Shown one piece after another: positions 1-41,107 of a stretch of DNA of 41,107 nucleotides. A program made the translations under genes and the position numbers. Under the pieces are notes generated by a model. The model had not been told where the DNA came from, did no database searches, and saw only the letters and a list, made by a program, of their open reading frames with translations. The stretch's first letter is position 1. Every line of letters starts with the position of its first letter. The stretch comes from Teichococcus deserti. Lineage in GTDB: Bacteria > Pseudomonadota > Alphaproteobacteria > Acetobacterales > Acetobacteraceae. The stretch covers positions 1 through 41,107 of the forward strand of contig NZ_MLCO01000098.1 of the NCBI RefSeq assembly GCF_001982615.1. The letters are read 5' to 3'.

Positions 1-20
1 GCTTCGAGCCGGTTGATGAC

Positions 21-34
21 GTTTCCATGGAAAC
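21..34. promoter_or_regulatory. Perfect 14-bp palindrome upstream of ppk (possible operator)
   Basis: GTTTCCATGGAAAC is a perfect dyad lying about 50 bases before the ppk start codon, in the only non-coding stretch seen before that gene. Its position suits an operator, but no matching regulator is in the window and chance is not excluded. Confidence 0.3.
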
Positions 35-83
35 TGCCACGAGTCCCTCGCTGTCGGCGCTGCCCTTGCTGTAGTCTGGCGGC

Positions 84-2363
84 ATGGACGCCGCCGACGC
101 CAAGCAGCACGCCCCTGCCGCCGCCCCCCAGCCCGCCGCCGCCTCGACCGAGAGCGCCGCGCCGCAGGCTTCCGCGACTCAGCCCGCCGCCCCTGCGGCG
201 GGGGCGATGGCGCCGAACGCCCCTGAGCGCTTCATCAACCGGGAGCTGTCCTGGCTGGACTTCAACGCGCGGGTGCTGGAGGAGGCGGCCAACGCCCACC
301 ACCCGCTGCTGGAGCGGCTGCGCTTCGTCGCCATCTCCTCCTCCAACCTGGACGAGTTCTACTCGGTGCGCGTCGCCGGGCTGGTCGGGCAGGAGCGGGC
401 GGGCATCACCCCCTCCTCGCCGGACGGGCTGACCCCGGGCCAGCAGCTGTCGGCCATCCATGCCCGCGCCGCGGCGCTGACCGAGGAGCAGCAGTCGAGC
501 TGGCGCGACCTGCGCCGGCTGCTGGGCGAGGCCGGCATCAGCGTCTGCCCGGTCGAGGAGCTGACCGCGGCCGAGCGCGCCTGGCTGGAGACCTGGTTCC
601 TCGACCGCGTCTTCCCGGTGCTGACGCCGCTGGCGGTGGACCCCGCGCATCCCTTCCCCTTCATCAGCAACCTGGCGCTCTGCATGGTGCTGAAGCTGGT
701 GCGCGAGGAGGATGGCGGCACCATGCGCGCCCTGCTGCCGCTGCCCAGCCAGATCGACCGCTTCATCCGCCTGCCGCCGGCCGAGGACGCGCCGCAGATC
801 ACCCCCGGCACCGGCCCGATCCGCTTCGTGCTGCTGGAGGACCTGATCACCCTCTGCCTGCCGCGGCTGTTCCCCGGCTACATCAATGTCGAGCAGGGCC
901 TGTTCCGCCTCATCCGCGACACCGACGTCGAGTTCGAGGAAGAGGCCGAGGACCTGGTGCGCGCCTATGAGAGCGCGCTGAAGCGCCGCCGCCGCGGCCG
1001 CGCCATCCAGCTGACCGTCGACGCGCGCATGGCGCCCGACCTGGTCGATTTCGTGGTGGAAGAGCTCGACGCGCCGCGGGCGGAGATCTTCGTGGCGGAC
1101 GGGCTGCTCGGCATGGCCGACCTGAAGCAGCTGATCGTCGACGACCGTCCCGACCTGCTGTTCACGCCCTACACGCCCCGCTTCCCGGAGCGGATCCTGG
1201 ATTTCGGCGGCGACTGCTTCGCCGCCATCCGCGCCAAGGACATCCTGGTCCACCACCCCTACGAGTCCTTCGACGTGGTGGTGCAGTTCCTGCGCCAGGC
1301 GGCGCGCGATCCCAGCGTGGTGGCGATCAAGCAGACGCTGTACCGCACCTCGCGCGACAGCCCGATCGCCCGCGCCCTGATCGAGGCCGCCGAGCTCGGC
1401 AAGTCGGTCACCGCCATGGTCGAGCTGAAGGCCCGCTTCGACGAGGAGCGCAACATCGCGCTGGCCCGCGAGCTGGAAGCCGCCGGCGTGCAGGTGGTCT
1501 ACGGCTTCGTCGACCTGAAGACCCACGCCAAGATGTCGCTGGTGGTGCGGCGCGAGAGCGGCTCGCTGCGCTCCTACGCGCATTTCGGCACCGGCAACTA
1601 CCACCCGATCACCGCGCGCATCTACACCGACCTCAGCTTCTTCACCGCCGATCCGGCGCTGACCCGCGACGCGCAGAAGCTGTTCAACTACATGACCGGC
1701 TATGCCCGGCCGGAGACCATGGAGCGGCTGGCCTTCTCGCCGCTGACCATCCGGCCTGCCATCCTCGGCCTGATCGAGCAGGAGATCGCCTTCGCCGCCG
1801 AGGGCAAGTCGGCCGGCATCTGGCTGAAGATGAACTCCCTGGTCGACGAGCAGCTGATCGACGCGCTCTACCGCGCCAGCGAGGCGGGGGTGAAGGTCAA
1901 CTGCGTCATCCGCGGCATCTGCCGGCTGCGCCCGGGCGTGCCCGGCCTGTCGAGCAACATCCGGGTGAAGTCGATCGTCGGCCGCTTCCTGGAACACTCC
2001 CGCGTGCTGGTCTTCGGCAACGGCCACCGCCTGCCGTCGCGCCGCGCCCGGGTCTATATCAGCAGCGCCGACTGGATGGCGCGCAACATGGACTGGCGCG
2101 TCGAGACCATGGTGCCGGTCGAGAACCCGACGGTGCATGCGCAGATCCTCGACCAGATCATGGCGGTGAACCTGAAGGACACCGCGCAGTCCTGGCAGCT
2201 GCAGTCCGACGGCACCTGGCGCCGCCTGCCGCCCGGCGCGCATCCGGTCTCGGCCCATGAATATTTCATGACAAATCCCTCCCTGTCGGGCCGCGGCAGC
2301 GCGCTGCAGCACGTCACCGCCCGCACCGCGCGGCGCCGCCAGGACCGGGTCACCCAGGATTGA
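84..2363 (+). CDS. ppk: Polyphosphate kinase (PPK1)
   Basis: This enzyme reversibly moves the terminal phosphate of ATP onto long-chain polyphosphate. At 759 residues it is slightly longer than most PPK1 proteins because of a Pro/Ala-rich, low-complexity N-terminus of about 45 residues. The conserved core begins at [21 protein letters not shown]. The two histidines expected in PPK1 are visible: His481 in KTHAKMS, the phosphorylated residue of the family, and His638 in FLEHSRV. The GTGNYH motif and the [12 protein letters not shown] stretch follow the first. An alternative start at ATG 207 (MAPNAPERF) would remove the low-complexity leader; no strong ribosome site separates the two. An exopolyphosphatase-family gene follows on the same strand, a common pairing. 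Confidence 0.96.
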
Positions 2364-2371
2364 AGCCGCTG

Positions 2372-2408
2372 CGGCCATGGGATTTCCGATCGGTTCTCCC
2401 CATGGCCG
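2372..2408 (+). terminator. Hairpin after ppk
   Basis: A perfect 10-bp stem (CGGCCATGGG / CCCATGGCCG) with a 17-base loop starts 9 bases after the ppk stop and is followed by a T/C-rich stretch (TAGATCTTTCTCCC). It is a plausible weak intrinsic terminator, meaning the next gene may have its own promoter in the remaining 150 bases. Confidence 0.5.
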
Positions 2409-2557
2409 TAGATCTTTCTCCCTGATTTCATCGTGAAGCGGCCGTCAGCTGACCTGCCGCGCCCGCATCGCCGCGCCGCCGCGCTGGGGTCGGAACTCGG
2501 CGCGAGCGGTGCTAAGGGGGCGCTCGACCTGCCCATGCCCGCCGAGGAACTCCCTGC

Positions 2558-4087
2558 TTGGACCGTCCTGACAGCCCCGCCGTCGCCGATGCCCCTGCCG
2601 AACGGGGCGCCATGCCCCGGCGGGCGGGGATCGTCGATCTCGGTTCCAACTCGGTCCGACTGGTCGTCTACGAGGGGCGCGGCCGCAATCCGCTGGCCAT
2701 CTTCAACGAGAAGGCGGTGCTCGGCCTCGGCCGCGGCCTGCAGACCACCGGCCGGCTGAACGAGGAGGCGGTGCCGCAGGCGCTGACCGTGCTCGAGCGC
2801 TACCACGCCGTCGCCCGCGCCATGGACGCCGCCCCCCTGGAAGTCCTGGCCACCGCCGCCGTGCGCGACGCCGAGAACGGCCCGGCCTTCGCCGCGGCGC
2901 TGGCCGAGCGCATGCCGGGCGTGCCGATCCGCATCCTCGACGGCGACGAGGAAGCCGCCTTCTCCGCCGACGGCGTGCTGCTGGGCTTCCCCCAGGCCGA
3001 CGGCATCCTGGGCGACCTGGGCGGCGGCTCGCTGGAGCTGGTCGAGCTGACCCAGGGCCGCGCCGGCGCCAGCGCCTCGCTGCAGATCGGCGCCATCCGC
3101 CTGGCCGACCGCGCCAACAACGACATCGGCCGCGCCCGCGGCATCGCCGAGCAGGAGCTGGGCAAGCTGCCCTGGCTGGCGCATGGCAAGGACCGCGATC
3201 TGTATCTGGTCGGCGGCGCCTGGCGCGCGCTGGCCAAGATCCACATCGCCCAGACCGCCTATCCGCTGTCGATCGTCCACCACTATGTCCTGCGCCGGGA
3301 AGAGGCCCGCGACCTCTGCGGCGTGGTGATGGCCGCGACCCGCCGCACGCTGGAGCGCCTGCCCGGCGCGCCGTCGAAGCGGCTGCAGGACCTGCCCTTC
3401 GCCGCGGCCGTGCTGCGCCGCCTGCTGCGCGCCACCGGCGCCCGCCGCGTGGTCTTCAGCGCCAATGGCCTCCGCGAGGGCTGGTATGCCCGCCTGCTGA
3501 CCCCCGAGGTCCGCCGCGAGGACCCACTGCTGGCCGCCGGCCGCGAGATGGCCGGCCGCTACGGCCGCGACAACGCGCTGCCCGAGGCGCTGTCGGCCTG
3601 GACCGCGCCGCTCTTCCCGAACGAGGCCCCGGCTGCCCAGGCGCTGCGCCAGGCCGCCTGCTGGCTGTCCGACATCGGCAGCCATGACCACCCCGACTAC
3701 CGGGCCGAGCAGTCCTTCCTGCGCGTGCTGCGCCAACCCGGCATCGGCCTGGACCACCACGAGCGCGCCTTCCTGGCGCTTGCCGTGGCGCTGCGCTACG
3801 AGCCCGAGCTCGACGCGCCCTGGCTGGCCGCGGCCCGCGTGCTGCTGGACGCGCCGGCGCTGCGCCGCGCCGAAGTGGTCGGCGCCGCGCTCCGCCTGGC
3901 CTATACCCTGTCCGGCGGCACGCCCGAGCTGCTGCGCAGCACCACCCTGGTCATGCAGCAGGACCGCCTGGTGCTGCGCCTGGTCGAAGGCGGCGGCACC
4001 TTCGCCGGCGACAGCGTGCAACGCCGCGTCGAAGCGCTGGCCGCGACGCTGGGTCTTCTCGCCGTGGTGGAAATCGAAGCGGGCTGA
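2558..4087 (+). CDS. ppx: Ppx/GppA-family exopolyphosphatase
   Basis: Predicted to hydrolyse terminal phosphates from polyphosphate (Ppx) or pppGpp (GppA); sequence reading alone does not separate these. The ASKHA-type phosphate-binding segment GIVDLGSNSVRLVVYEG lies at the N-terminus, the second conserved glycine-rich loop GILGDLGGGSLELVEL at about residues 149-164, and the C-terminal half resembles the helical HD-like domain of long Ppx proteins. The TTG start at 2558 has a good ribosome site (GAGGAA, about 9 bases upstream). ATG 2612, giving MPRRAGIVDLGS, is the main alternative and is closer to the usual family N-terminus. Its placement after ppk favours a role in polyphosphate turnover. 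Confidence 0.9.
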   Translation: MDRPDSPAVADAPAERGAMPRRAGIVDLGSNSVRLVVYEGRGRNPLAIFNEKAVLGLGRGLQTTGRLNEEAVPQALTVLERYHAVARAMDAAPLEVLATAAVRDAENGPAFAAALAERMPGVPIRILDGDEEAAFSADGVLLGFPQADGILGDLGGGSLELVELTQGRAGASASLQIGAIRLADRANNDIGRARGIAEQELGKLPWLAHGKDRDLYLVGGAWRALAKIHIAQTAYPLSIVHHYVLRREEARDLCGVVMAATRRTLERLPGAPSKRLQDLPFAAAVLRRLLRATGARRVVFSANGLREGWYARLLTPEVRREDPLLAAGREMAGRYGRDNALPEALSAWTAPLFPNEAPAAQALRQAACWLSDIGSHDHPDYRAEQSFLRVLRQPGIGLDHHERAFLALAVALRYEPELDAPWLAAARVLLDAPALRRAEVVGAALRLAYTLSGGTPELLRSTTLVMQQDRLVLRLVEGGGTFAGDSVQRRVEALAATLGLLAVVEIEAG

Positions 4088-4371
4088 AGCGAAGGGTTTG
4101 GCAGGCTGGGGGAATGAATTCTCCCCGCAAACCTACAGGTTTGCGCCCATCTTTTTTCTGATCACCGGCCTATGCGAGACCAGCGCCTCGCCTGCACCCG
4201 CACCAGGGCATCACGGCGGGACGCCGATTTCATACAAAAACAGCGCGACCTCGAAGGTCGCGCTGCTGCCGGGCCGTTTCGCCCGTGGTCGCCACGTGGA
4301 CATGGCAATCTGACAGAAAAAAGAAGGGGTGCAGGGGAATTCATTCCCCCGGCCTGCCTCTGTCTTCTCTG
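4086..4371. repeat. Intergenic repeat, full copy 1
   Basis: This segment fills the gap between the convergent ppx and rnd genes. It matches the segment at 8592-8864 in reverse orientation. Both ends carry imperfect inverted repeats: a purine-rich outer stretch (GAAGCGAAGG-like), a hairpin near GGGGAATGAATTC, and a CCCATCTTTTTTCTG-like tail. Inside lie a conserved hairpin (4241-4265), a 26-base block identical to the other copy (4200-4225) and a conserved TGTCCACGTG-like motif. The left end additionally holds the palindrome GCAAACCTACAGGTTTGC (4127-4144), a near-copy of one at 31819-31836. There is no transposase. Short reading frames through it show no coding signs. Confidence 0.85.
4236..4265 (-). 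terminator. Central intrinsic-terminator-like hairpin of repeat copy 1
   Basis: Read on the minus strand, CAGCGCGACC and GGTCGCGCTG form a perfect 10-bp stem with a 5-base loop, directly followed by TTTTT. The same stem with a T7 run is found in repeat copy 2. It would stop transcription arriving from rnd, or end a short RNA made from the repeat. Confidence 0.65.
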
Positions 4372-4379
4372 TCCGACTC

Positions 4380-5573
4380 TCAGCTTTCGATCAGCTTCAC
4401 TTTCCGCCCTTCGACTCCGAGGGCGAGCTTCCCCCCCTTCAGAGACAAGGCGGCCTGACCGAACACCTGCCGCCGCCAGCCGTGCAGGGCCGGGACCTGG
4501 GGTTCGTTCTCGGTGGCCAGGCGTTCCAGCTCGTCGCTGCTGGCAATCAGCCGCGGGGCGACGTGGTGTTCCTCGGCCTTGGCGGCCAGCAGCACCTTCA
4601 GCAGCGCGATCAGCGCCGGCGAGGCGGGCGGGCCCTGGCGGCTTTCCTTCGGCGCCTCGGGCAGGGCAGCCTCGGGCAGCTCCTTGGCCGAGGCCAGGGC
4701 GGCGAGCAGCCCGGCGCCGGTCTTGCCGTCGGCGAAGCCCTTGCTGATGCCGCGGGCGCGGGACAGGTCGTTGGCGGTCGTCGGGCCGGTCGCGGCGATC
4801 TCCATCAGCGTCTCGTCGCGGACCAGGCGCTGGCGGGGGATGTTGACGCGCTGCGCCTCGCGCTCGCGCCAGGCGGCGATGGCGCGGACCGCGGCCAGGA
4901 AGCGGCGGTTGCTGGAGCGCGGCTTCAGGCGTTCCCAGGCCGTCTCCGGGTCCTGGCGGTAGGTCGCCGGGTCGGTCAGCTCGGCCATCTCCTCGGCCAC
5001 CCAGGACAGCCGGCCGTCCTCGGTCAGGCGGTCGACGAGCGCCGCGTAGACGCGGCGCAGGTGGGTGACGTCGGCGGCGGCGTAGTTGATCTGGGCTGCC
5101 GAGAGCGGCCGCGCCGCCCAGTCGGAGAAGCGGTGCGCCTTGTCGATCGAGGCATTGGCCAGGCCGCGCACCAGGCTGTCATAGCTGGCCTGGTCGCCGA
5201 AGCCGGCCACCATGGCGGCGATCTGCGTGTCGAACAGCGGCTTGGGGGGCGCGCCGAAGCGCAGGATGCAGATTTCCACGTCCTGGCGGGCGGCGTGGAA
5301 CACTTTCGTGACCGCCGTGTCGGCCAGCAGCTCGCCCAGCGGCGCCAGGTCCAGCCCTTCGGCCAGGGCGTCGATGACGGCCACCTCGTGCTCGCCGGCG
5401 AGCTGCACGACGCAGAGCTCGGGCCAGTAGGTCCTCTCCCGCATGAATTCAGTGTCGACCGTGACGAAGGCTTCCGTGCGCAGCCGCGCACAGAGCTCTG
5501 AAAGCGCCTCGGTGGTGGTGATCAGGACGGGGTCGGGGTCCTGGGCCTGGTTGCGTCGGCTCATGGCACTCAT
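4380..5573 (-). CDS. rnd: Ribonuclease D
   Basis: A 3'-5' exoribonuclease that trims tRNA and other stable RNA 3' ends in the cytoplasm. The DEDD exonuclease signature is complete: [10 protein letters not shown] (Exo I), [11 protein letters not shown] (Exo II) and [13 protein letters not shown] (Exo III). A C-terminal HRDC-like helical region follows ([14 protein letters not shown] onward). ATG 5573 gives 397 residues; ATG 5564, three codons in, is equally possible. The frame stays open upstream to 5726, but that part reads as non-conserved Arg/Pro-rich sequence over the promoter region. It is divergent from aspS and convergent with ppx across repeat copy 1. Confidence 0.93.
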
Positions 5574-5730
5574 GCTTCTAGCGAAGCTCCGCCATCCCGC
5601 AAAGTCCAGGGGGCGGAAGCAAAGCGGTGAAGCGTCGCGAAAGCGGCCGATCGGGGCTTGCGAAGGGCGGGGCAGGAGGGTTTCCTGGGCGTCTCGCGGG
5701 GGCCGCGGCGCCTGCCGGGCATGCAATCCC

Positions 5731-5759
5731 TTGACAGGGGGCCGCCCGCCGCCCCTTCT
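5731..5759 (+). promoter_or_regulatory. Candidate aspS promoter (-35 TTGACA)
   Basis: A perfect TTGACA sits at 5731-5736, 60 bases before the aspS ATG, inside the 223-bp divergent gap with rnd. At 17 bases spacing the -10 region is GC-rich (CCTTCT), so only the -35 element is convincing. Confidence 0.4.
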
Positions 5760-5796
5760 GCCCCCCTTTCCGTCCGAGCCTCGGGGTTTTCGATCG

Positions 5797-7599
5797 ATGC
5801 ACGCCTACCGCACCCATACCTGCGGCGCGCTGCGCGCCAGCGATGCGGGTCAGACCGCCCGCCTCTCCGGCTGGGTGCACCGCAAGCGCGACCATGGCGG
5901 CCTGCTGTTCATCGACCTGCGCGACCATTACGGCCTGACGCAGTGCGTGCTGCCGGCCGGCACCGCCGTCTTCGACCAGGCCGAGGCGATCCGCCCCGAG
6001 AGCGTGATCACGGTGACCGGCCAGGTCGTCGCGCGCGAGGGCGCGACGGTCAACGACAAGCTGCCGACCGGCGCCATCGAGCTGCGCGTCGCCGAGCTGT
6101 CGGTGCAGTCCCATGCCGAGGTGCTGCCGATCCAGGTCGCCGGCGACCAGGAGTTCCCGGAAGACCTGCGCCTGCGCTACCGCTTCCTCGATCTCCGCCG
6201 CGAGAAGCAGCACCGCAACATGCTGCTGCGCGCCGGCGTCATCGCCTCGATCCGCCGCCGCATGATCGAGCAGGGCTTCGTCGAATACCAGACGCCGATC
6301 CTGACGGCCTCCTCGCCGGAGGGCGCGCGCGACTTCCTGGTGCCGTCGCGCAACCACCCGGGCACCTTCTACGCCCTGCCGCAGGCGCCGCAGCAGTTTA
6401 AGCAGCTGGCGATGGTGGCGGGCTTCGACCGCTACTTCCAGATCGCCCCCTGCTTCCGCGACGAGGCGAGCCGCGCCGACCGCAGCCCGGGCGAGTTCTA
6501 CCAGCTCGACTTCGAGATGAGCTTCGTCACCCAGGAAGACGTCTTCGCCGCCATCGAGCCGGTGATGGAGGGCATCTTCGTCGAGTTCGGCAACGGCCGT
6601 AAGGTCACCCCGGCGCCGTTCCCGCGCATCCCCTACGACACGGCGATGCTGGACTACGGCTCGGACAAGCCGGACCTGCGCAACCCGCTGAAGATCACCG
6701 ACGTCACCGAGAGCTACCGCGATTCGGGCTTCGGCCTGTTCAACAAGGTGGTCGCCGGCGGCGGCATCGTCCGCGCCATCCCGGCCCCGGGCGCCGCCGA
6801 CAAGCCTAGAGGCTTCTTCGACAAGCTGAACGAATGGGCCCGCGCCGAGGGCGCCGGCGGCCTGGGCTACATCCAGTTTGCCGCCGAAGGCCCCAAGGGC
6901 CCGATCGCCAAGAACCTGGAGGCCGAGCGCGTCGAGGCGATCCGCGTCGCCTGCGGCTTGCAGACCGGCGACGCCGTCTTCTTCGCCGCCGGCAAGAAGG
7001 ACGAGACCCCCAAGTTTGCCGGCAAGGTGCGCACGCGCTTGGGCGAGGAGCTCGGCCTGATCACGCAGGACGAGTTCCGCTTCTGCTGGATCGTCGACTT
7101 CCCGATGTACGAGCTGAACGAGGAGACCGGCCAGGTCGACTTCAGCCACAACCCGTTCAGCATGCCGCAGGGCGGGCTGGAGGCGCTGAACTCGATGAAC
7201 CCGCTCGACATCAAGGCGTTCCAGTACGACATCGTCTGCAACGGCATCGAACTGTCCTCGGGCGCCATCCGCAACCACCGCCCGGACATCATGATCCGTG
7301 CCTTCGAGATCGCCGGCTACACCGAGCAGACGGTCGAGGAGCGCTTCGGCGGCATGCTGAACGCCTTCCGCTACGGCGCGCCGCCGCATGGCGGCTCGGC
7401 CCCGGGCATCGACCGCATGGTCATGCTGCTGGCCGACGAGCCGAACATCCGCGAGGTCATCCTGTTCCCGCTGAACCAGCAGGGCCAGGACCTGATGATG
7501 GGCGCCCCCGCGGCCGTGGACCATGCCCGGCTTAAAGAACTCTCCATCAAGCTCGATCTGCCCCCGGCCAAGGGTGCGGCCGGGCCCAAGGCTTCCTAA
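5797..7599 (+). CDS. aspS: Aspartate-tRNA ligase, probably non-discriminating
   Basis: Charges tRNA-Asp with aspartate. The 600 residues show the bacterial AspRS layout: N-terminal OB-fold anticodon-binding domain (residues about 1-105), class II catalytic core with motif 2 ([17 protein letters not shown]) and motif 3 ([10 protein letters not shown]), and a GAD insertion between them. The start at ATG 5797 gives the usual N-terminus [10 protein letters not shown]. The anticodon-binding loop reads RKRDHGG; the His (residue 33) matches the His linked to relaxed anticodon recognition in non-discriminating AspRS such as that of Pseudomonas aeruginosa. If so, the enzyme also makes Asp-tRNA-Asn for GatCAB. 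That part is inference. Confidence 0.97.
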
Positions 7600-7615
7600 C
7601 TAAGGAAGGCCATCA

Positions 7616-7639
7616 GCCCGGGGGGACATCCCCCCGGGC
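7616..7639. other. GC-only hairpin between aspS and eipB
   Basis: GCCCGGGGGG and CCCCCCGGGC form a perfect 10-bp stem with an ACAT loop, 17 bases after the aspS stop. No T-run follows; instead the ribosome site of the next gene (GAAGGAG) begins about 6 bases downstream. It could end or attenuate aspS transcription, or affect eipB mRNA stability or translation. Confidence 0.5.
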
Positions 7640-7658
7640 GCTCGAGAAGGAGTATGAC

Positions 7659-8579
7659 ATGCGGCTGCGCGATACCCTGGCCGGATTCCACGCCCTTCCC
7701 GCCGCGGCGCTGCTGGCGCTGGGTCTGGCAGCCGCGGGGCCGGCCTCGGCCCAGCAGCCCGCCGCGCCTGCCGCCCCGGCGGCTCCGGCTCCCGCCGCCG
7801 GCGCGCCGCATGCCGTCCTTCCCGGCACCGAGGCCATGGCGCCGCACCGCGCCGCCTATCGCCTGCGCCTCGACCGCGTGCGCCAGGGCAGCGACGTGGT
7901 CCAGGCCGGCGGCGCCATGCTGTTCGAGGTGCTCGACGCCTGCGACGGCTGGGCCACCCGCCAGCGGCTGCAGCTGACCGTGGTCAACCGCTCCGGCGAC
8001 CAGGTCGAGACCAGCTCCGACTATTCCACCTGGGAGAGCAAGGACGGCCGCCGGCTGCGCTTCTCGCTGACCCAGACGGCGCAGGGCGCGGTGACCCAGC
8101 GGATCAGCGGCGAGGCCGAACTGGCCGGCGCCGAGCCGGGTGCCGAAGGCGGCACCGTCCGCTATGAGCAGCCCTCGGCGCAGCAGGTCACCCTGCCGCG
8201 CGGCACGCTGCTGCCGATGATGCACACCATCCGCGCCCTGGCCCTGGCCAAGGCGGGCCAGCAGCGCATGCTGAACGCGCCGCTGTTCGACGGCACCAGC
8301 GAGGACGGCGCGCAGGACAGCACGACCCTGCTGTCGCCCTGGACCGAGGCCCAGGCGCAGCCGCGCTTCCCCCTGCTGAGCCAGCAGGCCAGCGCGCGGA
8401 TGCGCATCGCCTTCTTCGGCAAGGAATCGGCCGCCGCCGCCGGGGCCAGCGCGCCGGAATACGAGGTGGGCCTGCGCTACTTCGCCAACGGCGTCGCCGA
8501 CGAGATGAAGATGGACTTCGGCGACTTCGCGGTCGACGGGCTGATGCAGAGCCTCGAGGCTGTGCCGGCGGCTTGCTGA
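7659..8579 (+). CDS. eipB: EipB-type (DUF1849) periplasmic envelope-integrity protein
   Basis: The protein has a signal peptide (MRLRD, hydrophobic ALLALGLAAAGPASAQ, cleavage near residue 31) and then a Pro/Ala linker. The mature region carries the EipB-family pattern: APHRAAYRLRLD at the start, EVLDACDGWATRQRLQL, and DYSTWESKDGRRLRFSL. EipB of Brucella is a periplasmic beta-spiral protein needed for envelope integrity. Only two cysteines are seen in the mature part, one in DACDGW and one as the last residue, matching the conserved disulfide of that family. ATG 7659 has a strong ribosome site (GAAGGAG). It may be co-transcribed with aspS despite the hairpin between them. Confidence 0.85.
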   Translation: MRLRDTLAGFHALPAAALLALGLAAAGPASAQQPAAPAAPAAPAPAAGAPHAVLPGTEAMAPHRAAYRLRLDRVRQGSDVVQAGGAMLFEVLDACDGWATRQRLQLTVVNRSGDQVETSSDYSTWESKDGRRLRFSLTQTAQGAVTQRISGEAELAGAEPGAEGGTVRYEQPSAQQVTLPRGTLLPMMHTIRALALAKAGQQRMLNAPLFDGTSEDGAQDSTTLLSPWTEAQAQPRFPLLSQQASARMRIAFFGKESAAAAGASAPEYEVGLRYFANGVADEMKMDFGDFAVDGLMQSLEAVPAAC

Positions 8580-8591
8580 AGAGAAGCGTCT

Positions 8592-8864
8592 GAAGCGAAG
8601 GCAGAGGGCAGGCCAGGGGAATGAATTCCCCTGGACCCCATCTTTTTTCTTTCAGACTGCCGTGTCCACGTGACGACAGTACGTGAAACGGCTAATGCGC
8701 AGCGCGACCTTTGTGGTCGCGCTGTTTTTTTCGTATACGGCGTCCCGCCGTGATGCCCTGGTGCCGCTGCCGGCCAAGGCGCTGGCCTGTCTACGGCCGG
8801 TGAACAGAAAGAAGATGGGGGTCTGGGGGAATTCATTCCCCCAGCCTTCGCCCTGCCTTCTCTG
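8592..8864. repeat. Intergenic repeat, full copy 2
   Basis: This copy fills the gap between the convergent eipB and asparaginase genes and is inverted relative to copy 1 (4086-4371). Its end hairpins are perfect: 10-bp arms at 8613-8634 and at 8823-8844, each centred on GGGGAATGAATTCCCC-like sequence. The segment next to each hairpin (CCCCATCTTTTTTCT on the left, AGAAAGAAGATGGGG on the right) is also inverted. Between the ends are TGTCCACGTG, the central terminator hairpin (8700-8731) and the 26-base block identical to copy 1 (8739-8764). It lacks the extra GCAAACCT palindrome of copy 1. No transposase and no believable coding. Confidence 0.85.
8700..8731 (+). terminator. Central intrinsic terminator of repeat copy 2
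   Basis: A 10-bp perfect stem (CAGCGCGACC / GGTCGCGCTG, loop TTTGT) is followed at once by seven T residues. This is the best intrinsic terminator in the window. It points away from eipB, so it would stop eipB read-through or end a small repeat-derived RNA. Confidence 0.8.
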
Positions 8865-8878
8865 AGAAAGCCTGATCT

Positions 8879-9877
8879 TCAATAAGTCTCGAAGATCCGC
8901 GCAATCTCGGCCGGGTCGCGCGTCACCGTCAGCGCGAAGGCCAGAAGGATGCGGGCTTTCTGCGGGTTGAGGTTGTCGCCTGCCAGGATCCCCTGTTCGC
9001 GCATCTTGGCGCCGGCGACCACGCGGCCGCTGCCGACGCGGGCGGACTGGACGACGGTGACGCCGCCTTTCACCGCTTCGGCCAGGGCCTCGGCTTCCCA
9101 GGGCGTCGGGTTGCCGGGGGCGAAGCCGGCGCTGACGATGCCCTGGGCGCCGGCGGCGACGAAGGCGCGCACCGCCGTCCCGTCGGAATCGGCATAGGCG
9201 TAGGTGATGTCGACGCGGGGCAGGGACTCCATGGTCCGCAGGTCGAATTCGGTGTTCGGCGCGGTCTTGCGCAGCGGGCGGCGGTAGAAGGCGACCTTGT
9301 CGGCGTCCGCCTGGCCGAGCACGCCGAAATCGGGGGTGCGGAAGGTCTGCATCCGCCAGGTGGCGGTCTTGGTCACCTCGCGCGCGGCGTGGATCTCGTC
9401 GTTCAGCATCAGCAGCACGCCCATGCCGCGGGCATCCGGGCAGGCGGCGACGCGGACCGCGTTCAGCAGGTTCATCGGCATGTCCGAGGACAGGCCGGTG
9501 GCCGGGCGCTGGGCGCCGACCATGACCACGGGCACGTCGATCTTCAGGCCGAGGGAGAGGGCGAAGGCGGTCTCCTCCATGGTGGAGGTGCCATGGCCGA
9601 TGACGATGCCGGCGAGGCCGGGGATCTCGTCCACCGCGGCGTGGCAGGCCTCGGCCAGGGCGCGCCAGTCCTTGAAGCCGATGCGGCTGGAGATGACGGC
9701 GCCATAGGGACGGGCGATGACCTCGGCGACCATGGCGAGCTCAGGGACGCGGGCCATGATGGTCTCGGTCGCCATCACCTGGCCGAGGGTCGAGTAATCC
9801 TGGATGTCCAGCGCGTGCCGGCCGAGCGAGGCCATGGTGCCGCCAGTGCCGATGAAGGCGACGCGGGGAAGGGACAT
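8879..9877 (-). CDS. Asparaginase-family amidohydrolase with altered active site
   Basis: A 332-residue cytoplasmic protein (no signal peptide) of the bacterial L-asparaginase family. Motif 1 (GTGGTMAS, Thr14) and the distal Lys of the second triad (EVTKT, Lys170) are kept. The second motif, normally HGTDT, reads HGTST, so the catalytic/substrate-binding Asp is Ser98. The substrate-binding Ser-Gln pair reads Ser64-Arg65 in ISSRIGF. By comparison with Escherichia coli AnsB these changes should alter substrate choice; hydrolysis of another amide or a lactone-like substrate is possible. The ATG at 9877 has AGGAG about 10 bases upstream. It lies 82 bases downstream of the MATE gene and may be co-transcribed. 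Confidence 0.85.
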   Translation of the reverse strand: MSLPRVAFIGTGGTMASLGRHALDIQDYSTLGQVMATETIMARVPELAMVAEVIARPYGAVISSRIGFKDWRALAEACHAAVDEIPGLAGIVIGHGTSTMEETAFALSLGLKIDVPVVMVGAQRPATGLSSDMPMNLLNAVRVAACPDARGMGVLLMLNDEIHAAREVTKTATWRMQTFRTPDFGVLGQADADKVAFYRRPLRKTAPNTEFDLRTMESLPRVDITYAYADSDGTAVRAFVAAGAQGIVSAGFAPGNPTPWEAEALAEAVKGGVTVVQSARVGSGRVVAGAKMREQGILAGDNLNPQKARILLAFALTVTRDPAEIARIFETY

Positions 9878-9926
9878 CGGGGCTGCTCCTGTCTGTGTCT
9901 CGGTGATGACAGGATAGGGCGGGGGC

Positions 9927-9961
9927 GGGGAATTCCCCCAGGCCCCCGCGGCAGCTTTTTT
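9927..9961 (+). repeat. Short relative of the intergenic repeat end unit
   Basis: The perfect palindrome GGGGAATTCCCC (9927-9938) is followed by CAGGCCCCCGCGGCAGC and TTTTTT. This matches the end-unit plan (G/C hairpin with AATT core, C-rich spacer, T-run) seen in repeats 1 and 2. It sits between the MATE stop and the asparaginase start. Confidence 0.5.
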
Positions 9962-11369
9962 ACGCGCGGGGCAGCGGCGCCAGGCGGCGGGCGCGGAAGC
10001 CGCCGCGCTGGGCCAGGTTCTGCCAGCGCAGCGTCATCATCACCGCGACGATGGCCAGGCCGCAGGCCAGCCCGACCCAGACGCCCTGCGGCCCGAAGCC
10101 GGCGGGGAAGCCGAGGCCGAGGCCGACCGGCAGCGCCAGCCCCCAATAGCCGAGTGCGGCGAAGAGCAGCGGCAGCCGCGTGTCCTTCAGCCCGCGCAGC
10201 GCGCCGGCGGCGACCGCCTGCACGCCGTCGGCCAGCTGGAAGATGCCGGCGATGACCAGCAGGCTGGCGGCGAGCTGCCGGGTCTCGGCCAGTTCCGGCG
10301 CCAGGAACAGGGCCGCGATCTGCTCCGACAGGGTCAGCAGCAGCAGCGCGGTCACCGCCATGAAGCCAGCGGCCATGCCGATCGCGGTCCAGCCGGCGCG
10401 CCAGGCGCCGCGGGCGTCGCTGGCGCCGGCGGCCAGGCCCACGCGGGCGGTGGCGGCCTGGCCGATGCCCATCGGGATCATGAAGCAGGCGCTGGCGATC
10501 TGCAGGGCGACGGCATGGGCGGCCACCGCCCGCGGGCTGATCCAGCCCATGACCAGTGCGGTGGCCGAGAAGATGCCGATCTCCATCAGCATCGAGCCGG
10601 CGATCGGCAGGCCGATCAGCACGATCTCCTGCATGCGGCGCCAGTCGGTGCGCCAGAACCGGCCGGCCAGCTTGAAGCGGGACAGGCGGCGATCCAGCCG
10701 GATCCACAGCGCGAGGGAGAGAAACATCGCCAGGTTGGCGATGGCGCTGGACAGCCCGGCCCCGAAGGCGCCGAGCGAGGGCAGGCCGAAGCCGCCGCCG
10801 ACCAGCAGCCAGACCAGCAGCGCGTTCAGCAGCACGGCGGCCAGCGCCACGCAGAGTGCCGGCCCCGGCCGCTGCAGGGCGGCCAGGAAACCGCGCAGCA
10901 GCAGGAAGCCATAGACGAAGGGCAGGCCCCAGAGCAGCGCGCGGTTGTAGTGCTGCGCCGCCTCGGCCAGCGCCGGGTCCTGCCCGGCCAGCCGCAGCAG
11001 CGTCCCCGTGTTCCACAGCAGCGTGCCGAGCACGGCGAACAGCGGCACAATGAGCCAGGCGGCCTGGCGGAAGGTGCGGCGCATCTCGCGCATGTGGTGG
11101 CGCACCCGGCCGCGCTCCTGCGCCAGCATGGCGGCGGCCGAGAAGGCCAGCCCCATCGGCAAGGCGAGCGCGATGAAATACAGGTTGCCCCCCAGGGTCG
11201 CCGCAGCCAGCGGCAGCTCTCCCAGCTGGCCCAGGAAGAAGGTGTCGGTCAGCACCAGCGCGATCTGCGACAGGTTGGTGAGCGCCAGGGGCCAGGCCAG
11301 CGCCAGCATGGCGCCGAGCTCCCTCCCCCAGCCGGTCTGGGGGTTGGTCCCCGCGGCGTGTTGTGACAT
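9960..11369 (-). CDS. MATE-family multidrug/cation exporter
   Basis: A 469-residue integral membrane protein with about 12 hydrophobic segments in two repeated halves. The N-terminal segment MLALAWPLALTNLSQ followed by TDTFFLGQLG is typical of NorM/DinF-type MATE transporters, which export drugs or metabolites in exchange for H+ or Na+. The second half begins near RMQEIVLIGLPIAGSM. ATG 11369 was chosen because the sequence before it (Pro/Ala/Arg-rich) does not look like transporter. The substrate cannot be predicted. It is divergent from an MFS gene, with about 155 bp between them. Confidence 0.9.
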   Translation of the reverse strand: MSQHAAGTNPQTGWGRELGAMLALAWPLALTNLSQIALVLTDTFFLGQLGELPLAAATLGGNLYFIALALPMGLAFSAAAMLAQERGRVRHHMREMRRTFRQAAWLIVPLFAVLGTLLWNTGTLLRLAGQDPALAEAAQHYNRALLWGLPFVYGFLLLRGFLAALQRPGPALCVALAAVLLNALLVWLLVGGGFGLPSLGAFGAGLSSAIANLAMFLSLALWIRLDRRLSRFKLAGRFWRTDWRRMQEIVLIGLPIAGSMLMEIGIFSATALVMGWISPRAVAAHAVALQIASACFMIPMGIGQAATARVGLAAGASDARGAWRAGWTAIGMAAGFMAVTALLLLTLSEQIAALFLAPELAETRQLAASLLVIAGIFQLADGVQAVAAGALRGLKDTRLPLLFAALGYWGLALPVGLGLGFPAGFGPQGVWVGLACGLAIVAVMMTLRWQNLAQRGGFRARRLAPLPRA

Positions 11370-11523
11370 GGCCCGATGGCTGTAGCGCGAAACGGCGCGG
11401 CTGGCTTGTGGCGATCCGGCGACGCCGGGGGCGGGCCGCGGGGGGCTGCCATGCGCCGCGGCGTCGGGGACAGGCGGCTGCCGCGGTGCCATATGCGCGA
11501 CCCCTGATGCGTGGAGCGCGCCG

Positions 11524-12723
11524 ATGACCGCCACCCCTGCCGCCATCCCCGCCTGGCTGACCCTGCTGCTGGCCACCGCCTGCGGGGTGATCGTCGCCAA
11601 CATTTATTACGCCCAGCCGCTGATCGGGCCGATCAGCGCGGCGCTGGGCCTGTCGCCGGGGGCGGCGGGGCTGATCGTGACGATGACGCAGATCGGCTAT
11701 GGCGCCGGGCTGCTGCTGGTGGTGCCGCTGGGCGACCTGGTGGAGAACCGCCGGCTGGTGCTGGCGGTGATGGGGCTGGCCTTTCTCGGACTGCTGGGCG
11801 CGGCGCTGGCGCAGGGGGCGGCGGTCTTCCTGGCCGCGGCGCTGGTGATCGGGCTGGGCTCGGTGGCGGTGCAGATCCTGGTGCCGCTCGCCGCCCATCT
11901 GGCGCCGGAGACGATGCGCGGCCGCATGGTCGGCAACGTCATGAGCGGGCTGATGCTGGGCATCATGCTGGCGCGGCCGGTCTCCAGCTTCGCGACCGCC
12001 GCCCTGGGCAGCTGGCACGCCATCTTCTGGATCTCGGCGGCGGCGATGGTGCTGCTCGGGCTGGTGCTGCGCGTCGCCCTGCCGGTGCGGCAGCCGCCGC
12101 CAGGGCTGCGCTACGGCCAGCTGCTGGGCTCGATGGGGCGGCTGGCGGTGGGCGTGCCGCAGCTGCGGCGGCGGGCGCTGTACCAGTCTGGCCAGTTCGG
12201 CGCCTTCAGCCTGTTCTGGACCACCGTGCCGCTGCATCTGGCCCAGGATTTTTATCTCACGCAGACCGGCATTGCGCTGTTCGCCCTGGCCGGCGTGGCC
12301 GGCGCCGTCGCCGCCCCCATCGCCGGGCGGGTCGCCGATCGCGGCCTCGTCCGGCCGGCCAGCGGCCTGGCCATGCTGGCCGTCGCCGTCTCCTTCCCGA
12401 TGACCTGGATCGCGCCGCAGGGCTCGACGCTGGCGCTCGGGCTGCTGGTGGCCTCGGCCATCCTGCTCGACTTCGGCGTCTCGGCGAATGTCGTGCTCGG
12501 GCAGCGCGTGCTGTTCACGCTCGGCGCCGAGATGCGCAGCCGGCTGAACGGCCTCTACATGGCGACCTTCTTCCTCGGGGGCGCGCTGGGCTCGGCGCTG
12601 GGCGGCTGGGCCTTCGCCGCCGGCGGCTGGTTCTGGTCCAGCCTGGCCGGCCTGGCGCTGCCGGTCACAGCGCTGGCCTATTGGGCGACCGAGCGCCCGG
12701 CGCGGGCCCGGCCTGCCACCTGA
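11524..12723 (+). CDS. Major facilitator superfamily transporter
   Basis: A 399-residue protein with about 12 transmembrane helices. The opening CGVIVANIYYAQPLIGPIS and the loop GDLVENRRLVL fit the AraJ/YgaY-like branch of MFS drug or sugar exporters. The short charged loop between helices 6 and 7 is visible near VRQPPPGLRYGQLLG. The ATG at 11524 has GGAG 7 bases upstream. It is divergent from the MATE gene, so this is an export-gene pair; substrates are unknown. Confidence 0.9.
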   Translation: MTATPAAIPAWLTLLLATACGVIVANIYYAQPLIGPISAALGLSPGAAGLIVTMTQIGYGAGLLLVVPLGDLVENRRLVLAVMGLAFLGLLGAALAQGAAVFLAAALVIGLGSVAVQILVPLAAHLAPETMRGRMVGNVMSGLMLGIMLARPVSSFATAALGSWHAIFWISAAAMVLLGLVLRVALPVRQPPPGLRYGQLLGSMGRLAVGVPQLRRRALYQSGQFGAFSLFWTTVPLHLAQDFYLTQTGIALFALAGVAGAVAAPIAGRVADRGLVRPASGLAMLAVAVSFPMTWIAPQGSTLALGLLVASAILLDFGVSANVVLGQRVLFTLGAEMRSRLNGLYMATFFLGGALGSALGGWAFAAGGWFWSSLAGLALPVTALAYWATERPARARPAT

Positions 12724-12881
12724 ACCACCCGTGCCTGCGCTTTTCCTGGGCAGAAACGATTTCTGAACTTTCCTCCATCGGGAGGCTGGAGCGGCTTCGC
12801 GCTTTCATGTCAGGCTCGTTCCGGGAAGGCATGCTTTTTGCTGCCAACCCCCAACAAAACCTGCCACGGGGGCTACGGACT

Positions 12882-14489
12882 GTGACTTCCAGGAATTTCC
12901 CGCTCAAGCGCCGCCTGATGCTGGGCGCTGCCGCCCTGCTGGGCCTCGCCGCCCTGGCCGCGCCCGGCCAGGCCGCGGCGCAGAAGCTGACCATCGCCAT
13001 CGGCGGCTCGGTCACCTCGATGGACCCGCATTTCTACAACGCCTCGCCGAACAACAGCGTCACCGCGCATTTCTTCGACAAGCTGGTCGAGTTCGATGCC
13101 AAGGCGCAGCTGGTGCCCTCGCTGGCCGAATCCTGGCGCACCGTCTCGGAGACCGTGTGGGAGTTCAAGCTGCGCGCCGGGGTGAAGTGGCATGACGGCC
13201 GCGACTTCACCGCCGAGGACGTCGCCTACACCTTTCAGCGCGCCCCCAACGTGCCGAACAGCCCGGGCGGCTTCGGCGCCTTCGTGCGCGCCGTGCAGAA
13301 GGTCGAGATCATCGACCCGCTGACCATCCGCATCCACACCCCCGGCCCTTATCCGATGCTGCTGGGCGACTTCGCCTCGCTCGCCATCATCTCGCGCCAT
13401 GCGGGCGAGGGGGCGTCCACCGAGGACTACAACAGCGGCCGCGCGGTGATCGGCACCGGCCCCTACCGCTTCGTCTCCTACGCCCCCGGCAACCGCACCC
13501 TGATGCGGCGCAACGACACCTACTGGGGCGGCCGGCCGAGCTGGGCCGAGGTCGACTACCGCGTCATCTCCTCGCCACCGGCGCGCACCGCGGCGATCCT
13601 GGCGGGCGATGTCGACATCATCGATGCGGTGCCCTCCTCCGACATCCAGGGGCTGCGTGGCGAGGCGGCGCTGAAGCTGACCAGCATCCAGGGCCTGCGC
13701 GTCATCTACCTGGCGCCCGACCGCTCGCGCAGCGAGAACCCCGTCTTCGTCACCGACAACGACGGCAAGCCGCTGGCGACCAACCCCTTCAACGATCTGC
13801 GCGTCCGCCGCGCCCTGACCATGGCGATCGCCCGCGACGCCCTGGCCGAGCGCGTCATGCTGGGCACCGCCCAGCCGGCCGGGCAGTGGCTGCCGCCGGG
13901 CGCCTATTCCTACAACGACAGCATCACCCCGCCGAAGCAGGACCTGGAGGGCGCCCGCAAGCTGCTGGCCGAGGCCGGCTTCCCCAACGGCTTCCGCATG
14001 ACCCTGCACACGCCGAACGACCGCTACCCGAATGACTCGCGCACCGCCCAGGCGGTGGCGCAGATGTGGACCCGCATCGGCGTGCAGACCCAGGTCGAGG
14101 CGCTGCCCTGGGCGGCCTTCTCGGCCCGCTCCTCGCGCCAGGAATTCGGCATGCGGCTGCTCGGCTGGGGCAGCGTCACCGGCGAGGCCTCCTATGCGCT
14201 GGTGAACATCCTGGCGACCCAGGACCCGGCCAGGCGCACCGGCGCCAACAACCAGGGCCGCTACTCCAACCCGGCGCTCGACGCGCTGACCGAGCGGGCC
14301 GCCGGCACCCTCGACGATGTGAAGCGCGAGGAGCTGCTGCGCCAGGCGATCAAGATGGCGATCGACGACGTCGCCATCATCCCGCTGCACCAGCTGGTCA
14401 ATACCTGGGCGGTGAAGCGCAGCCTGAACCACAATCCGCGCATGGACGAGCGCACCCGGGCGATGGACGTGACGCCGGGCAACTCCTGA
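12882..14489 (+). CDS. ABC transporter substrate-binding protein, family 5 (peptide/nickel type)
   Basis: A periplasmic binding protein of the OppA/DppA/NikA class, 535 residues. A clear signal peptide (basic FPLKRR, hydrophobic LMLGAAALLGLAALAAP, cleavage after AAA) begins at the GTG at 12882, which has GGGGG about 9 bases upstream. The frame is open much further upstream, but that part is antisense-like sequence over the MFS gene. Family landmarks include PSLAESWRTVSETVWEFKLR, VKWHDGRDFTAEDVAYTF, GTGPYRFVSY and RVRRALTMAIARDAL. No permease or ATPase genes accompany it, so it must use a transporter encoded elsewhere or act as an orphan. Ligand unknown. Confidence 0.9.
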   Translation: MTSRNFPLKRRLMLGAAALLGLAALAAPGQAAAQKLTIAIGGSVTSMDPHFYNASPNNSVTAHFFDKLVEFDAKAQLVPSLAESWRTVSETVWEFKLRAGVKWHDGRDFTAEDVAYTFQRAPNVPNSPGGFGAFVRAVQKVEIIDPLTIRIHTPGPYPMLLGDFASLAIISRHAGEGASTEDYNSGRAVIGTGPYRFVSYAPGNRTLMRRNDTYWGGRPSWAEVDYRVISSPPARTAAILAGDVDIIDAVPSSDIQGLRGEAALKLTSIQGLRVIYLAPDRSRSENPVFVTDNDGKPLATNPFNDLRVRRALTMAIARDALAERVMLGTAQPAGQWLPPGAYSYNDSITPPKQDLEGARKLLAEAGFPNGFRMTLHTPNDRYPNDSRTAQAVAQMWTRIGVQTQVEALPWAAFSARSSRQEFGMRLLGWGSVTGEASYALVNILATQDPARRTGANNQGRYSNPALDALTERAAGTLDDVKREELLRQAIKMAIDDVAIIPLHQLVNTWAVKRSLNHNPRMDERTRAMDVTPGNS

Positions 14490-14505
14490 CCACAGACAGC
14501 AAGCA

Positions 14506-14540
14506 CCGGGGGAACTGAGTTCCCCCGGACCCCCACCTTC
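14506..14540 (+). terminator. Repeat end-unit hairpin after the binding-protein gene
   Basis: CCGGGGGAAC and GTTCCCCCGG form a 10-bp perfect stem with a TGA loop, followed by ACCCCCACCTTCATT. It is a solo relative of the intergenic repeat ends and lies 17 bases after the stop codon, where a terminator is expected. The T-run is weak. Confidence 0.55.
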
Positions 14541-14576
14541 ATTAGACTCCTCCCCAACGCCACACGGGGACACGCC

Positions 14577-15623
14577 ATGCGCCGACGCACCATGCTCGCA
14601 GCGCCGCTTCTCGCCACGCCGCTCCTGGCCTCCACCGCCGGGGCGCAGCCCGCCGGCGTCGCCTTCGAGGAATTCCTCGTCCCCGGGGGGGATCCGGGCA
14701 TCCAGCTCTATCTTCGCAACAAGCGCGGCGAATCGACGCCGGCCGGGCGCGGCGACCGCGTCGTGCTCTGCCTGCACGGCGCCACCTACCCGGCCAGCAC
14801 CAGCTTCGACCTACCGGTCGGCGGCGTCTCCTGGATGGACTACATGGCGGGGCGCGGCTTCGACGTCTGGTGCCTGGACCTGCGCAACTACGGCCGCTCG
14901 ACCCGCGAGGCCGCCATGGGCCAGCCGCCCGAGGCCAATGCGCCGCTGACCTCGGGCGAGATCGCCCAGAAGGACATCGCCGCCGCCGCCGCCTTCATCC
15001 GCCAGCGCCGCAACGTGCCCAAGATCGTCCATCTCGGCTGGTCCTGGGGCACCAGCCTGCAGGCCCGCTTCGCCGCCGACAATCCGTCGCTGGTCGAGCG
15101 CCTGGTGCTCTACGCCCCGCAATGGCTGCGCGACGGGCCGAGCCCGGCCGCCGCCGGGGCGGGCGAGACGCTCGGCGCCTATCGCAGCGTGACGCGCGCC
15201 GATGCCCGCGCCCGCTGGTTCAACGGCGTGCCCGAGGCGAAGCGCGCCAGCCTCTTCCCGGCCGGCTGGTACGAGCACTGGGCCGACGCCACCTTCGCCA
15301 CCGACCCCGAGGGCATGCGCCAGGTGCCGTCGGCCCTGCGCGCACCGAATGGCGTGCTGGCCGATTCCCGCGCCTACTGGCAATCGGGAAAACCCTTCTA
15401 CGACCCGGCGGCGATCACCGCGCCGACCCTGCTGGTGCTGGCCGAATGGGACCGCGACACCCCTCCGGCGCTGGCCATGGCCTTGTTTCCATTGTTGACC
15501 CGCAGCCCCGGCAAGCGCCTGGTGGTGCTCGCCGAGGGCACCCATGGCATCCTGCTGGAGCGCAACCGCGGCGCCCTGTTCCAGGCCGTCCAGGTTTTCC
15601 TCGAGGAGCCGATTGCCGGTTGA
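14577..15623 (+). CDS. Secreted alpha/beta-hydrolase
   Basis: A 348-residue protein with a signal peptide (MRRRTM, then LAAPLLATPLLASTAGAQ). Alpha/beta-hydrolase features in order: VVLCLHGATYPAS (oxyanion-hole HG), DVWCLDLRNYGRS, the nucleophile elbow GWSWGTS with Ser as the likely nucleophile, LAEWDRDTPP (acid Asp) and AEGTHGILLE (catalytic His). The elbow is GWSWG rather than the common GxSMG/GxSGG form. An esterase or lipase-like role outside the cytoplasm is likely; the substrate is unknown. Its neighbours give no pathway clue. Confidence 0.85.
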   Translation: MRRRTMLAAPLLATPLLASTAGAQPAGVAFEEFLVPGGDPGIQLYLRNKRGESTPAGRGDRVVLCLHGATYPASTSFDLPVGGVSWMDYMAGRGFDVWCLDLRNYGRSTREAAMGQPPEANAPLTSGEIAQKDIAAAAAFIRQRRNVPKIVHLGWSWGTSLQARFAADNPSLVERLVLYAPQWLRDGPSPAAAGAGETLGAYRSVTRADARARWFNGVPEAKRASLFPAGWYEHWADATFATDPEGMRQVPSALRAPNGVLADSRAYWQSGKPFYDPAAITAPTLLVLAEWDRDTPPALAMALFPLLTRSPGKRLVVLAEGTHGILLERNRGALFQAVQVFLEEPIAG

Positions 15624-15624
15624 A

Positions 15625-15650
15625 CAGGGCTTTGATCAACGGCCCTGCTT
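15625..15650 (+). terminator. Weak hairpin after the hydrolase gene
   Basis: CAGGGC and GCCCTG pair around a loop containing TTGATCAA, itself a palindrome, immediately after the stop codon. No clear T-run follows (CTTGTCG), so this is only a possible terminator. Confidence 0.35.
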
Positions 15651-15726
15651 GTCGATGGCCCCCCTCCCGTCCTACATGTAGCCCGTCGACTGTTTTGGTT
15701 CGGCTTGCTGTTCCAGCTCGCCCCAG

Positions 15727-15747
15727 CCCGCCCCTGCCCGGGGCGGG
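15727..15747 (+). promoter_or_regulatory. GC-only hairpin in the cold-shock gene leader
   Basis: CCCGCCCC and GGGGCGGG form a perfect 8-bp stem with a TGCCC loop, about 90 bases before the csp start. The gap between the hydrolase and csp is 212 bp. Long structured 5' leaders are usual for cold-shock genes, so this may be part of a temperature-responsive leader. Whether it is transcribed is not known. Confidence 0.3.
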
Positions 15748-15835
15748 TGCGTAGCGTGCCTGGTGCCCGTTCCTTTTCGAGGTTGATCCGTCGTGCATGT
15801 TGCGCGGCGGCAACGCATTCTAACGGAGCACCCCG

Positions 15836-16042
15836 ATGCCGATCGGTACCGTGAAGTGGTTCAACGCAACCAAGGGTTATGGCTTCATCCAGCCGGAAGA
15901 CGGCTCCAAGGACGTCTTCGTGCACATCTCCGATGTGCAGCGCGCCGGCCTGCAGGGCCTGCAGGAAGGCGAGCGGATGGAGTATGAGCTGCAGCGCGGC
16001 CGCGAGGGCAAGCTGTCGGCGTCGAACCTGAAGCAGGCCTGA
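15836..16042 (+). CDS. Cold-shock domain protein (CspA family)
   Basis: A 68-residue single-strand nucleic-acid-binding protein that acts as an RNA chaperone. It opens with the canonical GTVKWFNATKGYGFI and carries both RNA-binding motifs, RNP1 (KGYGFI) and RNP2 (VFVHIS). Length is normal for the family. The ribosome site is ACGGAG, about 8 bases before the ATG. It is preceded by a 212-bp gap and followed by a strong hairpin, so it is probably monocistronic. Confidence 0.95.
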   Translation: MPIGTVKWFNATKGYGFIQPEDGSKDVFVHISDVQRAGLQGLQEGERMEYELQRGREGKLSASNLKQA

Positions 16043-16094
16043 CCCGGATCGGCCGCCGGCCCGGTTGTCCCGGGCGGGCGGCCCTCGGCCCTGG

Positions 16095-16133
16095 CTGGAC
16101 CAAGAGGCTGGACCAAGAGGCCGGACCAAGAGA
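16095..16133 (+). repeat. Three tandem copies of a 13-bp unit
   Basis: The unit CTGGACCAAGAGG occurs at 16095-16107 and 16108-16120, then with two differences at 16121-16133. The array lies between the csp stop and its terminator hairpin, so it would sit in the csp 3' UTR. Confidence 0.9.
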
Positions 16134-16134
16134 C

Positions 16135-16163
16135 GGGCGCGCCGGCAACGGCGCGCCCGTTTC
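16135..16163 (+). terminator. Terminator of the cold-shock gene
   Basis: GGGCGCGCC (16135-16143) and GGCGCGCCC (16150-16158) form a perfect 9-bp stem with a 6-base loop, followed by GTTTCGTCTC. It is a good intrinsic terminator for csp. Confidence 0.7.
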
Positions 16164-16227
16164 GTCTCTCGACCCCCTTTAAACCACAGGCCGCTCACCC
16201 GGCCCCTGACCTCGGAGGCATGCCCGT

Positions 16228-16437
16228 ATGGGACGCACACCCAATTACGGACAGCAGCGCGCCGATCGCACCCGCGCCAAGCAGGCCAAGGCCGACGCCA
16301 AGGCCGCCGCCCGCGAGGAGGAGCGCGCCCGCCGCAAGGCCGCGATCGAGGCTGGCCTCGACCCTGACATGGGCGAGCCGGTCACCCTGCCGCCGGCCGA
16401 TGACGACGAGGCGCCGACCCCGGGCGAGCGCGGCTGA
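16228..16437 (+). CDS. Small charged hypothetical protein
   Basis: Sixty-nine residues: a short polar head (MGRTPNYGQQRADRTR), an Ala/Lys/Arg/Glu-rich central stretch to about residue 41 that would form one long helix, and an acidic Pro-rich tail. There is no signal peptide or membrane segment. GGAGG about 9 bases before the ATG is a good ribosome site and supports real translation. It lies 40 bp upstream of another small gene. I do not recognise a function; the basic helix could bind nucleic acid, but that is speculation. Confidence 0.65.
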   Translation: MGRTPNYGQQRADRTRAKQAKADAKAAAREEERARRKAAIEAGLDPDMGEPVTLPPADDDEAPTPGERG

Positions 16438-16476
16438 GCAGGCGCCCTGCCATCGGCAGGGCGCGGGAGTGACCGC

Positions 16477-16728
16477 ATGGCGTCGCGCAACACGGGTGCC
16501 TTCACCTTCTTCGACGTCGTCTACGAGGACGGCACCCGCCGCTCCAACCGCAAGGTGCCGAGCGACATCCTGGGCGGGCTGGACGGCGACGAGCCGGCCC
16601 GCACGCTGATCGAGGGGCAGGACGAGGAGATCGCCAAGGCTTCGGGCAAGCCGCGGCCGGTGATCGCCGAGCTGTCCCGCAGCCCGGTGGCCAAGCCGGT
16701 CAAGGTGCCCTTCGGCAAGAAGAAGTAG
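16477..16728 (+). CDS. Small hypothetical protein, basic C-terminus
   Basis: Eighty-three residues, starting ASRNTGAFTFFDVVYEDG and ending in a Lys-rich tail (KPVKVPFGKKK). The first half looks like a small folded beta domain; the second half is charged. GGGAG lies about 7 bases before the ATG. It is followed by a strong terminator, so 16228-16728 is probably a two-gene unit. I do not recognise a function. Confidence 0.65.
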   Translation: MASRNTGAFTFFDVVYEDGTRRSNRKVPSDILGGLDGDEPARTLIEGQDEEIAKASGKPRPVIAELSRSPVAKPVKVPFGKKK

Positions 16729-16753
16729 CAGCCGGGGCCAGCCCTGGCGCGAT

Positions 16754-16796
16754 GCCGGCGGCGGTGGCGCTCAGCCCCGCCGCCGGCCGCGTTTTT
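16754..16796 (+). terminator. Terminator after the small-protein pair
   Basis: GCCGGCGGCGG (16754-16764) and CCGCCGCCGGC (16777-16787) form a perfect 11-bp stem, followed by CGCGTTTTT. It is a strong intrinsic terminator that separates the small genes from the sugar-acid operon. Confidence 0.75.
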
Positions 16797-16815
16797 GCCG
16801 GGTCTTTTCCGCCCG

Positions 16816-16844
16816 TTGACAGCCCAACCGGCCCGGTCGACGCT
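16816..16844 (+). promoter_or_regulatory. Candidate promoter of the sugar-acid operon (-35 TTGACA)
   Basis: A perfect TTGACA at 16816-16821 lies just after the preceding terminator and about 55 bases before the dehydratase start. The -10 region at normal spacing (around GACGCTT) is weak. Confidence 0.45.
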
Positions 16845-16874
16845 TCCCTCCAGGACGAGGGGAGAATGCGGACC

Positions 16875-18656
16875 ATGGATCAAACACAGAAGAAGTTCCG
16901 GCTGCGCAGCCAGCGCTGGTTCGACGACCCGGAGGATCCCGGGATGACGGCGCTCTATATCGAGCGCTTCCTGAATTTCGGCATGACCCGTGGCGAGCTG
17001 CAGTCGGGCAAGCCGATCATCGGCATCGCCCAGACCGGCAGCGACATCGCCCCCTGCAACCGCCACCACCTGGCCCTGGCCGAGCGGGTCAAGGCCGGCA
17101 TCCGAGACGCCGGCGGCATCCCGCTGGAATTCCCGATCCACCCGATCCAGGAGACCGGCAAGCGCCCGACCGCGGCGCTGGACCGCAACCTGGCCTATCT
17201 CTCCCTCGTCGAGGTGCTGCACGGCTATCCGCTGGATGGCGTCGTGCTGACCACCGGCTGCGACAAGACCACGCCGGCCTGCCTGATGGGCGCCGCCACG
17301 GTGAACATCCCAGCGCTCGTCCTCTCCGGCGGGCCGATGCTCGACGGCCACTGGAAAGGAAAACTGTCGGGCTCGGGCACCATCGTCTGGGAGGCGCGTA
17401 AGCGCCTGGCCGCCGGCGAGCTCAACTACGACAGCTTCATGCAGATGGTGGCAAGCTCCGCCACCTCGATCGGCCACTGCAACACCATGGGCACGGCGCT
17501 GTCGATGAACAGCCTGGCCGAGGCGCTGGGCATGTCGCTGCCCGGCTGCGCCTCGATCCCCGCCGCCTATCGCGAGCGCGGCCAGATGGCGCATGCCACC
17601 GGCATGCGCATCGTCGAGATGGTGAAGGAGAATCTGCGCCCCTCCGACATCATGACGCGCGAGGCCTTCGAGAACACCATCGTGCTGGCCAGCGCCATCG
17701 GCGCCTCCTCGAACTGCCCGCCGCATCTGGTGGCGATTGCCCGCCACATGGGCGTCGAGCTGACCACCGAGGACTGGCAGACCATCGGCGCCGATATTCC
17801 TCTCCTCGTGGACTGCCAGCCGGCCGGCCGCTTCCTGGGAGAGATGTTCTATCGCGGCGGCGGCGTGCAGTCGGTGATGAAGGAGCTGGCCGATGCCGGC
17901 AAGCTGCACACCGGCGTGCGCACCGCCACCGGCAAGACCCTCGCCGAGGACCTGGCCCAGGCGCCCGAGCCCGACCGCCAGGTGATCCGTCCCTATGCCG
18001 AGCCGCTGAAGACCCATGCCGGCTTCGTCGTGCTCTCCGGCAACATCTTCGACAGCGCGGTGATGAAGGTCAGCGTCATCGACGCCGAGTTCCGCAAGCG
18101 CTTCCTGTCCAACCCCGAGGACGTCTTCGAGGGCAAGGTCATCGTCTTCGAGGGGCCGGAGGACTATCACGACCGCATCGAGGACCCCGATCTCGGCGTC
18201 GACGAGCGCAGCGTCCTGGTCATCCGCAACTGCGGCCCCGTCGGCTATCCGGGCAGCGCCGAAGTGGTGAACATGCAGCCCCCTGGCGCGCTCATCAAAG
18301 CGGGGCTCGACGCCCTGCCGACCATGGGCGACGGGCGGCAGAGCGGCACCTCCGCCTCGCCCTCCATCCTCAACGTCTCGCCCGAGGCGGCGGTGGGCGG
18401 CGGCCTGGCCTTGCTGAAGACCGGCGACCCGATCCGCATCAACCTGAAGACGCGGAAGGTCGACCTGCTGATCCCGGCCGAGGAGATGGAAGCCCGCCGC
18501 GCCGCCTGGACCCCGCCCAAGCTGCAGCACAAGACGCCCTGGGAGGAGATCTACCGCTCCATGGTCGGGCAGCTCGGCACCGGCGGCTGCCTGGAGCCGG
18601 CGACGCTCTACCTCAACATCCTCGAGACCCGCGGCGAGAGCCGCCACAACCACTAA
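16875..18656 (+). CDS. IlvD/Edd-family sugar-acid dehydratase
   Basis: Predicted to dehydrate an aldonate (pentonate or hexonate) to a 2-keto-3-deoxy acid with an Fe-S cluster. All three cluster Cys motifs are seen: IAPCNRHH, TTGCDKTTPAC and GHCNTMGTA. The Ser-containing active-site stretch GDGRQSGTSASPSILNVS is near residue 490. At 593 residues it fits the arabinonate/xylonate branch (HWKGKLSGSGT region) rather than branched-chain dihydroxyacid dehydratase, and the next two genes support sugar-acid catabolism. ATG 16875 is chosen over ATG 16866 because GAGGGGAG is about 10 bases upstream of the former and almost touches the latter. The exact substrate is not resolvable. Confidence 0.9.
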   Translation: MDQTQKKFRLRSQRWFDDPEDPGMTALYIERFLNFGMTRGELQSGKPIIGIAQTGSDIAPCNRHHLALAERVKAGIRDAGGIPLEFPIHPIQETGKRPTAALDRNLAYLSLVEVLHGYPLDGVVLTTGCDKTTPACLMGAATVNIPALVLSGGPMLDGHWKGKLSGSGTIVWEARKRLAAGELNYDSFMQMVASSATSIGHCNTMGTALSMNSLAEALGMSLPGCASIPAAYRERGQMAHATGMRIVEMVKENLRPSDIMTREAFENTIVLASAIGASSNCPPHLVAIARHMGVELTTEDWQTIGADIPLLVDCQPAGRFLGEMFYRGGGVQSVMKELADAGKLHTGVRTATGKTLAEDLAQAPEPDRQVIRPYAEPLKTHAGFVVLSGNIFDSAVMKVSVIDAEFRKRFLSNPEDVFEGKVIVFEGPEDYHDRIEDPDLGVDERSVLVIRNCGPVGYPGSAEVVNMQPPGALIKAGLDALPTMGDGRQSGTSASPSILNVSPEAAVGGGLALLKTGDPIRINLKTRKVDLLIPAEEMEARRAAWTPPKLQHKTPWEEIYRSMVGQLGTGGCLEPATLYLNILETRGESRHNH

Positions 18657-18672
18657 GAACGGGGCAGCGCGC

Positions 18673-19422
18673 ATGGCCGGTCGGCTCGCAGGAAAGAAAT
18701 GCTTCGTCACGGCGGCGGGGCAGGGGATCGGGCGGGCGACCGCCCTGGCCTATGCGGCGGAAGGGGCGGCGGTGGTCGCCACCGACCGTGACGCCGCCAA
18801 GCTGGAGAGCCTGCGCGAGCGCGGCATCACCACGCTCGCGCTCGACGTGCTGGACGACGTGGCGGTGGCCAGCGCGGTCACCGGCCACGGCCCCTTCGAC
18901 GTGCTGTTCAACTGCGCCGGCTTCGTCCACCAGAACACGGCGGAAACCTGCACCGACGAGGAGTGGGACTTCGCCTTCGCCCTCAACGTGCGGGCGCAGT
19001 GGAAGGTGATGCAGGCGGCGATCCCCGGCATGCTGGGCAATGGCGGCGGGGCCATCGTCAACATGGCCTCCGCCGCCGGCTCGGTGAAGGGTGTCGCCAA
19101 CCGCTTCGTCTATGGCGCCACCAAGGCCGCGGTGGTCGGCATGACCAAGAGCGTCGCCGCCGACTATGTCGCCCGCGGCATCCGCTGCAACTGCGTCTGC
19201 CCGGGCACCGTCGACACCCCCTCGCTTGGCGAGCGGATCGAGGCCAATGCGGCCGCCGCCGGCAGCGTGGAAGCGGCGCGGGCCGCCTTCGTCGCCCGCC
19301 AGGCCATGGGGCGCCTTTCGACCGCGGAGGAGATCGCCGCCCTGGTGCTCTATCTCTCGACGCCGGAATCGGCTTTCGTCACGGCGCAGGCCATCGTCAT
19401 CGACGGCGGCTGGACCAACTAG
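18673..19422 (+). CDS. SDR dehydrogenase, probable 2-keto-3-deoxy-sugar-acid 4-dehydrogenase
   Basis: A 249-residue classical short-chain dehydrogenase. The cofactor loop is TAAGQGIGRATA, with an acidic Asp at the end of beta-2 (VATDRD) suggesting NAD. NCAG, catalytic Ser in MASAAGS and the YGATK Tyr-Lys pair are present. The closest family I recognise is 2-keto-3-deoxy-L-fuconate/pentonate 4-dehydrogenase, with the CNCVCPGTVDTPSL segment typical of that group. It starts 16 bp after the dehydratase and precedes an FAH hydrolase, which fits oxidation of the dehydratase product to a 2,4-diketo acid. Confidence 0.88.
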   Translation: MAGRLAGKKCFVTAAGQGIGRATALAYAAEGAAVVATDRDAAKLESLRERGITTLALDVLDDVAVASAVTGHGPFDVLFNCAGFVHQNTAETCTDEEWDFAFALNVRAQWKVMQAAIPGMLGNGGGAIVNMASAAGSVKGVANRFVYGATKAAVVGMTKSVAADYVARGIRCNCVCPGTVDTPSLGERIEANAAAAGSVEAARAAFVARQAMGRLSTAEEIAALVLYLSTPESAFVTAQAIVIDGGWTN

Positions 19423-19498
19423 TGTTTGTTTTTTCGCGTGCTTCACGCCTCCGGCCGTGCCGGCCCGCGATGATCACGCTCAAGGGAAACGCAGAATC

Positions 19499-20341
19499 AT
19501 GAAGCTGCTGCGCTACGGCCCGCCGGGCCAGGAAAAGCCGGGCCTGCTGGCCGCCGACGGCACCATCCGCGACCTGTCGGGCGTCATCGCCGACCTTTCG
19601 GGCGAGGCCTTGTCGGAAGCGGGCCTCGCCAAGCTCGCGGCCCTCGACGCCGCCAGCCTGCCGAAGGTGGAAGGCAATCCGCGCCTGGGCTCGCCGGTGA
19701 CGGGGATGAAGAACTTCGTCTGCATCGGCCTGAACTATGCCGACCACGCCGCCGAGACCGGCGCGCCGATCCCCAAGGAGCCGATCATCTTCCTGAAGTC
19801 GCTCGGCGCCCTGTCCGGCCCGAATGACGACGTCGAGGTCCCGCCCGGCAGCGTCAAGACCGACTGGGAAGTGGAACTCGCCATCATCATCGGCACCCGC
19901 GCCAAGAACGTCTCCGAAGAGGATTCGCTCAGCTACGTCGCCGGCTATGCCGTCTGCAACGATGTCTCCGAGCGCGAATGGCAGACCGAGCGCGGCGGCA
20001 CCTGGGACAAGGGCAAGGGCCACGAGACCTTCGGCCCCCTCGGCCCCTGGCTGGTGACCAAGGACGAGGTCGCCGACCCGCAGAACCTGACGATGTTCTG
20101 CGAGGTCGATGGTCATCGCTACCAGGACGGCTCGACCCGCACGATGATCTTCGGCGTGCAGAAGCTGGTCTCCTATGTCTCGCAGTTCTTCACGCTGCAT
20201 CCGGGCGACGTCATCTCGACCGGTACCCCGCCGGGCGTGGGGCTGGGCCAGAAGCCTCCCGTCTTCCTGAAGGCGGGGCAGAGCATGCGCCTCGGCATCG
20301 AAGGGCTGGGCGAGCAGACGCAGAAGACCGTCGCTGGGTAA
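19499..20341 (+). CDS. FAH-family hydrolase, probable 2,4-diketo-3-deoxy-sugar-acid hydrolase
   Basis: A 280-residue member of the fumarylacetoacetate hydrolase superfamily. Family marks are IGLNYADHAAETG, PIIFLKSLGALSGPND, the metal-binding Glu pair in DWEVELAIIIG, and STGTPPGVGLGQKPP. Such enzymes cleave 2,4-diketo-3-deoxy acids to pyruvate plus lactate (from fuconate) or glycolate (from pentonates), completing the route set up by the two genes upstream. ATG 19499 has AAGGGA upstream. The 76-bp gap from the SDR includes a T-rich stretch (GTTTGTTTTTTCG), so partial termination before this gene is possible. Confidence 0.88.
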   Translation: MKLLRYGPPGQEKPGLLAADGTIRDLSGVIADLSGEALSEAGLAKLAALDAASLPKVEGNPRLGSPVTGMKNFVCIGLNYADHAAETGAPIPKEPIIFLKSLGALSGPNDDVEVPPGSVKTDWEVELAIIIGTRAKNVSEEDSLSYVAGYAVCNDVSEREWQTERGGTWDKGKGHETFGPLGPWLVTKDEVADPQNLTMFCEVDGHRYQDGSTRTMIFGVQKLVSYVSQFFTLHPGDVISTGTPPGVGLGQKPPVFLKAGQSMRLGIEGLGEQTQKTVAG

Positions 20342-20353
20342 CAGCAAGAAAGG

Positions 20354-20395
20354 CCGGGGGAAGGTATTCCCCCGGTCCCCCATCTATTTCTGTCA
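20354..20395. terminator. Repeat end-unit hairpin between convergent genes
   Basis: CCGGGGGAA (20354-20362) and TTCCCCCGG (20367-20375) pair around GGTA, followed by TCCCCCATCTATTTCTGTCAG. This is a solo copy of the intergenic repeat end, with the conserved CCCCATC-T-rich-CTGTCAG tail, at the point where the FAH and pncA operons converge. It probably ends the sugar-acid operon. Confidence 0.6.
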
Positions 20396-21006
20396 GAAAG
20401 CGGCGCTCGGCACGAACTGCACGCCGCGGGCCCGAAGCCGGTCGGTGCCTGCCGCGGTCGCCTCGGGCGTGATGCCGCGGCAGGCATCAACGATCAGCAC
20501 GACGTCGTAGCCCAGTTCCGCCGCATCCTCGGCCGAGAAGTCGGTGCAATAGCCGCGCGCCAGCCCGGCGATGAAGACCCGCTTCACCCCGCGCTCCTGC
20601 AGATAGCCGTGCAGCCCGGTCTGCGTCTTGCGGTCATTCTCGCGGAAGGCCGAATAGCTGTCGATCGTCCGGCGAAAACCCTTGCGCAGCACAAGCTCGA
20701 TGCGATCCGTCTCCAGCGCCGGATGCAGCGCGGCGCCCGGCGTGCCCTGGATGCAATGGTCCGGCCACAGCACCTGCTCGCCATACTCCAGCGTCACCGT
20801 CTCGAAGGGCGATCGCCCCGGATGCTGGGAAGCGAAGGAAGAATGGTCGGCAGGGTGCCAGTCCTGCGTCGCGGCGATCATCGGGAAGAAAGGCTGCAGC
20901 CGGTTGATCACCGGCAGCACCGCATCGCCCTCGGGCACCGGCAGCGCGCCGCCGGGCATGAAGTCCGGCTGCACGTCGACGATCAGCAGCAGGTCGCTGG
21001 AAGAAA

Positions 21007-21010
<4 letters not shown>
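20393..21010 (-). CDS. pncA: Nicotinamidase
   Basis: Converts nicotinamide to nicotinate and ammonia in the NAD salvage pathway. The 205 residues carry the full nicotinamidase signature: catalytic Asp in VDVQPDF, metal ligands in [10 protein letters not shown], Lys in LRKGFRR and the nucleophile Cys in [10 protein letters not shown]. The last motif is usually GLATDYC, so RG replaces TD here. The start ATG at 21010 overlaps the ureG stop by 4 bases (ATGA), so it appears translationally coupled to the urease operon and is its last gene. Both PncA and urease release ammonia, a possible reason for the linkage. Confidence 0.92.
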
Positions 21011-21680
<670 letters not shown>

Positions 21681-21684
<4 letters not shown>

Positions 21685-22379
21685 GATCGGAAGAGCCTCG
21701 TATATTGCGTCTCGTGGCGCAGGGAGAAGAGGTCGAGCATCGGCGCCGAAGTCCCGATGCGGTCGAGGTCGGCGGCCATGCCCGCGGCCGTCGCCGCCTG
21801 CAGTGCTGGCAGCAGGCCAGCGGTCGCGATCTGCCCGTCGGTCTGGCCCAGCGGCACCAGCCGCACCCCCGCCGAGACCAGATTGGCGGCGAAAGCCGAC
21901 AGAAAGCCGAACAGTGCCATGGGCAGCGGCAGGCCCTGCCAGGCGGCCGCCGCACCGAAGGCCACGGGATGCGCCAGCACCCCCGCATGCCGCGCGGCGA
22001 AGGCAACCAGCCGCGGCTTCGGCCAGGCGGCGTTGGTGACCTTCAGGAAGGCGCTGCCCTGGGCCATGGTTTCCAGCGCCGTCTCGGCGGTGCCGCGCCA
22101 GGCGGCAGCGAGGGCTGCGACCTCGTCCAGCGCGGCCCCGTCATCGGCCAGCGCGGCCCGGAAGGCAGACGCCAGCAGCGCCGCGTCGATCCGGCCGGCG
22201 CCGGCCTCCAGCACGGTCTCGATGTAGGCGCGAAGATCGGCGCGGTTGCGCACCGCGCCGGCCTCCACCGCCATCTCCAGCCCGTGGCTATAGGTATAGG
22301 CGCCGACCGGATAGGCCGGTGACAGCCAGGTCAGCAGGCGCTGCAGATCGGCTTCAGTGGTGGTGATGGCCGTGTCCAT
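21681..22379 (-). CDS. ureF: Urease accessory protein UreF
   Basis: An all-helical activator that bridges UreD and UreG in the maturation complex. The family opening [21 protein letters not shown] is present, as is the C-terminal end [19 protein letters not shown], which contacts UreG. ATG 22379 gives 232 residues, the usual length; the start lies inside the His-rich tail codons of ureE (26-base overlap). An ATG further upstream (22451) only adds Thr/Ala/Met-rich residues that are the frame-shifted His tail, so it was rejected. Confidence 0.94.
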
Positions 22380-22893
22380 GGTCGTGGCCGTGATGGTGGT
22401 CGTGGTCATGGTCGCCGTGATGGTGGCCGGCATGGCGGTTGTGCTCGCCATAGGCGCCGCCTTCGGGGTTGAAGGGGGCGTCGACCTTGGCCAGCCTCGC
22501 GCCGAGGCCGACCAGCATCTTCTCGATCACATGGTCGGCGCGGATCAGGATGCGCTCGGCATCGATCTCGGCCGGCAGGTGGCGGTTGCCCAGGTGCCAG
22601 GCCAGGCGCAGCAGGTGGTGGATGTCGCGCGCGCGGATCTCCACCAGCGGCTCCGGCGCGGCCTGCACCAGGATGACGCCGCCGCCTTCCAGCAGCAGCC
22701 CGTCGCCATGGCGCAGCACCGTTGCCTCGGGCAGGTCGAGCAGGAAGCTCTTCCCCCCTTCGCCGGTGTAGCGCTTGCGGCGGCGGTGGCGGTCGTCGAA
22801 GTCGACGGTGATGCGGTCGCGCGCCGTGCCCGCCTGCCATTCGCCGGCCGGCAGAACCTGGGTGGCGCGGGGGAGATTGTCTTCAGTGGTCAT
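22354..22893 (-). CDS. ureE: Urease nickel metallochaperone UreE
   Basis: Delivers Ni(II) for urease assembly. The 179-residue protein has the N-terminal peptide-binding domain (DFDDRHRRRKRYTGEGGKSF) and the C-terminal metal-binding domain with DIHHLLRLAWHLGNRHLP and the conserved ADHVIEKML. It ends in a nickel-buffering tail in which His dominates the last 29 residues, mostly in HD/HG/HH steps. The tail is encoded by a simple-sequence tract (22354-22445), which may vary in length among strains. Confidence 0.96.
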   Translation of the reverse strand: MTTEDNLPRATQVLPAGEWQAGTARDRITVDFDDRHRRRKRYTGEGGKSFLLDLPEATVLRHGDGLLLEGGGVILVQAAPEPLVEIRARDIHHLLRLAWHLGNRHLPAEIDAERILIRADHVIEKMLVGLGARLAKVDAPFNPEGGAYGEHNRHAGHHHGDHDHDHHHGHDHGHGHHHH

Positions 22894-22907
22894 CGCAAGG
22901 CTCTTGA

Positions 22908-24620
<1,713 letters not shown>

Positions 24621-24623
24621 GGC

Positions 24624-24929
24624 TCAGAGCTTCCCTTCGACCAGGCCGCGGAAGCCATGCGCCACGCGGCCACCGGCGATGTCGATCAGCCGGACGCGGC
24701 GGCTCTGCCCGGGCTCGAAGCGCACCGCGGTGCCGGCGGCGATGTCCAGCCGCTTGCCGCGCGCGGCGGCGCGGTCGAAGGAAAGCCCTTCATTGGTCTC
24801 GAAGAAATGGTAGTGGCTGCCGACCTGCACCGGGCGGTCGCCGGTGTTGGCGACCTCCAGCTCGATCGCCTCGCGGCCCTCGTTCAGCGCGATCTCGCCG
24901 GGGGCTGCGATGATCTCTCCGGGAATCAT
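24624..24929 (-). CDS. ureB: Urease subunit beta
   Basis: A structural subunit of the three-polypeptide bacterial urease, 101 residues. The typical opening [20 protein letters not shown] and the core [18 protein letters not shown] are intact. It lies between ureA (10-bp gap) and ureC (3-bp gap), so the three subunits are made together. Confidence 0.97.
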
Positions 24930-24939
24930 GGGCGGCTCC

Positions 24940-25242
<303 letters not shown>

Positions 25243-25290
25243 GGGGCCATCCTGGTAGCGGCGAGTGGGGACATTGTGGCGCGGCTTTGC

Positions 25291-26118
25291 TCAGCTCGTC
25301 CACAGGCGGGGCAGGCGCGGCGGCAGGCCGAGCAGCGATGCCCGGAATTTCGGCAGGATCTTCGTCAATCCGTCACGCACCGAGGAGGCCTCGCCCAGCC
25401 AGCGCGCCAGCAGCAGGCCAGGGCGGGCGAGCGTCGCGTCCAGCCCCTCGTCCCGCATCAGGTCGCGTGCGGCGAGCGCTTCGGCGACGGGGGCGGCGAA
25501 GAGCAGCAGCGCCATGGCATTGGCGCCTGCGTAGCCGAAGGGAGCGGTGCGGCGGGCCGGCAGGTCGCCCGACAGGTCCAGCGCATCGGCCCAGTCCAGC
25601 CGGCCGCCGCGCTGCAGCCGCCAGGAATCCAAGAGGGAACCGTGGTCGAAGGCTTCGCCCCGGGCCGCGCGGCCGAGCACCAGCATCTCGGTGGCCAGCA
25701 GCCGGGCGTCGGGTGCCATCTCGACGCGCATCCGCCGCTCCAGCCGGGCGCCGTCGAACAGGATGGTTTCCTGCGGCAGCCATTCCAGCGTGGCGCCGGG
25801 GGGCAGCACCAGCCGGCTGTCGATGCGGGTGGCATCTCCCAGGCTGCGATAGATCTTCTCGGCCGCCGGCGTGGTCACCTGGGCGGCAGCGCCTGCCTCC
25901 AGCGTGACCTCCAGGGACAGGGAATCGCCGCCGGCCAGGCCGCCGCCGACATTGACCAGCGCGGCGGAGGGCAGGTCGTCCGGCTCCGGCACCGGGAAGA
26001 GGATGCGATAGGGCGCGGCATGGAACAGATGGCCGAGCGCAGTGCCGCGCGGCGTCTGGCGGAAACCGAGCTCGGCGCGGCCATGGGCGCGCTGGTGGCG
26101 GGGGGTGTCGAGGGGCAT
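25291..26118 (-). CDS. ureD: Urease accessory protein UreD
   Basis: A scaffold that binds apo-urease and recruits UreF/UreG during nickel loading. Family marks are LVNVGGGLAGGDSLSLEV, TTPAAEKIYRS, EWLPQETILFDGARL and LGRAARGE. ATG 26118 (275 residues) has GGGGAA about 9 bases upstream; a TTG at 26136 would add six residues. It starts 27 bp after the response-regulator gene, placing the two-component system at the head of the urease operon. Confidence 0.95.
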   Translation of the reverse strand: MPLDTPRHQRAHGRAELGFRQTPRGTALGHLFHAAPYRILFPVPEPDDLPSAALVNVGGGLAGGDSLSLEVTLEAGAAAQVTTPAAEKIYRSLGDATRIDSRLVLPPGATLEWLPQETILFDGARLERRMRVEMAPDARLLATEMLVLGRAARGEAFDHGSLLDSWRLQRGGRLDWADALDLSGDLPARRTAPFGYAGANAMALLLFAAPVAEALAARDLMRDEGLDATLARPGLLLARWLGEASSVRDGLTKILPKFRASLLGLPPRLPRLWTS

Positions 26119-26145
26119 CGGCGGGTTCCCCAGCAATCCCCGTGC

Positions 26146-27042
26146 CTAACCGCCGAGAACGCGCACGGCCAGCGCCGCGGCCGAGGCGCGGTTCTCGACG
26201 CCGAGCTTGGCGAAGACGCCTTCCAGGTGCTTGTTCACCGTGCGCGGGGACAGGACCAGGATATCGGCGATGTCGCGGTTCGACTTGCCGCGGCCGAGCC
26301 AGAGCAGCACCTCCGCCTCCCGCGCCGTCAGGCCGAGGCGGTCGCGCAGCATGCCTTCCTCGCGGCCGGGATCGAAGGCGGTGACGCGCAGCAGCAGCTC
26401 GTCGGGCGCGATGGCGCCGACATGGTGGAACTCGACGCGGCGGCCATCGGCCAGCGGCACCGGGGGCAGGCGGGGGGTTTCGCCCTCGGCCAGCGGCACC
26501 CAGCCGGGCAGGGCCAGGCCGGCCGGGCCGTCGCCGGGGAGCGGGGCGGCGTCGCGCAAAAGGGTCGCTGCCTGGGGGGTCGCCCAGAGCAGGGCGCCGT
26601 CGCGGTCGACCGCCAGCAGGAAGCGGCCGGCGACGTCGAGGGCGGCATGGGCGCTGCGGGTCAGCCGCGCATTGGCCAGATGGGCGGCGATGCGGGCCAC
26701 CACCTCGTCCGGCACCACCGGCTTGACGACATAGTCGACGCCGCCGGCATCGAAGCCGCGCACCACGTCCTCGCTCTCGGTGAGCCCCGTCATGAAGATG
26801 ACGGGGACGGAGACCAGCCGGGCGTTGCGCTTCATCCGGCGGCAGGCCTCGAAGCCGTCCATGCCGGGCATCACCGCATCCATCAGCACGATGTCGGGGG
26901 TGATGCGCTCGATCACCGTCATGGCGGCGGCCGCCGACTGCGCCACCAGCACCATGTAGCCGGCGCCCTCCAGCGTGTCGTTCAAGAGGCCCAGCGTGCC
27001 CGGCGCGTCGTCGACCACCAGCACGATGTCGCGGCGTTCCAT
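26146..27042 (-). CDS. Response regulator with LuxR-type DNA-binding domain
   Basis: 298 residues: receiver domain (about 5-125; acidic pair DD11-12, phospho-acceptor Asp55 in IVLMDAVMPGMDG, Thr/Lys in IFMTGLTE and VVKPVV), a middle PAS-like stretch (about 130-225), and a C-terminal LuxR/NarL helix-turn-helix (LGLTAREAEVLLWLGRGKSNRDIADIL...SPRTVNKHLEGVFAKL). Its ATG overlaps the kinase stop (TGATG), the strongest sign that the two are partners. A good GGAGGAA ribosome site precedes it. The likely targets are the divergent urt/sensor promoters and hence the urease operon; that is inference. Confidence 0.93.
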   Translation of the reverse strand: MERRDIVLVVDDAPGTLGLLNDTLEGAGYMVLVAQSAAAAMTVIERITPDIVLMDAVMPGMDGFEACRRMKRNARLVSVPVIFMTGLTESEDVVRGFDAGGVDYVVKPVVPDEVVARIAAHLANARLTRSAHAALDVAGRFLLAVDRDGALLWATPQAATLLRDAAPLPGDGPAGLALPGWVPLAEGETPRLPPVPLADGRRVEFHHVGAIAPDELLLRVTAFDPGREEGMLRDRLGLTAREAEVLLWLGRGKSNRDIADILVLSPRTVNKHLEGVFAKLGVENRASAAALAVRVLGG

Positions 27043-30000
27043 CAGCCTTCCTCCTCCGGCAGGGCGGCCATGAAGGCGTCCAGCCGGTAATCGGCGATCA
27101 GCCCGCGCAGCAGGGCGATGGCGGGGGCGGCCTCGGGCGCCTCGGCCTCCAGCGCATCCAGCCGCTCGCGGATGCCGCCGACATAGCCGATGGCGGCCAG
27201 CTGGCGCAGATTGGCGGCCTGGGCCGGGGTCAGGCGGGCGGCATCCCCGGCCGGCGCCGGCGCCGGGTCGGCGAAGGTCCAGTCGAGCCCGAGCAGCGCG
27301 CCGATCTTGTCGAGGAGAGACGACAGCGACAGCGGCTTGGGCAGCACGTCGTCATGGTGCTGGCCTTCCGATGGCGCGCCAAGCTCCAGGGCATTGGCCG
27401 AGACCATCAGGATCGGCGCGCTCTGCCCGGCCAGACGCAGGCGCCGCGCCAGGTCCCAGCCGGTCATGCCGGGCATGGCGATATCCAGCAGGAAGATGTC
27501 GGGCGATGCTTCCGCCGCCATAGCCAGGGCCTCGGCGCCATCGGCGGCCAGGCGCACGGAGAAGCCCAAGGGCTGCAGCAGGTCGGCGACCAGGGCGCGA
27601 TGCGCCGCGTCGTCATCGGCCACCAGCACCGCGGGCGCCCGGCCGCGCGGGACATGGCCGGTGATGCGGCGCTCGACCTCGGGCGCGCGGGCGGCCTTGC
27701 CAGAGAGGAGAAGACGCACCTTGAAGCGGCTGCCCTCGCCCAGGCGGCTGCTGACGGAAATCTCGCCGCCCATGATCTCGGTGAGCGTCTTGGTGATGGT
27801 GAGCCCCAACCCGACGCCGGGGGTGGAGGGCGCGTGGGAATTGCCGCCGCGCTGGAAGGGCTCGAAGATGCGCGGCAGGTCGTCCTCGGCGATGCCGATG
27901 CCGGTGTCGATGATCTCGAATTCGGCGACCTCGGAGCGGAAGCGCAGGCGGAAGGTCACCTGGCCTTGCCGGGTGAACTTGATGGCGTTGGACAGCAGGT
28001 TGATCAGGATCTGCCGCAGCCGGCGCTCGTCGGTATGGACCAGCTCGGGCAGGCGCTCGGGCGGGTCGAAGGCGAAGCCGATCGACTTGGCCTCGGCCTG
28101 CAGCCGCAGCATCTGCACGATCTGCTCGAGGAAGTCGGGCAGCCGCACCTCGTCGCGATAGAGCTCGATGCGGCCTGCCTCGATCTTGGAGATGTCGAGC
28201 AGCCCCTCGATCAGCGCCGCCAGGTGCTCGCCCGACCGGCGGATGGTGCGCAACCCGTCGCGGCGGCGCTCGGGGATGGCGGGGTCGCGCTCCAGCAGCT
28301 GGGCATAGCCGAGGATGGCGTTCAGCGGCGAGCGCAGCTCATGGCTGATGCCGATGACATAGCGGCTCTTCGCCATGTTGGCGGCCTCGGCGGTTTCCTT
28401 GGCCTTCTGCAGCGCGGCGTCGGTGCGCTGGTGGGCGCGGATCTCGCTCATCAGCAGGCTGGTCTGGCGGCGGGTCTCTTCCTGCGCGACCAGGCGGGAC
28501 TGGCGGGCCAGCACCAGGGTCCAGGCGGTGATGCCGCCGATCACCATCAGTACGAAGAAGGCCTTCCAGAAGGCAGTGTCGAGATGCGCGTTCGCTGGCG
28601 TCTGTGCCCGGATGCCGAGGAAGACGACGGAGATGGTCGCGGCGAACGCCAGAAAAACCAGCATGAAGGAGCCGACGGGGGTGCCCAGCGCCTGCATCAC
28701 CGGCGCCGGCAGGATGGCGCGCAGCGGGGTCACGATCTGGGCGGAGAGGCGGGCATGCGGCTTGCAGCCATCGCCGCAACGCGCGTCGAGCGAGCAGCAG
28801 AGCGAGCAGATCGGGCCGGTGTAGACGGGACAATAGGCCATGTCGCGCGGCTCGAAGCCGTGCTCGCAGATGACGCATTGCAGCTGGGATCGCGTGGCCC
28901 ATGCGGCGCGCGGCTTGCGGGCCAGGTAGTAGCGGCCGCCGGTGGCCCAGGCGATCGCCGGTGCCGCGGCGAAGGCGACCCCGAAGGCGATGAAGGTCGA
29001 CATGGCCTGGGCCAGCGTGCCGAGCATCCCGTAGTAAGCGAGGAAGGAGGCGACGACTGAAAGAAACATGGCGCCGACGCCGACCGGGTTGACGTCGTAG
29101 AGATGCGCCCGCTTGAACTCGATGCCCTTGGGGCTGAGGCCGAGCGGCTTGTTCACCGCCAGGTCCGCCACCAGCGCCCCCATCCAGGCGGCGGCGACAT
29201 TGGAATAGACGAAGAGCACCTGCTCGATGGTGTTGTAGACACCGAGCTCCATCAGCAGCAGCGCCACGGCGATGTTGAAGACCAGCCAGACGACGCGCCC
29301 GGGATGGCTATGGGTCAATCTGGAAAAGAAATTCGACCAGGCGAGCGACCCGGCATAGGCGTTGGTGACGTTGATCTTGATCTGCGACAGGGCGACGAAG
29401 ACCGCGGTCACCACCAGCACGAGCGTCGGCGAGGCGATCAGCGTGCCGAAGGCCAGGCGGTACATCTCGGCCGGCTGGACGGCCTGGGCCAGGGTCAGCC
29501 CGGCCTGCAGCGCGGCATAGGCCAGGAAGGAGCCGGCCAGCAGCTTGACCACGTCGAAGACGATCCAGCCCGGGCCGCCGGCCAGCAGCGCCGTCCACCA
29601 GACCCATTTCTTCTGGCGGTTCTCAGCGGGCAGGAAGCGAATGTAGTCGACCTGCTCGCCGGTCTGGGTGATCAGCGCGAAGAGCACCGAGGCGGCGGCG
29701 CCGAAGGCCAGAAGATCGAAGCCGCCGGTGCCGCGCTCGCCTTCGTATTCGGTCCAGCCGGCGATCCAGTCGGGATGGGCGACCAGCAGGCCGATCAGCG
29801 GCAGCACGTTCAGCACCAGCCAGACCGGCTGGGTCCAGGTCTGCACCCGGCTGATGAAGGTGATGCCATGCGTCACCAGCGGCACCACCACCACGGCGCA
29901 GAGGATGTAGCCCAGCCAGAGCGGGACGCCGAAGAAGCTGTCCAGCATCGCCGCCAGGATCACCGCCTCGATGCCGAAGAAGATGAAGGTGAAGCTGGCA

Positions 30001-30365
30001 TAGATCAGCGAGGTGATGGTGGAGCCGATATAGCCGAAGCCGGCGCCGCGGGTCAGCAGGTCGACATCCACGCCGGCGCGGGCGGCGGCGACGCAGATCG
30101 GCAAGGACGCCGCGAAGATCAGCACCGAGACGAAGAGGATGGCGGCGACGCTGTTGGTGAAGCCGTGGGCGACGGTCAGGGCGCCGCCGATCGCCTCCAG
30201 CGCCAGGAAGGAGATCGAGCCCAGCGCGGTGCTGGCGACGCGGAAGGCGGACCATTTGCGCGCACTCTCGGCGGTGAAGCGCAGTGCATAGTCTTCCATG
30301 GTCTCGTCGGCGACCCAGCGGTTGTAGTCGCGCCGGATGCGCAGGATGCGCTGGCGTGTCGCCAT
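27042..30365 (-). CDS. NCS1-type permease fused to hybrid sensor histidine kinase
   Basis: A 1107-residue fusion. Residues about 10-480 form a roughly 12-helix membrane domain like purine-cytosine permeases (NCS1, PF02133 type). Residues 497-534 hold eight cysteines, a possible metal or redox site. Two further hydrophobic segments (about 562-584 and 600-620) and a coiled coil lead into a kinase: phospho-acceptor His675 in SHELRSPLN, N box NLLSNAIKF, G1 DTGIGIAEDD, G2 VGLGLTI. A receiver follows (about 912-1025, Asp961 in LLDIAMPGMTGW), then a short helical tail resembling a phosphotransfer region but without an obvious His. It sits between the urea transporter and urease genes and overlaps its regulator. 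It likely senses a urea-, purine- or allantoin-type compound by transport or binding; the ligand is unknown. Confidence 0.92.
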   Translation of the reverse strand: MATRQRILRIRRDYNRWVADETMEDYALRFTAESARKWSAFRVASTALGSISFLALEAIGGALTVAHGFTNSVAAILFVSVLIFAASLPICVAAARAGVDVDLLTRGAGFGYIGSTITSLIYASFTFIFFGIEAVILAAMLDSFFGVPLWLGYILCAVVVVPLVTHGITFISRVQTWTQPVWLVLNVLPLIGLLVAHPDWIAGWTEYEGERGTGGFDLLAFGAAASVLFALITQTGEQVDYIRFLPAENRQKKWVWWTALLAGGPGWIVFDVVKLLAGSFLAYAALQAGLTLAQAVQPAEMYRLAFGTLIASPTLVLVVTAVFVALSQIKINVTNAYAGSLAWSNFFSRLTHSHPGRVVWLVFNIAVALLLMELGVYNTIEQVLFVYSNVAAAWMGALVADLAVNKPLGLSPKGIEFKRAHLYDVNPVGVGAMFLSVVASFLAYYGMLGTLAQAMSTFIAFGVAFAAAPAIAWATGGRYYLARKPRAAWATRSQLQCVICEHGFEPRDMAYCPVYTGPICSLCCSLDARCGDGCKPHARLSAQIVTPLRAILPAPVMQALGTPVGSFMLVFLAFAATISVVFLGIRAQTPANAHLDTAFWKAFFVLMVIGGITAWTLVLARQSRLVAQEETRRQTSLLMSEIRAHQRTDAALQKAKETAEAANMAKSRYVIGISHELRSPLNAILGYAQLLERDPAIPERRRDGLRTIRRSGEHLAALIEGLLDISKIEAGRIELYRDEVRLPDFLEQIVQMLRLQAEAKSIGFAFDPPERLPELVHTDERRLRQILINLLSNAIKFTRQGQVTFRLRFRSEVAEFEIIDTGIGIAEDDLPRIFEPFQRGGNSHAPSTPGVGLGLTITKTLTEIMGGEISVSSRLGEGSRFKVRLLLSGKAARAPEVERRITGHVPRGRAPAVLVADDDAAHRALVADLLQPLGFSVRLAADGAEALAMAAEASPDIFLLDIAMPGMTGWDLARRLRLAGQSAPILMVSANALELGAPSEGQHHDDVLPKPLSLSSLLDKIGALLGLDWTFADPAPAPAGDAARLTPAQAANLRQLAAIGYVGGIRERLDALEAEAPEAAPAIALLRGLIADYRLDAFMAALPEEEG

Positions 30366-30451
30366 GCTGGGCGGGGTCCTCGAGGCTAGCCGAGGGCCGA
30401 GAGTGGGACGTGGCCCGGAAGCCCGTCAAGCGCGGCGGCGCCCGGCCGGCC

Positions 30452-30467
30452 TACGTCATTTGACGTA
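30452..30467. promoter_or_regulatory. Palindrome in the urtA/sensor divergent promoter region
   Basis: TACGTCA and TGACGTA are perfect 7-base arms around TT, followed at once by CGTATACG (30464-30471), a second perfect 8-base dyad. This is an AT-richer island in the 184-bp gap between two divergent operons, about 85 bases from each start codon. It is the best operator candidate for the LuxR-type regulator. No clear sigma-54 (GG-N10-GC) element was found here. Confidence 0.5.
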
Positions 30468-30549
30468 TACGCTTCGGAAACGGTCCCCGCGATGCTGCTC
30501 CGCACCATGCATCAGGCGGCCTGCGCGCCGCGACCCGGAGAGCGATCCC

Positions 30550-31797
30550 ATGACGATCAGGACCCCCTTCTCCCGCCGCGCTTTGCTGGCGGCGGGCGCC
30601 GGCGCCTTGGCCATGCCGGCGCTGCGCCCGGCCTCCGCGCAATCCGGCCCGATCAAGGTCGGCGTGCTGCATTCGCTGTCCGGCACCATGGCGATTAGCG
30701 AGACCGCGCTGCGCGACACCGTGCTGATGATGGTCGAGGACGCCAACAAGAAGGGCGGCATCCTGGGCCGCAAGGTCGAGGCGGTGGTGGTCGACCCCGC
30801 CTCCAACTGGCCGCTCTTCGCCGAGAAGGCGCGGGAGCTGCTGCAGGTGCACAAGGTCGACGTGACCTTCGGTTGCTGGACCTCGGTGTCGCGCAAGTCG
30901 GTGCTGCCGGTCTTCGAGGAGCTGAACGGCCTGCTGTTCTACCCGGTCCAGTATGAGGGCGAGGAGCAGTCCAAGAACGTCTTCTACACCGGCGCCGCGC
31001 CCAACCAGCAGGCCATTCCCGCGGTCGAGTATCTGATGAGCGAGGATGGCGGCGCCGCCAGGCGGATCGCGCTGCTGGGCACCGACTATGTCTATCCGCG
31101 CACGACCAACCGCATCCTGCGCGCCTTCCTGAACAGCAAGGGCATTTCCGACGCCGACATCATGGAGGAATACACCCCCTTCGGCCATTCCGACTGGCAG
31201 GGCATCGTCAGCCGGGTGAAGCGCTTCGCCGGCGAGGGCAAGAAGACCGCCATCGTCTCGACGATCAACGGCGACGCCAATGTCCCCTTCTATCGCGAGC
31301 TGGGCAACCAGGGGATCAAGGCGGAGGATATCCCGTCCGTCGCCTTCTCGGTCGGCGAGGAGGAGCTGGCGGGCATCGACGCCAAGCCGCTGGTCGGGCA
31401 CCTGGCCGCCTGGAACTATTTCATGAGTGTCGACAGCCCGGTGAACACCGAGTTCAAGGCGATGTGGTCCGCCTATATCAAGAACCCGAAGCGGGTCACC
31501 AACGACCCGATGGAGGCCACCTATACCGGCTTCAAGATGTGGAGCCAGGCGGTGGCGAAGGCGGGCTCGACCAGCGTCGATGCCGTGCGCACCGCGATGT
31601 ATGGCCAGAAGGTCGCGACGCCGTCGGGCTATGAGGAGCAGATGTTCGAGAATCATCACCTGTCGAAGCCGGTGATGATCGGCGAGATCATGGAGAACGG
31701 CCAGTTCAACGTGGTCTGGAAGACGTCCTCGGCCATTCCTGCCGAGAACTGGTCGCCATTCATTCCGGAGAACGCGTCTCGCCGGAAGCCGACCTGA
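30550..31797 (+). CDS. urtA: Urea ABC transporter substrate-binding protein
   Basis: The periplasmic urea-binding protein of the UrtABCDE importer, 415 residues. A twin-arginine-like signal (FSRRALLAAGAGAL...ASAQ) suggests export by Tat. UrtA landmarks follow: IKVGVLHSLSGTMAISE, VDPASNWPLFAEKA, FGCWTSVSRKSVLPVFEE, LLFYPVQYEGEEQS and GTDYVYPRTTNRILR. The last residues (ENASRRKPT) run into sequence related to the intergenic repeat, so the extreme C-terminus may have been reshaped by it. It opens the urt operon and diverges from the sensor gene. Confidence 0.96.
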   Translation: MTIRTPFSRRALLAAGAGALAMPALRPASAQSGPIKVGVLHSLSGTMAISETALRDTVLMMVEDANKKGGILGRKVEAVVVDPASNWPLFAEKARELLQVHKVDVTFGCWTSVSRKSVLPVFEELNGLLFYPVQYEGEEQSKNVFYTGAAPNQQAIPAVEYLMSEDGGAARRIALLGTDYVYPRTTNRILRAFLNSKGISDADIMEEYTPFGHSDWQGIVSRVKRFAGEGKKTAIVSTINGDANVPFYRELGNQGIKAEDIPSVAFSVGEEELAGIDAKPLVGHLAAWNYFMSVDSPVNTEFKAMWSAYIKNPKRVTNDPMEATYTGFKMWSQAVAKAGSTSVDAVRTAMYGQKVATPSGYEEQMFENHHLSKPVMIGEIMENGQFNVVWKTSSAIPAENWSPFIPENASRRKPT

Positions 31798-31800
31798 TTA

Positions 31801-31859
31801 TTCAAAAATAGAAGGGGCGCAAACCTATAGGTTTGCGGGGGGGATACTTCCCCCCAACC
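31801..31859 (-). repeat. Solo repeat end unit between urtA and urtB
   Basis: The unit contains the perfect 18-base palindrome GCAAACCTATAGGTTTGC (31819-31836), then a G/C hairpin (GGGGGGA 31838-31844 / TCCCCCC 31849-31855). An A-rich AAAAATAGAAGGGG stretch lies to its left. This is the same order as the left end of repeat copy 1, read on the opposite strand. It fills the urtA-urtB gap up to the urtB ribosome site. On the urt mRNA it would form two consecutive hairpins without a U-run. Confidence 0.7.
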
Positions 31860-31880
31860 TTCCTTTGGAGGGCTGGGTCG

Positions 31881-33434
31881 ATGTGGCGCGTGGTGCTGCT
31901 GCTCCTGGTGTTTGCCTTGCCCGTGCGTGCCCAGGGCGGTTTCGAGGCCGCGCTGCCTGGCCTGGCCGGCGGCTTCGCGCAGCAGGCCGAGGCGGTGGAG
32001 CGGCTGGGCGCGATCGGCGATCCGCGCGCCGTGCCGATCCTGCGGGCGCTGGCGGAGGGGCGGATGCAAAAGCGGGCCGATGGGGGCTTGCTGATCGTCG
32101 AGGGTGGCGCGGTGCGCGACGCCCTGACCGGCGCCGCTGCCGAGGCCGGCGAGGTGGTGCGCATCAACAACCGGGTGCGCGGCGCGCTGCGCGGGGCTTT
32201 CGGCCGGCTGCAGCTGCTGTCGCCGGATCCGGCGGAGCGCATCGCCGCCGCCGAGGGGCTGTTCCGCAGCCGATCCCCCGAGAATGTCTCTCTGCTTGAA
32301 GACGCTGTCGGGCGGGAGACCGATCCTGCGATCCGCGACCGGATGACGCTGGCGCTGGCCGCGTCCCGGCTGGCGGCGCCCGAGGATGTGGCGAAGCGCC
32401 AGGGCATCGTGGTGCTTGGCGGCACGGCCTCGGCCGAGGCGCGCGGGCTGCTGCTGGAGGCGCGGGCCGCCAATCCGGCGCTGGCCGCCGAGATCGATGC
32501 CGCGGTCGCCGCCATCGACACGAGGCTGCAGCTGAAGCGCGTCGCCGAGACGGCGTTCCAGGGGTTGTCGCTGGGATCGATCCTGCTGCTGGCGGCGCTG
32601 GGGCTGGCCGTCACCTTCGGGGTGATGGGCGTGATCAACATGGCGCATGGCGAGATGGTGATGCTCGGCGCCTATACGACGGTGCTGGTGCAGGAGCTGT
32701 GCCGCGGCGTGCCCTGGCTGGCGCCGTTGTCGCTGCCGATCTCGGTGCCGGCGGCCTTCCTGGTGACGGCGGCAGTGGGCGTGGCGCTGGAGCGCGGGTT
32801 GATCCGGCATCTCTACGGGCGTCCGCTGGAGACGCTGCTGATGACCTTCGGCGTGGGCATGATCCTGCAGCAGGGGGTGCGGCTGCTCTTCGGCGCGCAG
32901 AACCGCGAGGTGGTGTCGCCCTCCTGGATGCAGGGCACCCTGCTGCTGCCGGGCGGCATCGAGGTCACGCAGAACCGGCTGTGGATCATCCTCTTCAGCT
33001 TGGTGGTGCTGGGCCTGACGGTGGCGGCGATCCGCTTCAGCCGCTTCGGGCTGGAGATGCGCGCCGTGGTGCAGAACCGGCGGATCGCGGCGACCATGGG
33101 CATCCGCACCGGCCGCGTCGACGCGATGACCTTCGCCTTCGGGTCGGGCATCGCCGGGATGGCGGGCGTCGCACTCAGCCAGATCGACAATGTCTCGCCG
33201 AACCTCGGCACCGGCTACATCATCGACAGCTTCATGGTGGTGGTCTTCGGCGGCGTCGGCAGCCTGGCCGGCACCATGATCGGGGCCCTCACGCTCGGCG
33301 TCGTCAACAAGATGCTGGAGCCCTGGGCGGGCGTGGTGCTGGCGAAGATCGCCGTGCTGGTCGGCATCATGCTGTTCATCCAGCGGCGGCCGAAGGGGCT
33401 GTTCGCGCTGAAGGGAAGGGCGGCGGAACAATGA
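31881..33434 (+). CDS. urtB: Urea ABC transporter permease UrtB
   Basis: A LivH-type inner-membrane permease, 517 residues. A signal peptide-like start (MWRVVLLLLVFALPVRAQ) is followed by a helical periplasmic region of about 200 residues (SADPAERIAAAEGL-like repeats, here SPDPAERIAAAEGLF), an extension typical of UrtB. The permease core begins near LQLKRVAETAFQGLSLGS, with VINMAHGEMVMLGAY. ATG 31881 has GGAGG about 10 bases upstream. Its stop overlaps the urtC start (ATGA). Confidence 0.95.
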   Translation: MWRVVLLLLVFALPVRAQGGFEAALPGLAGGFAQQAEAVERLGAIGDPRAVPILRALAEGRMQKRADGGLLIVEGGAVRDALTGAAAEAGEVVRINNRVRGALRGAFGRLQLLSPDPAERIAAAEGLFRSRSPENVSLLEDAVGRETDPAIRDRMTLALAASRLAAPEDVAKRQGIVVLGGTASAEARGLLLEARAANPALAAEIDAAVAAIDTRLQLKRVAETAFQGLSLGSILLLAALGLAVTFGVMGVINMAHGEMVMLGAYTTVLVQELCRGVPWLAPLSLPISVPAAFLVTAAVGVALERGLIRHLYGRPLETLLMTFGVGMILQQGVRLLFGAQNREVVSPSWMQGTLLLPGGIEVTQNRLWIILFSLVVLGLTVAAIRFSRFGLEMRAVVQNRRIAATMGIRTGRVDAMTFAFGSGIAGMAGVALSQIDNVSPNLGTGYIIDSFMVVVFGGVGSLAGTMIGALTLGVVNKMLEPWAGVVLAKIAVLVGIMLFIQRRPKGLFALKGRAAEQ

Positions 33435-34531
33435 GCGCCTCCATCACCCTGGGCGGGCGGCTGCGCCCCGCACCCGGCACCATCCTGCGCGGGCTGCTGC
33501 TGGCGGGCCTGGCCCTGCTGGCCCTGCTGCCGGTGCTGAACCGGCTGCCGCCCGACGCGGCGCTCTATGTCTCCGACTTCGTGGTGGCGGTCTCGGGCAA
33601 GTGGATCTGCTACGCCATCCTGGCGCTGGCGATCGACCTGGCCTGGGGCTATGCGGGCATCCTCAGCCTGGGGCATGGCGCCTTCTTCGCGCTCGGCGGC
33701 TATGCCATCGGCATGCACCTGATGCGCCTCATCGGCCCTCGCGGCGTCTATGGCCATCCGGTGCTGCCGGATTTCATGGTCTTCCTGGGCTATACCGAGC
33801 TGCCCTGGTACTGGCAGGGCTTCCAGTTCTTCCCCTTCGCCTTCGCCATGGCGCTGATCGTGCCGGGGGTGCTGGCGGGGGTGCTGGGCTGGCTCGCCTT
33901 CCGCAGCCGCATCACCGGCGTCTATCTCAGCATCATCACCCAGGCGATGACCTATGCCCTGATGCTGGCCTTCTTCCGCAACGACATGGGCTTCGGCGGC
34001 AACAACGGCTTCACCGACTTCAAGGAGCTGCTGGGGATGCCGCTGAACACCGCCGGCGCCCGCGCCGCGCTGTTCTACGCGGCGCTGGCCTCGCTGGGGG
34101 CGTCGCTGCTGCTGTGCCGCCACATCACGAAATCCAAGCTCGGCCGGGTGCTGGTGGCGGTGCGCGACGCCGAAAGCCGCGTGCGCTTCCTGGGCTACGA
34201 CACCACCGCGGTGAAGCTGTCGGTCTTCGTGCTGTCGGCGATGCTGGCGGGGCTGGCGGGCGCGCTCTACGTGCCGCTGATCGGCATCATCAACCCGGGC
34301 GAGTTCAGCCCGGGCAATTCGATCGAGGCCGTGGTCTGGGTCGCGGTCGGCGGGCGCGGGACGCTGGTGGGGGCGCTGCTCGGCGCCTTCTCGGTCAATG
34401 CGATCAAGACCTGGCTGACCTCCTTCGCGCCGGACCTGTGGCTCTTCGTGCTCGGTGGGCTGTTCGTCGCGGTCACGCTGCTGCTGCCGCGCGGCATCGT
34501 GGGTCTCCTGCAGAAGGGGCCCGGCCGATGA
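33431..34531 (+). CDS. urtC: Urea ABC transporter permease UrtC
   Basis: A LivM-type inner-membrane permease, 366 residues, that pairs with UrtB to form the channel. Diagnostic stretches are DLAWGYAGILSLGHGAFFALGGYAIGMHLM, seen here in two adjoining parts, and FFRNDMGFGGNNGFTDFK. The later loop LVAVRDAESRVRFLGYD is the conserved ATPase-contact region. The start overlaps urtB and the stop overlaps urtD, each by ATGA, showing a translationally coupled operon. Confidence 0.95.
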   Translation: MSASITLGGRLRPAPGTILRGLLLAGLALLALLPVLNRLPPDAALYVSDFVVAVSGKWICYAILALAIDLAWGYAGILSLGHGAFFALGGYAIGMHLMRLIGPRGVYGHPVLPDFMVFLGYTELPWYWQGFQFFPFAFAMALIVPGVLAGVLGWLAFRSRITGVYLSIITQAMTYALMLAFFRNDMGFGGNNGFTDFKELLGMPLNTAGARAALFYAALASLGASLLLCRHITKSKLGRVLVAVRDAESRVRFLGYDTTAVKLSVFVLSAMLAGLAGALYVPLIGIINPGEFSPGNSIEAVVWVAVGGRGTLVGALLGAFSVNAIKTWLTSFAPDLWLFVLGGLFVAVTLLLPRGIVGLLQKGPGR

Positions 34532-35265
34532 GGGACGGAAGGCTGTATCTCGACGGTGTCTCGGTGGTCTTCGACGGCTTCCGGGCCCTGAACAATCTTT
34601 CCCTGATCGTCGAGCCAGGAGAATTGCGGGCGATCATCGGGCCGAACGGCGCCGGCAAGACCACGATGATGGACATCATCACCGGCAAGACGCGGCCCAC
34701 CGCCGGCACCGTCAGCTTCGGCGACCGCGACTTGACCAGGCTGGACGAGGCGACCATCGCCAATCTCGGCATCGGCCGGAAATTCCAGAAGCCCACGGTC
34801 TTCGACGCGCTGACCGTCTTCGAGAACCTGGAGCTCGCGCTGAAGGCGCCACGCGACCCCTGGTCCTGCCTGCGCTGGCGGCTGTCCGGCACCGCCCGCC
34901 GCTGCATCGAGGCGGTGCTGGAGGAGATCGGCCTGGCCGAGCGCGCCGACCACCGTGCCGCCATCCTGTCGCATGGCCAGCGGCAATGGCTGGAGATCGG
35001 CATGCTGCTGATGCAGGACCCGAAGCTGCTGCTGGTCGACGAGCCGGTCGCCGGCATGACCGACCAGGAGACCGAGCACACCGCCGCCCTGCTGCGCCGC
35101 ATCGCCGGCAGCCGCAGCGTCGTGGTGGTGGAGCACGACCTGGAATTCGTCCGCGCCCTGGGGGAGAAGGTCACCGTGCTCTGCGAAGGCAGCGTGCTGT
35201 CGGAAGGCAGCATCGACCATGTCCAGAACGACCCGCGGGTCGTCGACGTCTATCTGGGGCGCTGA
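34528..35265 (+). CDS. urtD: Urea ABC transporter ATPase UrtD
   Basis: A LivG-type ATPase, 245 residues. Walker A GPNGAGKTT, Q-loop FQKPTVF, the UrtD-type signature LSHGQRQWLEIGMLL (SHGQ instead of SGGQ), Walker B LLLVDEP, and H-loop VVVEHDLEFVR are all present. It starts inside the urtC stop (ATGA overlap) and ends 3 bases before urtE. Confidence 0.95.
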   Translation: MRDGRLYLDGVSVVFDGFRALNNLSLIVEPGELRAIIGPNGAGKTTMMDIITGKTRPTAGTVSFGDRDLTRLDEATIANLGIGRKFQKPTVFDALTVFENLELALKAPRDPWSCLRWRLSGTARRCIEAVLEEIGLAERADHRAAILSHGQRQWLEIGMLLMQDPKLLLVDEPVAGMTDQETEHTAALLRRIAGSRSVVVVEHDLEFVRALGEKVTVLCEGSVLSEGSIDHVQNDPRVVDVYLGR

Positions 35266-35268
35266 GCC

Positions 35269-35961
35269 ATGCTGCGCGTCGACGGCATCGATTTGTTCTA
35301 TGGCGCCAGCCGGGCTTTGCGGGGGGTTTCCCTCGAAGCCGATCCGGGGCGCATCACCTGCGTGCTGGGGCGCAACGGCGTCGGCAAATCCTCGCTGATG
35401 CGGGCGATCGTCGGCCTGGAACGGGTGAAATCCGGTCGCATCGTCTGGGAGGGGCGCGATGTCACCAGCGATTCCGCCGCCGACCGGGCGCGGGCCGGCA
35501 TCGGCTACGTCCCGCAGGGGCGCGAGATCTTTCCCTTCCTGACGGTGCGGGAGAACCTGGAGACGGCGCTGGCCGCGGCGCCGCGCGGGTCGAAGGTGCC
35601 GGACGACGTCTTCGAGCTGTTCCCCGTCCTGAAGCAGTTCCTGCGCCGGCGGGGCGGCGACCTGTCGGGCGGCCAGCAGCAGCAACTGGCGATCGCGCGG
35701 GCGTTGACGGCGCGGCCGCGGCTGCTGATCCTGGACGAGCCGACCGAGGGCATCCAGCCCAATGTCATCAAGGACATCGCCCGCGTCATCGCGCTGCTGG
35801 CGAAGCGCCGCGACATGGCCGTGGTGCTGGTCGAGCAGTATTACGAATTCGCCCGCGAGCTCGGCGACCAGCTGGCCATCATGGTGCGCGGCGAGGTGGC
35901 GCTGGCCGGCCAGTCCGGCGCTCTGGACGAGGCGGCGGTGCGCCGGCTGCTGACGGTCTGA
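35269..35961 (+). CDS. urtE: Urea ABC transporter ATPase UrtE
   Basis: A LivF-type ATPase, 230 residues, the second nucleotide-binding subunit. It shows IDLFYGASRALRGVS at the start, Walker A GRNGVGKSS, YVPQGREIFPFLTV, signature LSGGQQQQLAIARAL, Walker B LLILDEPTEGIQPNV and the H-loop region VVLVEQYYEFA, where Gln replaces His as is common in LivF/UrtE. It is the last urt gene and converges with an RTX-repeat gene after only 24 bp. Confidence 0.95.
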   Translation: MLRVDGIDLFYGASRALRGVSLEADPGRITCVLGRNGVGKSSLMRAIVGLERVKSGRIVWEGRDVTSDSAADRARAGIGYVPQGREIFPFLTVRENLETALAAAPRGSKVPDDVFELFPVLKQFLRRRGGDLSGGQQQQLAIARALTARPRLLILDEPTEGIQPNVIKDIARVIALLAKRRDMAVVLVEQYYEFARELGDQLAIMVRGEVALAGQSGALDEAAVRRLLTV

Positions 35962-35985
35962 CCGTCGGCCGCCGGCGTCGCTGCC

Positions 35986-36708
35986 TCAGGCCGCGAAGAG
36001 GATGTCGCCGGCCTGCAGGGCGTGCACGCCCTTCAGATGGATCTCGGTGTCCTCGTAGACGGCGAAGAAATGCAGCTCGAGGCCGGCGGCGGTGTCGACC
36101 AGGGTCACGTCCTCCGCGCGGAGATAGAGCGGCCGCAGGTCGATCGTGTCGATGCCCACCTGGAAGTCGTGGATGGTGTCGATGCCGTCATTGGCGTCAT
36201 AGGCCCGCTCGCTGTTGGAGGGGTCGTAGGCATAGACGAAGCTGTCCGCCCCCGAGCCGCCCCAGAGCTGGTCGGCGCCGGCGCCGCTGTGGATGACATC
36301 GTTGCCGCTGCCGCCCTTGATGGTGTCGTTGCCGCTGCCGCCATACAGGATGTCATGGTTGCTGCCGCCGTCGATCAGGTCGTCGCCGCCGCCGCCCAGG
36401 ATGGTGTCGCGGCCGCGGCCGCCGAACAGCCGGTCGGCCTGGTCCTCGGAGGCGAAGATATTCTCGGCGCTGGGCGTCGGCCCGGCCACGCCATAGCCGG
36501 TGATATAGTCGTTGCCGTCGCCACCATAGATGACGTCGCGGCCATAGCCGCCGAACAGGCTGTCACTGCCGCTGCCGGCCATGATCAGGTTGCTGCCGCC
36601 GGCCCCGTCGCGCGGCGAGGCCAGGCCGTCGGCCAGGATGGTATCGGCCTCGGTGTGGCTGGAGAACAGAAAGTTGTCGTTCTTCAGAGTGCCTTCGTAG
36701 CGCGCCAT
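35986..36708 (-). CDS. Small RTX (hemolysin-type Ca-binding repeat) protein
   Basis: 240 residues with no signal peptide. The middle (about 45-160) is a run of RTX nonapeptides such as GGYGRDVIYGGDGND, GGRGRDTILGGGGDD and GGSGNDTIKGGSGND, which bind calcium and fold as a beta-roll outside the cell. The part after SGADSFVYAYDPSNSERA is a typical C-terminal cap (IDTIHDFQVGIDTIDL). Such proteins are usually exported by a type I system through an uncleaved C-terminal signal; no such transporter is in the window. No enzyme domain is visible. The AT-rich gap upstream holds a candidate operator. Confidence 0.85.
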   Translation of the reverse strand: MARYEGTLKNDNFLFSSHTEADTILADGLASPRDGAGGSNLIMAGSGSDSLFGGYGRDVIYGGDGNDYITGYGVAGPTPSAENIFASEDQADRLFGGRGRDTILGGGGDDLIDGGSNHDILYGGSGNDTIKGGSGNDVIHSGAGADQLWGGSGADSFVYAYDPSNSERAYDANDGIDTIHDFQVGIDTIDLRPLYLRAEDVTLVDTAAGLELHFFAVYEDTEIHLKGVHALQAGDILFAA

Positions 36709-36810
36709 GACCTGTGTCTTCCCGATGCTGCAGCGAAACAGCGAGGTGCTGCGCGGGTCATGCTGGCGGCGGCATGCAGTAAAATGAAGTAACGATCCTG
36801 TGCAATCCGA

Positions 36811-36843
36811 AATTTACATCGATCACGACAAGGTATGTAAATT
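36811..36843 (-). promoter_or_regulatory. Inverted repeat upstream of the RTX gene
   Basis: AATTTACAT (36811-36819) and ATGTAAATT (36835-36843) are perfect 9-base arms spaced by 15 bases, about 100 bases upstream of the RTX start. Adjacent AT-rich sequence (TTGTTAATCG) may be promoter. It looks like a binding site for a dimeric regulator. Confidence 0.45.
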
Positions 36844-36957
36844 GTTAATCGTTTGTTGACTGCGATTTCCCGCGACATGGTCTCTGTTCATGGTGAATAT
36901 TGGAAGAGTATTGCCGGCCTGCAATGATCGGGGCACGGCGGTGCAGCTGGCATGAAG

Positions 36958-36987
36958 CAGGCCGGGGAAGCGACGCTCCCCGGCCTG
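36958..36987 (-). terminator. Hairpin after the altronate-type dehydratase
   Basis: CAGGCCGGGGA and TCCCCGGCCTG form an 11-bp perfect stem with an 8-base loop, about 30 bases beyond the dehydratase stop on its strand. Only a short CTTCAT follows, so the U-run is poor, but position and stem strength fit a terminator. Confidence 0.55.
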
Positions 36988-37016
36988 TTGCGGATGCCTG
37001 AACAATCGTGGCTGCG

Positions 37017-38549
37017 TCACATGGTGGCGCCGATCGGCCAGGGCGCGAATTCGGCCGAGCCGAAGTCATAGCTTTCGCTCTTGGTCCGCTCGCCCGAGGC
37101 CACCCGCAGGATCAGCTGGAAGATGCGCTCGCCGCATTCCTCGACGCTTTCGCGACCCGAGAGGATGGTGCCGCAATTGACGTCCATGTCCTCCTCCATC
37201 CGCTCATACATGGCCGAGTTGGTGGCCAGCTTGATCGAGGGCGCCGGCTTGCAGCCGAAGACGCTGCCGCGGCCGGTGGTGAAGCAGACCATGTTGGCGC
37301 CGCCCGCCACCTGGCCGGTCGCCGCCACCGGGTCGTAGCCGGGCGTGTCCATGAAGACGAAGCCCTTCTCGGTCACCGGCTCGGCATAGTCGTAGACGGC
37401 GGTCAGGTTGCTGTTGCCGGCCTTGGCCATGGCGCCCAGCGACTTCTCCAGGATGGTGGTGAGGCCGCCGGCCTTGTTGCCCGGGGAGGGGTTGCTGTTC
37501 AGCTCGGCCTGGCCGCGCTCGGCATAGTCCTCCCACCAGCGCATCAGCCCGACCAGCTTTTCGCCGACCGCGCGGGAGGTGGCGCGGCGGGTCAGCAGGT
37601 GCTCGGCGCCATAGGTTTCCGGCGTCTCCGACAGGATGACGGTGCCGCCGTGCCGCACCAGCAGGTCGGAGGCGGCGCCGAGTGCCGGATTGGCGGTGAT
37701 CCCCGAATAGCCGTCCGAGCCGCCGCATTGCAGGGCGATGGTCAGGTGGCTGGCGGGGACCGGCTGGCGGTGCACCTGGTTGGATTCGGCCAGCACCTCG
37801 CGGACGAAGGCGATGCCGGCCTCCACCGTCTTGCGGGTGCCGCCCATCTCCTGGATGTCCATGTTGCGCAGCCGGCCCGCCAGGTTCTGCTCGGCCAATA
37901 GACCAGAAATCTGGTTGACCTCGCAGCCCAGGCCGATGGCGATGACATGGCTGAAATTGACGTGCCGGGCATAGCCCGCCAGCGTCCGCCGCAGGATGCG
38001 CAACCCGTCATTGTCGCCCATGCCGCAGCCGGTCTTGTGGGTGAGGGCCACGACGCCGTCGACATTGGGGAATTCGGCCAGCGGGTCGCTGCTGGTGAAG
38101 GGATTGCGCTTGAAGGCGTCGGCGATCAGCGAGGCGACATGCGCCGAGCAGTTCACGCTGGTGACGATGCCGATGTAGTTGCGCGTCGCCACCCGCCCGT
38201 CGGGCCGCAGGATGCCCTGGAAGGTGGCGGGCTGCGGCACGTAGAGGGTCGGCCGAGCATCCACCCCCCAGGCATAGTCCTTGTCGAAATCGCCCATGCC
38301 AAGGTTCTGGACATGCACCCAGTCGCCCGGGGCGATGGGCTGGGTGGCGAAGCCGATGATCTGGCCGTAGCGCTTCACCGCCTCGCCCGGGGCATGGGCG
38401 CGCAGCGCGACCTTGTGGCCGGGCGGGATGCGGGCGCGGGCCAGGACATTGGGCCCGACCGGGGTTCCTTCGGGGGCGGCGCGGCGGGCGATCAGCACGC
38501 TGTCCTCGGGATGCAGGCGGATGAAAGGGGTGTCGGCGACAGCGTCCAT
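37017..38549 (-). CDS. Altronate/galactarate dehydratase family (UxaA/GarD)
   Basis: 510 residues with the two-part UxaA layout: an N-terminal SAF-like domain (IRLHPEDSVLIARRAAPEGTPV to about residue 100) and a large C-terminal dehydratase domain. Landmarks include GRVATRNYIGIVTSVNCSA, LTHKTGCGMGDNDG, ALQCGGSDGYSGITANPALG, SETPETYGAEHLL and GRGSVFGCKPAPSIKLATN. Family enzymes use iron to dehydrate altronate to 2-keto-3-deoxygluconate, or galactarate to its keto-deoxy product; substrate not resolved. ATG 38549 has GGAGGAA about 10 bases upstream. No partner oxidoreductase or aldolase is adjacent. Confidence 0.9.
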   Translation of the reverse strand: MDAVADTPFIRLHPEDSVLIARRAAPEGTPVGPNVLARARIPPGHKVALRAHAPGEAVKRYGQIIGFATQPIAPGDWVHVQNLGMGDFDKDYAWGVDARPTLYVPQPATFQGILRPDGRVATRNYIGIVTSVNCSAHVASLIADAFKRNPFTSSDPLAEFPNVDGVVALTHKTGCGMGDNDGLRILRRTLAGYARHVNFSHVIAIGLGCEVNQISGLLAEQNLAGRLRNMDIQEMGGTRKTVEAGIAFVREVLAESNQVHRQPVPASHLTIALQCGGSDGYSGITANPALGAASDLLVRHGGTVILSETPETYGAEHLLTRRATSRAVGEKLVGLMRWWEDYAERGQAELNSNPSPGNKAGGLTTILEKSLGAMAKAGNSNLTAVYDYAEPVTEKGFVFMDTPGYDPVAATGQVAGGANMVCFTTGRGSVFGCKPAPSIKLATNSAMYERMEEDMDVNCGTILSGRESVEECGERIFQLILRVASGERTKSESYDFGSAEFAPWPIGATM

Positions 38550-38610
38550 CTTGGTTTGTTTCCTCCGGCAGGCAGGGCTGGGGATGATCAGTCTAGCCCC
38601 CAACCCGCCG

Positions 38611-38648
38611 GAAAAAGAAAGGGCCCGGAGGAAGTTTCCCCCAGGCCC
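38611..38648 (-). terminator. Terminator of the redoxin/DsbD operon, repeat-related
   Basis: On the minus strand GGGCC-GGGGGAA pairs with TTCC-CC-GGCCC and is followed by TTTCTTTTTC. The core GGGGGAAACTTCC and the C-rich, T-rich tail match the intergenic repeat end unit. It lies 25 bases after the redoxin stop and is a convincing intrinsic terminator. Confidence 0.65.
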
Positions 38649-38673
38649 TTGCCACCTCGGCCGGCCGACCCGC

Positions 38674-39309
38674 TCAGGCGGCGGGGGCGTATTTGATGGC
38701 GCAGCCGTAGTTGCGGGTGACGGCCTGGGCGACCGGGCGCCCCTCGGCCACCGCCAGCATGGCGTTCTTGGCCAGCGGCTCGGCCTTGGCCACGTCGTCG
38801 ATCCGGTTGGAGGCGATGCTGTCGATGCCGCCCATGTAGCGCAGCACGCCCTCGGCATCGATCACGTACATATGCGGCGTGGTGGTGGCGGCATAGGCGC
38901 GGGCGATGCGGCTCTGCGGGTCCAGCAGCACGGCGGCGGGCGCCGCGCTGCGCTCGGTCGTCAGGGCCTTCGCCTGGGCCGGCGTCACATGCCCCTGCTC
39001 GCCCTGGGGGGAGGAGGCGATGGACAGCCAGACGATGCCCTTGGCCGCGGCCTCGCGCTGCAGCGCCTGCATGTTGTTGCTGCCGTAGTGCTTCTTGACG
39101 AAGGGGCAGTCGTGGTTGGTCCATTCCAGCACCACGACCTTGCCGCGGTAATCGGCGAGGCTGCGGGTCTGCCCGTCCTGGTCGGGGGCGCTGAAAGCGG
39201 GGGCGGCGGCGCCGATGGCAGGGGCGGCCATCGCCAGGCGCGGCGCCAGCGGCATCAGGATGGCGCCCAGCGGCACGGCCAAGGTGGCGCGGCGGGAGAT
39301 CAGAGCCAT
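38674..39309 (-). CDS. Periplasmic redoxin/thioredoxin-like protein
   Basis: 211 residues with a signal peptide (MALISRRATLAVPLGAILMPLAPRLAMA; the SRRATL stretch resembles a twin-arginine motif). The fold is AhpC/TSA-like: FSAPDQDGQTRSLADYRGKVVVLEWTN in two parts, then the active-site DCPFVKKHYGS with a single Cys, and a second Cys near the end (NYGCAIKY) that may serve as resolving residue. ATTTPHMYVIDAEGVLRYMG is the usual TPH/VID stretch. It starts 41 bp after the DsbD gene and is probably kept reduced by it. Confidence 0.85.
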   Translation of the reverse strand: MALISRRATLAVPLGAILMPLAPRLAMAAPAIGAAAPAFSAPDQDGQTRSLADYRGKVVVLEWTNHDCPFVKKHYGSNNMQALQREAAAKGIVWLSIASSPQGEQGHVTPAQAKALTTERSAAPAAVLLDPQSRIARAYAATTTPHMYVIDAEGVLRYMGGIDSIASNRIDDVAKAEPLAKNAMLAVAEGRPVAQAVTRNYGCAIKYAPAA

Positions 39310-39350
39310 GTCGGTCACTCCTGTCTGTGTCTCTTGGAGGTGTCGGGAAA

Positions 39351-41107
39351 TCAGCTGGCCGGCAGCGCCTGCAGGACGATCTGCTCGGTCAGGATCTGCG
39401 GCAGCACCACGGGGGCGCCGCCGCCGGCGGGATAGACCAGATAGAGCGGCACGCCCTCCCGGCCATGGGCGCGCAGCACGGCGGCGATCGCCGGGCCGCC
39501 ATCGGTCCAGTCGCCCTTGAGATAGGCGATGTTGCCGGCCTCGAAGGCCTTTCGGACGCCGTCGGATTGCAGCGCCACCCGCTCGTTCACCTTGCAGGTG
39601 ATGCACCAGGCGGCGGTCATGTTGACGAAGACCGGGCGGCCCTCGGCGCGCAGCTGGGCGAGGCGGGCCTCCGACCAGGGCTCCGACCCGGCCTCGGCCG
39701 CGGTATTGGCGCTGGCCGCCGGCGCGCCGACCATCTGCGGCAGCAGGGCCAGCGCCGCGCAGACGGCCAGCACCGCGGTGCCGCGGCCCAGCCATTGCGC
39801 GCCGCGCCGCCGCGCCGCCTGGGCGCTGCCCAGCGCCCAGCCGGCGAAGCCGATGGCGAGGCCCCCGGCCAGGGCGGCGGCCAGCCCCTCGGGCCCGACC
39901 TGCTGCGCCAGCACCCAGAGCAGCCAGAGCGCCGCGCCATACATCGGAAACGCCAGGATTTCCTTCAGCCGGGCCATCCAGGCGCCGGGCTTGGGCAGCC
40001 GCGCCGCCAGGCCCGGGGCCAGGGCCAGCAGCGCATAGGGCGCCGCCATGCCGAAGCCCATCGCCGCGAAGACCGCCAGGGCCGAGACCGGCGGCATGGC
40101 CATGGCGGCGCCGATGGCCGCCGCCATGAAGGGAGCGGTGCAGGGGGTCGCCACCAGCACCGCCAGCCCGCCGGTGGCGAAGCTGCCGAGATGCCCGCCG
40201 CGCGCCGCGACGGTCGAGCCCATCCGCACCGGCCGGCCGAATTCGAAGACGCCGGAGAGGTTCAGGCCGACCGCCAGCATCAGCCAGCCCATCGCCGTGA
40301 CGAACAAGGGTGCCGTGAACTGGAAGCCCCAGCCGGCGACGCTGCCCGCCGCGCGCAGCCCCAGCATCAGCCCCGCCAGCGCCAGGAAGGACAGAACCAC
40401 GCCGGCGGTGTAGCTGGCGGCATGGGCGCGCACCGTGCCGCGCGCCGCGCCCGACAGCCGCGCCAGGCCGATCGCCTTCATCGCCAGGATCGGGAAGACG
40501 CAGGGCATCAAATTGAGGATCAGCCCGCCCAGCGCCGCCCAGAGCGCCGCCTGCCACAGCGGCAGGGCGGCGGCGGTCGAGACGGCGGCCGGCAGCGCGC
40601 CGGGCTGGGCGGCGACGGTGAAGGCGCTGCGCTGGCCGCCGGCATCGGTCAGCACCAGCACGCCCTGCATCGGGCCGGGCGGCATCGGCGCCGCGCCGCG
40701 CGGCAGGCCGAGCCGCAGCGCGCCATCGGCCACCTGCAGGACCTGTGGCGCCGCATGGTCCAGCACGCCCCATTCGGCGGGGAAGAATTCGGCCGACTTC
40801 ACCGTCGCCGGGGTGAGGTCGGGGCTGTCGATGCGGATGGCGCCCTGCTGGCCGTCGAAGCCGATGGCGGCGGCCCAGGGGGCGGGGCGGGGCAGGGCGG
40901 CCTCGGCGCCGGCGAAATCGGCCGCCTGGGCAGGATCCATCCGCGGCGCGGCCTCGACCGGGAAGTCGAGGCGGAAGACGCCTTCCTCGGGGATGCAGAC
41001 CTTCTCGCAGACCAGCCAGCTGGCGCGGGCCTCCAGCGTGAAGACGTCGCCGGGCTTCAGCGAGGCGGGCGGCGTCACCGTCAGCGGCAGCACCACCGCG
41101 CCCTCAT
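39351..41107 (-). CDS. Thiol:disulfide interchange protein, DsbD/ScsB type (5' end outside window)
   Basis: At least 581 residues; the reading frame continues past the window edge, so the N-terminus and signal peptide are missing. Visible parts in order: a periplasmic domain with CEKVCIPEEG (the redox Cys pair), an eight-helix membrane domain with the Cys motifs NLMPCVFPILAMKA and ATPCTAPFMAAA, and a C-terminal thioredoxin-like domain with AAWCITCKVNE. The protein passes electrons from cytoplasmic thioredoxin to periplasmic thiols. The CEKVCIP form and the paired redoxin gene resemble ScsB systems more than classical DsbD; that assignment is inference. Confidence 0.9.
   Translation of the reverse strand, partial: EGAVVLPLTVTPPASLKPGDVFTLEARASWLVCEKVCIPEEGVFRLDFPVEAAPRMDPAQAADFAGAEAALPRPAPWAAAIGFDGQQGAIRIDSPDLTPATVKSAEFFPAEWGVLDHAAPQVLQVADGALRLGLPRGAAPMPPGPMQGVLVLTDAGGQRSAFTVAAQPGALPAAVSTAAALPLWQAALWAALGGLILNLMPCVFPILAMKAIGLARLSGAARGTVRAHAASYTAGVVLSFLALAGLMLGLRAAGSVAGWGFQFTAPLFVTAMGWLMLAVGLNLSGVFEFGRPVRMGSTVAARGGHLGSFATGGLAVLVATPCTAPFMAAAIGAAMAMPPVSALAVFAAMGFGMAAPYALLALAPGLAARLPKPGAWMARLKEILAFPMYGAALWLLWVLAQQVGPEGLAAALAGGLAIGFAGWALGSAQAARRRGAQWLGRGTAVLAVCAALALLPQMVGAPAASANTAAEAGSEPWSEARLAQLRAEGRPVFVNMTAAWCITCKVNERVALQSDGVRKAFEAGNIAYLKGDWTDGGPAIAAVLRAHGREGVPLYLVYPAGGGAPVVLPQILTEQIVLQALPAS

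Follow-up and report, generated by a model that had tools for sequence, protein, structure and literature searches.

What does a carrier-like membrane domain do at the head of a histidine kinase whose gene lies between the genes for urea import and those for urea hydrolysis? The question is raised by a window of 41,107 nucleotides (the whole stretch of Teichococcus deserti DNA analysed here), in which a first-pass annotation had noticed, between urtABCDE and the oppositely oriented ureDABCEFG, a single protein joining permease, kinase and receiver, and had read it as a candidate urea or purine-breakdown sensor. The protein, its uninterrupted reading frame and its flanking genes were all recovered (Table 1). 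The eight-cysteine module, the extra transmembrane pair, the response regulator heading the ure operon and the palindrome are additional to that annotation. We propose that the protein is likely to be a transceptor kinase for urea and/or small amides, which would switch on uptake and hydrolysis via a regulator acting at the palindrome.

Table 1. Features of the permease-kinase locus, with positions in the window.
Feature	Position	Strand	Remarks
ureD, ureA, ureB, ureC, ureE, ureF, ureG	21007..26136	-	After the regulator
Partner response regulator, 298 aa	26146..27042	-	Receiver (D55) and LuxR/GerE HTH
Permease-kinase gene	27042..30365	-	Hybrid histidine kinase with NCS1-like permease input, 1107 aa; ORF open throughout
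Receiver domain, residues 913-1021 (D961, K1010)	27303..27629	-	Pfam, motifs
HisKA (H675) and HATPase_c, residues 666-887	27705..28370	-	Pfam, motifs
Extra TM helix pair, residues about 565-614	28524..28673	-	Family-averaged hydropathy peaks 565-584 and 600-614
Eight-Cys module, residues 497-534	28764..28877	-	Cys invariance among fused proteins
NCS1-superfamily domain, residues 1-490	28896..30365	-	hhalign; read as 12 TM helices
Candidate operator TACGTCATTTGACGTA	30452..30467	.	Perfect 7-2-7 palindrome, 16 bp
urtA, urea-type substrate-binding protein	30550..31797	+	First of divergent urtABCDE, ATG 30550
urtB, urtC, urtD, urtE (ABC urea importer)	31833..35961	+	Gene order

The C-terminal part of the protein is a hybrid histidine kinase with intact catalytic residues. 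Pfam recovered HisKA (666-731), HATPase_c (778-887) and the receiver (913-1021) with scores far above the cut-offs, and no HPt domain was found. The motifs listed at that stage are all in place: H675 lies within SHELRSPLN, the N box comprises N789/N793, the G1 and G2 boxes read DTGIGI and GVGLGL, and the receiver holds its aspartate as well as K1010. In a set of 22 rows, one of which (L040) is a wrong ORF, conservation of these motifs reaches at least 95%. Alignment A1 omits L040, L096, L098 and L100, which had been taken from the wrong strand. Among the best 80 of 241 relatives, mainly from Proteobacteria, the fused protein is conserved near full length at 47-94% identity, which is evidence against a spurious ORF or a false join made in assembly.

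The ancestry of the membrane domain emerges at the level of profiles. For residues 1-490, searches of Pfam, NCBIfam and PDB sequences gave no match to a carrier family; TIGR00800 did not match the window's permease domain, and PF02133 matched none of 18 members of the permease-kinase family and nothing in the window's genome. The earlier label of an NCS1-type permease is therefore not borne out by direct searches, but it is by profile-profile comparison: pairwise hhalign runs, made without database background, aligned the domain with an NCS1 profile (31 ORFs from PF02133 loci) at 99.5% (E 1.6e-22, 421 columns), while SLC5 gave 3.8%, NCS1 against SLC5 90.9% and three reversed profiles 0.1-0.3%. 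The label also holds by way of L109, an intermediate protein that matches PF02133 at 38.9 bits. As judged from these comparisons, residues 1-490 are a distant NCS1 branch. An SLC5 origin was rejected on the hhalign value and the absence of a Pfam SLC5 (PF00474) match in the domain; PF00474 finds nothing in the window's genome. NCS1 carriers have twelve transmembrane helices, a LeuT fold and a central substrate pocket. Hydropathy of residues 1-490 shows 11 peaks, one of which is 49 residues long and is read as two helices. In alignments read by eye, Phe129 (44/47 fused proteins) stands at the position of Mhp1 Trp117, an invariant Glu133 at that of Gln121, and Lys330/Ile331 at those of Ser312/Thr313.

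The kinase gene, the regulator gene and ureDABCEFG run in the same direction and are closely packed, presumably in a single transcript. The start codon of the regulator overlaps the kinase stop codon by one base, the regulator and ureD are 9 bp apart, and the gaps through the ure genes are 48, 10, 3 and 14 bp, plus overlaps. Between 20900 and 27042 the minus strand showed no terminator-like site, and no sigma-70-like promoter was found inside the kinase gene on its strand; the three terminator-like sites inside that gene on its own strand are near chance (4 in the stretch versus 2.6 expected). PF00449 confirmed ureC, the other ure names come from reading and from matches to annotated Ure proteins, and the urt names follow from gene order and from the resemblance of two of the products, UrtA and UrtB, to proteins annotated in L172.

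The 184-bp divergent intergenic region (30366-30549) contains the palindrome TACGTCA-TT-TGACGTA, at 82 bp from the urtA start and 86 bp from the kinase start, and this is the only site within two mismatches in the window's genome. The presence of a kinase, a regulator and a palindrome between import and breakdown genes suggests that the kinase is probably a sensor turning both on. Across 80 loci (1.73 Mb) there are 150 core sites, of which 112 lie at most 500 bp upstream of the kinase (its start in L006 being set at 10001 for this count), 31 lie upstream of the formamidase gene fmdA and 7 elsewhere. Such an upstream core is present at 71/78 kinase loci and absent at 7/78, and it occurs in 94/15600 shuffled upstream regions, the shuffles preserving base composition only. 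It also precedes 35 of 46 fmdA genes (the other 11 lack it), the site stands before fmdA at the P. veronii locus L040, and at L072 and L178 it lies in the promoter region of amiF, which encodes a formamidase unrelated to FmdA. The conservation of the palindrome extends from Roseomonas to Pseudomonas and, in a form with a single change, to Klebsiella plasmids. The set of 97 upstream regions leaves out L081, L023 and L029. Among 299 genomes of the order, the exact site occurs in 17, all of which belong to the 70 with the permease domain. Only exact sites are counted as evidence here, because a one-mismatch site also occurs in 20 of the 229 genomes without the domain and a reversed control pattern scores in many genomes. 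In 5 of those 20 the one-mismatch site apparently occupies one orthologous place, beside urea-carboxylase-like and fatty-acid-hydroxylase-like ORFs (only L180 was family-scanned).

A UrtA-like ORF is present at 95/100 loci. The loci are not independent: Pseudomonas and Roseomonas contribute many near-copies, and kinship is not taken into account in the Fisher tests. At 40 loci the UrtA is of the urea type; 19 of these carry ure genes, none carries fmdA and 16 have too little flank to judge. At the other 55 it is of another, lower-identity type, and because 41 of these carry fmdA, urea and/or small amides is the better description of the ligand. The formamide-type loci hold many relatives, from Pseudomonas, Bordetella and Klebsiella plasmids, and on one of the latter amiF-urtEDCBA lies beside the kinase. 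The urea or formamide context changes four times on a tree built by a quick search with SH-aLRT only, in which L112 sits on a very long branch. Its rows exclude L040, L081 (a duplicate of the window itself), those with a short permease region and those with at least 92% identity to a kept row. Given these four changes, a single ligand for all members is an assumption. The lower-identity UrtA type, its association with fmdA, the site upstream of two unrelated formamidases and the Klebsiella arrangement would also suit a protein that everywhere recognises formamide or some other short amide, the urea loci using a borrowed amide sensor. We consider this unlikely, since the window has urease and no formamidase gene was seen in it, fmdA was found at none of the 40 urea-type loci, and in two distant groups the kinase-free relatives lie next to urease. 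In seven small genomes of the same family with a kinase-free permease, urease is present and UrtA absent, and in 6/7 the permease lies within about 8 kb of ureC; in Acinetobacter, the kinase-free permease adjoins ureEFGJDABC. The accessible part of a paper on Acinetobacter urease operons mentions no permease in them (PMC8472584). Urease is carried by 67/70 genomes with the permease domain versus 136/229 without it.

Between the carrier domain and the extra transmembrane pair lies the cysteine module, C-x2-C-x11-C-x7-C-x2-CC-x5-C-x3-C. Its eight cysteines are invariant in 17/17 aligned fused proteins, and the module probably binds two metal ions. It is incomplete in some standalone permeases, three of which (L105, L110 and L173) keep only cysteines 497/500/520/523. 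The Arthrobacter standalone permease has lost most of the module, and its gene lies beside genes resembling those of biotin synthesis, not urea genes. No Pfam family matched the module above cut-off, nor did any match residues 490-660, in a Pfam copy that may hold no STAC model. Against PDB sequences the module had nothing but short matches to zinc fingers and rubredoxin; a prokaryotic RING matched weakly and in 1/17 members (E 0.1), and no family was assigned. The invariance of the cysteines would also fit a protein whose permease part is a transporter only, or an anchor, and whose module responds to a metal or to redox state as the signal. For a nickel enzyme like urease such a signal would make sense; the three reduced standalones look as if one of two metal sites had been lost as a unit, a NicO-type nickel transporter gene adjoins standalone L105, and H. 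pylori formamidase is activated by Ni2+ (PMC10781810, in excerpt). However, the same excerpt describes the H. pylori amidases as lacking metal ions, yet the module is equally conserved at formamidase loci, and conservation of the likely pocket positions in the permease equals that of the cysteines, so that we regard this explanation as improbable.

Reporting of nitrogen status or ammonium, rather than of a substrate, is very unlikely: a fused ammonium transporter kinase, Ks-Amt5, does exist (PMC5764959, in excerpt), but Pfam gave no Amt/Rh match in residues 1-490, and the palindrome is almost entirely confined to one substrate class. The purine part of the earlier reading, in which the sensed compound would be allantoin, hydantoin or uracil as for classic NCS1 carriers, is the least credible despite the NCS1 ancestry and an 'allantoin permease' annotation on one standalone, and we reject it because the identified recurrent neighbours are urea or formamide genes and because Phe129 and Glu133 occupy the pocket positions described above; the urea part remains the likely one, extended to small amides.

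Returning to the transceptor for urea and/or small amides, we propose the following mechanism. The NCS1-like domain would bind the substrate, and may also move it. A conformational change would pass through the eight-cysteine module and the extra transmembrane pair to the HisKA/HATPase core, where H675 would be phosphorylated, and the signal would reach the co-encoded LuxR/GerE-type regulator either directly or gated by the C-terminal receiver. The phosphorylated regulator would then bind TACGTCA-NN-TGACGTA and switch on both divergent sets, i.e. urtABCDE for uptake and kinase-regulator-ureDABCEFG for hydrolysis and for the sensor itself. In relatives, the same sensor and operator are paired with a formamidase gene in place of urease. 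The first-pass view, in which the permease serves as input domain for a kinase associated with urea genes, gains support from the NCS1 profile match, the gene packing, the palindrome shared with urtA and the kinase-free relatives beside urease genes.

Transporter-kinase receptors are described as rare, and one of them, CbrA, has been called a transceptor whose carrier domain holds a histidine pocket (PMC13022988, in excerpt). CrbS is a hybrid kinase, and CrbR, of the LuxR family, is a regulator whose action requires an inverted repeat ahead of the genes it targets (PMC5715377, in excerpt). The window protein resembles these SLC5-STAC kinases in having a nutrient carrier as N-terminal kinase input. 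It differs from them in that its carrier is NCS1-like, an eight-cysteine module and two transmembrane helices are present where no STAC was found, and it belongs to urea/amide loci with a different palindrome. The CbrA-like arrangement is known; no NCS1-based kinase was found in the open literature searched, in agreement with the first-pass annotation, which knew of no characterised example. In Ks-Amt5, too, a transporter domain is fused to a histidine kinase that serves a nitrogen compound, but its carrier is an Amt and the compound ammonium. Homology to Mhp1 and CodB (PF02133) exists at the profile level; the window's domain is too divergent for PF02133 or TIGR00800 and is extended by the cysteine module and the kinase. 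For the Methylophilus fmdCABDEF formamide cluster, the accessible part of the source names only a putative positive regulator, with no permease-kinase. The amiE-fmdA-fmdB-urtABCDE genes of P. veronii Yu15, which grows with formamide as nitrogen source, form a set similar to our Pseudomonas loci (PMC13209695, in excerpt); the terms 'histidine kinase' and 'two-component' do not occur in the main text of that paper. The ammonia-sensing GrtK/GrtR system, with a 427-aa protein, a PilS-like membrane part and a Fis-type regulator, is unrelated (PMC12918730, in excerpt).

A broader idea, possible though somewhat short of probable, is that these proteins form a distinct NCS1-derived family that has become specialised for urea and formamide, the smallest of the ureides and amides. 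Kinase-free members would be unrecognised urea carriers used with urease, in small UrtA-less Acetobacteraceae-type genomes and in Acinetobacter, and fused members would be transceptors in the strict sense, binding or carrying the same substrate and governing a small regulon via one palindrome. If our reading holds, urea uptake and the expression of urease would have a sensor in many bacteria of soil, plant-associated and clinical origin, and there would be a predicted regulon and candidate urea carriers, one of which is now annotated as an allantoin permease. A widespread NCS1-based kinase with standalone carriers about 40-50% identical would offer natural controls for the step from carrier to receptor. 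For instance, the acidic residue of TM1 is Asp at 56 in the standalone carriers (7/7) and Glu at 57 in the sensors (47/47), a shift that may be part of the carrier-to-receptor switch.

The open reading frame of the kinase was confirmed at the length of 1107 residues given by the first-pass annotation, and the catalytic kinase residues named there were found in the sequence. Pfam recognised HisKA, HATPase_c and receiver domains in this protein, with nothing over cut-off before residue 660 and no match to an HPt domain; the family conservation list holds no conserved histidine past residue 1004. Over residues 50-468, family-averaged hydropathy gives 11 peaks and, because the peak at 119-167 is long enough for two helices, the domain could contain 12 transmembrane helices. 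Two further peaks lie at 565-584 and 600-614. Between the main set and this extra pair is a module of eight cysteines (497, 500, 512, 520, 523, 524, 530 and 534), all of which are invariant in 17/17 aligned fused relatives, i.e. those with the permease joined to the kinase.

The proposal that residues 1-490 are an NCS1 permease held in profile-profile comparison but not in direct search, as PF02133 had no match in the genome or in any of 18 family members, and a PDB profile search with the membrane domain showed no carrier. An alignment of 18 permease-domain sequences was compared with 31 ORFs from PF02133 loci and 24 SLC5 ORFs. It scored 99.5% (E 1.6e-22, residues 18-468) against the NCS1 set and 3.8% against SLC5, while NCS1 against SLC5 scored 90.9% (E 1.1e-6) and the values for three reversed controls were 0.1-0.3%; all are pairwise figures with no database background behind them. 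L109, an intermediate protein that shares 26% identity with the membrane domain of the window, has a PF02133 match of 38.9 bits (cut-off 23.5); its TIGR00800 match, at E 2.6e-11, falls under that model's cut-off. Mapped by eye onto Mhp1 (2jln/4d1a) through the L113 relative, Phe129 aligns to Trp117, the invariant Glu133 to Gln121, and Lys330 and Ile331 to Ser312 and Thr313. Glu133 and Lys330 are identical in 47/47 fused and 7/7 standalone (kinase-free) proteins. Taken together, the mapping and the profile match place the membrane domain, judged from its sequence, on a distant branch of NCS1 whose pocket region is altered.

A genome-contig scan returned 241 relatives, and the 80 best of them, almost all full-length, were kept; 20 loci (L081-L100, under 5 kb of sequence each, L081 being the window itself) were added from 299 genomes of the order, 70 of which carry the domain. 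A UrtA-like ORF is present at 95 of these 100 loci and the regulator at 80. When sorted by identity to the window's UrtA, the 40 urea-type loci (at least 55%) have ure genes in 19 cases and fmdA in none, and the 55 loci at 30-55% have fmdA in 41, four of them with ure genes too; five loci have no UrtA, and all these counts include many near-copies and are not independent events. The identity of FmdA is backed by PF03069 in one member. AmiF, a formamidase from a different superfamily, occurs in Acetobacter pasteurianus (L072), in a further genome (L178) and on a Klebsiella plasmid (L172). On the tree, the urea or formamide context requires four changes, one of which may be added by L020, whose urea-type label rests on a UrtA fragment. 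The domain is present in 528 PLSDB plasmid records, 342 of them from Klebsiella; among the matches listed, the gene is most commonly labelled 'ATP-binding protein', other labels being ArcB, response regulator and hybrid sensor histidine kinase. The kinase gene of one genome (G106) is split into halves about 14 kb apart, and the intervening genes resemble mobile elements on sequence reading.

Standalone permeases, of about 530-610 aa, form a single clade apart from the fused proteins (SH-aLRT 99; 7 standalone and 48 fused rows). Position 56 is Asp in 7/7 standalones and position 57 is Glu in 47/47 fused proteins. The standalone gene follows the kinase-regulator pair in L101-L103, where fmdA and ure genes are also present, and precedes it in L104. 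Seven small genomes of the window's family, Acetobacteraceae, probably acetic acid bacteria, have the standalone permease without the kinase. Urease is present in all seven, UrtA in none (0/7), and the permease lies within about 8 kb of ureC in six; an eighth genome (G044) retains only a permease remnant, with urease and UrtA not found. UreI/AmiS is absent from all eight, and the UT family gave one sub-cut-off match among them in a search whose sensitivity is unproven, the control genomes having given none. In Acinetobacter johnsonii, ureEFGJDABC comes after a gene annotated 'allantoin permease', which probably encodes a urea carrier. The exception in Arthrobacter (L174), divergent from neighbours resembling bioB, bioA and bioF, speaks against urea as the sole substrate of the family. 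All eight cysteines are kept in L101-L104; L105, L110 and L173 keep 497, 500, 520 and 523, as does L106, which has another Cys one place ahead of 512. This four-residue set points to two metal sites in the module, of which one can be lost. L174 retains only Cys 497 and so shows that not every member requires the module.

In the window's genome the palindrome is the sole place within two mismatches, compared with five for a reversed control pattern. Across 80 relative loci (1.73 Mb) there are 150 copies of the palindrome's core, TACG-N8-CGTA. Of these, 112 are no more than 500 bp upstream of the kinase, at 71 of the 78 loci whose sequence extends far enough, and 31 precede fmdA. The other 7 comprise four that lie farther upstream of the kinase, at 720-1400 bp (L015, L046 twice, L079), one before amiF in L072 and two in L047 and L064. 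Shuffled upstream sequences carried a core site in 94 of 15600 cases. Among 97 upstream regions of 330 bp, 84 contain the core and 60 the exact 7-2-7 palindrome. The core lies 64-97 bp upstream of fmdA at 35 of 46 loci, in L101-L104 within the space common with the kinase; it was not found upstream of fmdA in 11 of the 46 (L017, L044, L052, L057, L063, L064, L065, L067, L068, L074, L111). In L101 and L103 there are core sites ahead of the standalone permease as well. The exact palindrome is found in 17 of the 299 genomes, and all 17 belong to the 70 that carry the domain. A second exact site is present in three of them (G009, G028, G029); in the two inspected, G009 and G028, it is followed after about 125 bp by an ORF of 481 aa. 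In G028 Pfam identifies this ORF as an OprB-type porin, through which urea or amides might cross the outer membrane. The 7-2-7 spacing resembles that of NarL sites, and co-encoding and co-occurrence suggest that the regulator binds the palindrome. Five genomes without the kinase (L179-L183) share a one-mismatch palindrome-like site flanked by a urea-carboxylase-like and a fatty-acid-hydroxylase-like ORF (family scan in L180 only).

Coordinates of the features in the window and in related loci
Feature	Location	Strand	Remarks
Kinase gene	window 27042-30365	-	1107 residues
Regulator gene	window 26146..27042	-	LuxR/GerE-type
Candidate operator TACGTCATTTGACGTA	window 30452..30467		in 184-bp kinase-urtA region; 86 bp from kinase start, 82 bp from urtA ATG
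RTX calcium-binding repeat protein	window 35986-36708	-	240 aa; just past urtE, opposite strand
Polyphosphate kinase and exopolyphosphatase genes, in proximity	window 84-7596	+	further along, class II tRNA synthetase with GAD domain
amiF-urtEDCBA / kinase-regulator cluster	L172 5909-16264		Klebsiella IncF plasmid CP024483.1
Acinetobacter 'allantoin permease'	L173 5663-7270		kinase-free family member beside ureEFGJDABC
Arthrobacter standalone permease	L174 7935-9611		
Porin gene, second exact palindrome upstream	L176 2450-4031		Pfam
Porin gene, second exact palindrome upstream	L177 2295-3881		by sequence likeness
G106 permease half	L108 1963-3555		
G106 Cys/TM/kinase half	L107 2098-4041		

The genes from the kinase to ureE are closely packed. 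The kinase stop and regulator start have one base in common, ureD starts 9 bp past the regulator, the gaps on to ureE are 48, 10, 3 and 14 bp, and the ORFs beyond overlap. The minus strand at 20900-27042 has no terminator-like site; three such sites lie within the kinase gene, near the chance number, and the scanned stretch yielded no sigma-70-like promoter. We infer a single kinase-regulator-ure transcript.

The sequence relationships, gene order and conservation of the palindrome are direct observations; from these we infer the ligand, phosphate path, DNA binding and activation. In the simplest account, a urea or small-amide transceptor would turn on the genes for its own uptake and hydrolysis, with coupling perhaps via the cysteine module and the transmembrane pair. 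The first-pass observation is confirmed, and its suggestion of a urea or purine-breakdown sensor is supported as a sensor and for urea, with the ligand widened to urea or small amides; sensing of purine compounds was set aside. The NCS1-based form adds to the known transporter-kinase proteins. A search of the open-access literature, with most subscription papers outside its scope, found no description of an NCS1-based kinase, and the available part of the S-component paper (PMC11109136) leaves NCS1 unmentioned. By layout the nearest known system is CrbS/R (PMC5715377), and PMC13022988 presents CbrA, which has an SLC5 domain, as a rare case of a transceptor. PMC13209695 reports a Pseudomonas urt-fmdA cluster, with no occurrence of 'histidine kinase' in its main text, and a figure legend in PMC13296017 names a histidine kinase and a LuxR regulator.
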